Positions 1 to 64,000 of a DNA stretch of 64,000 nucleotides are shown here, piece after piece. A program made the position numbers and the translations under genes. Position 1 is the stretch's first letter. Every line of letters starts with the position of its first letter. The notes under the pieces are model-generated. The model had not been told where the DNA came from. It worked only from the letters and a program-made list of their open reading frames with translations, and did no database searches. This DNA comes from Pyropia yezoensis (Eukaryota; Rhodophyta; Bangiophyceae; Bangiales; Bangiaceae): assembly GCA_009829735.1 (NCBI GenBank), contig CM020618.1, positions 22,987,346 to 23,051,345 on the forward strand, read 5' to 3'.

Positions 1-739
1 AGTGGTAGGGAGGTCGCTTGAGGTCGGCGGCGGGCGCTCTGCCGTCGGCCGTAGGGGAGGGGGCAAAGGCACTTCAGTGTTACGACTCGCAGGAGCCTCC
101 CCGGATGCAGGCGGCGCACGAGGAGACAGCGGGGCATCATGGGGAAATTCAGATGGATGGGAAATTGTGGACGGGTCCATGGTGAGTAGTAGATGGATGG
201 GCGGTGTGGCACAGGATGGAGTCTACAAGGAAGGGGTGAGACACACACAGATGGAAAAGCCCGAGCTCAGCCAGACAGGAGAGGCAAGCAGGTCTTATTC
301 TGTCGAGCAAGCGTTGTTGGAACGGCTCGGAAGCTCCCTCAAGCCGCCCCCTCACCCCCCCCTCACCCCCCTACACGCTATTGCAGTAGCTCGCACGTCC
401 CTCCCAATGGTCGACTGACATTACACGGCGCCCCTCGTAAGCGCACGCACACGAGCTCTCCGTCCTGCCCTCCCCCAGGACCTCCCGCCATTCTGGCGAG
501 AACATGATGTTCTCGCCACTGCGACCCAACGCAGGCCTGAGGTCCGATGAGCGATGCAAATGGGTGCGCCAAAACACGCGGAAGAGGGGAGAAAAGAGGG
601 GAGAGCAATAAAGCACAGCAACGATAAAGAGAAGAGAAAACGGTTCGGAAGATTGCCACACAGCAGCAATAGTGCCCCACAGAGAGGGGTAAGAGAAAAT
701 GCCCTCGCGCCAACGGCCGCGCCTCCGCTCCCCCCCCCA
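1..739. other. GC-rich flank, no supported gene
   Basis: Several overlapping open frames occur on both strands, but all have the Pro/Ala/Arg/Gly-biased composition expected from GC-rich DNA and none shows a recognisable domain. A purine-rich stretch with AATAAA-like sequence lies around 590-660. I see no RNA gene or promoter that I can support. Confidence 0.5.
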
Positions 740-2290
740 GTGACCTCCTACATCCTCATGTCATAGGTGGGTGCCGCACTATTCTCCCGCCACCACCCGC
801 TTGCCTCCCCCCCCTCAGTGAAGTACTGCATCCCCACGTCACGGGCGGGTCCCCCATCTGCCTCCCGCCACCCGCTGCCGGTCTCGCCCCACCCCCTCCC
901 CACTCACCAGACGTACACTGAAAGCCGCCGTCGCCAATGGTGAGGCTGCTGCACAACCTCAAAGCGTCTGGGTGTGGCTGGGGCAGAGGAAAAAACGGGT
1001 GCGAATGAACAAGAGTAAAATGAATCGGCCTGTGCACAAGAAGGGGTCAGGCCAAGAACAACCCGCGCCATCCGGCGATCACTCCCCCCCCCCCCCCCCC
1101 CCCCCCCGGATACTTCTCCCGCCCCCCCCCTCTTGCTCACACGTTACTGTTGGTTTCCCAACGAACTTCGCGCCAGTCTCTGCTTGCATCGCTGCCCGAC
1201 ACTCAACCCACCGTCAAGACATCGACACTTGCCGTCGCGGGCGTGCCAGGCTTAAAACGGTAGAGCACCTGCATGCACCTGGGGAAGAGCAATAAATGTG
1301 ATGGAAGCGCCGCAGCCAGCCGGCCACACACCAGCAGAGGTCAGACTGACTATCCTCGTCCCATGAGCAGATTCCACCCCCTCCACCCGCCGTGCAATCA
1401 GCCCCCCCCCCCCCCCCCCCCCTGCATTGGCGTGAATCCACTTCATTGCCCGCATGTCTCGGACACGTACCCCACTCTTCTCCCGCCACCTCGGGCCAAA
1501 ACAATAGAGCAGGCTGGGGCTGAGAAAAAATAGGCGGGAGTCAACTAAAGCAGACAAAACACGGCCATTCAAAATGGGGTCAGACTTCGCGCACTTGAGG
1601 CATCGGCCGAGACCCCCTCCCTCCCCCCCCCCCCCCCCCGCTGGTGGCACCCCCCCCCCTTCCCCACACGCCATGGACGGGCACCTCCCCCTCCTCCCGC
1701 CACCTGCAGCCTGCCTCGCACCACCCCCCCACACCCACCGCACGAACAGCCCCTGTCGTTGGTTGATGGAAAGCTTGAAACGGGTGAGCACCTGCATGCA
1801 GCAAAGGCAGAGGGAAAAATGGGCGGGAATCAAACGGTGCAGGCCCAAAACGGCAACACATGGAGAGGCCAGACCTCGTGCCATCCGTGGCATTGGCCGA
1901 TGCCCCCTGTCCGCCCCCCCACCCCCATGGCACAGACCCCCTCCACATAATCCATGTCCGACGGGCGGGTGCCCCCCCCTCCTCCCGCCACCCCCCACAT
2001 GCCCCCCCCCCCCCCGCCACCCGCCCGTCGCACGTCCAACGACAGCAGCCGTCGTCCGGCGAAGAGGCGCTTGCAAAACAGGAAAAGCTGGGTGCTGGGG
2101 TCGTGTGAAACGGTGGCGGGAAGCAGACAGCACTGCTGCAACAGAGGCACAAGAAAAGGGTCAGAACAGAGCGGCTGCCACCACCCACCCACCACCCGCG
2201 CCCCCCCCCCCCCCCCCGCCGGCCCCCCCCCCCCCCCCCCCCCCCCCGCACGCCACCCCCTGCCGTACCAGTAGACACTGGCCGGCTGCC
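740..2290. repeat. degenerate long-unit minisatellite
   Basis: Roughly five diverged units of about 250-330 bases can be followed by eye. Each has a purine-rich part (around 987, 1265, 1500, 1790 and 2130, with words such as gaggaaaaa, ggtcag and gcacctgcatgca), then a poly-C tract, then a block with cctcctcccgccacc. The long frames over it (for example 1574-2461 and 1252-2133) are low-complexity shadows of the repeat rather than genes. Unit borders are approximate. Confidence 0.55.
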
Positions 2291-2822
2291 ACCTCGCGCA
2301 GTAGCCTCGTGGTCGTCGGACGCAAGGATCGTTGCGGGAGTTTCAAGGACAGCTCAAAGCAGCATAGCTGCAGCGTCGTGCTGCGCCCGGTCCCCGGGTC
2401 TCCGGGGTCACGTCGGGGTGGTGTGGTGTGGGGACGCACCACCGAGAAGAGAGCAGTTTGAAATTCTCTGACAGCAGCGACAGGCAGATGCTGGGGTAGT
2501 TACTTTCATCCCTGTCCATCATTTCCGTGTAAATATGGTGGCGACCGGCGCCACATTGTGGCGGCGTGTGGCTTTTGCCCAAAGCCACTCGGGAGGCGGC
2601 ACTGCGATTGTGGCGGCATTGGCAGATGTACGTGGCACCAAGAGCCAATAAAATCGCGCCGCTGCGCGCCACAAACGGGTCGCCACAAACGGAATCGTGT
2701 CTCGGAACGCCCCTCACTCCCAGAAATGGCTCCCCGCATCGGGGGGGTGGCATGCCGCCTCAGGCTACACCGGCGGCGGTAGTGGTGCACTGCGTTCAGC
2801 TCTCTTCCTCCTTACCCCCCTC

Positions 2823-2858
<36 letters not shown>

Positions 2859-2945
2859 TGCCGCCTGCAGACACGCAGGCGACGCCGCTGCGGCTCAACG
2901 GAGCGGCTCCTCAACTCGGCCCCACTCCACACCTGAAGTGCTCTA
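2291..2945. other. intergenic, short gtggcg/cgccac motifs and poly-C
   Basis: No supported gene. Positions 2535-2660 hold several copies of gtggcg and its complement. A 35-base C run lies at 2824-2858. Confidence 0.5.
2824..2858. repeat. poly-C tract of 35 bases
   Basis: An uninterrupted C homopolymer. Similar long runs occur at 1084-1107 (24) and 2223-2247 (25), and another at 49251-49286 (36). Exact lengths are uncertain because homopolymers are often miscounted by sequencers. Confidence 0.9.
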
Positions 2946-3064
2946 TGGTGCGTCCCGTAAAAAGTGGACGTGCTCGTGTCGTGATCATGTCAAACATCGG
3001 CCACTGGACCAATCAAACCCACACTGCACGACCCATGCACGTCCACTTTTTACGGGACGCACAA
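2946..3064. mobile_element. Stowaway-like (Tc1/mariner) MITE
   Basis: A 119-base element with terminal inverted repeats of about 28 bases and one mismatch (left begins TGGTGCGTCCCG, right complement begins TTGTGCGTCCCG). It is flanked by TA at 2944-2945 and 3065-3066. The TIR contains GTGCGTCCCGTAAAAAGTGG, which resembles the GTGTCCCAAAAAAGTGGA core typical of Tc1/mariner ends. It has no coding capacity, so it would be a non-autonomous copy mobilised in trans. Confidence 0.85.
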
Positions 3065-3126
3065 TAGTTAAGGTGTGCATCCTGGGTTTTCTTTACACAC
3101 TCTTTTCATGCTACGTGGACCCCTCT

Positions 3127-3187
3127 CTGTGGCTCAGACAAAATTGGTGACAAAAGGCTTGTCACCAATTTTGTCCCCGCGCCACAG
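3127..3187. repeat. perfect hairpin with nested outer arms
   Basis: Inner arms of 17 bases (3137-3153 and 3159-3175, gacaaaattggtgacaa and its complement) are perfect around a 5-base loop. Outer arms of 7 bases (3127-3133 CTGTGGC, 3181-3187 GCCACAG) extend it across small internal loops. It could be a tiny foldback element or a transcript-level hairpin; no target duplication was identified. Confidence 0.7.
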
Positions 3188-3357
3188 GGCCCATCAGAGG
3201 GGGTTGCGTCGCAGCGGCGCTTCGCATACCCGCGGGTCTTGGGCTCGGATGCAGTTTCGGCCCCAGTCCGAGCGCCCCCCCCCTTCCCCGCCTGCATCTT
3301 CGCAGGGCCGGGGGTGGTCTTGCGGAGGCCACAGGCCCCCAAGTCGCCCGTAGACGC

Positions 3358-3826
3358 TGTGGCAGTATTGACCCCCAGGTAGGGGGGCAACACGTGCCAT
3401 GCATGGGGCGGCAGGCCACTAGCCTGATCCGTTCCTCCCCCTGCATTTGGGTCCATATTCCCTAAGTTTGGGATAGTTAGCTTAGTAGTAAATCCAACTT
3501 GGATTTGAGGGTTTTCTGCATTTATCGTCTTGAATTTTCGTGTGGCCCGGTGGGCAGGTGCTGGGGTGGGAGATTCTGAGTGGCGAGATTCTGAGTGGAC
3601 CCTGGGGGGATAAGGGGAGGGACAGCGGGGCTTGGCCCTGCGTCCCCGTCCCGACCAAGAAACTGTTGGACCACACACCATCCTCTTGTTTGTCCGTGGG
3701 GGGTTTGCCCCACAACAGGGACAGAGTGTGTGCGACTTGCACTTCTTCCGGTTCCTCCGACACGGGAGGCAGCCCTAGCACACCGCCCCAACTTGGGTGC
3801 CGTGTGTGCTTGTGGTTTTTGCCACA
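3358..3826 (+). repeat. 5' LTR of element A
   Basis: Starts TGTGGCAG and ends TTTTTGCCACA, giving 7-base terminal inverted repeats TGTGGCA/TGCCACA. Same length as the 3' LTR and about 99.4% identical by eye. Confidence 0.95.
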
Positions 3827-3828
3827 TT

Positions 3829-3846
3829 TGGTGGAGCAGCAGGGGA
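3829..3846 (+). promoter_or_regulatory. primer-binding site of element A
   Basis: TGGTGGAGCAGCAGGGGA lies two bases after the LTR. It begins with TGG, complementary to a tRNA CCA end, and matches the site of elements B and C. It is not the TGGTATCAGAGC type used by many elements primed by initiator tRNA-Met; the donor tRNA was not identified. Confidence 0.85.
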
Positions 3847-3945
3847 CAGAGGTAAACTTTACCTCCGGGTGCACCCGGGTGTAGGGGGCCCTCTGTCTCA
3901 GAGGAACGGTGGTCTTGGACCGTGTCATACGGATCGTCAGCCAAC

Positions 3946-5892
3946 ATGGCTAGCTCGGACCCCCCGTCGTCCGGGGAGTACACGGGTGACGCACGTACTT
4001 CAGTGCCTTTGAGTACTGGTGAGACACAGGTGGGTTTACCTGGGGTCGCAGAGGGACTAGAGGTCCCTCAAGCCAGCAGGACTGGAAGTACGGGCGGGCA
4101 ACAGGCCACCCCGACTCAGTCGGGAGTTCACTCGGGTGACACTTCTGATGTGGGTGGGCCGAAGTCTGGCCACCGCGTGGTATACTCAACGGGAACGTCC
4201 CAAGGGGTAAGGACTGTCCCCGCGGGTTCCACTCGGGTTGGAGCCAACTTTGGCTTGGAGTCGTCGCCAACTAGGCTTTCGGAGGACGGTGGACCTCCGT
4301 TGGTCGGCGATGGGCTCGCGCCCATGCCCCCGGTTGAGACCCCTGAGGAACGTGGTTACCCCTCAGGTGGACTCCCGGAGGCGGACCGAGACTCAACTGG
4401 AGTCGTCAATCCACTCCTCGCGGAAACTGTCCGTCGGGAGGCGACCAATGTGTTGCGGCAGACTTTGCCGGACCTGGTGGTCACGATGACGAATACTATT
4501 CTGAATCAGATTGTGGCGAGTTTGCCAGATGGCCTTAATGTCCAGACCGGATTGGGGCTTTCGAGCCCGCAGGCGCAGGGGGAATCCCCCCTTACGCCTA
4601 TCTCTGGTCGCCCCGAACTGGGGGCGACACCTGTGACTCCCAACGAGGGAGCCACACCATACTCGGTAGGGCGTACGCCCTTCACGAGGGAGTTCCCCCC
4701 GGAAACGCCGGCGGCTACACCAAGCGCGCCGCGCCGGACTACAGGCACTGAGAGTGAACTTACCCCAGTGCCACAGCGGCTGTTCCCTCAACGTGAGGTG
4801 CCGCCCAAGATCCAGGTAGCCAACCCGGTCTACCAGAGGATCTTTGACTGTGAGACCTACGCCCTCCACAACAAGTCGGTGGCGTATGGTCCTGACCAGG
4901 CCCGAGCCATGGGCCGTGCCAAGAAGAATGCACTTCATTCTTTTGGGCACAAAGCGGAGTGGGACGGAACTCCCCCCCTCCGTGTCTTTGAGTTCCTACG
5001 TCGTTTCACAAAAGCCTGTGACGACAATGCCATAAGTGAAGGCATGGCTTTTTACATGCTACAGGAGTTTACGAAGGGCGACCTACGGACAGAACTTATG
5101 TCCGTCATGCCCAGCTCCTCAAGTGGAGGCGCTGGGGAGGTGACGTCCTATTTGGAGCTCGTCAACTGGTTGTTGAGAGCCATGGTTGATGAGGCAGCGT
5201 TGGCTTCTCAAGTCGAGGAGTTTACGCAAGCCCATCAGGAAGAGGCGGAGGACGAGTTGTCCTTTGCGGAGCGAGTCCGTAAGCTCAACAATCTTTGTGG
5301 GTTTCTTCATCCACAAGCTGTGGTGAAGAGTCGGTTTGTGGAGGGACTCCATTGGTCAGTCCGGATGGAGACCCGGGAGCATAACACTACCCGGGCGACC
5401 CTGGCCGAGTTGGCCAGGTTCGCCTATCGCAGAGGCGAGGCCTACCGCAAGTTGCGGGAGGAACAACGCCAGGAGCGTCAGGCAGAGTTGGCCAAGGAAC
5501 GGGAGGAGGCGCGCCAGGCCAGAGAGTTGAGAGAGGCACGCCGAATCCGCAAGGAGAGGGTGGTAGCTGCCGTGGGAACTTACCAGGGTATCCCTTCGTC
5601 TTCCCCAGTTGGGAAGACCCCTCCCGGACCGGACCATCGGTGTTGGAACTGCAACTCCGATGGTCACTGGGCATATGATTGCCCCAAGTTGAGTAAAGGC
5701 ATCCAAAAACTTGTTAGGAATGCGAGTAAAAAGTCGGCTACGAACGAAGTACGTTCACGCCGCGAGGGTGGGTCTCGACCGGTCGTTGCGGTCGCCACAC
5801 CCTCTGCGGAGGAGGCGGACACGTCGTCCTCGGACTCGTCGTCTTCCTCCCCGCCCTCAGATTCGGACGCCAAGTCGGCGGGAAACGAATGA
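3946..5892 (+). CDS. gag: Gag polyprotein of element A
   Basis: A 648-residue frame from the first ATG at 3946. The Ser/Thr/Pro/Gly-rich N-terminal half is followed by a helical retrotransposon gag domain (about residues 300-510), a Glu/Arg-rich probable coiled coil, one CCHC zinc knuckle (CWNCNSDGHWAYDC, near residue 565) and an acidic Ser-rich tail. The knuckle is the usual nucleic-acid-binding element of Gag. The stop codon overlaps the pol start in the sequence ATGA (5889-5892), which suggests stop-and-restart or a similar coupling rather than one fused frame. The frame looks whole. Confidence 0.93.
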   Translation: MASSDPPSSGEYTGDARTSVPLSTGETQVGLPGVAEGLEVPQASRTGSTGGQQATPTQSGVHSGDTSDVGGPKSGHRVVYSTGTSQGVRTVPAGSTRVGANFGLESSPTRLSEDGGPPLVGDGLAPMPPVETPEERGYPSGGLPEADRDSTGVVNPLLAETVRREATNVLRQTLPDLVVTMTNTILNQIVASLPDGLNVQTGLGLSSPQAQGESPLTPISGRPELGATPVTPNEGATPYSVGRTPFTREFPPETPAATPSAPRRTTGTESELTPVPQRLFPQREVPPKIQVANPVYQRIFDCETYALHNKSVAYGPDQARAMGRAKKNALHSFGHKAEWDGTPPLRVFEFLRRFTKACDDNAISEGMAFYMLQEFTKGDLRTELMSVMPSSSSGGAGEVTSYLELVNWLLRAMVDEAALASQVEEFTQAHQEEAEDELSFAERVRKLNNLCGFLHPQAVVKSRFVEGLHWSVRMETREHNTTRATLAELARFAYRRGEAYRKLREEQRQERQAELAKEREEARQARELREARRIRKERVVAAVGTYQGIPSSSPVGKTPPGPDHRCWNCNSDGHWAYDCPKLSKGIQKLVRNASKKSATNEVRSRREGGSRPVVAVATPSAEEADTSSSDSSSSSPPSDSDAKSAGNE

Positions 5893-8800
5893 CCGTTGGG
5901 GCTGGTCGTCCGAAGCTCACAACGGCAGCCTCGGCCAAGTGGGCCAGGAGGACGAACCAACCGTGCCGGATACTGCGGCGACCTAAGGGAGTCCGCCCAC
6001 CTCGGGTAGGACTCCCCAAGAACGTAAACCCACGTCGGGTCATCGCGGTGCTGACGGGTGAGAACTTCCAGGTGGCTGGACGGGTGCAACTTGCCCCCGG
6101 CCGTGCATGCTGTACCCGTATCGTACTTGATACCGGGTCAGGAGCCTCCTTGATACGCAAGTCGCTATTACCAAAGGAGGTGAAGCTCCAACGCTGGAGG
6201 TCCAAAGCTGACCATATGATTGACATCAATGGTGGGGTACTTCCCATCGTTGGTGCCGTGACCCTACCAACTAGGTTGGGGACCCATGAGGTCGACGTGA
6301 CCTATGGCGTAGTTGAGAATATATCGGTACCCCTGCTTCTGGGTACCCCTGATGTTGTTACACAAGTGCCTTTGATTTGTGGCCCTGAGTACTGGGTCAA
6401 GTTGATGAATGGGGAGACTATCCCCATCCTTGGTAAGGGAAAGTCTGTGGCTCCTGTGACAGTCTCACAGTCGAAGCCTGTTTGCTCTGTGAGGGAAGGG
6501 TTTACTGCTACCCTGCGTTTAGCCCGCAAAGTCACGTTGTCCCCCAACTCGGTGGCGCACGTTGATGTTGTAACTGATTTTACGGGGAACGGGTTGGTGC
6601 ACCCTCACCCCCGTCTTGCTCGCAAGCACCAAGTGCATGTTGCCCTTGGCACGATGGACTCCAAAGCCGGAGTCCCGTGGAGGATCCAGGTGATGAACCT
6701 GAGCCCGACGCCCAAGTACTTCAAGTCGGGAGCCAAGTTCGGCTATATCGACCAACACGAGGGACCGGTAGTAGCGGTCACCCTCAACGCGGGCGCAAGT
6801 AGCGACCCGAAGTCCGGAAAGGAGAAGCATCAAACCAAGTCGGCTGCCTCTCCTCGACCCCATGTGAACATGGAGGGTGTCCCCCCCAGGTTGAGGGTTC
6901 AAGTTGAACGCCTCTTGGACCAATATCACAAGCTGTGGAATGGTCAATTGGGACTCATGAGAGCCACCCAACACCGGATCGAGTTGAAGCCCGGTGCACC
7001 CCCTATACGCCAACAACCGTATAGGGGAGGACCTCGTTCAAGGGCCCTCGTTAAGGAGCAAGTTGCTCGCATGGAGGCCCTCGATGTGATCGAGGCCAGC
7101 AACGCCGAGTGGGCGAGTCCGGTGGTTATCGTCCCCAAAGTTGATGGGACCCCCCGGTTTTGTATCGACTACCGTAAGCTCAACGAGAGCACGGTGAAGG
7201 ACAGTTATCCCCTACCTAGGATGGATGACTGTCTGGACTCTCTGGGGGAGGCAAACGTGTTCTCTACCCTGGACTGTAACGCGGGGTACTGGCAAATTCC
7301 CATTGCCCCGGAGGACAGGCATAAAACTACCTTTACCTGTCACTGTGGTACCTACCAGTGCAAGCGCCTACCGTTTGGTCTGTGTAACGCGCCGGCAACT
7401 TTCCAGCGCGCTATGGACATGATTCTGGCCGGAGTACGGTGGCAGATCTGTCTTGTGTACCTAGACGATATCATTGTGTTCCCCCGAAGTCCGGAGGAAC
7501 ACATTGGCCATCTTGGCCAGGTGTTCAAGCTACTTGCTGACGCCGGTGTGTCACTGAAGGCGAGTAAGTGCCACCTCTTTACTCAAGAGGTGGAGTACTT
7601 GGGACATGTTGTCCATCCGGGGCGTCTCAGTGTTAACGAGAAGAACTTGAGGGCCATTCGTAAGGCTCAGTACCCCCGGACCCAGACCCAGATGAGGAGC
7701 TTCCTCGGGATGTGTAACGTGTACCGACGTTTCACCAAGGGCTTCGCCAAGGTGGCGAAGCCGTTGAATGAGCTAGTGAGCTCAACGCTACCGAAGAACC
7801 TGCCTCCCCCAAGTCGGGTGGAGCAGGAATCCTTTGAGACTCTTCGGGACCTTCTGCTGAAGCCCCCCATCTTGGCTATTCCCAGGTTGGGAGGCCACTA
7901 CATCCTGGATGTGGACGCTAGCTACGACCAACTTGGTTGTGTGTTGCTTCAGCAGCAGCCGGACAAGGAGTACTTGCCGGTGGGATACTTTAGTAAGGGG
8001 CTGAACTCGGCCGAGAAGAACTACGGAGTCACCGAGTTGAAAGGACTCGCAGTGGTGTGGGCGGTGACGTCACTTCGTCACTACCTGGAGGGTGAGAAGT
8101 TCCTCATCCGCTGTGACCACCGCGCGTTGCAGTTCATCTTTAAGACGGACTGTACGAACACTCGTCTCAACCGGTGGAGGGTGCGACTGGCACCCTTCAA
8201 CTTTGACATTGAGTACCGACCTGGCAGGCAACATGCCCTTGCCGACGGCCTCTCTCGGGTACCTACCGAGGGGCTGGACACTAACCCAGTCGATGAGGAC
8301 ATCCCCATCGTGGGGGTAGTCACGCGCTCGGGTCAGGCGTTGAACCCCGAGGCGCCAGGGAACAAGAAGTACTTGCCCCTGTCCCTGGACGAGGTGGTGA
8401 AGGCCCAGGCCGAGGATCCCTTCTGCAAGTCGCAGAGGGATATACTGGATACGGTGGTTGAGACGCGCTTCTTTCTGGGAGACGATGGCCTCCTCATGAG
8501 GAGGGGGGTATTCCAGGGGACCGAACAACTTGTCGTCCCCGCATCCCTCAAGGACAGTATCCTTGAGAGGGAGCACAACGCTCCCACGGGTGGACGCCTG
8601 GGGTCTAGTAAACTGTACCAGACCCTGAGGACCAGGTACTACTGGCCGTCCATGGTGGTGGACATCTACAGTTGGGTGGCTGCCTGCACAAGTTGTGCAC
8701 AGAATCGTCTGATGGAATGGCGGCCTAGTACGGCTATGCTATTGTTCCCGGCCAAGGAGCCCTTCGCCGCGTTGGCGATGGACATCCTTGGGCCACTGCC

Positions 8801-9872
8801 CGTGACCGAGGAGGGCAACCAGTACCTCCTGGTCATCTGTGACCGCTTCTCGAAACTTACGCGAGCGATCCCACTGGCAGAGATCACGGCCATGTCGGTC
8901 GTGTCAGCCTTCCTAGATCACTGGGTTGCCGCGTATGGCATCCCAGATAGTACACTATCGGACAATGGACCGCAATTTGCGTCTGTACTGTTTCAGGGAG
9001 TGCTGGATATGTTGGGAGTTAAGGCAAAGTATGCCACCCCCTACCACCCACAAACTAATGGGCAGGTGGAGCGCTTCAACAAAACTATTGTTAGGCAGCT
9101 ACGCCACTATGTGAGTGAGCACGTAAAGACGTGGGACCAATACATTTCTATCCTTACTACTGCCTACAATTCGCAGGTTCACTCATCTACAGGGGAAGTA
9201 CCCCTCGCTTTTGTGACCCCCCGTCGCGTGCGGTCTATTGCCGTGCGGCGGTCGCTCCCAACTAGGGAGGATGGTGGCAGTACGCCTACTCCTACTGAGA
9301 GCAAGGCGGAGTTCGCCGCTAGGCTTGAAAACCTCATCCCTAAAGTCAGGGCTGAGATGGACAAAGCACAAAAGCGCTACAAGCGTACCTTTGACAAAAA
9401 GGTGCGCAATGCTAAACATGTCCCCGAGCAGGGTGACTGGGTGCTGGTACACTCGCACACCCCAACTGGGGGTAAGCTGGTATTCCAGACGAAGGGACCG
9501 TACCAGGTCCTTCGTACTGATGGGCGGCGCTTCACCATCGAAAGTGACGATGGGGTCCGCACAGTGAACGGACAGGACGTGGTCAAAGTTGCACCACCGC
9601 CTGCAGGAGACCCAGCTTGGGCGCGTGCGTTGGAATCGTGGCGCCTCCCCTCACTGCCTGCGGCCAAACAGGGCCCACAGGAGTTCGTGTTCGATAAGTT
9701 CATCGACCACGGATGGGATGAAGACACTGACCGCCTCATGTTGAGGGTGCGTTGGTTTGGCTACAAAGCCAAGGATGATACGTGGGAGTATGTGGAGGAC
9801 CTTCCCGCTGAGAAGGTCCGGGCGTACTGTGCCCGGAATGAGATAGACCCTAACAGCCCTCCCTTAACGTGA
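5889..9872 (+). CDS. pol: Pol polyprotein of element A
   Basis: A 1327-residue frame. Aspartic protease with LDTGSGAS near residue 80; reverse transcriptase with YLDDI near 523; RNase H beginning near 670 (LDVDASYDQLG); integrase with an HHCC zinc region near 895-940 and the DDE core (MDILGPL near 964, LSDNGPQ near 1023, GQVERFN near 1059). A C-terminal chromodomain-like segment (about 1264-1320, with RVRWFGYKAKDDTWEYVEDL) places it among chromoviruses. Domain order PR-RT-RH-IN is that of Ty3/gypsy. The frame looks whole. Confidence 0.95.
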   Translation: MTVGAGRPKLTTAASAKWARRTNQPCRILRRPKGVRPPRVGLPKNVNPRRVIAVLTGENFQVAGRVQLAPGRACCTRIVLDTGSGASLIRKSLLPKEVKLQRWRSKADHMIDINGGVLPIVGAVTLPTRLGTHEVDVTYGVVENISVPLLLGTPDVVTQVPLICGPEYWVKLMNGETIPILGKGKSVAPVTVSQSKPVCSVREGFTATLRLARKVTLSPNSVAHVDVVTDFTGNGLVHPHPRLARKHQVHVALGTMDSKAGVPWRIQVMNLSPTPKYFKSGAKFGYIDQHEGPVVAVTLNAGASSDPKSGKEKHQTKSAASPRPHVNMEGVPPRLRVQVERLLDQYHKLWNGQLGLMRATQHRIELKPGAPPIRQQPYRGGPRSRALVKEQVARMEALDVIEASNAEWASPVVIVPKVDGTPRFCIDYRKLNESTVKDSYPLPRMDDCLDSLGEANVFSTLDCNAGYWQIPIAPEDRHKTTFTCHCGTYQCKRLPFGLCNAPATFQRAMDMILAGVRWQICLVYLDDIIVFPRSPEEHIGHLGQVFKLLADAGVSLKASKCHLFTQEVEYLGHVVHPGRLSVNEKNLRAIRKAQYPRTQTQMRSFLGMCNVYRRFTKGFAKVAKPLNELVSSTLPKNLPPPSRVEQESFETLRDLLLKPPILAIPRLGGHYILDVDASYDQLGCVLLQQQPDKEYLPVGYFSKGLNSAEKNYGVTELKGLAVVWAVTSLRHYLEGEKFLIRCDHRALQFIFKTDCTNTRLNRWRVRLAPFNFDIEYRPGRQHALADGLSRVPTEGLDTNPVDEDIPIVGVVTRSGQALNPEAPGNKKYLPLSLDEVVKAQAEDPFCKSQRDILDTVVETRFFLGDDGLLMRRGVFQGTEQLVVPASLKDSILEREHNAPTGGRLGSSKLYQTLRTRYYWPSMVVDIYSWVAACTSCAQNRLMEWRPSTAMLLFPAKEPFAALAMDILGPLPVTEEGNQYLLVICDRFSKLTRAIPLAEITAMSVVSAFLDHWVAAYGIPDSTLSDNGPQFASVLFQGVLDMLGVKAKYATPYHPQTNGQVERFNKTIVRQLRHYVSEHVKTWDQYISILTTAYNSQVHSSTGEVPLAFVTPRRVRSIAVRRSLPTREDGGSTPTPTESKAEFAARLENLIPKVRAEMDKAQKRYKRTFDKKVRNAKHVPEQGDWVLVHSHTPTGGKLVFQTKGPYQVLRTDGRRFTIESDDGVRTVNGQDVVKVAPPPAGDPAWARALESWRLPSLPAAKQGPQEFVFDKFIDHGWDEDTDRLMLRVRWFGYKAKDDTWEYVEDLPAEKVRAYCARNEIDPNSPPLT

Positions 9873-9983
9873 GGGAAGGCCGAGCAACAGTGCCAAGAGA
9901 GTGCTTCAAGTCGAAGTGGTACGCAGAGTGGCTTTTAACTACAGCCCTAACCCTCACACTCTCACAACAAAGGCAGCTGCCAA

Positions 9984-11271
9984 CTAGGCACGCATGCTAG
10001 ACTCTCCCACTCCACTGCCCTCGCCCTCACGTGGAGGCGAGCGGCGAGACCCACGCCGATAACGGTCTCCACTTGTTGGAGGGGGCGGCGGCTCCAAGTC
10101 GGAACCGTCGCGTCCCTCACGGTCGCGCAAGTGGCGCCGACCGTGGCCACTCTTCTGCCTGGTCTTGCGCGCAAGTTTGCGACGCAGACGCTGGACAGAC
10201 TCCGTCTCCGACGGGGTAGAGGACTCCGAAACGGAGTAAGACAACTCGTCTTCCGATACGGAAGGAGAGCGCCGCGAGTGTCGGCGACGACGGCGAGGAG
10301 GCGAATATGCCCGGCTCGCGCGACGTTTGCCACGCCCAAGTGGGGCTGGCTGGGGCATAATAGCCCCAATGCGAGCCAACTCGGCTGTCATAAACTCCGC
10401 CACCGACTCGCAACTCGCGGTCGCCACTGCAGTACGAACGCGCTCCTCAAGTTGAGGAGTCTCGGAACTCTGTAGGGTTGCGGTCGACGCGGCCAACCAG
10501 GAAATGGTGCGCACCAACGTGGTGATCATCATCTCTGAGGTCAGAGGCGTGGGCGGCAACACAAACTTGGGGTATACCGTCAGGAGGGTGGCCCCCAAGT
10601 TGGGGGACACCGGGGTGGAAGACTCCACGGCCACGCTGATCGGGATGTTCCCGTGAGGTTGGAAAGGAACAGGAGGAAGCGGAGGGGCCCGCCGAGGTGG
10701 CGGTACCCGGGTGTAACTGCGACCCCGACTTGGGGCCCCCGCAGTGGGTTGAGTCATATGGTCATCATAGGACGGCACGGCCATAACTATGGGCTTGTCC
10801 GGGGGTGGCGCAGTGTGGCGATCCACCCCCGGGGCATACGGGTAGTCCCCGATGCCCAACCCCTCTCGTAGGACCACACGGCCGTCGTGAAGTTCACGAG
10901 CGACCCACACGAACTGGCGAAGTGCGCCATCGTCCTTGGGCCCACGAGTGGGGCGGCGCAACTTGTGCTCAATGCTCTCCCACTCGATAAACTTATGGAG
11001 CCGGAGCATCTCCTCAAGTAGAGTGAGTTGTCCTGATGAGCACCCCTCAGCAACTAGCTGAGGGGTGAGCTGTTCCAAACCTTGGAGGAGCCGGAGGGGG
11101 AGATGCCAGAGCATCCCCCGCCGCTGAACACAGGACACCCAGGTCGACATGACCTCGAGGAGCCACTGGGTGGCCAACATGGCCCACACCAGGTGATCAG
11201 GGGCAGCCGTCAACATGACGGAGCCGAAGTGGTCAAGCAACCGTGGCAACAACGCCGGGAACCCGTAGGGG
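9984..11271 (-). CDS. Antisense ORF of element A, 3' part
   Basis: Open on the strand opposite gag-pol, between the pol stop and the 3' LTR; the two genes converge with about 110 bases between stops. The piece runs into the LTR of element B at 11271. It encodes a helical region (HFGSV near 11230, QRRGMLWHLP near 11125, LEEMLRLHKFIEWE near 11000), Pro-rich linkers and a basic Arg/Ser-rich tail (PPRRRRRHSRRS, near 10290) that looks like a nuclear-localisation or RNA-binding signal. The central motifs match the antisense ORF of element B. No known family was recognised. Confidence 0.75.
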
Positions 11272-11634
11272 TGTAGCACAATAGGAATCCGTCGCACGTC
11301 CACTCTCAGGGAACACTCACCAAGGGGGATCGGCACCAACGTCACCGGGAGGCCAAGGTTGCTGTCCTTGGAGCGCAAGCCACGGGACCAAGATGGGAGC
11401 CCAAATGGGAGGGGTTTGTTGTTCTACCTTGGCCGGCGGTGGATTCGCCACCGGCCCCCTCGTTATAAACCCTCGGAGACACTACTAACTACCCTCCACC
11501 CCAAGATGCAAGTCCCTCTGGTCATACGTAACTTATAGATACCGTGACCAGTACGAACTATCAAATTGAAAGTTAAGGGTTAGAAGTAGCCCCCCTGATA
11601 TTAGGGTCACAATACGGACAACCATATTGCTACA
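11272..11634 (-). repeat. 3' LTR of element B
   Basis: Starts TGTAGCA and ends TGCTACA in the + reading, 7-base terminal inverted repeats. Same length as the partner at 25163-25525. Confidence 0.95.
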
Positions 11635-12217
11635 TATCCCCCCCTTAGATTCGGCCCGTCCTCGGGTCGAGTTGCATTCGGGGTACCGAATGTAAGTGGG
11701 TCGCGTGACCGTTTACCCGTCGGGTGGGGCTTTGCGCCCCGTCGCGACAGACACCCCTTTTCGAGGTTGTCTCAGGGGGGTGCCCCCCTTTGCGTGGTAC
11801 ACACACACGATCCGTTTTCCGGACCGTTAAATTCCCGATGCGGGTTGCTGTTCACGCCCCCCCTTTCCGAGGGGTGGTGCAAGCGGATCCGCCACCAGGT
11901 GCCTGGTGGTAGGGGGGCCCCTCTCGTGTGGACGATTGAGTGGGGGGCGGGGGCTGCCCGCGTTGCGTGGGGGCGGTTGGGGGTGACCCCCTTTGCTTAC
12001 CCCGTGTGTGGGGGTGGCCCCGTCCCGCCCAGGTGCCTGGGTGGAGCGCGGTCGTAGCCCCGTGGGGCGCGGGTCGACCCGCGTGCCTGCGGCGCTTCTC
12101 GTGGCCGTTTGTGGTCATAAGCGCGGGTGCCCGCGCTTCCCTGGCTCGTCCCGGTTAACCCACCGTACCGGGTCGTAGCCGTCGACGGCTTGTGCAGGGG
12201 ACTCCGCACCCGTTATC

Positions 12218-14624
12218 ATGTCCTATCCCCAGGTGCTTGAAGAGGAGGAAGACCTCCTGATCGGGGAGGAGATGGAGGACGACGCGCCTGTCGGTCCCGA
12301 CGCCGCGCGTTACGGGGTGAGCTCGTCTGACGACGACGGGCCTGCGGTGTCCGTCCGTCTATCGGCCGGAGGACTGTCGTCCGTGTGCAGCGGCACGACG
12401 GTGCCGTCGGCCGGAGGTCAACCCGGCGGTCAACCGCGCGTGGCGGCTTCTACCCCCTCTCTGCCGGCTGCCCGGATGGAGCCTGGTGCCGGTGCCGGCT
12501 CACCGCAGGTACCTCAAGATGGTCCGCCCTGCGGCGGAGGTGGCGACCCGCAGCCGACTCCGGCTGGTCAAGGTGGTCCGGGGGTCCGGGCCGGTGACTC
12601 CTCGAGGCGGTCCCGACGTTGACGCGGGTGGTGGTGGCGGTGCGACACCCGGTGCGGTGGGTCAAGACGGTGCGGGTGTCCGCACGGCCGGGGCTCCGGC
12701 TCCGGAGGCTGTCCAAGTGCCTTCCACTTCCGAGGCGGGGGCTACGCCGACGGGTGGTGCCGGCGCCGGTACCATACCCGCGGTGCCGCGGGTGTCGAGC
12801 GGTCAAGACGCTCCTTCTCCCATGGCGGTTGACACCGGGAGTTACTCCGGGCGGGCGCCCGCCCTTCTTCTTCCTCCTCGGCCTCGTCCATCTCCGACGT
12901 CGGCCCCTCTGCCGGTGGTGCGTCCCCCGGCGCCCCCGATTCTTCCTGGTCCTGCCCGGGTTGCCCCGTTGGGTGGCGGCGTCGCCGTGGCGGCGGGTCA
13001 ACCCGCCATGTCGGTGTCCGACTTGGTGGCTCGGGTTCGAGGCCTCACGGTGCAAGAGTCGATGGAGTCCGATGGGCGTATGCGGGTGGACTTCCACCTG
13101 GTGCATCCCCGTGGAGAATCCTCCGGCGCGTCAAGGTGGACCCGTGCTGGGAGCGGGAGTTGGTGCGGCTGGTCAACCAGCCGAACGCGGTCCGGGTGGA
13201 ACACCATTGGATCCTGAGTCAGCCGGACGACCGGCATGCGCAGCTCTGGCGCACCCCGGGTGGGACGGGGTGAGGTCTACCTCGACCCCAACTTCGGGGT
13301 CTGCGACTTGATTGCCCCCCGCGTTGCCGCGGGAGATTGACTACCCGGCTAGTGCTCGGGGGATTGCGGCGGCGGCGGAGCCGGTTGCGTTTGGGGAGAC
13401 GGTGAGCCCGTACGGTCGGTATCCCGACTTTGACTACTACCCGGGGGTACCCCCGTATCTGTCGTTGACGGCTCCCTACCCGCCCATGGCGGGGTTGAAA
13501 GTCGGCGTCGAGTGGCGACGTAAACCATGGTGTCATGGCCGATGCGTTCCGCACGGATATAACGTGTGCGTTGCAGACCGGCAACGGTCGTGCTCCGGTA
13601 TACACTCCCCGTGCGCCCGCCGCTATGGCAGGAGGGGTGGGAACCCGCCCCTGCTTTCCGGTTTGACACCGGCTCCTGCCTCCGATACTTCGGGAGTGTG
13701 TTGGCCTCCCGGCCGGTCCACCCGTTGCAGGGTACCTTCACCCTTGAGGTTACCCTCGGGCAGGCTTCATCCTTCTTGCTGTCCGTCCGCCGGCAGGGTC
13801 GTCTGTTTCATCTTCCGACGGGTGTCCGTCGGCACATCGCGCAGTTGGGCGTGGATCTGATAGCTGCCAAGACCGGGTTGGCCCGGGAGTTCGAAGCCCT
13901 GCTGGCTGTTCACGATGCCGTGAACTGGGCTGGGGTGTTGGCCCTTCCCCCGTACCGGGACCCGCAGGCTGGGGCTTCCCCCTTGCCTCGTCACTCGTTG
14001 CGTGTCCGGCGTACTCAGCCGGGTGAGCCTAGTTGCCATGGGTGGGCGTCCACCGAGGCCGTTCCTGACCTGGGTATTCCCATGGTTATCCATGACCCTC
14101 TTCAGGTCCTTGCTCCGTGGTTCGGTAACCCGATGCCGGCGGCGGTTGGCCGTCGTCCCCGAGAGTGGGGCTCTGTGGGTGGGGAGCGTGAGGTGTCCCG
14201 TCGTCGGGCGGAGTACCGCCGTGGTTTACGGTGGAGCCCCTTCGGTAGGGTCCTACCGGCCTCGTGTCAAGTGCCACCGGCTCCGGTGGTAGCCGTGTCG
14301 GCTCCTGTGGCTCTTCTGGCTGCGCCAGTGTCACCTCCCCCCCTGTCCTACATGACGGGGGTCCCCGTCTCTGGTATGAGGGCGTTGACGCCCTTGTTAC
14401 CCGCGCAATGCGTGGGGATCTCTCTGTTAGCTGGGGGGATATCCCCCCAGGTGCTGCGCTGGTTGGGTCCGCGCGTTGCTTCGGTGGCGTGCTGGACCGC
14501 CTCCAGAAAGCTCTGGAGGACGTGGAGGCTGGCCGCAGCACCCTCGTCCAGCTATGCACCGAGGTAACTCGGGTGGTCGACCGTCGTGACGTTGCCGACC
14601 GTGGAGCACGGAGGTCTACGCGCT
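12218..14624 (+). CDS. Antisense ORF of element B, first assembled copy (broken, cut by gap)
   Basis: Starts at an ATG after about 580 non-coding bases next to the LTR and opens with an acidic segment (VLEEEEDLLIGEEMEDD). It is the same sequence as 15656-18100 and ends in the N run. The frame is broken at a few points in this copy. Compared with the second copy these look like length changes in short homopolymers, as expected from raw long-read error. Confidence 0.6.
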
Positions 14625-15124
14625 NNNNNNNNNNNNNNNNNNNNNNNNNNNNNNNNNNNNNNNNNNNNNNNNNNNNNNNNNNNNNNNNNNNNNNNNNNNN
14701 NNNNNNNNNNNNNNNNNNNNNNNNNNNNNNNNNNNNNNNNNNNNNNNNNNNNNNNNNNNNNNNNNNNNNNNNNNNNNNNNNNNNNNNNNNNNNNNNNNNN
14801 NNNNNNNNNNNNNNNNNNNNNNNNNNNNNNNNNNNNNNNNNNNNNNNNNNNNNNNNNNNNNNNNNNNNNNNNNNNNNNNNNNNNNNNNNNNNNNNNNNNN
14901 NNNNNNNNNNNNNNNNNNNNNNNNNNNNNNNNNNNNNNNNNNNNNNNNNNNNNNNNNNNNNNNNNNNNNNNNNNNNNNNNNNNNNNNNNNNNNNNNNNNN
15001 NNNNNNNNNNNNNNNNNNNNNNNNNNNNNNNNNNNNNNNNNNNNNNNNNNNNNNNNNNNNNNNNNNNNNNNNNNNNNNNNNNNNNNNNNNNNNNNNNNNN
15101 NNNNNNNNNNNNNNNNNNNNNNNN
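14625..15124. other. assembly gap, 500 N
   Basis: Exactly 500 N, the conventional filler for a gap of unknown size. The sequence before it (11684-14624) and after it (15125-about 18055) is the same, which points to two overlapping contig ends that were not merged. Confidence 0.97.
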
Positions 15125-15655
15125 TACCGAATGTAAGTGGGTCGCGTGACCGTTTACCCGTCGGGTGGGGCTTTGCGCCCCGTCGCGACAGACACCCCTT
15201 TTCGAGGTTGTCTCAGGGGGTGCCCCCCTTTGCGTGGTACACACACACGATCCGTTTTCCGGACCGTTAAATTTCCCGATGCGGGTTGCTGTTCACGCCC
15301 CCCCTTTCCGAGGGGTGGTGCAAGCGGATCCGCCACCAGGTGCCTGGTGGTAGGGGGCCCTCTCGTGTGGACGATTGAGTGGGGGCGGGGGCTGCCCGCG
15401 TTGCGTGGGGGCGGTTGGGGGTGACCCCCTTTGCTTACCCCGTGTGTGGGGTGGCCCCGTCCCGCCCAGGTGCCTGGGTGGAGCGCGGTCGTAGCCCCGT
15501 GGGGCGCGGGTCGACCCGCGTGCCTGCGGCGCTTCTTCGTGGCCGTTTGTGGTCATAAGCGCGGGTGCCCGCGCTTCCCTGGCTCGTCCCGGTTAACCCA
15601 CCGTACCGGGTCGTAGCCGTCGACGGCTTGTGCAGGGGACTCCGCACCCGTTATC
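15125..15655 (+). promoter_or_regulatory. 5' non-coding leader of the antisense ORF
   Basis: Repeat of 11684-12217. It is rich in short inverted repeats of the type cgtggggcgcg and gcgcgggtgcccgcgc. This stretch lies between the 3' LTR and the antisense ORF and would have to hold its promoter. I see no clear TATA box. Confidence 0.35.
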
Positions 15656-18100
15656 ATGTCCTATCCCCAGGTGCTTGAAGAGGAGGAAGACCTCCTGATC
15701 GGGGAGGAGATGGAGGACGACGCGCCTGTCGGTCCCGACGCCGCGCGTTACGGGGTGAGCTCGTCTGACGACGACGGGCCTGCGGTGTCCGTCCGTCTAT
15801 CGGCCGGAGGACTGTCGTCCGTGTGCAGCGGCACGACGGTGCCGTCGGCCGGAGGTCAACCCGGCGGTCAACCGCGCGTGGCGGCTTCTACCCCCTCTCT
15901 GCCGGCTGCCCGGATGGAGCCTGGTGCCGGTGCCGGCTCACCGCAGGTACCTCAAGATGGTCCGCCCTGCGGCGGAGGTGGCGACCCGCAGCCGACTCCG
16001 GCTGGTCAAGGTGGTCCGGGGGTCCGGGCGGTGACTCCTCGAGGCGGTCCCGACGTTGACGCGGGTGGTGGTGCGGTGCGACACCCGGTGCGGTGGGTCA
16101 AGACGGTGCGGGTGTCCGCACGGCCGGGGCTCCGGCTCCGGAGGCTGTCCAAGTGCCTTCCACTTCCGAGGCGGGGGCTACGCCGACGGGTGGTGCCGGC
16201 GCCGGTACCATACCCGCGGTGCCGCGGGTGTCGAGCGGTCAAGACGCTCCTTCTCCATGGCGGTTGACACCGGGAGTTACTCCGGGCGGGCGCCCGCCCT
16301 TCTTCTTCCTCCTCGCCTCGTCCATCTCCGACGTCGGCCCCTCTGCCGGTGGTGCGTCCCCCGGCGCCCCCGATTCTTCCTGGTCCTGCCCGGGTTGCCC
16401 CGTTGGGTGGCGGCGTCGCCGTGGCGGCGGGTCAACCCGCCATGTCGGTGTCCGACTTGGTGGCTCGGGTTCGAGGCCTCACGGTGCAAGAGTCGATGGA
16501 GTCCGATGGGCGTATGCGGGTGGACTTCCACCTGGTGCATCCCCGTGGAGAATCCTCCCGGCGCGTCAAGGTGGACCCGTGCTGGGAGCGGGAGTTGGTG
16601 CGGCTGGTCAACCAGCCGAACGCGGTCCGGGTGGAACACCATTGGATCCTGAGTCAGCCGGACGACCGGCATGCGCAGCTCTGGCGCACCCGGGTGGGAC
16701 GGGGTGAGGTCTACCTCGACCCCAACTTCGGGGTCTGCGACTTGATTGCCCCCGCGTTGCCGCGGGAGATTGACTACCCCGGCTAGTGCTCGGGGATTGC
16801 GGCGGCGGCGGAGCCGGTTGCGTTTGGGGAGACGGTGAGCCGTACCGGTCGGTATCCCGACTTTGACTACTACCCGGGGGTACCCCCGTATCTGTCGTTG
16901 ACGGCTCCCTACCCGCCCATGGCGGGGTTGAAGTCGGCGTCGAGTTGGCGACGTAACCATGGTGTCATGGCCGATGCGTTCCGCACGGATATAACGTGTG
17001 CGTTGCAGACCGGCAACGGTCGTGCTCCGGTATACACTCCCGTGCGCCCGCCGCTATGGCAGGAGGGGTGGGAACCCGCCCCTGCTTTCCGGTTTGACAC
17101 CGGCTCCTGCCTCCGATACTTCGGGAGTGTGTTGGCCTCCCGGCCGGTCCACCCGTTGCAGGGTACCTTCACCCTTGAGGTTACCCTCGGGCAGGCTTCA
17201 TCCTTCTTGCTGTCCGTCCGCCGGCAGGGTCGTCTGTTTCATCTTCCGACGGGTGTCCGTCGGCACATCGCGCAGTTGGGCGTGGATCTGATAGCTGCCA
17301 AGACCGGGTTGGCCCGGGAGTTCGAAGCCCTGCTGGCTGTTCACGATGCCGTGAACTGGGCTGGGGTGTTGGCCCTTCCCCCGTACCGGGACCCGCAGGC
17401 TGGGGCTTCCCCCTTGCCTCGTCACTCGTTGCGTGTCCGGCGTACTCAGCCGGGTGAGCCTAGTTGCCATGGGTGGGCGTCCACCGAGGCCGTTCCTGAC
17501 CTGGGTATTCCCATGGTTATCCATGACCCTCTTCAGGTCCTTGCTCCGTGGTTCGGTAACCCGATGCCGGCGGCGGTTGGCCGTCGTCCCCGAGAGTGGG
17601 GCTCTGTGGGTGGGGAGCGTGAGGTGTCCCGTCGTCGGGCGGAGTACCGCCGTGGTTACGGTGGAGCCCCTTCGGTAGGGTCCTACCGGGCCTCGTGTCA
17701 AGTGCCACCGGCTCCGGTGGTAGCCGTGTCGGCTCCTGTGGCTCTTCTGGCTGCGCCAGTGTCACCTCCCGCCCCTGTCCTACATGACGGGGGTCCCCGT
17801 CTCTGGTATGAGGGCGTTGACGCCCTTGTTACCCGCGCAATGCGTGGGGATCTCTCTGTTAGCTGGGGGGATATCCCCCCAGGTGCTGCGCTGGTTGGGT
17901 CCGCGCGTTGCTTCGGTGGCGTGCTGGACCGCCTCCAGAAAGCTCTGGAGGACGTGGAGGCTGGCCGCAGCACCCTCGTCCAGCTATGCACCGAGGTAAC
18001 TCGGGTGGTCGACCGTCGTGACGTTGCCGACCGGTGGAGCACGGAGGTCTACGCGCTTACGCGTGAGTGGCCTCCCTCGGGCAGTGGGTCTACCCACTGA
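15656..18100 (+). CDS. Antisense ORF of element B, second assembled copy
   Basis: Runs opposite to gag-pol of B and converges on the pol stop (18580). Parts: acidic N-terminus, Gly/Pro/Ala-rich linker, then a globular region with VPPYLSLTAPYPPM (near 16880), CLRYFGSVLAS (near 17110), VRRQGRLFHLP (near 17215) and EFEALLAVHDAVNWAGVL (near 17320-17370), and a helical C-terminus ending in WPPSGSGSTH. The motifs are collinear with the antisense ORF of A. The last open stretch is 16835-18100. A few breaks are present upstream, likely partly sequencing error. Function unknown. Confidence 0.65.
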
Positions 18101-18579
18101 GGAGTGCTATTGTTTGTGCGGGAGAGGGCCCCGGCAACCCTTATGGTAGCCGGGTAGTAGTGAGTATAAACTCATCCCCCGCTGGGGGCATTGCTTGCCT
18201 CTGTTTGCTGCCCTGGGGAGTACCCCTTCTGGCTCAGTGGTGCCTTGCCTCCCGTCCAACTTCTTCCGGTTGGTTCATGCTTGGGGAGGTTATCCTCCCT
18301 CACTTTGTGTCTTGGATTTGGGAGGTCATCCTCCCGTGTAAGCCCCCTAGTTACTTCGATATTATCGAGGTTAGCCTTTACCTTTAAGTTAACTTATTAA
18401 GGTTCAGGTTTTACTTAGTTACCTAAGCTTAGCTCTACTTAGTTACCTAAGCTTGGTTCGACTTAGAAACCTAAGTCTGATTTGACTTAGAAACCTAAGT
18501 CTGCCGTAACCATGTCACACCCTACTTAGTAGGTATAAGCCTCACCCCCCAACAGCCGATGTCGGTGTCGGTTGGGTTG
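18101..18579. other. convergent intergenic stretch of element B
   Basis: Lies between the stop of the antisense ORF and the stop of pol. It is more AT-rich than its surroundings and holds the four palindromic 24-base repeats. It would have to supply transcript ends for both strands. Confidence 0.6.
18412..18507. repeat. four tandem 24-base palindromic repeats
   Basis: Units at 18412-18435, 18436-18459, 18460-18483 and 18484-18507. Each contains CTTAG, a short spacer and CTAAG (ACTTAGTTACCTAAGCT or ACTTAGAAACCTAAGTCT). Two sub-types follow each other two by two. A further CTACTTAGTAGG palindrome lies near 18522. Each unit can fold on either strand. Confidence 0.9.
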
Positions 18580-21500
18580 TTACAGTAGGCGTCGTCGCCT
18601 CATGTAAGGCATGAGTAGTTGGCGGGGTATATTCGCCGCCTGTTCCCAGGTGGGTGAGTCGTATCCGACCCACATAACCTTGACGTACCAGGGTCCTGGT
18701 ATGTCCGGGTCGGTGTGTCCGACCACGCTCTCTACTTGGTATGGAATCCCATCCGGTCCCACCGGGTCATCCGACCGGTGGGTTGTAAGAGCTTCATGTA
18801 GCAACCCAGCCGGTACCGGCTGAGGCTGTTCCGGCTTCGGAGCAGGTGTGACATCATTCATACTGATGCGTTGGATCTCCGTATCGGAGTGTAAGATAAC
18901 AGAGTGGTCATCTCTGTGGAGGATCTGGTACGGTCCCTTGACCGGTTGCATAAGCTTGTTCCCTCGGAACTTCTGGTGTCTGATATAGACCCAGTCACCT
19001 GTTACCAGGGTTGCGTTGCGCACCCGTAGTCGGGCGTCGAAGTTCTTCTTATACCGAAGTTGTGTTCTGTCAAGGGCACCCTTGAGCTTAGGAATCATCC
19101 ACGATAGCTTGGCCAACCAAGCTAGGTGGATGCGTTCGGCGGGTCGGCCCGTCGGTGTATCATACCGAGTGCACCTGCCGGGTGGCAGCGTCAGGTTACC
19201 GACGCCTAGTGGCATGACCCACTCCAGCGGAGCAATGTTTGTGCTCCGATGTGGCCTGGCATTGTATGCCAGGGTGAGTACGGACAGAAGCCTGTCCCAA
19301 GTGTTCGTGTGCTCGGCCACGTAGCACTGTAGCATCTTTACGATGGTGCGGTTGAACCGCTCCACCTGCCCGTTGGACTGCGGGTGGTAGTCGGATGCCC
19401 GACGTGGTTCGATACCGAACATGCCCAGGACCTTAGTGCAGAATGCTGACGTAAGGTTTGCTCCGTTATCGGAGAGGAGTTGCTTCATGACTCCGTATGC
19501 ACTGATCCAGTGGTCAACCACTGCGTTCATAATCGTGTATGCCGTATCATTCGGGATGGCTGCCGCTCGTGACAGCTTGGTGAATCGGTCAGACATGACC
19601 AGGATGTACCTGTTCCCTTCTTCCGTTACCGGAAGTGGCCCGAGTATGTCGATAGCGACTTGCTCGTTGGGCCCATCGGGTGGGAATAGCTTCATGGCAG
19701 ACGCCTGCCTATGTAGACTCATGCGGTTACGCGCACAGGGGTGGCATCCCCTTACGTGGTCGACCACGTCGACGGCCATTGCTGGCCAGTAGAAGAACCT
19801 TCGCATTGCTGCGAACATACGTGAACCCCCCGGGTGTCCGGCTGTAGGGTTCTCATGTTCTCGTTCCATGACGGCTTGCCGTAAGGACACGGGAACCACG
19901 ACTTGATGTCGTCCATCGGCGGGTGCCCGCCGGTATATGAGTCCGTCTTCGTTCTCGGAGAAGATGCCGGCCGTACCGGCCAGGAGGTTAGCACGATGAC
20001 GTCTACAGTCATCGTCGTTGGCCTGTGCCTCGCGGAAGTCCGCGAGGGTCAATGGGCACGCAAGGTGTGCCATGGTATGGTCAACCATACCCTGGGTAGC
20101 ATTACCCACCATGCACACCGGTACTACCGGGATGTCCTCGTCCACCGGGCGGGTATCCCCGCTCGGGGTGTCGAGTCGAGACAACGCGTCTCCGAGGTGG
20201 TGGGTTGACCCAGCCTTATACACCGTGCGGTAGTCGTGCTCGGCCATCTTCAGCCTCCATCGGGCTAGCCTCCCATGGCTATCGGAATCCTTGTCACCAA
20301 GGTTGAGGAGCCATCGTAGGGGTTCGTGGTCGGACCTCACGATGAACCTGGAGCCCTCCAGGTATGGACGGAGCAGTTGCACTGCCCATATAACTCCGAG
20401 GCATTCACGCTCGGTGGCACTATAGTTCCGCTCAGCCGGGTTGAGTGTCCGGCTGAAGTACCCTACCGGACGTAGGTCCGGGATAACGTTATCGGTACCG
20501 ATCAACGTCTCTCCCTGTAACAGGGTGCATCCCACTTGTGTATCACACGCATCGACATCGATGACGAAGGTACCCCGTCTATGCGGTAACGCAAGGACGG
20601 GTGGGGCTAGTAGGGCTCGCTTCAGCGACTCGAATGCCTCCTCTTCGCTAGGCGAAGGGGGTTGGAGTACCTTGGGTAAGGTACTGCTCGTAAGAACCGT
20701 TAACGGTTTAGCTATCCGAGCGAAGTCCTTGACGAACCGTCGGTATACATTGCACATTCCCAGGAAGCTCTTGAGCTGCGTCTGGGTGTTAGGGAACCGG
20801 GCATCCCGGAGTGCCCGGGTATTGGCTTCGAGTACCCCTAGTTTACCAGGGGTTATCTGGTGGCCCAGATATTCGACCGTCTGTTGGAAGAAGGCGCACT
20901 TCTTCAGACGCAGGGTTACCCCGGCGTTCCTCAAGAGGGTGAGTACCTCGTCAACATGTTGTACATGGTCATCCATGTTACGCGAGAAGACGATGACGTC
21001 ATCGAGGTACACTAGGCAGTTACGCCACTTCACCCCAGACAGTATGATGTCGATAGCCCGCTGGAATGTAGCGGGGGCGTTGGACAATCCGAAGGGCATC
21101 CTTAGGAACTCGTACACTCCACTGTGACAGACGAATGCCGTCTTGGGGATATCCTCGTCCGCCACCGGGATCTGCCAGTATCCGGCATTGCAGTCGATGG
21201 TGGTAAACACCGTAGCCTCCCCCAGGGAGTCGATGCATTCATCCATCCTTGGTAAAGGGTATGAGTCCTTCTTGGTAACCAAGTTGAGGCGTCGATAATC
21301 GATGCAAAACCGAGGGGTTTGATCCTTCTTCGGCACAATAACGACTGGGGCACCCCATTCCGACATCGAAGGTCGGATCACCTTAGCTTCACTCATCCTC
21401 TTCACTTCTCCATCAACGATCTCTCGTTGCATAGGTCCCGCTCGGTGCGGTTGTGAGCGGGCGGGTCGTGCGCCTGGTACCAGGTCTATACGATGTTGGG

Positions 21501-22746
21501 TTGCCCCAATGGTCCCCAAGGCCCCGCCTGTCCACATAACGTCATGCTTTCTTAGCATCCGTCGTACCCCTTCGGCTACCGAAGGGGGAAGGTGGTCGAG
21601 GTCAGCCTCGGCCAGTGCCTTCAAGGCCTCTTGGTCCTTTGGCGGCAGGTCCGCCGGAGCCGCCGATGGGTTAGGCTTCCCGTCATCGGGTTGCTGTCGC
21701 TCGGTGGTCTCGGCGACCGCCAGTACTTCAAGTGGTTCCACTTGACCTTCCTTATCAGGGGTAAGGATATCTCCTTCGTAGAGTTCGGCAATCCCGAGGA
21801 TAGTTCCCTTCGGGAGGGTGACTGCCTTACGGCGGTAGTTCGCCATCACTAGGAGGGACGACCCTCCTGCTGGGAGGTCTATGAGACCGTTGGCCATGGT
21901 CAACCCATGGCGCTTGTACGTCCGTAGGTTGGACTGGACTCTGCAGATGCCTGCGAGGTCGCAGTTAACCGGGAGGACTGTCTCTGACAACGGCTCAAAG
22001 CGAGTTCGCTTGGCCAACCGAAGTGTCTTCGGCTCGACGCTTGCGTACACCTCAGCCACGTTAACGTGGCTTCCTTGTAGCGTCAGGTCCCTGACGATAG
22101 CCGTGTGTCCTCGCTTCGTCCCGTCGGCTTCTTGAAGCTCGACGGTCCTCCGGCCTGGCCGGATTGCATCAACGTGAACGTTGATGAAGGTGCACCCCAG
22201 TATGCAGGGCACCGATAGCGTTTCACATACCAGGAAGTCAACTTCCGTGGTGAGATCCCCGATGGTAACCTGCAGCGACATCGCTGCGGTCGTACGAATG
22301 AGTCGACCATTCGCGTCCTTGATGGTGGGTCCCCGAGTCACTCTGACTCGTGGAAGCCACTTGTCCGGGAGGGTATCCTTCCGGATAAGGTTGGGTCCAG
22401 CCCCTGTGTCCAGTACAGGGTAGTACGATCGTGTCGACTGGGGGTCAACCCCCAGTGTGGCTGATACCTTGAAGTTCTCCAAGGTAAACAACACATGTCC
22501 TACACCGATATCCGGTGTAGCTCGGGCATCCTGAACAGGGCCCTTGTCTGGTTCAACGTGAAGGGGCTTCCCGTCCTCTCCTCCCAACCTCGGAGGTTGG
22601 TCATCAATCCCCTGACGCCGTGTCGTCGGGGCCGGAAGGTGTACCCGGGGGTTGATGCGGCGTCGGCTCAACCGCGCTCTCCGTGGGGCTTTCCCCGCGG
22701 TACTCCGGGGTGGCTTGCTTGGGTGACCCCAGCGCCCCCCGGTCAT
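18580..22746 (-). CDS. pol: Pol polyprotein of element B
   Basis: A 1388-residue frame from ATG at 22746. Protease with VLDTGAGPNLI near residue 115; RT with YLDDV near 578; RNase H with IDVDACDTQVG; integrase with HHCC zinc region (HPGGSRMFAAMRRFFYW and CHPCARNR), DILGPLPVTEEGN, LLSDNGAN and NGQVERFN for the DDE triad; a C-terminal chromodomain-like end with KVMWVGYDSPTWEQ. It is the same lineage type as pol of A but clearly diverged. An 8-base spacer separates it from gag. The frame looks whole. Confidence 0.95.
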   Translation of the reverse strand: MTGGRWGHPSKPPRSTAGKAPRRARLSRRRINPRVHLPAPTTRRQGIDDQPPRLGGEDGKPLHVEPDKGPVQDARATPDIGVGHVLFTLENFKVSATLGVDPQSTRSYYPVLDTGAGPNLIRKDTLPDKWLPRVRVTRGPTIKDANGRLIRTTAAMSLQVTIGDLTTEVDFLVCETLSVPCILGCTFINVHVDAIRPGRRTVELQEADGTKRGHTAIVRDLTLQGSHVNVAEVYASVEPKTLRLAKRTRFEPLSETVLPVNCDLAGICRVQSNLRTYKRHGLTMANGLIDLPAGGSSLLVMANYRRKAVTLPKGTILGIAELYEGDILTPDKEGQVEPLEVLAVAETTERQQPDDGKPNPSAAPADLPPKDQEALKALAEADLDHLPPSVAEGVRRMLRKHDVMWTGGALGTIGATQHRIDLVPGARPARSQPHRAGPMQREIVDGEVKRMSEAKVIRPSMSEWGAPVVIVPKKDQTPRFCIDYRRLNLVTKKDSYPLPRMDECIDSLGEATVFTTIDCNAGYWQIPVADEDIPKTAFVCHSGVYEFLRMPFGLSNAPATFQRAIDIILSGVKWRNCLVYLDDVIVFSRNMDDHVQHVDEVLTLLRNAGVTLRLKKCAFFQQTVEYLGHQITPGKLGVLEANTRALRDARFPNTQTQLKSFLGMCNVYRRFVKDFARIAKPLTVLTSSTLPKVLQPPSPSEEEAFESLKRALLAPPVLALPHRRGTFVIDVDACDTQVGCTLLQGETLIGTDNVIPDLRPVGYFSRTLNPAERNYSATERECLGVIWAVQLLRPYLEGSRFIVRSDHEPLRWLLNLGDKDSDSHGRLARWRLKMAEHDYRTVYKAGSTHHLGDALSRLDTPSGDTRPVDEDIPVVPVCMVGNATQGMVDHTMAHLACPLTLADFREAQANDDDCRRHRANLLAGTAGIFSENEDGLIYRRAPADGRHQVVVPVSLRQAVMEREHENPTAGHPGGSRMFAAMRRFFYWPAMAVDVVDHVRGCHPCARNRMSLHRQASAMKLFPPDGPNEQVAIDILGPLPVTEEGNRYILVMSDRFTKLSRAAAIPNDTAYTIMNAVVDHWISAYGVMKQLLSDNGANLTSAFCTKVLGMFGIEPRRASDYHPQSNGQVERFNRTIVKMLQCYVAEHTNTWDRLLSVLTLAYNARPHRSTNIAPLEWVMPLGVGNLTLPPGRCTRYDTPTGRPAERIHLAWLAKLSWMIPKLKGALDRTQLRYKKNFDARLRVRNATLVTGDWVYIRHQKFRGNKLMQPVKGPYQILHRDDHSVILHSDTEIQRISMNDVTPAPKPEQPQPVPAGLLHEALTTHRSDDPVGPDGIPYQVESVVGHTDPDIPGPWYVKVMWVGYDSPTWEQAANIPRQLLMPYMRRRRLL

Positions 22747-22754
22747 CCTTCCTC

Positions 22755-24938
22755 TTACTCGTTTCCCGCCCTTGGTAGGGTGCTGTCCGCCGGGACATCC
22801 GGCTGAGGAGGTGCCCCCTCGACGGCCAGTACTCCACCTGGAGCTGGCTGCCTACCCGGTGCGGGTCCGGGTGCTCGGGGGGGATACCCCCCGGTGGATG
22901 CCTTGCGTTGCGCCGCTGCCCGCCGAGACTCCTCGGGGATGAGTGGGCAGGAAGACACCCAGTGCTGGGGATCCCCACACAACATACATCCGGACGTGCC
23001 GGTCCCCCCTTGAGGTCGCATCGGGGTAGCCCCGTAGCTACGGTTGCCTCCCTCGGGCGCCCGAGTGCCTGCTCCCTGGTAGGCCTTGGGTCCTTGGGTC
23101 AACCGGAACATGGACTCCCCCAACCGGTTGGGTCGGCCCGCAATCTGCGGGGGTGCCTCCGTGCGCACCGCCCATGTTGGCAAGGGTTGGTGAGGGTTAC
23201 CCGTCACCGGGGAGTACCCCGTAGTCCGCACATACGGGACGCGCCGTCCCGTTCCTTCGTTGACCTGGAACTGGGTTCCAGCCGGGGCGATGTACGCTAC
23301 CGTACCATGTTCATCAATCACCGGCGTCGCCGGTAGCAACAGGTGGCCCTGTTGGTCGACTAGAGGGTCACCCTCACCAATAGGGGCATGTTCGGTCGCC
23401 ACCAGTACTGGTGCGGCCTTACGTTCCACCTTCTCTTGCCTCGGTACCGGGGTAAGACTGGGCTTGCCTCCCTCACCCTTGGGCTTCGGGGCCAAGGCAC
23501 ACTCCGGGTGTAGAACCCGGTAGGCGTCCCCTAGGGACTTGCACATATGCATCAGTCGACTGAAGTTCGTCCGTGCCGTGTTGGCGCCCCGTGCGGATAT
23601 CCGCACGTAGTCGGGTACTCCTGCGAACAGGATGGCCCGTAGCTCCCCTTCTCCGAGGAGCTTCCCCAGCTCGTAGTCGAGCTCTTGGATCCGGCGTCCA
23701 AACATCTCCTCATCCTCCCAGGACTGGGCGGTGGCAGTGCGAAGGGCCCGATAGTGGTCCTCGCACTTGTCCTCACTGAGGTAGCTGCTCAGCAGCTCCT
23801 TCAATATCCCACGGTAATCCATGGGGGTGGCCGCGACCCTCATTCCCGGCATCGGGGATGCCTGGCGAAGAATGCCTCGCACCCGTTCATCAACAAAGAA
23901 CGGGAGGATCTCCAGGGCCAGCCCCTCGTTAACGAGCGCCTTGTCTGCGGCTGCCTTGAAGCTGGTCAAGAAGCCGATGACTGCCAACGGGCGTCCGTTC
24001 GGCCCCCCGAACATAGGGACTCCCTTCATAAGGGTCTGCATAGAGCGGATCGCCCGATGCGACGTATTACGCATCGATTCCGATACGGTGGTAGAGCGGT
24101 CCTCCAAACGATAACGTTCCGGAGTAAGAACCGGCCGGAAGACCTCGTTGACGATCTCCGTGTCAGCGTCCTGGATATCCAGTCGCTTAGCCAGTTGATG
24201 AGCGAACTCATCGGACTCCATCCGCTTCAGTAGGCTCGCAGTTACCTGCGCGGTCATAGCTTCCACCACTGAAGATGGTACTTCAGGCGTCGGCACCTCG
24301 GGAACCCGAGTTGCCGGGCCTCCTTCGTCGTGGGGGTACTGCGAGAGGGTACCCCCTCCCCCCCTAACCGACTCTCCCCCGGCGTACGTATCTGCCGGGT
24401 CGTGTCCGCGGAGTCCGCTTCGGGTGCTCCGAGCGTATCGCTCCGTGTGACTCCGTTCCAACTCTGCCGACGAGTCGGACCCATACCCCATTGTGTCCGG
24501 GGGTTGTCCAGGAGTAGCAACACCGGGGTTGACCCTGGTGGACTCCGAAAGTAGTCCGGCCGGTTCGAACCGTACCGGTGTGGGAGGAACACGACGGGGT
24601 CCCGTCGTGTGCCGTGTTGACATCAACACTGCCATTGCGTCCTCCGTCCGATCTTGACGGGCGTCGAGCCCGGAAAACCGGGCCTCGATGCGGGCCAATG
24701 ATGCCATCAGGGAATCCCCTGGTGAAGGAGGCGGCGGAGTGAGGTCGGTCGACGACAGTTGAGGCGGGCCCCCGCCTCCTGCCGTCCGAGCCGTGCCAAA
24801 CGTCGATCCGGCACAGGAAAGCATTGGCGTCTCAATGTTATCGATCGGGTTCCCGATCCCGGTTCCCGTAGTCACCTCCGGGGTCGGCGTCGACGCCGAT
24901 CCGTCATCTTGAACGTTCCCCGTCTCTTGGGTAGACAT
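22755..24938 (-). CDS. gag: Gag polyprotein of element B
   Basis: A 727-residue frame from ATG at 24938 (an in-frame GTG lies two codons before it). Disordered Ser/Thr/Pro-rich N-terminus, a helical gag domain (about residues 270-480), and one CCHC knuckle (CMLCGDPQHWVSSC near residue 650) followed by a Pro/Ala/Gly-rich tail. It sits immediately upstream of pol on the same strand. The frame looks whole. Confidence 0.93.
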   Translation of the reverse strand: MSTQETGNVQDDGSASTPTPEVTTGTGIGNPIDNIETPMLSCAGSTFGTARTAGGGGPPQLSSTDLTPPPPSPGDSLMASLARIEARFSGLDARQDRTEDAMAVLMSTRHTTGPRRVPPTPVRFEPAGLLSESTRVNPGVATPGQPPDTMGYGSDSSAELERSHTERYARSTRSGLRGHDPADTYAGGESVRGGGGTLSQYPHDEGGPATRVPEVPTPEVPSSVVEAMTAQVTASLLKRMESDEFAHQLAKRLDIQDADTEIVNEVFRPVLTPERYRLEDRSTTVSESMRNTSHRAIRSMQTLMKGVPMFGGPNGRPLAVIGFLTSFKAAADKALVNEGLALEILPFFVDERVRGILRQASPMPGMRVAATPMDYRGILKELLSSYLSEDKCEDHYRALRTATAQSWEDEEMFGRRIQELDYELGKLLGEGELRAILFAGVPDYVRISARGANTARTNFSRLMHMCKSLGDAYRVLHPECALAPKPKGEGGKPSLTPVPRQEKVERKAAPVLVATEHAPIGEGDPLVDQQGHLLLPATPVIDEHGTVAYIAPAGTQFQVNEGTGRRVPYVRTTGYSPVTGNPHQPLPTWAVRTEAPPQIAGRPNRLGESMFRLTQGPKAYQGAGTRAPEGGNRSYGATPMRPQGGTGTSGCMLCGDPQHWVSSCPLIPEESRRAAAQRKASTGGYPPRAPGPAPGRQPAPGGVLAVEGAPPQPDVPADSTLPRAGNE

Positions 24939-25142
24939 GGTCACAATCAGTCAACCGACGTATCAATCACCACGAACAAGAGAGCGAGGGGGTAGATTGG
25001 GGAGAGTACAGTAGATCACAGTCAAAGGTAAAAACTCAACACAATCGATCAGGTCGCAACACCACGAGTACAAGAAAAGGACCGGATCCCTATCCGTGTG
25101 CCAGGGCCGAAGACGGCGTCACCACAAGGGTGACGGAAACCC

Positions 25143-25161
25143 GTCCCCTGCTGCTCCACCA
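25143..25161 (-). promoter_or_regulatory. primer-binding site of element B
   Basis: On the minus strand reads TGGTGGAGCAGCAGGGGAC, one base after the LTR. The first 18 bases are identical to the site of element A. Confidence 0.88.
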
Positions 25162-25162
25162 A

Positions 25163-25525
25163 TGTAGCACAATAGGAATCCGTCGCACGTCCACTCTCAG
25201 GGAACACTCACCAAGGGGGATCGGCACCAACGTCACCGGGAGGCCAAGGTTGCTGTCCTTGAAGCGCAAGCCACGGGACCAAGATGGGAGCCCAAATGGG
25301 AGGGGTTTGTTGTTCTACCTTGGCCGGCGGTGGATTCGCCACCGGCCCCCTCGTTATAAACCCTCGGAGACACTACTAACTACCCTCCTCCCCAAGATGC
25401 AAGTCCCTCTGGTCATACGTAACTTATAGATACCGTGACCAGTACGAACTATCAAATTGAAAGTTAAGGGTTAGAAGTAGCCCCCCTGATATTAGGGTCA
25501 CAATACGGACAACCATATTGCTACA
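25163..25525 (-). repeat. 5' LTR of element B
   Basis: Same length as 11272-11634, with about 2 differences by eye. Followed on the minus strand by the primer-binding site. Confidence 0.95.
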
Positions 25526-26186
25526 AGGGGACCTCAACTTGAGGCCACCACTCGGGCTTCTTCGGATAGTACTGCTCCTTACTGGCAGCAGACTGTTGAG
25601 GAAACTCAAGTTGAGCCGAGGTCACCAAGTAGGGACCTCGCCGGAAGTCTTTCTCCATCCGCACATCAAAGTGATGAGTGTGCGGATCGGCCTCGTGGAG
25701 GTACGGTGGGCGAGTTGCCACAGCGTCCCACGTGAAGGTCGGCAAGTCGCCGGGACCCGGGATAGTTCCCCCGCGGTCCACCATGGCCTTGGCACGCTGA
25801 ACGTCCTCAACCTCCTCATCGTCCAGGAAGGCAAACTGGTCCGTCCTGAAGCCGGCAGGGAACCCGACCCTACGGGGATACTTCTCCCGTAGGCGGTCCC
25901 ATACCCGGCCCATCGCTGCGCCAAGTCGGCCACAGCGAAGAACAGTCAGCCCCTCCTCATAGAGAGGCCAAGCGGGGTAAAACCACCGCCCCAAGGCCTC
26001 ACGCGGGACAACTTGTCCCGCCTCCGAGGGAGACCCCGCCGTCAACCCAAAGCCGGGTGACGCGGGAGTCCCGTCTCCCGGAGCGATCGCGGAGCCCCCT
26101 CCGGAAGTCCCGGCGGGTGCTGCCCCGTAGGAGGTGTCCTCCATGCGCTCGTCAAAAGAGTCCGTCTCCACTCCCGGAGTCGCCAT
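25526..26186 (-). CDS. Antisense ORF of element A, 5' part
   Basis: Starts at ATG 26186 (frame open further upstream without an ATG) and reads toward element B, whose insertion interrupts it. The N-terminus is Ser/Thr/Pro/Gly-rich with an acidic start (VETDSFDERMEDTSY). A globular part then follows (EALGRWFYPAWPLYEEGL near 25990; RPPYLHEADPHTHH near 25690; FRRGPYLVTSAQLEF near 25630). The PPYL and RR motifs line up with the antisense ORF of element B. It lies between pol of A and the 3' LTR, transcribed against gag-pol if expressed. Confidence 0.75.
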
Positions 26187-26524
26187 GGCTCTCCCCAAGT
26201 TGGGGAGAGACGCTCTGGCTATCGCAGCACGAGACCCGCCTCGAGTTGAGGGGGACTCGGATCGTGGGTATACGGGTGGCCTCCCCAGCGTGGGGCGGCC
26301 CAGTGGAAGGTGAAGGGGAGGTGGTGGTGATGGTGAAGTGTGAACTGAGGAGAGCAAGCTGCCGAGTGGGCAAGCTTGAGGAGAGGGGCGGTCAACGTGA
26401 CCGCCTCCACATCCGTGTTACGTACTCGATGGGGGACAGCAAGTCGCGCCCTCAACGCCGAGACGTGCGTTTACGCACCCCCTCACAGGGCCGACCGGGT
26501 CGGTCGGAACTGAGGAGAGGGGAG

Positions 26525-26993
26525 TGTGGCAGTATTGACCCCCAGGTAGGGGGGCAACACGTGCCATGCAAGGGGCGGCAGGCCACTAGCCTGATCCGTT
26601 CCTCCCCCTGCATTTGGGTCCATATTCCCTAAGTTTGGGATAGTTAGCTTAGTAGTAAATCCAACTTGGATTTGAGGGTTTTCTGCATTTATCGTCTTGA
26701 ATTTTCGTGTGGCCCGGTGGGCAGGTGCTGGGGTGGGAGATTCTGAGTGGCGAGATTCTGAGTGGACCCTGGGGGGATAAGGGGAGGGATAGCGGGGCTT
26801 GGCCCTGCGTCCCCGTCCCGACCAAGAAACTGTTGGACCACACACCATCCTCTTGTTTGTCCGTGGGGGGTTTGCCCCACAACAGGGACAGAGTGTGTGC
26901 GACTTGCACTTCTTCCGGTTCCCCCGACACGGGAGGCAGCCCTAGCACACCGCCCCAACTTGGGTGCCGTGTGTGCTTGTGGTTTTTGCCACA
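26525..26993 (+). repeat. 3' LTR of element A
   Basis: 469 bases, preceded by a purine tract (gaggagaggggag) and followed by the target duplication GACGC. Confidence 0.95.
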
Positions 26994-26998
26994 GACGC

Positions 26999-28248
26999 CT
27001 GTGGCAACCCCCCCACCCCCTTGATATCAGTACGACAGAGGTGTGGGTGAGTAATCCTGGTTTAATGTACCTATTATGAATACCACGCGTTGAGGGAGGA
27101 AGAGGCTATGGCGAGGGAGGGCGAAGGCCATGTGCCGTGGCGTGACGGGGGGGGTTGGTACCGTAAAATATAGAGGCTCTAAGTGGGGTCCGAGAACCGA
27201 CTTTTCGACACAGGGTGAGCACTGGTGGACTCCATGAGATGAACTGTTTTCCATTATTTGCTGTCCTCAGCCTTCTCAGACAGCCGCGACGAGAGGTGCG
27301 AGGGTCCACGTGTGCATTCTTTGACGATTCATGTGTGCTTTAGACACAAACGCCGGATAGAAACTGACACAATGTCATCGAGCCAGTGAGGCGCCAGAAC
27401 TGCTTTGCCCCCGACAGAATTGAAGCAGCGGAGCCAACGAGCGGAGGCGGTGGCCGCTGAAACCCAGGCTGCACTGGAATCGCCGTTTTAACTGGTTGTG
27501 TGACTCCCGGGGGATCCCCCAGCCGCAGCGGCGGCGGATCTGTATGTTGACCATCGGTCCCGCCGAGGCCAGGCGGGCCTGAAGGTCCTGGAAGACCGTA
27601 GCCAGGCGGGCGCGGGGCAGACAGGACCTGGAGAAGGACTGTACCCAGGCGGGTCGGAAGAAGGTGGAGAATGACCGAGACCCGGCCGACGGAGATAGCA
27701 GTGAGGGTGCGGGCTGCTGTAAGAAGGTCGCCAGGTGAGTCTCAGCAAGACCGCGACGGCGAACTGTAAGGTTCAGATTGGGCGAATAGGAGACCGATTT
27801 ACCCCTCGTATCCTGGATGTCCGCGCCTCGGGCAAGGACGCGACCCTGGTAGCTAGCTATTACAGTCTTTCTCCATTGCTGTGACATCCTTTCTTGGACA
27901 CGGTGTCTAGTAACCAATGCAGGTCGACCGACCTCTACGGTGCGATCAACGCATGTGTCAGCCTTCGATCGTTGTCACCGACCAATCAGAGGGCGGAATC
28001 AAGTTACATTCCTTGGGCTTACGGTCGCCACAAAGGGTGCCCAACAATGGAGAAAGACCGTATCTCAATAGGCGGGGTTCACCGCCACTGGGGGCGGCCC
28101 ACCCTCTCTGAAATGACTGGGTGTAACTCCGACGACACCTTCGAGTTTTCGAGGCTGCAGATGTTTGAGACGAACGTTCCCCCTCACGTCGTCGTTTTTG
28201 GGGGATGCGTGCGCCGCCCTTGCATCCCCCTCCCGATCGCGTGCTGCG
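26999..28248. other. host intergenic stretch, no supported gene
   Basis: Less GC-rich than the surroundings. A minus-strand frame of 180 residues (27375-27917) has no recognisable domain and no start I trust. A CCAAT-type word (gaccaatcag) lies near 27980. I see no RNA gene. Confidence 0.5.
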
Positions 28249-28760
28249 GTCCCTCTCAGGCTTCGGTGCGCACGATCATCGTGAAGGCCGCATGATGCGC
28301 CCTTCACGGGGGCCGGCTGACTGCGGGCCGTTACGGATCCACGGGTCGAGGTGGAGGCTCGTGGGGGGGCGTATGACAGGGCGGGAGCCCGCGAGGGGGG
28401 TGGCCCGGCCGTGTCGCCAGACATGCGGGCGTGTGGGGTGGTGTTATCTGCCGACCGCCCCGGGGGATGGGCCCCCTCCTCTGATCTCGCCGCTCGCGCA
28501 CGGTGGTCCTTCTCAGGCTTTGGTTTGCACGACGCGCCCTTTATGGGGGCCGGCAGACGGCGGGCCGTTACGGACACACGGGTCGATGCAGGTGTGGTGG
28601 GGCGGGCGCCCGCGAGGGGGGTGGGCCGGCCGCGGCGTCAGACGTGGAGGCGTGTTGGGTGGTTGTCTCTGCCGAGCGCCCCGGGGGTTGGCGTTGCGCA
28701 CACGATGGTCCGCCGCCAACCGCCGCCGCCAGCGCGGAGGCCCAGCAGCCGCTGCCATCA
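28249..28760. repeat. two-copy degenerate direct repeat, period about 256
   Basis: The block beginning ggtccctctcagg at 28249 recurs as ggtccttctcagg at 28505. Both are followed by cgccctt-atgggggccgg, cgggccgttacgga and gcccgcgagggggg words in the same order. The open frames over it on both strands follow the repeat and are not convincing genes. Confidence 0.7.
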
Positions 28761-28898
28761 CCACCGCCGACGTGTCAAGCGCGAGATGCGCTGTCCTCCG
28801 CCGCGTGGAAGTGGGCCTTGAGGGCCATAGAGGGGGGCAGGGGGTAAAGGATGATTGCCCGTAGTCCCCACTGTGAAAGTTTGGCGACGGTCGGTGAT

Positions 28899-28973
28899 CC
28901 ACCGCCGCCGCCGCCACCGCCGCCGCCACCGCCGCCGCCGCCACCGCCGCCGCCACCGCCGCCGCCGCCGCCG
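28899..28973. repeat. (CCG/CCA)n microsatellite
   Basis: About 25 triplets of ccg with interspersed cca. It produces poly-Pro, poly-Arg/His or poly-Ala/Val frames depending on phase. Confidence 0.95.
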
Positions 28974-29205
28974 CAGCCTGTGCTGCCAGAGCTGGACGTG
29001 TACTGCCCTGGTGCCGCCGAGTCCCGCCCCCCCCCTTCCCGCGACTGCCGACTGCGGCCGGTGGGGCCACCACACGCGCCAGCTGCCGCGTAAAAGGCGG
29101 GGCAGGGCCCTCCAATGCCGGACAGGGTCGTCTCGCAGCTTCCACCCGCACGTCGCGGCGGCTACCGTCCTCCCCACGCCGTTGTCTGTCCGGAACGGTA
29201 CCATC

Positions 29206-29275
29206 CTCCCCTTCCCTCGCTTTCCTTTTCCCTCTTCTCCCTTCTGTTCTTTCTCTCCCCCTTCTTTCGTTGTCC
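29206..29275 (+). promoter_or_regulatory. pyrimidine-rich tract upstream of the LPMO-like gene
   Basis: About 70 bases almost entirely C and T (cttccctcgctttccttttccctcttc and similar) end some 190 bases before the start codon. A weak TATA-like taaaagg lies near 29092. Position and composition suit a promoter or 5' leader, but nothing here proves it. Confidence 0.35.
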
Positions 29276-29462
29276 TGGCCCGCCCTCCCCGACCATCCGC
29301 CACGACGAAGGCCGGCGGCGGAGCCCGCCTCCCGTTCGCCATCCCACCTGCAGAGGGGAAAAGCCAACGGGGGCCCATCTCCCCCCGGTACTATTCTCCC
29401 CACCCCCCTCAGCTGCACTAAGCAGACGACCACCCCTCCCGCGGGGACCTCGTGCATTGACC

Positions 29463-30636
29463 ATGGGCGATCAACGTGACGCGGGGCGGCTGCGCCGGCG
29501 GCGGGCGCGCACGTCCACTACCGCCGCTCCTGCTACTGCCATCGCAGCTGCCACGGCCGCGGCGGTGCTGGTGGTTGTGGTCACCGCCCTGGGCGGCTGG
29601 GGCGGCGGCGGCGGCGGTGGCAACGGCGGTGGCAGTGGCGGTGGCGGTGGCGGTGGCCTCGTCGAGGCGCACTCGTCGCTCATCTGGCCGGTCGAGGCCA
29701 CCTACGTCACCGCGTGCCAGGTGGGGGGGTGGAACCGCTTTGGCGCACTCAACTGCCCCGGGCCGTGCCCCCGGGGGCCCCTCCGCGACGATCTGTTCGT
29801 GCCCGTCTACCGGCGGGGTCAGGTTGTCGACATTAGCTACAGCCATGTAAGTGGTAGGCGAAGGCCTGCGCAAGGGTGAGAGGGGGGTTGGAAGGGGCTG
29901 GGAGATGGGGGGGGGGCGGGGGGAGTACGGCACAGCCCCCGCCGCGGGCGTCCACCGCGGGCATCCGCCGCGGGTATCGGCCGAGCAAGGTACTGACCAC
30001 AGTGTGGCGCGCACGCCAGCCAGGTCGCCCTCTTCCTTTGCCGCTCTGTCCGCTGCGGCCACCCCGCTTGCCTTCCAAATGCCCCCCCCACTCCCCGGTC
30101 TCCTACCCCGCCCACCCGCTGCTCACGATGGCCCCACCGCACAGAACAACCACGAGGGCGGCTTTATCCGCGTGACGCTCGTGCCCGGGGGGAAACTCTT
30201 CTCTGGCTTCCGCCACGCCCGGAACGCGTTCTACCACGCGTGCTGGGCGGCGGGCATCCGGCGGTGCCGCCCTGCCACCGTGCCGTGCGGCACCGACAAG
30301 GGCAAACCCCCGCGGGCGCACACGCAAAAGGTCACCATCCCGGCGGCCTTCCCCGACGGGGACTACGCGCTGGGGTGGGCGTGGTATGGTGGGTGGCCCC
30401 AGATGGGGGACTACTACTCGTGCTCGCGCGTGCGCGTGCGGGGGGTACAGGGCGTTGCGCCGGTGGCGCCGGTGAAGGCCGTGCTTGGCAAGGGGGGGAC
30501 GTGTGCCGCCACGGTGGGGCGGCTCAGCGTGTGCATCCGCGAGCCGTGCGCCCGGAAGCTGCTACGGCAGACACAGCTGGCCGGGTGGCCGGGGCGGCTT
30601 CCGAAGCAGGTGCGCCGTGATCGAAAGATGACCTGA
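29463..30636 (+). CDS. predicted LPMO-like (chitin-binding type 4/AA) secreted protein, two exons
   Basis: Exon 1 29463-29846, intron 29847-30144 (gtaagt...acag, phase 0), exon 2 30145-30636; 291 residues. An Arg-rich N-terminus and a hydrophobic segment (about residues 30-46) form a signal or anchor, followed by a Gly-only linker and VEA before His70 (HSSLIWP). A histidine at the first position after a signal-peptidase-like A is the hallmark of lytic polysaccharide monooxygenases, whose first His binds copper. The second brace His would be His131 in NNHEGGF. GDYYSCSRVRV near the end resembles the axial Tyr segment, and paired Cys are present. Substrate unknown. The long linker between membrane segment and His70 is odd; cleavage after VEA is inferred. 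Start chosen for its CCATGG context. Confidence 0.72.
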
Positions 30637-32035
30637 CCGGGGGGGGGGGAGGGTGGCGGGTGGCTGGTAGAAGAGGGGGGGGCGGCATGGCGGCACTCGG
30701 CCGCAGCAGCTCCGCCAGACGAACAGCGCGCCACACAACAGAACCAACGAAAGTCACAGGTCAAGCCGAGTCTTTCACTGACTGCCATCCCACCGTCGCT
30801 TTCACACAATGACTCCCCCCACCCCGACAGCAAGGCGCCTGCCCGCCCCCCGGCGCCCCCCCTCCTGGCGCGCTACCCCATCCGCCGCTGGAACCCAGCT
30901 CCCGCACACAGGCGCCAGTCACCGCGGCCATGGCCGCGTACATCGCGTCGGCCGCCGCCCTGACCCGCAGCGGCTGCCGACCCCTCGGACCCCCCGCGGA
31001 CGGTCGACAAGCGTCTCCCCCGCCGGGCGGTCCAACCACCCACGCCCACTCCCCCCCCCCCCCCCCCCCCCCCCTACTAGCAACACCTAGGGTACCCGCC
31101 GAACTTCGGCCGGGTGGTGCTCCCCGTCGACGGCGCTCATGTGGAGGGCGCCGCGGCTGGCAAACATGGTCGTCAGCCGGACCAGCATTAGCAGCAGCTC
31201 TTGTGAGTCGGCGGTGGAGCGGGAAGGGGGGAGGAGAGGGGTGAGCAGGAGCGCGTCGACAAGACGGAGAGGAGTGGGGAGGGGGGGGGCAGCACCCCCC
31301 AGGATTGCGTCAGTATTTCCAAAACGGACGCTGTAACGACTTACTCGACAAGCTCGCAAGATGACCACCCCTCAGACTCTAAGGTTGCCAGTCGTTAAGA
31401 AAAGTCGTCAAACGAAAGTCGTTAAACGATAGTTAGATAGGTCTGATGCGTTGCACAAAAAAGAAACATGGAGGTTCTTCTCGGCTCGGGCCCGGGCAGG
31501 AGACCGGCCATGACGGGGTCGGCGGCAGCTATGCTGACAGAAAGATCACAGAGGCCCACGAGAACTCATGAGGTCCGTGTGTCTCCCGGCCGGTGTACCT
31601 CTCTCAGGGGCACCCTGGGTGAACCGGCGGCTATCGACCCTAAAATGCGGCCATCCTTTTCGCCCCTTTTTGCCCGGCTCGCGGGTCGGTCCGGGCCCAT
31701 GTGCTAACTGAGGCTTGGGAGAGGGGTGCTTGATTTTGCGGAGGAGCCCGGGGACGGCTGGAGGCCATTGTTTTGAGGACCTTTTTCCGTAAGTGGGTCC
31801 CTGTTTTCGAGAACGCTGTTCTTGGGGGAAATGTTCCATGTCATGGGCTCGTTTGATTGGTCCACGAAGAAGCCTGGTCCTCATGTGCCCCTTGCCTGTT
31901 CAGGCATCTCTGGCAGGGCCCTTCCCGCCTCTTGATGAAGGAGCCTCTCCCCCCCCGTCACCTCCTGGACCCCTCTCCTGGATTGGACGCATTGGGGAGA
32001 CAAATCGCCACCCGCCCCACGCCTGCCGCGGCGGT
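30637..32035. other. host stretch, low complexity, no supported gene
   Basis: Contains poly-C/G tracts (31051-31073) and short frames on both strands with biased composition. Around 31380-31440 there are several gtcgttaa/gtcgtcaaacg words. A CCAAT-type word (tgattggtccacg) lies near 31855. Confidence 0.45.
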
Positions 32036-32967
32036 CCCCGCGCAGCGGGTCTTAAACCGTGTATCTTATTTTCCGTGCCGGCACGTGCGCGCACTGTCAA
32101 ATGCGTGTTCGGGCGTCGCCGCTTCTGCAAGCCGTAAAATTTCACATTGCCTGCGGAGCACGCCTTGGCATCATGTAAAACGCTGCAGGGCATGCACATT
32201 TCGAGGTGGGGCCCGAACTGCGCAGAACATGGGGCTTGCGGCTGCCTCCGCACAACACGTGAATGAAATTAGCCGTGCCGTGCACACCATAACTCGTTCG
32301 TGCAAGAAACGTGCTGTAGCATAGCAGCCCCAATTCTCATATCGCTGTGCTACGGATCAGCTGACGCGCGCAACTGGGCGGTGAGTCCTTGGAAGTGCGC
32401 TGGACGCACTCTGAGGGGGGAGGGCACGTCGGAACATGCGCCTGTGCGACGAAAACGATCGCGCAGCACATGAGAGTTGCACAAACCCTGCACAGCACGT
32501 GTTCAAAAAATGCAAAAATAGCGCTCCGTTGCACGTGCAAGCACAAGTGGAGAGCACGGGTTGCGCGAAATTTCGACAGGAACGAGTATCGAGTAGCAGT
32601 GCCTGAAACGAACGGGACAGCGGGCTGGTCATGCGCTGCAGGCCGAAATGCGCGATCCTGCAAACAGGCGCATTTCTCGTGAAAAGGGGCCTGCAACAGT
32701 CTGCAAAAAAGAGGCGATCTCGGCCGCTGCAGAACGAATATGACCGTTCTTTACATGAGAAGGTAGGCCTTGTCGTCCTGATGACGGTCGTCGAGGAGAG
32801 AAAAAAAAAACGAGTAGGAAGCACGGTCATAACGCGGCCGTGCGCGCTCTTGCACGCGGAAATCGGGCTTTACGGGGCCCCTGGGCGCCCCCCTGCAATC
32901 CCGTGCACGCCTGTTCGGGCCCGATGCACGGAAAATAAGATACATGGTTTTAGATCCGCTGCGCCGA
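32036..32967. mobile_element. inverted-repeat element of unknown class
   Basis: The block gcgcagcgggtcttaaaccg with its continuation gtatcttattttccgtgc (32041-32078) recurs in inverted form at 32925-32962 with a few changes. The interior, near 890 bases, is AT-richer than its surroundings and rich in gcacgtg-like words, with frames on both strands that show no domain. No target duplication was found, so mobility is inferred from the inverted ends only. Confidence 0.45.
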
Positions 32968-34717
32968 TGCCGGATCTTCGGCGGGGCACCTTCCGTGCAC
33001 AGAGGGCGGCGCCCGGGAGCAGGGCCCAGAGGGACATTTGTCCGCACGCGCCAACGTGCGCGACCAGTGGGGGCGATGGGGAGCGCGCCCCGCGCATCTG
33101 TGGCATGGGGGTGGTGATGCATCGTCTTGTAGGAGAGGCAGGCAGCACAAAGGCCCTTGCTGCTTTTTTGTCCGTAAAGCAGATTGTGTCTTTCCCGAGA
33201 CCCCTCAAAAACAGCTCCAGCAACGCCCTGCTCCCGCTTTACCTCACATCCTCTCTTCCCACCCGCACCAAGCCAAGTGCTCAGCCAATCCAAACAGCTC
33301 CCGCTTGCCCGGGAGAGCCTCCGCGTCCACCTCGCAGCCACCCTGAGCTCGACCGGGGTATGCCTGCCCCCCCTACAACAACAAAATCAGCGCCGGCGGC
33401 GCCAGTACAACCGCCACCATCGATGCCGTCGCCCACCCCGTTCCATGTACAACAGTTACTTGACCCCAGCTGCCGTGCCCCTAGGCCGCCTAGAGCTCTC
33501 CCCATTCCCCCGCTCCCTCCCTCCAACTATCAACCCAACCGCCATTGAACAGCGCGTGCCGCTGTCGCGGGCACCCTCCCTCTATCAAAAACCATCCCCG
33601 CCGCCGTCACCAGGCGCCCCCCCCTATCCCCCAACAAAAAAGGTAGTCTACCTCTGCCCCTCTCTCCCCCCAAAAGTCGTAGCCATGACCGCTGCTGCAG
33701 CCGCGGTCACCATGGCCACCTCGTCGACCACGGTGGCCGCCACCATGGGCACCGAGGCGTGCGGGGTCGCCCCCTCCGCGGGCACCGGCACAGGCAGTGT
33801 GGCGACCACCTCCGCCTCGGCCGCCGGGCCGGCCGCCACAGCAGCTGACGCCACCAGCGTCCTCGCCGTCCCTGCCGCCGCCGTCTTCGCCGCCGTCCCC
33901 CCCCCCCGCCCCAACACGCCGTCATCGCTGCTGCCGTGGATACCGCCGCCGCCGCTGACGTCGCCGAGCCCCCCCGCCTCCCCCCCCCAAAACGCCGTCG
34001 TCGCTGCTGCTGTCCATTCCGCCGCCGCCGCTGACGCCGCCGCCGCCATCACCCCCCCCCCCCAAAAAACTCGTCGTCGCCGCCGCCACCGCCGCCGCCA
34101 CCATCGCCGTCGCTGCCGCCGCCACCGCCGTCCCCCCCTCCCCCCGGCAAACTCGCCGTCGTCGCCGCTGCCGCCGACGTGGCCACCGCCGCCGACGTCG
34201 GCGCCGCCGCAGCCGCCGCCGCCGCCGCCGCCGCCGACGCCGCTGCCACCGACGCCACCGCCGCCGTCGCCGCCGTCGCTGCCGCTGCCGCCGCCGTCGT
34301 CGCCATTGTCGTCGTCGTCGTCAGCGTCGTCGTCGCTGTGCTCGCCATCGTCGACGCTGCCCTCGGCACCGGCCCGACCCCCTGTGTCGTGGCCTACACC
34401 ACGGCGTGTACCCCCCTCCCGCTGTCCCACTTGATGAGCACGTCGGCAGGGTTTTCCGAAAGGGACCCACCACCGCTCATGTGGGACCATTACACCGGGA
34501 AATACCTTCAACGCACCTGATTGGCTGAGGCCTGTGGCCCGAAGGTTCTCGGAGGAATGAGAAAAAAACGCTCCGTGTACTGTATCTTTGTTCTGCAACG
34601 TACCGTAGATATGTATCACATTTAAAAACCGGACCAAATGATCCGAAATGATCATACGTAATTTGTTATGATCCGGTCGGGATGTGTAATAGAGACTGAG
34701 TATATAATATATACATA
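32968..34717. other. low-complexity GC stretch with long biased frames
   Basis: A + frame (33184-34434) and a - frame (33648-34721) overlap over most of their length. Both are dominated by Pro/Ala/Ser or Gly/Ala/Asp from gcc/gtc triplet repeats, so neither can be chosen. A Val/Ala hydrophobic run (34270-34365) continues into the more ordinary VVAYTTACTPLPLSHLMSTS (about 34387-34446), ending at 34520. This could be a terminal exon, but support is weak. A CCAAT-type word (tgattggctgagg) lies near 34520 and an AT-rich patch covers 34600-34717. Confidence 0.4.
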
Positions 34718-35540
34718 TCAATGGAAGCCCCCCCCAGGGCGAGAGGGGGGGCTAATAGCGAAGCTTTGCACACAGAGCAGGACTTCGTCATCGATACCAC
34801 TGTACTGAAATGGCAATCGCAAAATACCCAACTCCCTCCTCGAGAAAGCCACGTGGTAGAGGCAACGTGGAACACGAACCGGCTCGGTGGTTGGCGCCGC
34901 GGGGGTGTTTGATGGGCGCCGCGGGCTGGCAGCCGCCGTCTGGGGGGGGGCGGCTGTAGTCGCGCGAGAGGTCAGCTTCTGACGGGGGGCAGGCGATCGC
35001 TGCCTTGCGTGGTGGCTGGGTGAAGCGGTGTGGTGCGGCTTCGATCCAAGTGAAGGGCGGGTGTGGCTGGGTGAGTAGTGACGGAGGGTGCTTCGGGGCG
35101 GCGGGGGGGGACAGGTATAGCATTCCACGGGGCGTCCTGCTGGCGGCTGGCGGTGCCTGGTGGGGCGGGTTGTCGGCGGGGGGGTGGGGGAGTATCAATA
35201 CTACGTGGGGAGGCAGCCTGCTGCTGAAGGAGACGTCGGCCACGGGCTGTTGCAGCCGCGCACCCAGGGGCGTTGGCGACCGGCTGGCAATGGCCAGCCG
35301 GGGCGATGTATTGGAGTAAATTCGTACAGATGTACGAGGCAGACGAAAGAGGAAGAACGAGTAAAAACAGAAGGCCGCGCCGCTGTGTTGTTCTTCTTGC
35401 TTGCGCGCCCCCAAGGGAGCGGCCGCCCATTTGAACACCATTACATGCCCGTTCTAAATTTCTCTCAGACTTTCTGTCCCTGGACTTGTACAGAGCTTCG
35501 CTATGAGCTCCCCTTGCGGCCGGGGGGGGGCTCCCATTGA
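34718..35540. mobile_element. inverted-repeat element (ends TCAATGG...CCATTGA)
   Basis: The first about 65 bases (TCAATGGAAGCCCCCCCC, then TAGCGAAGCTTTGCACA) match the complement of the last about 65 (TCAATGGGAGCCCCCCCC, then TAGCGAAGCTCTGTACA) with scattered differences. Element length is 823 bases. No clear target duplication. A similar word (TAGCGAAGCTCCTCTGTGAAG) occurs at 48679-48699. The frames inside are Pro/Arg-rich and unconvincing. Confidence 0.5.
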
Positions 35541-37246
35541 CCCGGATACTCACTACAATGGGCGTGGTCACCTCTGGCCGGCGGGTGGTGCTGGCGCATG
35601 ACCTCGTCCACGGCGAGGAGCCGCCGGTCTGGCACCCCGCGGGGGGGCCCCCCGTCGACGCTGCCGTGGCTGCCGCCAGGCGCGCAGTCGGCCTCCGCCT
35701 GTGCCAGTCCCTGCGGCGGGCGGATGGGCCAGGCGGGCGGATCCCGCTGGCCAGACCGGCACCCCCACCCGCCGCGGGCTGGCGGCAGCCCGCAGGGATG
35801 GCTCGCCCGGTTCGGGCCAGGGGGGACGCTGGCGGGGCGCCCCTCCCTCCCCCCCTCCCCCCCCTTCGGTGGCGGCCGGGCGAGTGGGCGGTGCGCTCGA
35901 CCACTGCCACGCGCGCTCCCCCCTGCTGCCAAGAGAGCACAAGGATCCCCGCGAGCGGCGTCCCCGCCCGCGGATGGCCGTGCCCCAAGCGTCGGCTGTG
36001 GAGCGGGCGGCGACGGCGGCTGTCCCCTGCGCGGGGCGTCCGGCGGGGGGTCGTGCGGGGGGGGGGGGGGTAGGGGGGGGGACGGCCCGTTGCCGCCAGC
36101 CGGCGGTCTGCCCCCGCGGGTGGGGGCGCTGGTGGCGGCGGCGGCGGCCCCATCCGTGGGTGGCCGTGCCCCAAGCGTCGGCTGTGGAGCGGGCGGCGAC
36201 GGCGGCTGTCCCCTGCGCGGGGCGTCCGGCGGGGGGTCGTGCTGGGGGGGGGGGGGAGGGGGGGGGGACGGCCCGTTGCCGGCGGCCGGCGGCCTGCCCC
36301 CGCGGGTGGGGGCGCTGGTGGCGGCGGCGGCGGCCCCACCTGTGGATGGTCGTGGCCAGCTGGCGTGTGGCGACGCGGCTACGCAGGCTGCTTAGCCGCC
36401 TTGAGGGGCTGCCAAGGGGGAAGGGGGGGGGTGCTTGACGGCCGGCTTCGCGGCCCGCCGGAGGGGCATCGCCCGTGGACCTGTCGGTGGCGGGGGCAGC
36501 CTCGGTCGACGCCGCGCCGTTGCCTTCCCCCCCCCCCTGCGCTGGCACCTGCTGCCCCTTTCTTTGCTGCGGACGCCCCCGCTCAAGACCACGGGCGGGC
36601 GCGGCCCGGTCGTCTGGGCACCTGCGCTTGGCGCCGCCGCCGGCAGCAGCGGCGCGGGTGTGCGCCGGTGCGTCGTCTCCGCAACGGCGGCAGGGGAGGG
36701 GAGGCCGCCTCCGCGCGCGCCCGCCACAGCGGCGGTGGCGCCCTCATTCCGGCCGCAACCGCCTGCGGTCGCCCCCTCTCCGGTAGCGGCCGCCCGTTCC
36801 TCACCCCAGAGCGGTGGCGTCGCGCGTGGCAGCTGTGGGGGGGCCACCGGGGGGTGGTTGCCCACCCCCCGACAGCAGCATGCGGCCGCCTCCGCCCTCC
36901 CTGCGCACGCACCGACTCTCTGCTTCCGTTGCCCCGACGGGTACGGCCGGCGCGCCGGCTGCCGTCGCCGCCGCCGCCCGCCACTCGCCACTTCCGCCCC
37001 AGCCGCCGCCGTGGCGCCGCCGCTCGTCTCCCCGTCGACGGCGGCGCGGGCCGCCGCGACGGGCGCTGAGGCGGCCATGAGGGGGCCAGCGGGGGGCGGT
37101 CGATTTTGTGTCATGTGCCCGCGGCGCTGGGAGTGCTGCACTGCGGGCCTGTATTTTGAACGCAACTTGCATGTTTATCCCTCTCTCTCGCAACGCGCAT
37201 GTGTACCCCTCTCTCTCCTCACGTGACCACAACCGTGTCAGGACAA
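35541..37246. other. GC-rich stretch, no supported gene
   Basis: Long overlapping frames in several phases on both strands, all Gly/Arg/Pro/Ala biased. Holds the 186-base tandem repeat. ctctctct-type pyrimidine blocks lie at 37176-37220, beside the end of the hypothetical gene. Confidence 0.5.
35975..36346. repeat. two-copy 186-base tandem repeat
   Basis: Copies at 35975-36160 and 36161-36346 both start tggccgtgccccaagcgtcg and share nearly all of their sequence, including a G-run near the middle. High similarity suggests a recent duplication. Confidence 0.85.
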
Positions 37247-38600
37247 TCACAGACGGCGGGCCGACACGTCGGTCGTGTCGGCCGACCCACTATAAGATGT
37301 AATCATGTCGCCACCACCAGAGGCGCCAGGTGCCGCGTCAACAGGCGCACCCGCAGGCGACCTGTCCTCCTCCTCCTCCTCCGCCTCCTCCTCACCCGCG
37401 CGACGGGCGGCGGCGCCCAGCAGTGCGGAAGTTGGTGAGGCCGTGCTTTCGTCCGCCACGAGGTCAACGACAGCGTCCGCCGCGGCGCCGACGTCCACGG
37501 GCACGAGGTCGTAGAACACGTTGTTGGCACCGGGCTCCGCATGTGCCATCCATTCGCGGGCGATGCGGTCTGCCTCCAGGGTAGGCACGGGGGTGGAGAC
37601 CATAGGGACCCACCAGTATGTCTGGTTATAGGTCATGCCTGTCGTGAAATTGACCTCTTTGAACACACCCTCGACGGTCGCCCCGTCACCGAAGTGGAAG
37701 GCTCGGGAAGCGTTGGACGGGCTGCAGAGTGACGGAAATAGCACGTCGGTGAGGGTGACGCGGTTTAGCTCCCCCAAGAGGTTTGACAGGTTCCGCGACG
37801 GCATGGTGAGCATGGCGTGCTCGCCGACGCGGTCGACGACCTGCACTGAGGATGTCGCGCCCATGGACCGGATCGTCTGCATGTTGAGGGTGAGGACGGA
37901 CGAAAAGACACACCACGGAGGCAAAGACTTCGCCCAGGCCAGCGGGATGGGAAGGGAGTCCATGAAAATGCCGGGGCAGCCTGTCGGCGCCACCGCCAGC
38001 ACCATGTTGCTAGCGGCGCGGAGGGTGTGCGGCTCCGGCTGCGACAGCATGGCGGTGTGCACCTTCACGGTGACGACCTGTAGCGGTTGACGAGTGACAA
38101 AAAAGAACAAGCCGAGAGAGCACCAAAAAAGACATCCGCTTAAAATACCAATGTAGCGATTCATCCATGCATCGAAAATTAGTTAGGCACGGTCTCCTCC
38201 AATGATCAATGGCAACCATACCAATACCAATAATAAAATACGAGTCGATAGAAACGCAGCGGGGGAGCAAAAAAAATCGTACGTCTCCGATCTTGCACAC
38301 GCCGCGCTCAATGCAGGCGAGGAAGTGACGATTCTGGTCCGGCGTCAAAAGCAGCTTAAGTGGCGCGGTTGCGTCGTAAAAAATCACAGCGCCACCCTTG
38401 CTGTACTCGGCGAGGGAGCGTGCTGTCATGCCCGGCGGCAGAAAAGCGGATGAAAGGCAGGCCGAGAACGACAGGTTGCCGACGAAGGTGCTGGCGACCG
38501 CGGAGAGCTTGGGCACCGTGAACACGCGGCCAGGAGACGCCTGGGAACGCGGGTGCTGTGAGCCCCGCGCAAGAAACTTATTGATGGGCCCGGTCACCAT
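37247..38600 (-). CDS. hypothetical protein, two exons
   Basis: Exon 1 38283-38600, intron 38078-38282 (GTACGA...CTACAG, 205 bases, phase 0), exon 2 37247-38077; 382 residues. Composition is ordinary, unlike the shadow frames nearby. Exon 1 starts MVTGPINKFLARGSQ; exon 2 has mixed alpha/beta-like sequence (WWVPMVSTPVPTLEAD, NNVFYDLVPVDV) and a disordered C-terminus with an acidic EEEAEEEEED run. No signal peptide or known domain recognised. A TATA box at 38722-38730 and CCAAT words upstream support it as a transcribed host gene. The right arm of the inverted duplication repeats it from 56862 until the N gap. Confidence 0.7.
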
Positions 38601-38721
38601 GATGGGGAGGAGGGTGGAAACGGGTGGAGGAGAGGTGTGTGGATCACTGCGAGAAGTGGCGCGCAAAGCACGGTACGTTACGGTCGTGGGGGGGATCCGC
38701 ACCGCTGACCGCCGTGAGAAC

Positions 38722-38730
38722 CTATTTATA
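38722..38730 (-). promoter_or_regulatory. TATA box of the hypothetical gene
   Basis: Reads TATAAATAG on the minus strand, about 122 bases before the start codon at 38600. CCAAT words in sense orientation lie farther upstream (near 38976 gtccaatcac and near 39105 agccaatgag). The same arrangement recurs in the right arm (56729-56737). Confidence 0.65.
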
Positions 38731-39185
38731 GTGCGGCCTGGGGAAGAAAAAACCGCACCCGTACTGGCCGCGCACAGCTGGACAGCAGCGCTGCTGAACG
38801 GGTTGTGGAAGACACCGGAGCGGAGGTCGTGGGCGGACAGAGGGGCCGACCAAAATATCTGGTCGAGTCGTGCGGCCGGCCTCGGCTGCCAATCAACTGT
38901 CAAGGCCCGAAAGCATGGTTGTTTTTTTTTTTTGCTTTTCATCATTGCATACGACCGTCTCTGCGTTGTTTGCTTGTGATTGGACAACGCCGACATCGTG
39001 CATCACGGTGCCGCGTGGTGCCCAGTTGCCGAGTGTTCGCACTAAAGTGGTGGAAGCCAGGAATCACAGCATACTATTTGAGATTTGTTTTCTAAGAATT
39101 CTCATTGGCTGATGAATTTGAGCCCGACACGCTGTGTCCGCGGCAACGCGACATGGCGGACAGCACGGGGACGAGCTGGGGCGAC

Positions 39186-39425
39186 CTAAAGTACTCTGTT
39201 GGTTGGTGGTCGGGTGGTGGTCCGGCACAGTGGGCTCACGGAACCATGCAGCACCCGCCCGAAGACCGTACAGATGTTGGCGATGAGGGGGATGAACGCA
39301 CCGTGGCTGGTGCCGAGGATTGCCCACCGGGTGATCATAAAAGTTTGGGCGGGGACCGTGGCGAGCCTGTACGTGCTGACCCGAGGGTCCGACAGCGCTA
39401 TGGTCCTTGGCGGGTGAGAGTGCAT
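39186..39425 (-). other. possible gene fragment with a hydrophobic segment
   Basis: A 79-codon frame between the helicase stop and the hypothetical gene's promoter, with a hydrophobic stretch (FMITRWAILGTSHGAFIPLI). It is repeated in the right arm at 56028-56267. It could be a host fragment captured near the Helitron 3' end or a chance frame; the complementary strand is also open. No family recognised. Confidence 0.25.
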
Positions 39426-39528
39426 CGGGGCTGGCGTCGTCGGTTAACGGCAGGCAGGAGCGGAGCGTTCAGTGTCTGCAGCCATGAGCGATGCCGGCGA
39501 AGGTCGGAAAAGTACAGGCGTGGTGCCG

Positions 39529-41319
39529 CTATGAACGGTTGCGAAAGTGCTCCATATGATTTGAAATCATATCGATTTCTCGCTTGTGTTTCTCAATGTC
39601 GTTCCACGTCAGCGGTCGGACAAGCGCCAGATGTCGCAGTTCTTGAACCCTTGACAATGCGACGTACACAGAACATGCAGCTCGGAATCGGATGGCGTCC
39701 ATAACAATCCCTGGCAGAGTCAGAGATTGTACTTTATGAACCGTTGAGGCGTGTGCCGGAACGAGTGGTAGCTGCCACAGAACTGCTGAGTAAGGCTTCA
39801 CAATGTAGAACTTGCGAGCTTCGATGGCAATCACTCGAGGTGCCTTCTGCGAAATGGAAGGACCGCGGTAGCAACCTTCATCCAATTGCAAGATGATTAC
39901 AGGGAGGTCGATAACATCTGAGCTTTCTGCCATGCGAGAGGCGGCGGCTTGACGACTCTCATGTGGGTCCACCGTGGGCGAACTGAACACCTCCATGACA
40001 GTCCCGCAAGCCCCATTGTACAGATTGAGTTCCACACAAATATTCTCATTCAAGCGTACTCGATCACCTTTAAAAGTGCAGAACGCGTTCGCAATGAATT
40101 TTTCGCTTGCTCCAGCCGTCCGATGCCGTGTCAAGCACCTGGAAATAATTTGGGCTTGGTCAGCCCTCGTCAGGCCCTCTTTTGTTTTTCTGCTGAGCTT
40201 CACGTGCGTCCACACCCTGACCGTTCTTTTTTCTTCTGCATTACTGTTGGCTGCCTGGCATGCAGCCAGCAGCATCGCCTCGTTATGCATCACAGCCTCA
40301 CGGTTCGTCCCCACGACTAAGACCGCCTCTTTGAACGCCTCAGAGGAGGCCTGTCCTTGTGGCTGTAGCACCCTCTTGTTTATCAGATCAATATCATCTT
40401 GCGTGGATTCTCCAACCCGCAGTCGCGATAGAACTTCATAAAACGGACCAAAATTTCTTTGGCCAATTGATAGCTCAAAGAACTCGTCAGGCTCCAAGTA
40501 GTACTCACGTCCGAAAAGTTCTTTCACGCTCAAGCCACGCTCATTGTTCCTTGGCCACAACGTCTTGCCTCCAACTGGACCCAGTTGGTATGGATCTCCA
40601 GCCATTATCACGTATAGTCCAGCAAAAGGCACGTGCTTTTTGTGTGGGAATATGTTGCCCAGTCGGGCACTGATCTCGTACAGATTTTGTGGAGATAGAA
40701 AACTTATTTCGTCTATGACAAGCACAGCTACGTCCTGCCAATCCCGCTGGAGCCGTGTCAAGGACGCGTCAGCTATGTCACATTCAATGTTCCTCCCCTT
40801 TATTTCGAGCGCATTATGTAACGTCATACCGCCGATGTTGGCTGCGGCAACACCCGTATATGCAGTCTTGACAAGTGTGGAGTGACGAGGCCGGAAAATA
40901 CTGGTGTCTTTGTCTGCCTTGTCAGTCGCACGGATATCTAACATCATGCCGATTGTGTCGATCAAATACGACTTTCCAGTGCCTCCGGGGCCTATGAGAA
41001 CAACGCGTTTCGAAGTCGTTCCGCCGATGAGATCAGAGTGGACGGTGTCGTATACTTTCCTCTGCTCAGAATTTAACGAATCGACCCTGTCTCTAAGAAG
41101 TGCCCAAGGGTCAGGTGCTGAGGGCTCAATTCCATCACCATTTTGTTCTTCATCGCTTTCCATACGGCCTTTGCAGGCGAGAATATTATTCGTCAGCTCG
41201 ATTGCGCGCCGGGCTTGTGGTGTTTGTGTGTGGCGAGTGCGGCTGATGCGCGTCCCTGGCATGGTCATTTGCTCGAGAGACGGCAACCCAGTTGGATCTG
41301 TATCCAATCTCACGTCCAT
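39529..41319 (-). CDS. Helitron PIF1-type helicase, left copy
   Basis: 596 residues, identical as translated to the copy at 54134-55924. Walker A GPGGTGKSYL near residue 110, Walker B VLVIDEISFLS, AGDPYQLGPV, SIGQRN, ASTVHKVQSLTLPG and YVALSRVQELRH near 550 are the SF1B motifs of the PIF1/RRM3 group found in Helitrons. It unwinds DNA during rolling-circle transposition. The upstream frame (Rep) is continuous with it except for one in-frame TAG. Confidence 0.93.
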   Translation of the reverse strand: MDVRLDTDPTGLPSLEQMTMPGTRISRTRHTQTPQARRAIELTNNILACKGRMESDEEQNGDGIEPSAPDPWALLRDRVDSLNSEQRKVYDTVHSDLIGGTTSKRVVLIGPGGTGKSYLIDTIGMMLDIRATDKADKDTSIFRPRHSTLVKTAYTGVAAANIGGMTLHNALEIKGRNIECDIADASLTRLQRDWQDVAVLVIDEISFLSPQNLYEISARLGNIFPHKKHVPFAGLYVIMAGDPYQLGPVGGKTLWPRNNERGLSVKELFGREYYLEPDEFFELSIGQRNFGPFYEVLSRLRVGESTQDDIDLINKRVLQPQGQASSEAFKEAVLVVGTNREAVMHNEAMLLAACQAANSNAEEKRTVRVWTHVKLSRKTKEGLTRADQAQIISRCLTRHRTAGASEKFIANAFCTFKGDRVRLNENICVELNLYNGACGTVMEVFSSPTVDPHESRQAAASRMAESSDVIDLPVIILQLDEGCYRGPSISQKAPRVIAIEARKFYIVKPYSAVLWQLPLVPAHASTVHKVQSLTLPGIVMDAIRFRAACSVYVALSRVQELRHLALVRPLTWNDIEKHKREIDMISNHMEHFRNRS

Positions 41320-41373
41320 ATCTCGCTCGTCAACATCATTTACACGTGCATCCCATTTTTCATCTCCTTCATC

Positions 41374-44088
41374 CTAATCGCTGTTGTCACTTCCTGAGAA
41401 GCCATCCACGTGGAAAGTACTTTTCTCGTGTTCTGCCTGCTCTCTGTCCGTAGATTGCTGGTTTTTCAATTGCACTTCCTGCGTGGACAGCGACTCATAG
41501 TGTCTCATCATTGCTGGTAGCGACAAGCAATCACCCCTCTCTGCAGCCAATGTCAGAACTATGGAAGGGTCGTGTCCATGTGGAACTATGGTATCCAGTG
41601 ATCGCCAGGGAACATGAAGATAGAGCATGGCCTTGCTGAAGGACTGAACATCTGCATGATCGATTCGAGCGCGAATGAAAACGATTGCATCGTCTCGCCT
41701 CCGCGACGCGTATCTGTACTGCCGGACAGGTGATTTCAATTTCAAAGACTCACTCACGACTTGAGACAGGCGGTACTTCGTCGTGTACTCAAACAAGGAG
41801 AGATGGTTCAAAGAATCCGGACGCTGCACGTAAAACAGAACCAGAACGTTCGTGTGCCAAACCGATCCGTCCGTGGAAACAAACACACTACGCCCGCGAG
41901 TCTGCTTGGCATTTTCTCCAATGGAAAAATGCAGACTGGGCAGTGTCACAAAAACGCGACTGGATTTGCACAACTGTTTTCCTGTTCGAATCCACAAAGC
42001 CTCCTGCACGCTCACTTCTCGAGTATTTAGCACTGACAAAATAATACGCCGAACCATCTGTTTTACCGATTGATTGGAAGCACTTTTTGAGAGCTGGTAC
42101 AGAATTCGGGGTGTGTGCTTGTTTTTTTCGTGCTTTGTCAAGTATGATGCGGTGTACATTGCAGCGCCATACGCATCCAGCAAGACTTGCACATCCATGT
42201 TTGCTCCCCAACAGGACAAAATGCTGGGGTTGTACGCGTTCACGTGAGAGTCGTTTCGGGCTGGTGAAACGACCAGTTTTGTTTTTCCATTCCGGAACAC
42301 GCGCTCGGACTGAAAGTGTTTTCATTGTTTGTCCGAGGATATCCGAACCTGCATGTAGAATATCGGCCCTTCGGCTTGCAGTACTTGTTGCAGCGATGAG
42401 TCTGGACACATCGTGTGAGACCGCCACGTGTGTCTGTGCAATAGGACAAGACAGTTCGTGCCCGGGTGCTCGCATCGTGCACGGGTGCATCACTTTGGAC
42501 AAGTCAACATCACTTACATCCGGGCTTAATTGGCCGAGACCACCCTTCGACGTATTCCCGCAGGTTGGGCAGGAATGACACCATCGGAAAGAGAGGACAA
42601 TTCCGGCCCGCCTTCTACCCATGGAAGCATGTGGACATGCGGAGATCCTCGCTGTTGAAATTCAATTCGCCAGAAATAATCCACTATGTTACCCAAAGGC
42701 CGTCCTTCTCCCATGATGATGTCATCCCCACAGCGCGGTCCAGCGGATGTTAAAATGTTCGACTGCCAAGTCGGGGTTTGCAGCCAGAATCTCGGAGCAC
42801 TCGGTTTTGGTCATCCCTGCTACTTCATCAAGCTTTTTGTTGGGGAGGCACTGGCTCAGAAAGTCGAGCCACAGCGAGTCGGCCGCACTTAAAGTCATGA
42901 ACAACGTTGGCTGGCGCAGGAGAGGAGATCGAACCATTGCTTGTACTTCCATACACTTTGATCGCCAGTAGCCCGGCGATCCTTTCACTGTTGTCAACTG
43001 CGGTGTCATGGAATCAATGCACTTGTCCAATGCAGCAGACTTTTCCAATCGGGTTGTATCTGATTGATCCATGCTTTCAATGAGCCCTTCTATCAATGTC
43101 TTCAGATTTTGGGATTCTTCCAGAGACGATACCACCCCGTTGACAGTGCGCTTCTGGATCGCTGAGTGCGCGAAGAAAAGAAACGATGCATCCTGGCTGA
43201 ATCGCCTGTGGTGTAACTTTACCAAATGAGAAACGAGCTCATTCTCACTCACTGGGCGCTGTCGAGTATGGGACGGTCCTCCTGTGCCCCGATAAAACAA
43301 ATGAGGAAACCCCATCTCGTACAGGCCCTCATTGCTGTAGAGTGTGGAGAATGCTCGCTTGTCTAGACCAGAACCGTGTTGTGGGTCATGCCCTAGCTCT
43401 CCCACCATGGGGTAATTCTTTCCTAAAAACGCTTCTGTAGCAATCTGGCGCAGAGGCTTCTGATCTGTTGAATCAATGATGAAAATATTTTGGGGAGTCG
43501 TTTCAGATTCCGTCTCGTGCCCGTCACGCCTCATATCAGTTCTGTCTTCTTCTTCGTCGCTCTCAACACATTGAACCTTAAAGTGCTTTTCCACAGCGCC
43601 CTCCTGGGCCTCATCATCGCTTCCCCATTCGTCAGTATGCACGCTCCCGTCGGTCTCCGCCACGCCTGTCTCAACGATGAAAGGAGCAGATGTTGTGCAT
43701 AACTGTCGCAGAGATTGCTCGTTCGTTGGTATATGGGTGTAATGGCGGTTGTGCTGCTCTAAATATCTCATGCCGTTCAGCATCACTTCAAAGCGCAATG
43801 GCATGTCGTCCAGCAAACAGCGCCCGTGCTCGTTTCGCATTAGTACGATACTGGGGTCGCCAGCATCCCGTGGAATGCTGCCCGCCACACGCATAACCGA
43901 GTTCCAGTACGTGATGGTTTGGCCAAGACTGTGCTTCTGCTGGTAGCCGTTCCTCCGAAAAATCCGATTTGTAGGGATCACGATGCTTAACAATGCAATC
44001 TCTAGCTCATTTAAGTTCGTTATTGCAGACGGGTAGTGATCAAACATTTCGAATCCATTCCGCTTCGAAAATTTGGGGATCCTGTTGT
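41374..44088 (-). pseudogene. Helitron Rep, left copy, partial and frame-interrupted
   Basis: Matches residues from about 230 onward of the Rep at 50678-54079. The start is lost in the N gap, and about three small length differences break the frame between 42300 and 42720. The two arms also differ at a few residues (for example GELGHDP against GEPGHDP, and FWRIEFQQ against FWRSEFQQ), so they may be haplotypes or error-bearing copies of one locus. Confidence 0.85.
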
Positions 44089-44588
44089 NNNNNNNNNNNN
44101 NNNNNNNNNNNNNNNNNNNNNNNNNNNNNNNNNNNNNNNNNNNNNNNNNNNNNNNNNNNNNNNNNNNNNNNNNNNNNNNNNNNNNNNNNNNNNNNNNNNN
44201 NNNNNNNNNNNNNNNNNNNNNNNNNNNNNNNNNNNNNNNNNNNNNNNNNNNNNNNNNNNNNNNNNNNNNNNNNNNNNNNNNNNNNNNNNNNNNNNNNNNN
44301 NNNNNNNNNNNNNNNNNNNNNNNNNNNNNNNNNNNNNNNNNNNNNNNNNNNNNNNNNNNNNNNNNNNNNNNNNNNNNNNNNNNNNNNNNNNNNNNNNNNN
44401 NNNNNNNNNNNNNNNNNNNNNNNNNNNNNNNNNNNNNNNNNNNNNNNNNNNNNNNNNNNNNNNNNNNNNNNNNNNNNNNNNNNNNNNNNNNNNNNNNNNN
44501 NNNNNNNNNNNNNNNNNNNNNNNNNNNNNNNNNNNNNNNNNNNNNNNNNNNNNNNNNNNNNNNNNNNNNNNNNNNNNNNNNNNNNNNN
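44089..44588. other. assembly gap, 500 N
   Basis: Exactly 500 N. It cuts the left Helitron Rep. The sequence that should follow it is found in reverse at 51365 downward. Confidence 0.97.
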
Positions 44589-44879
44589 GGGGAGGGAGGG
44601 AACTGGGTCGGGCGTGGTCGGGGGGGTGGGCAAACCGCGGGGGACGGGCGGCCGGGGGTGGTGGCGGGGCCGGGCGGGGCGGGGCGGGGCGTTTTTTTTT
44701 CGTGTTTTTTTTTTTTTTTTTTTGGCCCCCCGACCAATGGTGGTGGGCCCCAGGGCTGACCGCCGCGGGGTGCACAGTACTGTACCTACCGTACCGTAGG
44801 CACCCCGCCCGGAAGCCCCCCCGACGCCCGTGGCGGGGGCGCCGCCGCCGCCGCCGCGGCTCCCACCGTGACGGGGGGT

Positions 44880-44910
<31 letters not shown>

Positions 44911-47443
44911 GGCCGCGGCCCCCACGGGCGGGGGGGGGGGGGGCAGCAGATTCGTGCCGCCCGGGGATCCATGGAGGGGGGGGGGGGGGGGGGGAGCGTG
45001 TATGTAAGTATGTACATGTACGGGCCGTACGGCAGTCACCCGGGGGGTGACTCACCCCCCCCCCGCCCCCCCACCCCGTGCCCCTGTGCTGACGACCCCA
45101 CCCGTTTTGGTGGAAGGTTCAGTACAAGGTACACCCTGTACATCCATCCATTCATTGCATGGTGGGCCCACGTTGGAGTGGAGTGCAAGGCCCCCACTGA
45201 AACCGCCTGTTGATAAGCTCGCTCGGGCTGCGTAGGGCCGCGCACCCTTTGGTTCAGGCGGGGGCGACAGGATTCCCTGCCAGCCCCCCCCCCCCCCCCC
45301 CCTTTCAGGATGACCCCGTGGATCCACTGGGCCGTACGGTAGGTACTGGACAGTACGTATGCGTATCCGGGTAAAGATAGATTCGGTACGGATGGATGGC
45401 TATAGTATTGCACTGTCGCGGATCGGAGGGCGCGCTCGCCCTCGGAGGGGACCACTGGCAGGGGGGTGGGGGGTGGCGGCGGCGCGCGGGGCCCCCGCCG
45501 GGCGGCAGGAGCACGGCCTTGCGCGTGCCGCCGCGGCGGCCGACCCGATGCTGCAGCAAGGGCGGGGAGAGCGGATTGGGGGGGACCTTCGAAGGGGACG
45601 GTGGGTGGGGTTGGGGGGGGGGGACAGCGCGGCGCCGACGGCCGGCCGCCGGCCGCCGGAAGGGGGGGAGCGTGCGCGGGGGGGAGGGAGAAGGGGTTGG
45701 AGTACATATCCGTGCGTGCTTGCAAACCCCTCCCCCCCCTTTCGTCCTGCCCCGCGCCCCCCCCCCCGCACACAGAGCGCCTCGACGGTCGACGCCCGCG
45801 GACGGTTGGCCCGCGCGCACCAGCGGCGGCGGCGTCGACAGCCTCGCGTGGGGCCTTTGGTCGGGCGGTGGCAGGAGGGGGGGCGGGGGGTGTGAGCACC
45901 CCGTCGGGAGCCCCCTTTTTCCTGACGTGCTGGCTGAGTACAGAACTGTACAGTCTCCACGGGAGGGGGGGCACCTCTGTTGCGGGGCGGGTGCTGTGGG
46001 TGGCCGCCCGCAGGAACCGTCCATGCCCTCCCCAAGGGCGCAGGGGGATGGGTGTCAGGGCTTTTGCCCGCCGCTCCGTGCAGTCGACAGTTCAGTGACG
46101 GGGGGGGGGGGATCATCCCACTGGGATGCAACCCGGACGGCCGACGGAATGGATGGATGGGGAGGGGCAGCTCGGCCCCGCCGCGGCTGAGCCGCCCGTC
46201 CTCGCGCGCGTAGCCAGGCTATGCGCTCGATCCTGACAAGGGGATGCTGCGGGCGAGGGGGGGGGGGGGGGGCGCGGGCGGGGGGGGCGGTGTCAGGGTG
46301 TCTTGGCCGCCTCGGCGCCCCCGCCGCCGTCTGCCGGTTGGACCGGGGGGGAGGGGCGCAGGGCGGGGGGATCTCCTCCCCGCCCCTCCACCACGCTCAC
46401 AACAACGAGACAGCGACGGCGAGGCGACCGCGCGCCCTCTCCCCACCGTGTGTGCACGCACGGGACGGTAGGTACGGTACATCCTTCCGTGCGCCCACCT
46501 TCCGTTGCAGCCCCCCGCCGTGTGCACCTCCCCACCGCCCTGCCGCTTGCGCGCCCCCCGAGGGTGGCGGGGTTAGCAGCCGCCCCTCGCCCTGCTGCCA
46601 CAGGTCCGGTGCGGACACGCCCCCCCTCCTGTACCCCCTCTCTGCCGCCGCTGCGGCGGCGGCGCCAACCTCGCCCACCCCCCCTTCTCCCCACGGAGGC
46701 CACCACTGTCGGCGTCAGGTCGGGGGGGGAAGGGGGGGGAGAAGGCCACGCGCGCCCGGCCGGCGGCGGCGGCAGCGCGTGCGAGCGATACGCGCCCCCC
46801 GCGCGCGTGGAGGTGGGTAGCGCCGGCCACGGCAAGCACGAGGCCAGCACACGACGCCCCGGGCAGAGGGCGGCGGCGGCTGCGGCGCCGCCCCACCCGC
46901 GCCGCGCGCGCGCTCGCACAAACGGTGGCGACAATAAAATCGGCTGCAGGTGGCGTAGACTCCCCTTCAGGCTGCCCCTCCGTGTCTCCCCCCACCAGCC
47001 CACTACGAGCGGCGAGTGGTCGGCGTCAACGCCGTTGCCCCCCTATCGAGGGGGTTCCGTTGCCCACCACCGTTTTCGAAGAGGAATTTGAACGCAAAGG
47101 CGGCACCCGGCGGGGTCGACGTCGAAGACGGCAACGGCGGGCGCTGCGGGTAGGGCGGCCGCCCCGGTGGCCGCCCGACAAGGCAGCAAACACGATCTGC
47201 TCCCCTGACCTATCCGCAGCAGCGTGCTGCGTGGCTGCTCGGCCAGCCCGCGGCAACGAGGCCCGCTGCCGCCCCCGTGCCCACCGCGCGAGAAGAGCAT
47301 CCCCCTCAAACGCCAGGGTTCTTTCACCACCGTGCGTGCAGCCGTGTGGTTCCCCACTTCCGCTGCCTCCTGCCCCCCTCCGCCCCATCCCGCCCCCTTC
47401 ACCCTTGCCCCCGCCTCCACTCCTTGCCCACTGCGCGGCCCGC
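44589..47443. other. very G-rich host stretch, no supported gene
   Basis: Dense G and C homopolymers, a T-rich block at 44692-44723, and scattered clusters of GTAC-containing palindromic words (near 44780, 45015, 45125, 45335, 45945 and 46470). Frames are long on all six phases but compositionally biased, and none has a domain. Downstream of the CutA1 gene. Confidence 0.45.
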
Positions 47444-48385
47444 CTACGGTACGGGGCGGGCGTCGGCCGCTGGAAAGCACGGGTCAAAGAGCGCATGCAA
47501 GAAGACGGGGCTGGCGGGGCGCGCCACGTCCACGCCGCCCCACTCCATACCCCCCTTGCCCTCTCCACTCCCCCGTCTCAAACGCACGCACAGACAATGA
47601 CACCCCCACACCACACACCCAACTGGCAATAGCCAGACGTCTTCCCTGGGAATACCCTCTCCTGCTCCCCCCCCCCTCCCCGTCGTCCCCGCCCCCCCCG
47701 CACTACTGCCCGACCCCCCCCCCCTGTTCTCCTCCTTCCCTGACTCCGCCTCCGCATCCGCCTCCGCCCCAGACTCCACGTCCGGCACCACCGCCTCCGG
47801 GCCCTCCCGCCACTTGTCCCCCTCCCCCTCGGACACCGTGGCCCTCTGCCCGACGCACTCACGCACCCACGCCAGGTACTTGTGGTTGCCGCCCACCACC
47901 GGCAGGGCCACCACTTCGGGCACCTCGTACGGGTGGGCCGCCAGCACGTGGGCGGTCAGGGCCGCCAGGCTGCCCGCCGTCGTCTTGGCCATCAGCAGCT
48001 CCTCAGCGTCGGTGGTGATGGCGTCATTCCAGCGGTACGTCGAGGCCACCCCGGGCAGGCGTGTCACGCACGCCGCGTGGCGTGCGTCGACGAGGGAGGT
48101 GGCGATGGCGGTGCCCACCGCCGCTGACGGGCACGTAATGTAGACGACCATGACGTCTGTCGGCGAGGGGGGGGAGGGCGAGGAGGGCGAGGGGCCAGAC
48201 GCCAAAGGGGGGGGGACGCCGGGGGGCGCGGGGGTGGCCATCGTCACCGCCCACCGGGCACACAGGGGGGGGGGGGGGGGGTGGGGGGGGGCGGCGCGCC
48301 ACGAAAAGGCAGCGCCCCGGCCGGCGGCGGCAGCAGACCGGAGAGCTGATACGAGCGGCGCCAGAGGGAGGAAGGCCAGGCGCAT
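47444..48385 (-). CDS. cutA: CutA1 divalent-cation tolerance family protein
   Basis: A 313-residue frame from ATG 48385. Residues about 78-180 are a full CutA1 domain: VVYITCPSAAVGTAIATSL, ACVTRLPGVASTYRWND, AEELLMAKT, HPYEVPEVVALPV and GNHKYLAWV, the family signature. CutA1 forms very stable trimers; it was linked to copper tolerance in bacteria, and its organellar role in algae and plants is unclear. The Ala/Arg/Ser-rich first 75 residues look like a plastid or mitochondrial transit peptide. The 130 residues after the domain are low-complexity and not part of the family. A splice donor GTGAGT (complement of 47857-47862), just after YLAWV, suggests the true protein may leave this frame there. 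Confidence 0.9.
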   Translation of the reverse strand: MRLAFLPLAPLVSALRSAAAAGRGAAFSWRAAPPHPPPPPLCARWAVTMATPAPPGVPPPLASGPSPSSPSPPSPTDVMVVYITCPSAAVGTAIATSLVDARHAACVTRLPGVASTYRWNDAITTDAEELLMAKTTAGSLAALTAHVLAAHPYEVPEVVALPVVGGNHKYLAWVRECVGQRATVSEGEGDKWREGPEAVVPDVESGAEADAEAESGKEENRGGGSGSSAGGAGTTGRGGGAGEGIPREDVWLLPVGCVVWGCHCLCVRLRRGSGEGKGGMEWGGVDVARPASPVFLHALFDPCFPAADARPVP

Positions 48386-48603
48386 AGCGGGGGGAGTGGG
48401 GGAGCGGGGAGGAGGGGCAGCGGGCGCGGGGGTTCAGGCGGTCCGCTCAAGAACCCGCAGCGACGCGGTCAAGCGCGGCGGCGCGAGAGCAGCCGACACG
48501 GGGGGGGGAGGAGGAAAGAGTCCCACAGCGAAGGCGGAGGGAGCTGTCCGCCTTGAAGAAGTCGAAGTGTTCTGATTGCCTTGGAACCGCGGGGTGAGGG
48601 CCA

Positions 48604-48673
48604 GTACATACGTAGTTGCGGGTTGTGCGAAGATACAGAGATATCTACAGTCTGTACATAAGTATCTACGTAC
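48604..48673. promoter_or_regulatory. GTAC cluster in the CutA1 upstream region
   Basis: GTAC occurs at 48604-48607, 48654-48657 and 48670-48673, about 220-290 bases before the CutA1 start, in an AT-richer island. A CCAAT palindrome and a CACGTG word follow near 48728-48743. This looks like a promoter island. GTAC is the core of copper-response sites bound by SBP-domain factors in green algae and plants, but those factors are not expected in red algae. Confidence 0.35.
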
Positions 48674-48699
48674 ATAATTAGCGAAGCTCCTCTGTGAAG

Positions 48700-49247
48700 C
48701 AGATGCCCTTGTTGTCGCGCTAACGCCAATTGATTGGTCCACGTGTTTGCAATATCAAATTGCTCCTGGCCACACGTTGATTCGGTTTGGCTTGCGTGGC
48801 TCGATGCGGGACCCGTCCGTGGTGTTCAGGCGGCAGCCTGCTGGCGTAGAGGGGGCGGCCGTCGCAGGGCGGGGGACGGCCGCCAGTGGGTGGGTACGGC
48901 AGCTGCAGGGGTGGCGGCGCGGCCGCCGCGGCGGTGGTGCCTGCTAGTGTCCCGCCGTCGCGGCGGGCATGGTCCGGCTCGCCCCGCCCTGGCCGGCGGG
49001 GCTCTCATTGATTACGTTGTTTCGCGCTGACGGATGTGGTGGTGCTGGCGGCAGCTGCGGCTGCGGCGGCAGCAGCTGCGGCGCTGGCGGCGGTGGAGAC
49101 GGCGGGGGGTAGGGGGAGAGGGGAGCACCCACCACCACTCCAGCCACCACAGCCACGCCCATGCCCACCATGGGCATCCGCACGCAGTAGTCTTAGTTGC
49201 CGCCCTCCGCCCACCCTGCCCGGCCAAGCGCCACAATCGAGCAGTGG

Positions 49248-49288
<41 letters not shown>

Positions 49289-49738
49289 GCAAGCACAGGC
49301 TATCCCGCCGCGACGCCGCCGCCGACTGCGCCGCGACCGACCCGCGGCGGCCCGACCACCGCCACTGCCACGCTAGCCGGCGGGCGGTGGGGGAGGCGGC
49401 GCGGGAGGGGCTCGGGGGGGGGGGGGGGCCCGCCGGTTGCCGCTGCCGCCCGCCGGCGGGCTGCCGGCGCCGTCGTCGCCGCCGGCGCAGCGGGGGGGGG
49501 TTTGGGGGGGAGCGTCCGCCGGCCGCACCCGCCGCCGCTGGGGGTGACGCTGGCGAGCCGCCGGCGGGGGGCGGTGCCGAGCGGCAGGCGGCCGGCCCCC
49601 ATGTGGAGCGCAAAGGCGAGCCATGTCTCGGCACGCCGCCTCACCGTCAACACTGTCTGCGCCCGCGGATGTAGGCGCACGCAGGCGACGTGGGTCGCCA
49701 GCACCACCACCTTCTCCGTCAACGCGAAACAATGTCAG
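48700..49738. other. GC-rich stretch with an uncertain minus-strand frame
   Basis: A minus-strand frame starting at 49722 opens with ordinary composition (MTEKVVVLATHVACVRLHP) before becoming Ala/Pro/Arg-rich. It might be a first exon, but I recognise no domain and the rest overlaps a 36-base C run (49251-49286). Other frames here are repeat-driven. Confidence 0.3.
49251..49286. repeat. poly-C tract of 36 bases
   Basis: Uninterrupted C run, the longest in the window; its complement would be poly-G with quadruplex potential. Confidence 0.9.
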
Positions 49739-50677
49739 AATGTTTCATGGAATATATGAATCATGAGGGGCCAAAATCAAACATTCCAAAAGCCTCTTAA
49801 TCAAAACGAAAAACTCGTGTGTGCATGATACCCGGGCCACACGCAAGGCCGCATATGAAAATATTTCGTATAAAACGAAAAAATAAAAAGACTGCTAGAA
49901 AGAGTCCAGTATGTTTTCATGCCTCCACTCGCAAACATTTCCAGGCTCTCGAACAAGTGCCACGCGACAGGTCCTGCCACGGCACACCAGGCCAAGCCCC
50001 CCCTTGGACCTGAGCCCGTCGGAAACCCCCCCCCCCGCACTCCACCGCCGTCGTCGTCGGTACCTGTCCTCACGACGACGCCGCCCGCCGCCCCGCGTTG
50101 GTCGTTCACCCCCCCGTGTTGGCCGCGGCCCTGCGGACGACGCCGCCCACCATCCCGACGTCGCCCTCCGCCTCCCCGTGCCTGCCATCCACCCCTCCCG
50201 TGCTGGCCATCAACCCCCCGTGGCGGCCACCCACCCTCCCGTGTTGGCGCCGGCCCTCCTGACCTCGCCGCCCACCCTCCCGACGTTGCCGCCCGCCATC
50301 CCGTCGTGCTCGTCGACCCGCCCGATTTGTCGGCGGCCGTGTCGTCCACGCCGCCCACCCTCTCGACGACGCCAGCCGCCACCGCGTGGTGGCCGTCCCC
50401 CCCCCCGCGTCGGCAGCAGCCCCGCCGACGACGCCACCCACCCTCCCGACCACGCCACGTACATCTTCGTGTTGGCGGCTGTGCTCCCGTCCCGGCCACC
50501 GCACCCTCGACGAGGGCCTCCCACCCATCCCCCCCGCCGATCAGACGTCCACGTCTTCCTCCCCGTATCCCGTGGTGTGCGAGTCCGTGTGGCGGTGTGG
50601 GTCCGCGTACCTCGCGAAGGAGTTGGTGGGGGCGCGAGCGTGAGCGAGGAGTGTGCGGGGATTACATAACTGCATCT
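49739..50677 (+). other. region upstream of Helitron Rep, Pro-rich imperfect repeats
   Basis: An AT-rich segment (about 49739-49910) is followed by imperfect repeats of ccgcccaccctcccgacg-like words (about 50040-50480). The Rep frame stays open through the repeats back to 49919, giving a Pro/Arg-rich extension, but the first ATG that precedes ordinary protein sequence is at 50678. The Helitron 5' end is probably in this interval; I could not place it. Confidence 0.45.
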
Positions 50678-53600
50678 ATGGATATTCTTGAGCCCCTGCC
50701 GGGAGGTGGTTCTGGGGATGACTGTGAGGGAGTGGCCAGCGCATCTCGGGCATCACCTGAGGTTGGACTGGGTGGATATCGTACAGGAAGTACGGTCCGC
50801 CTTGACCAGGTAGATGGGTTGCCACCGGGACCTAGCCAGGACCGTGCGGAAGACGCGGTAGTGGACCATGGTGCATATAACGCCAGTGAGCGTTGTAAGA
50901 GTCGCCGCTCCCAGGCCGACGTCATGAAACGATCATGTGACACTCATGCTTTTGATGCCGTACGACCTGCTAGTGACCTTCTCGCAGATGCGGCGTCTGA
51001 GAGCGTCATTGACAGGCAAAGCAACATGACTGCTCGTCGCTCGCGGAAGAGAAAATACACACCACTCAGCGTGGGACCAAGAACAGTAATGGACGTAAGA
51101 AGGTATCGTAGCAAACTAGAGCAGCCACGCAGACCATGCTGCTCGTGTGGGGAAGTGCCCGGCACAGAGGCGTTCTCTACTTGGCCATTTCGGGTGCCTC
51201 AGCCTGGAACGTGCTTATCAGCCGAAGAAAAAGAAACACACCGCGTTCTGGCCGCGCTCACTACAGGAGAACGGTCGTACGACAAGAACTGGCTGTTCAC
51301 TGATGCTATAGACACCGAGGAAAACACAGTCCTCATGTGTGCGACATGTCGTGTAGAGCTCCGGCACAACAGGATCCCCAAATTTTCGAAGCGGAATGGA
51401 TTCGAAATGTTTGATCACTACCCGTCTGCAATAACGAACTTAAATGAGCTAGAGATTGCATTGTTAAGCATCGTGATCCCTACAAATCGGATTTTTCGGA
51501 GGAACGGCTACCAGCAGAAGCACAGTCTTGGCCAAACCATCACGTACTGGAACTCGGTTATGCGTGTGGCGGGCAGCATTCCACGGGATGCTGGCGACCC
51601 CAGTATCGTACTAATGCGAAACGAGCACGGGCGCTGTTTGCTGGACGACATGCCATTGCGCTTTGAAGTGATGCTGAACGGCATGAGATATTTAGAGCAG
51701 CACAACCGCCATTACACCCATATACCAACGAACGAGCAATCTCTGCGACAGTTATGCACAACATCTGCTCCTTTCATCGTTGAGACAGGCGTGGCGGAGA
51801 CCGACGGGAGCGTGCATACTGACGAATGGGGAAGCGATGATGAGGCCCAGGAGGGCGCTGTGGAAAAGCACTTTAAGGTTCAATGTGTTGAGAGCGACGA
51901 AGAAGAAGACAGAACTGATATGAGGCGTGACGGGCACGAGACGGAATCTGAAACGACTCCCCAAAATATTTTCATCATTGATTCAACAGATCAGAAGCCT
52001 CTGCGCCAGATTGCTACAGAAGCGTTTTTAGGAAAGAATTACCCCATGGTGGGAGAGCCAGGGCATGACCCACAACACGGTTCTGGTCTAGACAAGCGAG
52101 CATTCTCCACACTCTACAGCAATGAGGGCCTGTACGAGATGGGGTTTCCTCATTTGTTTTATCGGGGCACAGGAGGACCGTCCCATACTCGACAGCGCCC
52201 AGTGAGTGAGAATGAGCTCGTTTCTCATTTGGTAAAGCTACACCACAGGCGATTCAGCCAGGATGCATCGTTTCTTTTCTTCGCGCACTCAGCGATCCAG
52301 AAGCGCACTGTCAACGGGGTGGTATCGTCTCTGGAAGAATCCCAAAATCTGAAGACATTGATAGAAGGGCTCATTGAAAGCATGGATCAATCAGATACAA
52401 CCCGATTGGAAAAGTCTGCTGCATTGGACAAGTGCATTGATTCCATGACACCGCAGTTGACAACAGTGAAAGGATCGCCGGGCTACTGGCGATCAAAGTG
52501 TATGGAAGTACAAGCAATGGTTCGATCTCCTCTCCTGCGCCAGCCAACGTTGTTCATGACTTTAAGTGCGGCCGACTCGCTGTGGCTCGACTTTCTGAGC
52601 CAGTGCCTCCCCAACAAAAAGCTTGATGAAGTAGCAGGGATGACCAAAACCGAGTGCTCCGAGATTCTGGCTGCAAACCCCGACTTGGCAGTCGAACATT
52701 TTAACATCCGCTGGACCGCGCTGTGGGATGACATCATCATGGGAGAAGGACGGCCTTTGGGTAACATAGTGGATTATTTCTGGCGAAGTGAATTTCAACA
52801 GCGAGGATCTCCGCATGTCCACATGCTTCCATGGGTAGAAGGCGGGCCGGAATTGTCCTCTCTTTCCGATGGTGTCATTCCTGCCCAACTGCGGGAATAC
52901 GTCGACAGGGTGGTCTCGGCCAAATTAAGCCCGGATGTAAGTGATGTTGACTTGTCCAAAGTGATGCACCCGTGCACGATGCGAGCACCCGTGCACGAAC
53001 TGTCTTGTCCTATTGCACAGACACACGTGGCGGTTCTCACACGATGTGTCCAGACTCATCGCTGCAACAAGTACTGCAAGCCGAAGGGCCGATATTCTAC
53101 ATGCAGGTTCGGATATCCTCGGACAAACAATGAAAACACTTCAGTCGAGCGCGTGTTCCGGAATGGAAAAACAAAACTGGTCGTTTCACCAGCCCGAAAC
53201 GACTCTCACGTGAACGCGTACAACCCCAGCATTTTGTCCTGTTGGGGAGCAAACATGGATGTGCAAGTCTTGCTGGATGCGTATGGCGCTGCAATGTACA
53301 CCGCATCATACTTGACAAAGCACGAAAAAAACAAGCACACACCCCGAATTCTGTACCAGCTCTCAAAAAGTGCTTCCAATCAATCGGTAAAACAGATGGT
53401 TCGGCGTATTATTTTGTCAGTGCTAAATACTCGAGAAGTGAGCGTGCAGGAGGCTTTGTGGATTCGAACAGGAAAACAGTTGTGCAAATCCAGTCGCGTT
53501 TTTGTGACACTGCCCAGTCTGCATTTTTCCATTGGAGAAAATGCCAAGCAGACTCGCGGGCGTAGTGTGTTTGTTTCCACGGACGGATCGGTTTGGCACA

Positions 53601-54079
53601 CGAACGTTCTGGTTCTGTTTTACGTGCAGCGTCCGGATTCTTTGAACCATCTCTCCTTGTTTGAGTACACGACGAAGTACCGCCTGTCTCAAGTCGTGAG
53701 TGAGTCTTTGAAATTGAAATCACCTGTCCGGCAGTACAGATACGCGTCGCGGAGGCGAGACGATGCAATCGTTTTCATTCGCGCTCGAATCGATCATGCA
53801 GATGTTCAGTCCTTCAGCAAGGCCATGCTCTATCTTCATGTTCCCTGGCGATCACTGGATACCATAGTTCCACATGGACACGACCCTTCCATAGTTCTGA
53901 CATTGGCTGCAGAGAGGGGTGATTGCTTGTCGCTACCAGCAATGATGAGACACTATGAGTCGCTGTCCACGCAGGAAGTGCAATTGAAAAACCAGCAATC
54001 TACGGACAGAGAGCAGGCAGAACACGAGAAAAGTACTTTCCACGTGGATGGCTTCTCAGGAAGTGACAACAGCGATTAG
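50678..54079 (+). CDS. Helitron Rep (HUH endonuclease) protein, right copy
   Basis: 1133 residues. N-terminal Cys pairs (CCSCGEVPG; MCATCRVEL) form zinc-finger-like sites, followed by IPKFSKRNGFEMF and ELEIALLSIVIP of the Helitron-like N region. The Rep HUH motif is GSPHVHMLPW (His near 713 and 715). HRCNKYCKPKGRYSTCRFGYPR-type Cys/His sites follow near 790, and YTASYLTK (near 880) fits the two-tyrosine Rep motif that nicks and joins DNA. The frame ends in an acidic Ser/Asp stretch at TAG 54077-54079 and continues open in the same phase into the helicase at 54134. Confidence 0.92.
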   Translation: MDILEPLPGGGSGDDCEGVASASRASPEVGLGGYRTGSTVRLDQVDGLPPGPSQDRAEDAVVDHGAYNASERCKSRRSQADVMKRSCDTHAFDAVRPASDLLADAASESVIDRQSNMTARRSRKRKYTPLSVGPRTVMDVRRYRSKLEQPRRPCCSCGEVPGTEAFSTWPFRVPQPGTCLSAEEKETHRVLAALTTGERSYDKNWLFTDAIDTEENTVLMCATCRVELRHNRIPKFSKRNGFEMFDHYPSAITNLNELEIALLSIVIPTNRIFRRNGYQQKHSLGQTITYWNSVMRVAGSIPRDAGDPSIVLMRNEHGRCLLDDMPLRFEVMLNGMRYLEQHNRHYTHIPTNEQSLRQLCTTSAPFIVETGVAETDGSVHTDEWGSDDEAQEGAVEKHFKVQCVESDEEEDRTDMRRDGHETESETTPQNIFIIDSTDQKPLRQIATEAFLGKNYPMVGEPGHDPQHGSGLDKRAFSTLYSNEGLYEMGFPHLFYRGTGGPSHTRQRPVSENELVSHLVKLHHRRFSQDASFLFFAHSAIQKRTVNGVVSSLEESQNLKTLIEGLIESMDQSDTTRLEKSAALDKCIDSMTPQLTTVKGSPGYWRSKCMEVQAMVRSPLLRQPTLFMTLSAADSLWLDFLSQCLPNKKLDEVAGMTKTECSEILAANPDLAVEHFNIRWTALWDDIIMGEGRPLGNIVDYFWRSEFQQRGSPHVHMLPWVEGGPELSSLSDGVIPAQLREYVDRVVSAKLSPDVSDVDLSKVMHPCTMRAPVHELSCPIAQTHVAVLTRCVQTHRCNKYCKPKGRYSTCRFGYPRTNNENTSVERVFRNGKTKLVVSPARNDSHVNAYNPSILSCWGANMDVQVLLDAYGAAMYTASYLTKHEKNKHTPRILYQLSKSASNQSVKQMVRRIILSVLNTREVSVQEALWIRTGKQLCKSSRVFVTLPSLHFSIGENAKQTRGRSVFVSTDGSVWHTNVLVLFYVQRPDSLNHLSLFEYTTKYRLSQVVSESLKLKSPVRQYRYASRRRDDAIVFIRARIDHADVQSFSKAMLYLHVPWRSLDTIVPHGHDPSIVLTLAAERGDCLSLPAMMRHYESLSTQEVQLKNQQSTDREQAEHEKSTFHVDGFSGSDNSD

Positions 54080-54133
54080 GATGAAGGAGATGAAAAATGG
54101 GATGCACGTGTAAATGATGTTGACGAGCGAGAT

Positions 54134-55924
54134 ATGGACGTGAGATTGGATACAGATCCAACTGGGTTGCCGTCTCTCGAGCAAATGACCATGCCAGGGA
54201 CGCGCATCAGCCGCACTCGCCACACACAAACACCACAAGCCCGGCGCGCAATCGAGCTGACGAATAATATTCTCGCCTGCAAAGGCCGTATGGAAAGCGA
54301 TGAAGAACAAAATGGTGATGGAATTGAGCCCTCAGCACCTGACCCTTGGGCACTTCTTAGAGACAGGGTCGATTCGTTAAATTCTGAGCAGAGGAAAGTA
54401 TACGACACCGTCCACTCTGATCTCATCGGCGGAACGACTTCGAAACGCGTTGTTCTCATAGGCCCCGGAGGCACTGGAAAGTCGTATTTGATCGACACAA
54501 TCGGCATGATGTTAGATATCCGTGCGACTGACAAGGCAGACAAAGACACCAGTATTTTCCGGCCTCGTCACTCCACACTTGTCAAGACTGCATATACGGG
54601 TGTTGCCGCAGCCAACATCGGCGGTATGACGTTACATAATGCGCTCGAAATAAAGGGGAGGAACATTGAATGTGACATAGCTGACGCGTCCTTGACACGG
54701 CTCCAGCGGGATTGGCAGGACGTAGCTGTGCTTGTCATAGACGAAATAAGTTTTCTATCTCCACAAAATCTGTACGAGATCAGTGCCCGACTGGGCAACA
54801 TATTCCCACACAAAAAGCACGTGCCTTTTGCTGGACTATACGTGATAATGGCTGGAGATCCATACCAACTGGGTCCAGTTGGAGGCAAGACGTTGTGGCC
54901 AAGGAACAATGAGCGTGGCTTGAGCGTGAAAGAACTTTTCGGACGTGAGTACTACTTGGAGCCTGACGAGTTCTTTGAGCTATCAATTGGCCAAAGAAAT
55001 TTTGGTCCGTTTTATGAAGTTCTATCGCGACTGCGGGTTGGAGAATCCACGCAAGATGATATTGATCTGATAAACAAGAGGGTGCTACAGCCACAAGGAC
55101 AGGCCTCCTCTGAGGCGTTCAAAGAGGCGGTCTTAGTCGTGGGGACGAACCGTGAGGCTGTGATGCATAACGAGGCGATGCTGCTGGCTGCATGCCAGGC
55201 AGCCAACAGTAATGCAGAAGAAAAAAGAACGGTCAGGGTGTGGACGCACGTGAAGCTCAGCAGAAAAACAAAAGAGGGCCTGACGAGGGCTGACCAAGCC
55301 CAAATTATTTCCAGGTGCTTGACACGGCATCGGACGGCTGGAGCAAGCGAAAAATTCATTGCGAACGCGTTCTGCACTTTTAAAGGTGATCGAGTACGCT
55401 TGAATGAGAATATTTGTGTGGAACTCAATCTGTACAATGGGGCTTGCGGGACTGTCATGGAGGTGTTCAGTTCGCCCACGGTGGACCCACATGAGAGTCG
55501 TCAAGCCGCCGCCTCTCGCATGGCAGAAAGCTCAGATGTTATCGACCTCCCTGTAATCATCTTGCAATTGGATGAAGGTTGCTACCGCGGTCCTTCCATT
55601 TCGCAGAAGGCACCTCGAGTGATTGCCATCGAAGCTCGCAAGTTCTACATTGTGAAGCCTTACTCAGCAGTTCTGTGGCAGCTACCACTCGTTCCGGCAC
55701 ACGCCTCAACGGTTCATAAAGTACAATCTCTGACTCTGCCAGGGATTGTTATGGACGCCATCCGATTCCGAGCTGCATGTTCTGTGTACGTCGCATTGTC
55801 AAGGGTTCAAGAACTGCGACATCTGGCGCTTGTCCGACCGCTGACGTGGAACGACATTGAGAAACACAAGCGAGAAATCGATATGATTTCAAATCATATG
55901 GAGCACTTTCGCAACCGTTCATAG
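54134..55924 (+). CDS. Helitron PIF1-type helicase, right copy
   Basis: The same 596 residues as the left copy. The frame is already open before this ATG (54080 onward encodes an acidic linker DEGDEKWDARVND), so Rep and helicase form one frame apart from the single TAG. Most Helitrons encode one RepHel protein, so this is either a natural split, a read-through site or one inactivating change. Confidence 0.93.
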   Translation: MDVRLDTDPTGLPSLEQMTMPGTRISRTRHTQTPQARRAIELTNNILACKGRMESDEEQNGDGIEPSAPDPWALLRDRVDSLNSEQRKVYDTVHSDLIGGTTSKRVVLIGPGGTGKSYLIDTIGMMLDIRATDKADKDTSIFRPRHSTLVKTAYTGVAAANIGGMTLHNALEIKGRNIECDIADASLTRLQRDWQDVAVLVIDEISFLSPQNLYEISARLGNIFPHKKHVPFAGLYVIMAGDPYQLGPVGGKTLWPRNNERGLSVKELFGREYYLEPDEFFELSIGQRNFGPFYEVLSRLRVGESTQDDIDLINKRVLQPQGQASSEAFKEAVLVVGTNREAVMHNEAMLLAACQAANSNAEEKRTVRVWTHVKLSRKTKEGLTRADQAQIISRCLTRHRTAGASEKFIANAFCTFKGDRVRLNENICVELNLYNGACGTVMEVFSSPTVDPHESRQAAASRMAESSDVIDLPVIILQLDEGCYRGPSISQKAPRVIAIEARKFYIVKPYSAVLWQLPLVPAHASTVHKVQSLTLPGIVMDAIRFRAACSVYVALSRVQELRHLALVRPLTWNDIEKHKREIDMISNHMEHFRNRS

Positions 55925-56728
55925 CGGCACCACGCCTGTACTTTTCCGACCTTCGCCGGCATCGCTCATGGCTGCAGACACTGAACGCTCCGCTCCTGCC
56001 TGCCGTTAACCGACGACGCCAGCCCCGATGCACTCTCACCCGCCAAGGACCATAGCGCTGTCGGACCCTCGGGTCAGCACGTACAGGCTCGCCACGGTCC
56101 CCGCCCAAACTTTTATGATCACCCGGTGGGCAATCCTCGGCACCAGCCACGGGTGCGTTCATCCCCCTCATCGCCAACATCTGTACGGTCTTCGGGCGGG
56201 TGCTGCATGGTTCCGTGAGCCCACTGTGCCGGACCACCACCCGACCACCAACCAACAGAGTACTTTAGGTCGCCCCAGCTCGTCCCCGTGCTGTCCGCCA
56301 TGTCGCGTTGCCGCGGACACAGCGTGTCGGGCTCAAATTCATCAGCCAATGAGAATTCTTAGAAAAACAAATCTCAAATAGTATGCTGTGATTCCTGGCT
56401 TCCACCACTTTAGTGCGAACACTCGGCAACTGGGCACCACGCGGCACCGTGATGCACGATGTCGGCGTTGTCCAATCACAAGCAAACAACGCAGAGACGG
56501 TCGTATGCAATGATGAAAAGCAAAAAAAAAAAAACAACCATGCTTTCGGGCCTTGACAGTTGATTGGCAGCCGAGGCCGGCCGCACGACTCGACCAGATA
56601 TTTTGGTCGGCCCCTCTGTCCGCCCACGACCTCCGCTCCGGTGTCTTCCCACAACCCGTTCAGCAGCGCTGCTGTCCAAGCTGTGCGCGGCCAGTACGGG
56701 TGCGGTTTTTTTCTTCCCAGGGCCGCAC
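55925..56728. other. stretch between helicase and hypothetical gene, right arm
   Basis: Mirror of 38731-39528. Holds the frame fragment at 56028-56267, several CCAAT words and the palindrome gaccagatattttggtc near 56590. The Helitron 3' end must lie here if the downstream gene is host DNA; no CTRR with hairpin could be fixed. Confidence 0.45.
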
Positions 56729-56737
56729 TATAAATAG
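56729..56737 (+). promoter_or_regulatory. TATA box, right-arm copy
   Basis: TATAAATAG, 125 bases before ATG 56862; mirror of 38722-38730. Confidence 0.6.
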
Positions 56738-56861
56738 GTTCTCACGGCGGTCAGCGGTGCGGATCCCCCCCACGACCCGTAACGTACCGTGCCTTTGCGC
56801 GCCCACTTCTCGCAGTGATCCACACACCTCTCCTCCACCCGTTTCCACCCTCCTCCCCATC

Positions 56862-57552
56862 ATGGTGACCGGGCCCATCAATAAGTTTCTTGCGCGGGGC
56901 TCACAGCACCCGCTTCCCAGGCGTCTCCTGGCCGGCGTGTTCACGGTGCCCAAGCTCTCCGCGGTCGCCAGCACCTTCGTCGGCAACCTGTCGTTCTCGG
57001 CCTGCCTTTCATCCGCTTTTCTGCCGCCGGGCATGACAGCACGCTCCCTCGCCGAGTACAGCAAGGGTGGGCGCTGTGATTTTTTACGACGCAACCGCGC
57101 CACTTAAGCTGCTTTTGACGCCGGACCAGAATCGTCACTTCCTCGCCTGCATTGAGCGCGGCGTGTGCAAGATCGGAGACGTACGATTTTTTTTGGCTCC
57201 CCCGCTGCGTTTCTATCGACTCGTATTTTATTATTGGTATTGGTATGGTTGCCATTGATCATTGGAGGAGACCGTGCCTAACTAATTTTCGATGCATGGA
57301 TGAATCGCTACATTGGTATTTTAAGCGGATGTCTTTTTTGGTGCTCTCTCGGCTTGTTCTTTTTTGTCACTCGTCAACCGCTACAGGTCGTCACCGTGAA
57401 GGTGCACACCGCCATGCTGTCGCAGCCGGAGCCGCACACCCTCCGCGCCGCTAGCAAACATGGTGCTGGCGGTGGCGCCGACAGGCTGCCCCGGCATTTT
57501 CATGGACTCCCTTCCCATCCCGCTGGCCTGGGCGAAGTCTTTGCCTCCGTGG
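56862..57552 (+). pseudogene. hypothetical protein gene, right-arm copy, cut by gap
   Basis: Repeats exon 1, the intron and the first part of exon 2 of 37247-38600 and then enters N. Small length differences against the left copy shift the frame near 56915, 57070 and 57455; these look like sequencing errors in short homopolymers rather than true inactivation. Confidence 0.8.
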
Positions 57553-57983
57553 NNNNNNNNNNNNNNNNNNNNNNNNNNNNNNNNNNNNNNNNNNNNNNNN
57601 NNNNNNNNNNNNNNNNNNNNNNNNNNNNNNNNNNNNNNNNNNNNNNNNNNNNNNNNNNNNNNNNNNNNNNNNNNNNNNNNNNNNNNNNNNNNNNNNNNNN
57701 NNNNNNNNNNNNNNNNNNNNNNNNNNNNNNNNNNNNNNNNNNNNNNNNNNNNNNNNNNNNNNNNNNNNNNNNNNNNNNNNNNNNNNNNNNNNNNNNNNNN
57801 NNNNNNNNNNNNNNNNNNNNNNNNNNNNNNNNNNNNNNNNNNNNNNNNNNNNNNNNNNNNNNNNNNNNNNNNNNNNNNNNNNNNNNNNNNNNNNNNNNNN
57901 NNNNNNNNNNNNNNNNNNNNNNNNNNNNNNNNNNNNNNNNNNNNNNNNNNNNNNNNNNNNNNNNNNNNNNNNNNNNNNNNNNN
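57553..57983. other. assembly gap, 431 N
   Basis: Run of N of non-standard length, so perhaps a sized gap. It separates the right arm from the retroelement block. Confidence 0.95.
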
Positions 57984-58361
57984 AGGGCGCGGGCCGAGGG
58001 CGCCTCGCTGTCCCTCTTAACGTGCATCTGGGGGAACCCCGGCACGTTGGCCCGGTAGCCCCCCCCCATAACCCCGAGTGGCCCCGACCCGAGTCTAACC
58101 TCGTCAGGTCGGGGGCCACTATCACTACTAATTCTATTCCCACTCACTAATCTCACACTCAAATTCTCTCAAATCAAGTCCCTCACAAATATGCAAAAAC
58201 ACATCAGAAATCCCTCTCTCGCGTGTGGATAGCGTAGTCCACCGCATCCCAGTGCCGGGCACGGGCCACGGCCGCCAACCATCGCCACACGGCGGGCGTG
58301 TTCTGGCACCTGGTGCCCTCTGGTTGTAGTCCCGGGTCGGCGCCAAGTCGGGGCCAGGGAT
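57984..58361. other. possible LTR end of a further element
   Basis: Unrelated to the hypothetical gene or to element C. It ends TGCTACA (58355-58361), the same seven bases that end the LTRs of B and C, directly before pol sequence of C. It may be the edge of another LTR retroelement inserted in C. There is no primer-binding site on either side and the other end is lost in N. Confidence 0.35.
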
Positions 58362-59280
58362 GCTACAGATAGTTCGCCATCACTAGGAGGGACGACCCTC
58401 CTGCTGGGAGGTCTATGAGACCGTTGGCCATGGTCAACCCATGGCGCTTGTACGTCCGTAGGTTGGACTGGACTCTGCAGATGCCTGCGAGGTCGCAGTT
58501 AACCGGGAGGACTGTCTCTGACAACGGCTCAAAGCGAGTTCGCTTGGCCAACCGAAGTGTCTTCGGCTCGACGCTTGCGTACACCTCAGCCACGTTAACG
58601 TGGCTTCCTTGTAGCGTCAGGTCCCTGACGATAGCCGTGTGTCCTCGCTTCGTCCGGTCGGCTTCTTGAAGCTCGACGGTCCTCCGGCCTGGCCGGATTG
58701 CATCAACGTGAACGTTGATGAAGGTGCACCCCAGTATGCAGGGCACCGATAGCGCTTCACATACCAGGAAGTCAACTTCCGTGGTGAGATCCCCGATGGT
58801 AACCTGCAGCGACATCGCTGCGGTCGTACGAATGAGTCGACCATTCGCGTCCTTGATGGTGGGTCCCCGAGTCACTCTGACTCGTGGAAGCCACTTGTCC
58901 GGGAGGGTATCCTTCCGGATAAGGTTGGGTCCAGCCCCTGTGTCCAGTACAGGGTAGTACGATCGTGTCGACTGGGGGTCAACCCCCAGTGTGGCTGATA
59001 CCTTGAAGTTCTCCAAGGTAAACAACACATGTCCTACACCGATATCCGGTGTAGCTCGGGCATCCTGAACAGGGCCCTTGTCTGGTTCAACGTGACGGGG
59101 CTTCCCGTCCTCACCTCCCAACCTTGGAGGTTGGTCATCAATCCCCTGACGCCGTGTCGTCGGGGCCGGAAGGTGTACCCGGGGGTTGATGCGGCGTCGG
59201 CTCAACCGCGCTCTCCGTGGGGCTTTCCCCGCGGTACTCCGGGGAGGCTTGCTTGGGTAACCCCAGCGCCCCCCGGTCAT
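58362..59280 (-). CDS. pol: Pol of element C, N-terminal part
   Basis: About 305 residues from ATG 59280, matching the start of pol of B, including the protease with LDTGAGPNLI. Stops where the element ends. Same 8-base spacing to gag as in B. Confidence 0.9.
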
Positions 59281-59288
59281 CCTTCCTC

Positions 59289-61472
59289 TTACTCGTTTCC
59301 CGCCCTTGGTAGGGTGCTGTCCGCCGGGACATCCGGCTGAGGAGGTGCCCCCTCGACGGCCAGTACTCCACCTGGAGCTGGCTGCCTACCCGGTGCGGGT
59401 CCGGGTGCTCGGGCGGGATACCCCCCGGTGGATGCCTTGCGTTGCGCCGCTGCCCGCCGAGACTCCTCGGGGATGAGTGGGCAGGAAGACACCCAGTGCT
59501 GGGGATCCCCACACAACATACACCCGGACGTGCCGGTCCCCCCTTGAGGTCGCATCGGGGTAGCCCCGTAGCTACGGTTGCCTCCCTCGGGCGCCCGAGT
59601 GCCTGCTCCCTGGTAGGCCTTGGGTCCTTGGGTCAACCGGAACATGGACTCCCCCAACCGGTTGGGTCGGCCCGCAATCTGCGGAGGTGCCTCCGTGCGC
59701 ACCGCCCATGTTGGCAAGGGTTGGTGAGGGTTACCCGTCACCGGGGAGTACCCCGTAGTCCGCACATACGGGACGCGCCGTCCCGTTCCTTCGTTGACCT
59801 GGAACTGGGTTCCAGCCGGGGCGATGTACGCTACCGTACCGTGTTCATCAATCACCGGCGTCGCCGGTAGCAACAGGTGGCCCTGTTGGTCGACTAGAGG
59901 GTCATCCTCACCAATAGGGGTGTGTTCGGTCGCCACCAGTACTGGTGCGGCCTTGCGTTCCACCTTCTCTTGCCTCGGTACCGGGGTAAGACTGGGCTTG
60001 CCTCCCTCACCCTTGGGCTTCGGGGCCAAGGCACACTCCGGGTGTAGAACCCGGTATGCGTCCCCTAGGGACTTGCACATATGCATCAGTCGACTGAAGT
60101 TCGTCCGTGCCGTGTTGGCGCCCCGTGCGGATATCCGCACGTAGTTGGGTACTCCTGCGAACAGGATGGCCCGTAGCTCCCCTTCTCCGAGGAGCTTCCC
60201 CAGCTCGTAGTCGAGCTCTTGGATCCGGCGTCCAAACATCTCCTCATCCTCCCAGGACTGGGCGGTGGCAGTGCGAAGGGCCCGATAGTGGTCCTCGCAC
60301 TTGTCCTCACTGAGGTAGCTGCTCAGCAGCTCCTTCAATATCCCACGGTAATCCATGGGGGTGGCCGCGACCCTCATTCCCGGCATCGGGGATGCCTGGC
60401 GAAGAATGCCTCGCACCCGTTCATCAACAAAGAACGGGAGGATCTCCAGGGCCAGACCCTCGTTAACGAGCGCCTTGTCTGCGGCTGCCTTGAAGCTAGT
60501 CAAGAAGCCGATGACTGCCAACGGGCGTCCGTTCGGCCCCCCGAACATAGGGACTCCCTTCATAAGGGTCTGCATAGAGCGGATCACCCGATGCGACGTA
60601 TTACGCATCGATTCCGATACGGTGGTAGAGCGGTCCTCCAAACGATAACGTTCCGGAGTAAGAACCGACCGGAAGACCTCGTTGACGATCTCCGTGTCAG
60701 CGTCCTGGATATCCAGTCGCTTAGCCAGTTGATGAGCGAACTCATCGGACTCCATCCGCTTCAGTAGGCTCGCAGTTACCTGCGCGGTCATAGCTTCCAC
60801 CACTGAAGATGGTACTTCCGGCGTCGGCACCTCGGGAACCCGAGTTGCCTGGCCTCCTTCGTCGTGGGGGTACTGCGAGAGGGTACCCCCTCCCCCAATA
60901 ACCGACTCTCCCCCGGCGTAAGTATCCGCCGGGTCGTGTCCGCGGAGTCCGCTTCGGGTGCTCCGAGCGTATCGCTCCGTGTGACTCCGTTCCAACTCTG
61001 CCGACGAGTCGGACCCATATCCCATTGTGTCCGGGGGTTGTCCAGGAGTAGCAACCCCGGGATTGACCCTGGTGGACTCCGAAAGTAGTCCGGCCGGTTC
61101 GAACTGTACCGGTGTGGGAGGAACACGACGGGGTCCCGTCGTGTGCCATGTTGACATCAACACTGCCATTGCGTCCTCCGTCCGATCTTGACGGGCGTCG
61201 AGCCCGGAAAACCGGGCCTCGATGCGGGCCAATGATGCCATCAGGGAATCCCCTGGTGAAGGAGGCGGCGGAGTGAGGTCGGTCGACGACAGTTGAGGCG
61301 GGCCCCCGCCTCCTGCCGTCCGAGCCGTGCCAAACGTCGATCCGGCACCGGAAAGCATTGGCGTCTCAATGTTATCGATCGGGTTCCCGATCCCGGTTCC
61401 CGTAGTCACCTCCGGAGTCGGCGTCGACGCCGATCCGTCATCTTTTACGTTCCCCGTCTCTTGGGTAGACAT
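59289..61472 (-). CDS. gag: Gag of element C
   Basis: 727 residues from ATG 61472, differing from gag of B at about 20 residues by eye, with the same CMLCGDPQHWVSSC knuckle. Looks whole. Confidence 0.92.
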   Translation of the reverse strand: MSTQETGNVKDDGSASTPTPEVTTGTGIGNPIDNIETPMLSGAGSTFGTARTAGGGGPPQLSSTDLTPPPPSPGDSLMASLARIEARFSGLDARQDRTEDAMAVLMSTWHTTGPRRVPPTPVQFEPAGLLSESTRVNPGVATPGQPPDTMGYGSDSSAELERSHTERYARSTRSGLRGHDPADTYAGGESVIGGGGTLSQYPHDEGGQATRVPEVPTPEVPSSVVEAMTAQVTASLLKRMESDEFAHQLAKRLDIQDADTEIVNEVFRSVLTPERYRLEDRSTTVSESMRNTSHRVIRSMQTLMKGVPMFGGPNGRPLAVIGFLTSFKAAADKALVNEGLALEILPFFVDERVRGILRQASPMPGMRVAATPMDYRGILKELLSSYLSEDKCEDHYRALRTATAQSWEDEEMFGRRIQELDYELGKLLGEGELRAILFAGVPNYVRISARGANTARTNFSRLMHMCKSLGDAYRVLHPECALAPKPKGEGGKPSLTPVPRQEKVERKAAPVLVATEHTPIGEDDPLVDQQGHLLLPATPVIDEHGTVAYIAPAGTQFQVNEGTGRRVPYVRTTGYSPVTGNPHQPLPTWAVRTEAPPQIAGRPNRLGESMFRLTQGPKAYQGAGTRAPEGGNRSYGATPMRPQGGTGTSGCMLCGDPQHWVSSCPLIPEESRRAAAQRKASTGGYPARAPGPAPGRQPAPGGVLAVEGAPPQPDVPADSTLPRAGNE

Positions 61473-61697
61473 AGTCACAATCAGTCAACCGACGCAACGA
61501 TCACCACGAATACGAGAGCGAGGGGGTAGATTGGGGAGAGTAACAGTAGATCACAGTCACAGGTAAAAGCTCAACACAATCGATCAGGTCGCAACACCAC
61601 GAGTACAAGAAAAGGACCGGATCCCTATCCGTGTGCCAGGGCCGAAGACGGCGTCACCACAAGGGTGACGGAAACCCGTCCCCTGCTGCTCCACCAA

Positions 61698-62060
61698 TGT
61701 AGCACAATAGGAATCCGTCGCACGTCCACTCTCAGGGAACACTCACCAAGGGGGATCGGCACCAACGTCACCGGGAGGCCAAGGTTGCTGTCCTTGGAGC
61801 GCAAGCCACGGGACCAAGATGGGAGCCCAAATGGGAGGGGTTTGTTGTTCTACCTTGGCCGGCGGTGGATTCGCCACCGGCCCCCTCGTTATAAACCCTC
61901 GGAGACACTACTAACTACCCTCCACCCCAAGATGCAAGTCCCTCTGGTCATACGTAACTTATAGATACCGTGACCAGTACGGACTCTCAAATTGAAAGTT
62001 AAGGATTAGAAGTAGCCCCCCTAATACTAGGGTCACAATACGGACAACCATATTGCTACA
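61698..62060 (-). repeat. 5' LTR of element C
   Basis: 363 bases with ends TGTAGCA...TGCTACA, a handful of differences from the LTRs of B. Followed at 62061 by CCGAG, the presumed target duplication, whose partner is not in the window. Confidence 0.93.
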
Positions 62061-64000
62061 CCGAGGCACACCTGACATCGGAGCGGGCCATGCAATGTAT
62101 ACCTTGGATAACTTTAATGTATCAGCTGCAATGGGGGTTGACCCCCAGTCGACGCGGTCATACTACCTCGTACTGGATACGGGGGCTGGACCGAACCGCA
62201 GTAGGAAGGACACCCCCCCGGACAAGTGGCTCCCACAAGTCAGAGTGACACGGGGACCTACGATCAAGGACGCGAACGGTCGGCTCATTCGAGCCACAGC
62301 AGAGATACCGCTGCTGGTTACGATAGGGGACTTCACCGCAGAAGCTGACTTCCTGGTGTGAGAGACCCTATCGGTACCCTGTCAACTCGGGTGCACCGTC
62401 ATCAACGTTTACGTGGATGCGATCTGGCCACGCCGGAGGACCGTTGAGCAGCAAAACGCCGACGGTACGAAGCGAGGACAGACAGCTATCGTCAGGGACC
62501 TCACGCTACAAGGGAGCGACGTTAACTGGGCTGAGGTATACGCAGGCGTAAAACCGACAACACTTCGATTAGCTAAGCGAACTCGCTTTGAGCCGCCGTC
62601 CATGACGGTGCTCCCGGTTAACTGTGACCTCCCAGGCATCTGCAGAGGCCTGTTTTCTCTGCTTACCTACGAGCGCCATGGATGGACCATTGCCAACGGC
62701 TTCATAGACCTCTCGGCAGGGGGGTGATCACTGCTCGTGATGGCGAGCTATCGCTGTAAGGAAGTTACGTTCTCGAAAGGGATCCTCCTCGGAATTGCCG
62801 AGCTCTACGTGGGCGACATTCTTACCCCTGAAGGAGACGGCCAAGTGGAACCACTTGAAGTACTGGCGGTCGTGGAACCCCCCGAACGGGAGGACACGGA
62901 CAGCGGGAAGCCCAAGCCGGCACCAGCCCCGGCGGATTTTCCACCGAAGGACCGAGAGGCTTCGAAGGCTAAGGTCGAGGCTAACCTCGACCACCTTCCC
63001 CCTTCGGTAGCCGAAGAGGTACGACGAATGCTAAAGAAGCATGTCGTCATGTGGACAAGCGGAGCCTTAGGCACCGTTGGGGAGACCCAACATCGTATAG
63101 ACCTGGTACCAGGCGCACGACCCGCCCTTTCGCACCCGCACCGAGCGAGACCTATGCAACGAGAGATCGTTGACGGAGAAGTGAAGAGGATGAGTGAAGC
63201 CAAGGTGATCCGACCCTCCATGTCGGAATGGGGTGCCCCAGTCGTCATCGTACCGAAGAAGGATCAAACGCCTCGGTTCGTCATCGATTATCGACCCCTC
63301 AACTTGGTGACCAAGAAGGACTGATACCATTTACCAAGGATGGATGAGTGCATCGATTTCCTGGGGGATGCTAGTGTTTGCCACTATCGACTGCAATGTC
63401 GGGTACCGGCAGATCCCAGTGGCCGAGGAGGATACCCCCAAGACAGCGGTTGTCTTTCACAGTGGAGTGTACGAGTTCCTGAGGTTGCCCTTCGGACTGT
63501 CTAATGAACTCTCTACCTTCCAACGGGCCATCGACATTATACTGTCGGGAGGGAAGTGGCGGAACTGCCTAGTGTACATGGAGGATGTCATCGTCGTCTC
63601 GCGTAACATGGATGACCATATGTCGATGAGGTGCTCACCCTCTTGAGAAGCGCCGGGGTAGCATTGCGACTGAAAGAAGTGTTCCTTCCTTCAACAGACT
63701 GTCAGGAATTTTGGTCACCAGACCACCACAGGCAAGCTGGGTGTACTCGAGGCTAATACCCGTGAACTCCGGGATGCTCGAAACCCGAACACCCAGACAC
63801 AACTCAAGAGCTTTCTGGGGATGTGTAGTGTACGTCGACGGTGCGTTAAAGATTTTGCTCGTATAGCCAAACCGTTATCGGTGCTGACGAGGGGTACCTT
63901 TCCTAAGGTACTCCAACCCCCCTCGCCCAGCAAGGATGAAGCATTCGGGTCGCTTAAGCAGGCTCTGCTGTCCCCACCCGTGCTTGCCTTGCCGAACAGA
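62061..64000 (+). mobile_element. Element D: old broken relative of B (pol), runs off the window
   Basis: Translated pieces match pol of B in order: protease region (VLDTGAGPN near 62175), connection, and reverse transcriptase up to the region after the YLDD site near 63580. It is clearly diverged and broken, with at least five breaks in 1.9 kb, so it is the oldest retroelement here. Its left part lies beyond element C and is not visible. Confidence 0.9.

Follow-up and report, generated by a model that had tools for sequence, protein, structure and literature searches.

The window, a stretch of 64,000 nucleotides from the red alga Pyropia yezoensis (assembly GCA_009829735.1, contig CM020618.1, positions 22,987,346 to 23,051,345 of the forward strand), contains two nested Ty3-type LTR elements, element A on the forward strand and element B on the reverse strand, each with target-site duplications (Table 1). 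Both have the LTRs, the target-site duplication, the gag gene, and the reverse transcriptase (RT)-RNase H-integrase order of pol by which Ty3/gypsy elements are recognized, and a 20-base sequence immediately internal to the 5' LTR is common to A and B, as it would be for a common primer-binding site. The end of gag in A overlaps the start of pol by 4 bases. On the strand opposite to gag-pol, and between pol and the 3' LTR, each element also carries a long open reading frame (ORF), a feature recognized in the initial annotation of this DNA and borne out here.

The antisense gene of A is found in two pieces because element B landed inside it. The interval between its ATG and the 3' LTR of A is 338 bases, so that an antisense promoter would be located either in the 3' LTR, as in HTLV, whose antisense genes include HBZ, or in the leader; the 3' LTR of A is therefore a possible seat of such a promoter. 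The antisense region of B was initially described as repeated at 12218-14624. A second copy is indeed present, but it belongs to a 2.9-kb direct copy (11684-14624 corresponding to 15125-18057, 99.1%) that flanks a gap of 500 Ns and, for this reason, is probably an artefact of assembly.

Table 1. Features of the two nested elements, numbered from the first base of the window.
Feature	Position	Strand	Basis and remarks
5' LTR of A	3358..3826	+	469-bp direct repeat, 99.4% with 26525-26993; GACGC precedes
gag of A	3922..5892	+	ORF list, 656 codons; CCHC-like knuckle seen by eye
pol of A	5889..9872	+	Pfam RVT_1, RT_RNaseH, Integrase_H2C2, and rve above cut-off; chromodomain-like tail
Antisense gene of A, C-terminal piece (core end and basic tail)	9984..11271	-	Genome matches
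Antisense gene of A, N-terminal piece	25526..26186	-	ATG at 26186; pieces contiguous in whole copies, e.g. L006
3' LTR of A	26525..26993	+	99.4% with 5' LTR; GACGC follows
5' LTR of B	25163..25525	-	Direct-repeat comparison, 99.4% with 11272-11634
gag of B	22755..24944	-	ORF, 729 amino acids; weak zf-CCHC_2 match, 13.3 bits, below cut-off
pol of B	18580..22746	-	Pfam RVT_1, RT_RNaseH, Integrase_H2C2, and rve above cut-off
Antisense gene of B	15656..18100	+	Frame-shifted here: ORFs 15656-16267 and 16835-18100
Antisense region of B, second incomplete copy	12218..14624	+	Beside 500-N gap
3' LTR of B	11272..11634	-	363 bp; AGGGG at 11267-11271 and 25526-25530

Copies of the Antisense Gene in the Genome

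The P. yezoensis genome (107 Mb in 11 contigs) was searched for copies of the antisense genes, and these are present well beyond the window: 98 genome matches were scored for A, 94 of them free of stops over the matched stretch, and 99 for B, both totals including the window's own copies. Of the best 30 of the 98 A loci and the best 30 of the 99 B loci, as ranked by protein score, all 60 (the window's two included) have the ORF on the strand opposite to pol, and it is nearly whole in 23 of the 30 A loci and 24 of the 30 B loci. The 23 A loci comprise 22 with an open frame of 724 codons and one of 722, with the exact start motif in 21, and in the 24 B loci the frame is kept from the same start. 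Whole copies have a single open frame of 724 codons in A or 854-920 codons in B, the upper figure coming from a copy that is cut by the locus edge. The position before the 3' LTR was established for A and B from their copies in the window.

An ORF of this kind might arise by chance in DNA of high GC content, an explanation that is rejected by dinucleotide shuffling of one sequence from each of families A, B, and two further families, C and D, described below: none of 1000 shuffles reached the observed length in any of the four, the longest shuffled frames being 514 codons against 724 observed in A, 571 against 854 in B, 583 against 849 in C, and 736 against 906 in D, where the C and D sequences are cut by the locus edge. 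In the A and B copies, each of the remaining five frames contains 6-28 stops, and the stops in the sense frames likewise lead to rejection of constraint from an overlapping sense gene.

Families C and D were recognized by reading the 4 kb that follow each of five RT matches in search of antisense relatives, which are present at two of the five loci (L067 in C and L066 in D); reading of these loci places the gene antisense to pol in both. No antisense relative was seen on reading 4 kb past the RT at L065, L068, and L069, of which L065 and L069 are downstream of the RT loci L001 and L004, and profile searches of L065, L068, L069, and L001-L004 gave nothing better than E 0.024. A single C query against the whole genome produced 134 matches at E ≤0.001, many of them short and with identities down to 25%; they include D (E 4.7e-6) and rows with the 724-codon frame of A (E 4.3e-5 to 3.5e-4), the row at E 3.5e-4 overlapping an A copy.

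Public protein sequences were searched with C, D, and A queries at E ≤0.01, the 8000 candidates sharing most words being scored for C and D, and all of the matches are hypothetical or unnamed proteins. Among the candidates scored, C has at least 19 matches, which include two proteins of Pyropia vietnamensis (MMPV_005735, 51%, and MMPV_006874, 41%), two unplaced sequences with 66-74% identity, and a further 15, with 42-45% identity, on jgi and ena contigs that are probably metagenomes. D has at least three among the candidates scored, two P. yezoensis hypothetical proteins, of which I4F81_004114 is at 100%, and one jgi contig. A has one match, at 97%.

Lineage of the Carrier Elements

The RTs of A, B, C, and D share 59-79% identity with one another and 41.5-45% with those of L001-L004, and a tree of these eight RT rows separates A-D from L001-L004 with support of 100/100. 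Near the C terminus of pol, the Pfam Chromo profile scores 39.5 bits in C, above the cut-off of 25.1; the scores in A (21.8), D (21.4), and B (13.9) are below it. Elements A and B, which were initially assigned to two chromovirus lineages, are likely to be chromoviruses, but it should be recognized that chromodomains have been acquired more than once by LTR elements, for example by Chronos in oomycetes (PMC5348765), so the pol tail alone is no proof of this. A 2012 survey records no retrotransposon chromodomain in P. yezoensis, a species represented in its table by ESTs only (PMC3350952); family C has a chromodomain that exceeds the Pfam cut-off. The pol end of D also has a match to a Dam-type methyltransferase (31.8 bits, cut-off 28.1).

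Relationships among the Antisense Proteins

The proteins encoded by the antisense genes of A and B had been described as diverged yet collinear, and profile-profile comparison agrees with this: hhalign aligns them from PPYL through NWAGV over 181 columns with E 1.3e-5, and the score of 53.7 can be compared with a best of 28.5 in 600 block-shuffled partners. In profile searches among 467 segments, B retrieves A with E 6.6e-6 and A retrieves B with E 7.3e-5, and the HMMER score of A to B is 16.0 bits versus 11.6 for the best of 6003 decoys. These comparisons firmly indicate that the A and B antisense proteins are homologous. To judge from their sequences, it is beyond doubt that C and D form one family, with an HMMER score for the C profile to D of 73.8 bits over 427 amino acids and an hhalign E of 4.9e-6.

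The link between the two pairs, which runs via A and C, is of moderate strength. The hhalign E values are 1.7e-4 for C-A and 3.6e-3 for D-A, and the C-A score of 38.3 exceeds the best of 33.1 in 400 block-shuffled partners. With HMMER, a C+D profile built from one alignment scores 18.0 bits to A, the highest-scoring of 4002 decoys reaching 9.5, but another C+D alignment gives only 8.6 bits (E 0.018), and it is because of this dependence on the alignment that the A/B and C/D pairs appear to be joined with no more than this moderate grade. A profile of C alone scores 7.0 bits to A, and the A profile scores 7.5 bits to C; each of these values is under the best decoys. B is tied to C and D through A alone: B-D (E 0.38) and B-C (E 0.42) are nonsignificant in hhalign, and an A+C+D profile misses B, scoring 2.1 bits in HMMER, under the decoys. 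Across families, the antisense proteins have 19-28% identity over their aligned parts and are thus far more diverged than the RTs.

The initial annotation also ascribed an acidic N terminus to both proteins. This is so for A and B, whose first 60 residues have net charges of −8 and −11, respectively, but it is weaker or absent in the other families, the corresponding values being −4 and −3 for two C proteins (L073 and P0011), 0 for D P0002 (whose gene model includes an additional start), and +1 for P. vietnamensis P0006. An arginine/lysine cluster in the tail is matched by few shuffled sequences in A (1 of 500), D P0002 (4 of 500), and P. vietnamensis P0006 (16 of 500) and is no better than shuffles in B (121 of 500), C L073 (224 of 500), and C P0011 (210 of 500).

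Searches of Pfam with 17 proteins of the four families, at E values up to 10, produced weak matches, none common to two members, and did not find PF04195 (TRP28), which leads to rejection of a relation to that family. One protein each of A, B, C, and D gave one chance match in NCBIfam and nothing in PHROGs. A sequence search of the PDB with a C+D profile returned GDNF-receptor matches that are weak (E ≥0.34) and are taken as chance. An AlphaFold2 model from 22 C and D sequences (pLDDT 42.8, pTM 0.29) is too poor to be read and provides no evidence on the fold.

Selection on the Antisense Protein

The conservation of motifs between the diverged elements had been taken to imply selection on the protein. 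This view is upheld for the C subfamilies and within family A; in B, the constraint is weaker and the first 290 codons are unconstrained. For the six pairs among four C subfamilies, dN/dS is 0.12-0.27 by the NG86 method (0.12-0.29 by YN00), with NG86 dS values of 0.69-1.17, and is therefore not near 1. The other five frames of C all contain stops, and four of them have dN/dS values above 1.2, the fifth being at 0.26-0.43.

Within A and B, synonymous (S) and nonsynonymous (N) variants were counted separately for those common to two or more copies, which mostly predate insertion, and those found in a single copy. Copies covering ≤70% of a stretch were dropped, leaving 29 of 30 rows for the whole antisense gene in A and in B, 24 of 30 for the pol end in A, 30 of 30 for that in B, and 28 to 30 for the subregions; codons with more than one differing base were left out of the counts. 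In the whole antisense gene of A, the shared variants are 74 S and 12 N (pN/pS 0.06), and those of the pol end are 33 S and 7 N (0.08), so that the constraint on the shared variants of the A antisense gene equals that on A pol. Single-copy variants in the A pol end are 54 S and 95 N (0.63). It should be noted that ranking of copies by protein score leads to fewer nonsynonymous singletons inside the search query, so that a cleaner picture is given by the A codons outside it, 60-219, where shared variants are 23 S and 5 N (pN/pS 0.08) and single-copy variants 8 S and 34 N (1.47). The contrast between shared and singleton variants in A is as expected if selection acts on the copies that replicate and, after insertion, gives way to unselected decay.

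The shared variants in the whole B gene are 22 S and 19 N (pN/pS 0.35), as compared with 30 S and 3 N (0.04) in the B pol end. The B gene is constrained in codons 394-815 (16 S and 4 N), a stretch that lay within the query used to rank the copies, and unconstrained in codons 1-290 (4 S and 13 N); the B core codons outside the query number only 104 and have 2 S and 2 N shared variants.

The location opposite to gag-pol, between pol and the 3' LTR, is that of the aORF-3R class, and, as in that class, the ORF is present in most copies and conserved like the other proteins of the element, with a pN/pS equal to that of pol in A, although more weakly in B. The antisense gene is real, selected, and of a known general kind.

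Discussion

A small number of LTR-element groups are already recorded as having accessory genes on the antisense strand (PMC11963269, PMC7264820). In Retand elements, an antisense ORF between pol and the 3' LTR encodes TRP28 (PF04195) in 97% of clusters, and TRP28 is suspected to be a DNA-binding regulator and is described from flowering plants only (PMC11963269). The algal elements are similar to Retand in having an antisense ORF in the same place but differ in that Retand is a nonchromovirus lineage of flowering plants with TRP28, whereas the 17 algal proteins are without PF04195. Antisense ORFs are present at this location in plants in Grande (gene 23), RIRE2, and PvRetro13; the product of Grande gene 23 is nuclear and its promoter is upstream of the gene (PMC7264820). 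These share place and strand with the algal gene, a likeness by description only, and have land plants as hosts. The Boty element of the fungus Botrytis cinerea has an antisense gene, brtn, between pol and the 3' LTR (PMC7264820; Zhao et al. 2011, as cited in PMC8365987), again in the same place but in a fungal host and likened by description only. In HTLV, antisense expression is driven by a promoter located in the 3' LTR, and the antisense product APH-2 is nuclear (PMC11963269, PMC7264820); here too the likeness is by description only, between animal retroviruses and algal LTR elements. The initial annotation had regarded antisense ORFs as a trait of the plant Tat lineage; they are known there, but the occurrence of one in the fungal Boty (PMC7264820), outside this lineage, means that the algal arrangement is not new in kind. 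No literature on an antisense gene in red algae or chromoviruses was found among the titles and abstracts listed, most subscription papers being outside the search, and the protein family, its red-algal hosts, and the carrying lineage were, as far as searched, not found described.

These observations suggest that a Ty3-type LTR lineage of the Bangiales carries a third gene, on the opposite strand and tail to tail with pol. The gene would have a transcript of its own, initiated either within the 3' LTR or in the adjoining inner leader, from which the protein is made. The conserved core together with the arginine-rich basic tail, which stands out in A, D, and P. vietnamensis, would act in the nucleus, a location suggested by the basic tail and by analogy with the nuclear product of Grande gene 23. 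There the protein may serve as an accessory factor acting in trans on element expression, RNA traffic, or integration, a role also proposed for the Grande gene 23 and Retand TRP28 proteins of plants. A rough probability of 0.55 is assigned to the reading that the Bangiales antisense gene has a separate antisense transcript and encodes a nuclear accessory protein.

In a narrower version of the accessory-factor proposal, the protein counters host silencing, convergent transcription of the element giving rise to double-stranded RNA and the protein suppressing small-RNA or chromatin silencing. The convergent gene order at 60 of 60 loci fits this proposal, as does the low identity of the antisense proteins (19-28%) relative to the RTs (59-79%), which is as expected in an arms race, but rapid divergence also fits a loosely constrained scaffold, and the proteins matched no known family in the Pfam and PDB searches; a role specifically in anti-silencing is regarded as unlikely. 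Still less probable is a structural or envelope-like role for a protein encoded on the opposite strand: the gene occupies the same place as retroviral env and the env-like genes of plants (PMC7264820), but an env-like third gene is on the sense strand, both elements in the window already have gag, and no structural family was matched in Pfam. It is similarly improbable that the gene was captured from a host and is cargo without a role in transposition. The hypothetical and unnamed proteins that it matches would allow such an origin, but it is retained in four families and two Pyropia species, and the constraint in A equals that on pol, whereas cargo should decay. Least credible by some distance is that the antisense RNA is the functional part, with the ORF incidental to a transcript of regulatory function, for although noncoding antisense transcripts are described for Drosophila micropia and other elements (PMC7264820), such a transcript does not account for the codon-level selection seen in dN/dS, for openness in the antisense frame only, or for frames of 724-906 codons whose length was reached in none of 1000 shuffles per sequence.

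The antisense proteins form a family without detected known relatives, which occurs within a single genome in four families of elements, and with it the antisense arrangement extends beyond flowering plants and fungi. The approximately one hundred near-identical copies, in one family with constraint at the level of pol, provide a natural test bed for the role of an antisense gene. It may tentatively be suggested, at odds somewhat below even, that red-algal Ty3 elements bearing chromodomains evolved, independently of Retand in flowering plants and Boty in fungi, an old, fast-changing antisense nuclear protein that is needed for transposition. If this is true, an antisense accessory gene would be a recurring solution among LTR elements, perhaps to host silencing provoked by their own convergent transcripts.

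Structural Features of the Window and Related Loci

Features of the window, of loci elsewhere in the genome and of a whole-genome match
Feature	Position	Comparison
500-N gap	window 14625-15124	between two 2.9-kb element B stretches, 99.1% identical
6.2-kb inverted duplicate, arms	window 37913-44088 and 51366-57552	arms 99.6% identical
N gaps bounding the arms	window 44089-44588 and 57553-57983	
B-like piece	window 58370-62060	98.6% to 21836-25525
B pol-like sequence	window 62061-63994	82% similar to B pol, other strand
gag at L069	L069:1238-2779	near-identical to element A gag by eye
PF05869 match, family D pol	L066:2-1120	31.8 bits (cut-off 28.1)
Match to family C antisense protein	G000:C2:4488906-4489385	27%

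The two element B stretches flanking the 500-N gap are probably a scaffolding duplicate. The inverted duplicate encodes a 596-amino acid protein that by eye resembles a PIF1-type helicase; it is perhaps a Helitron-like element, or else an assembly artefact. The B-like piece adjoins the B pol-like sequence, an arrangement that is additional nesting within the window.

At L069, a locus downstream of a reverse transcriptase match, an unrelated pol (a 1186-codon frame) lies directly upstream of the A-like gag, which suggests that adjacent or nested elements are present. The family D pol at L066 contains a match to Dam-type DNA N6-adenine methyltransferases, C-terminal of its chromodomain-like tail. 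In the whole-genome search, the match to the family C antisense protein lies inside a 674-codon open frame that was placed in none of A, B, and D and may represent a fifth family or a variant of A.
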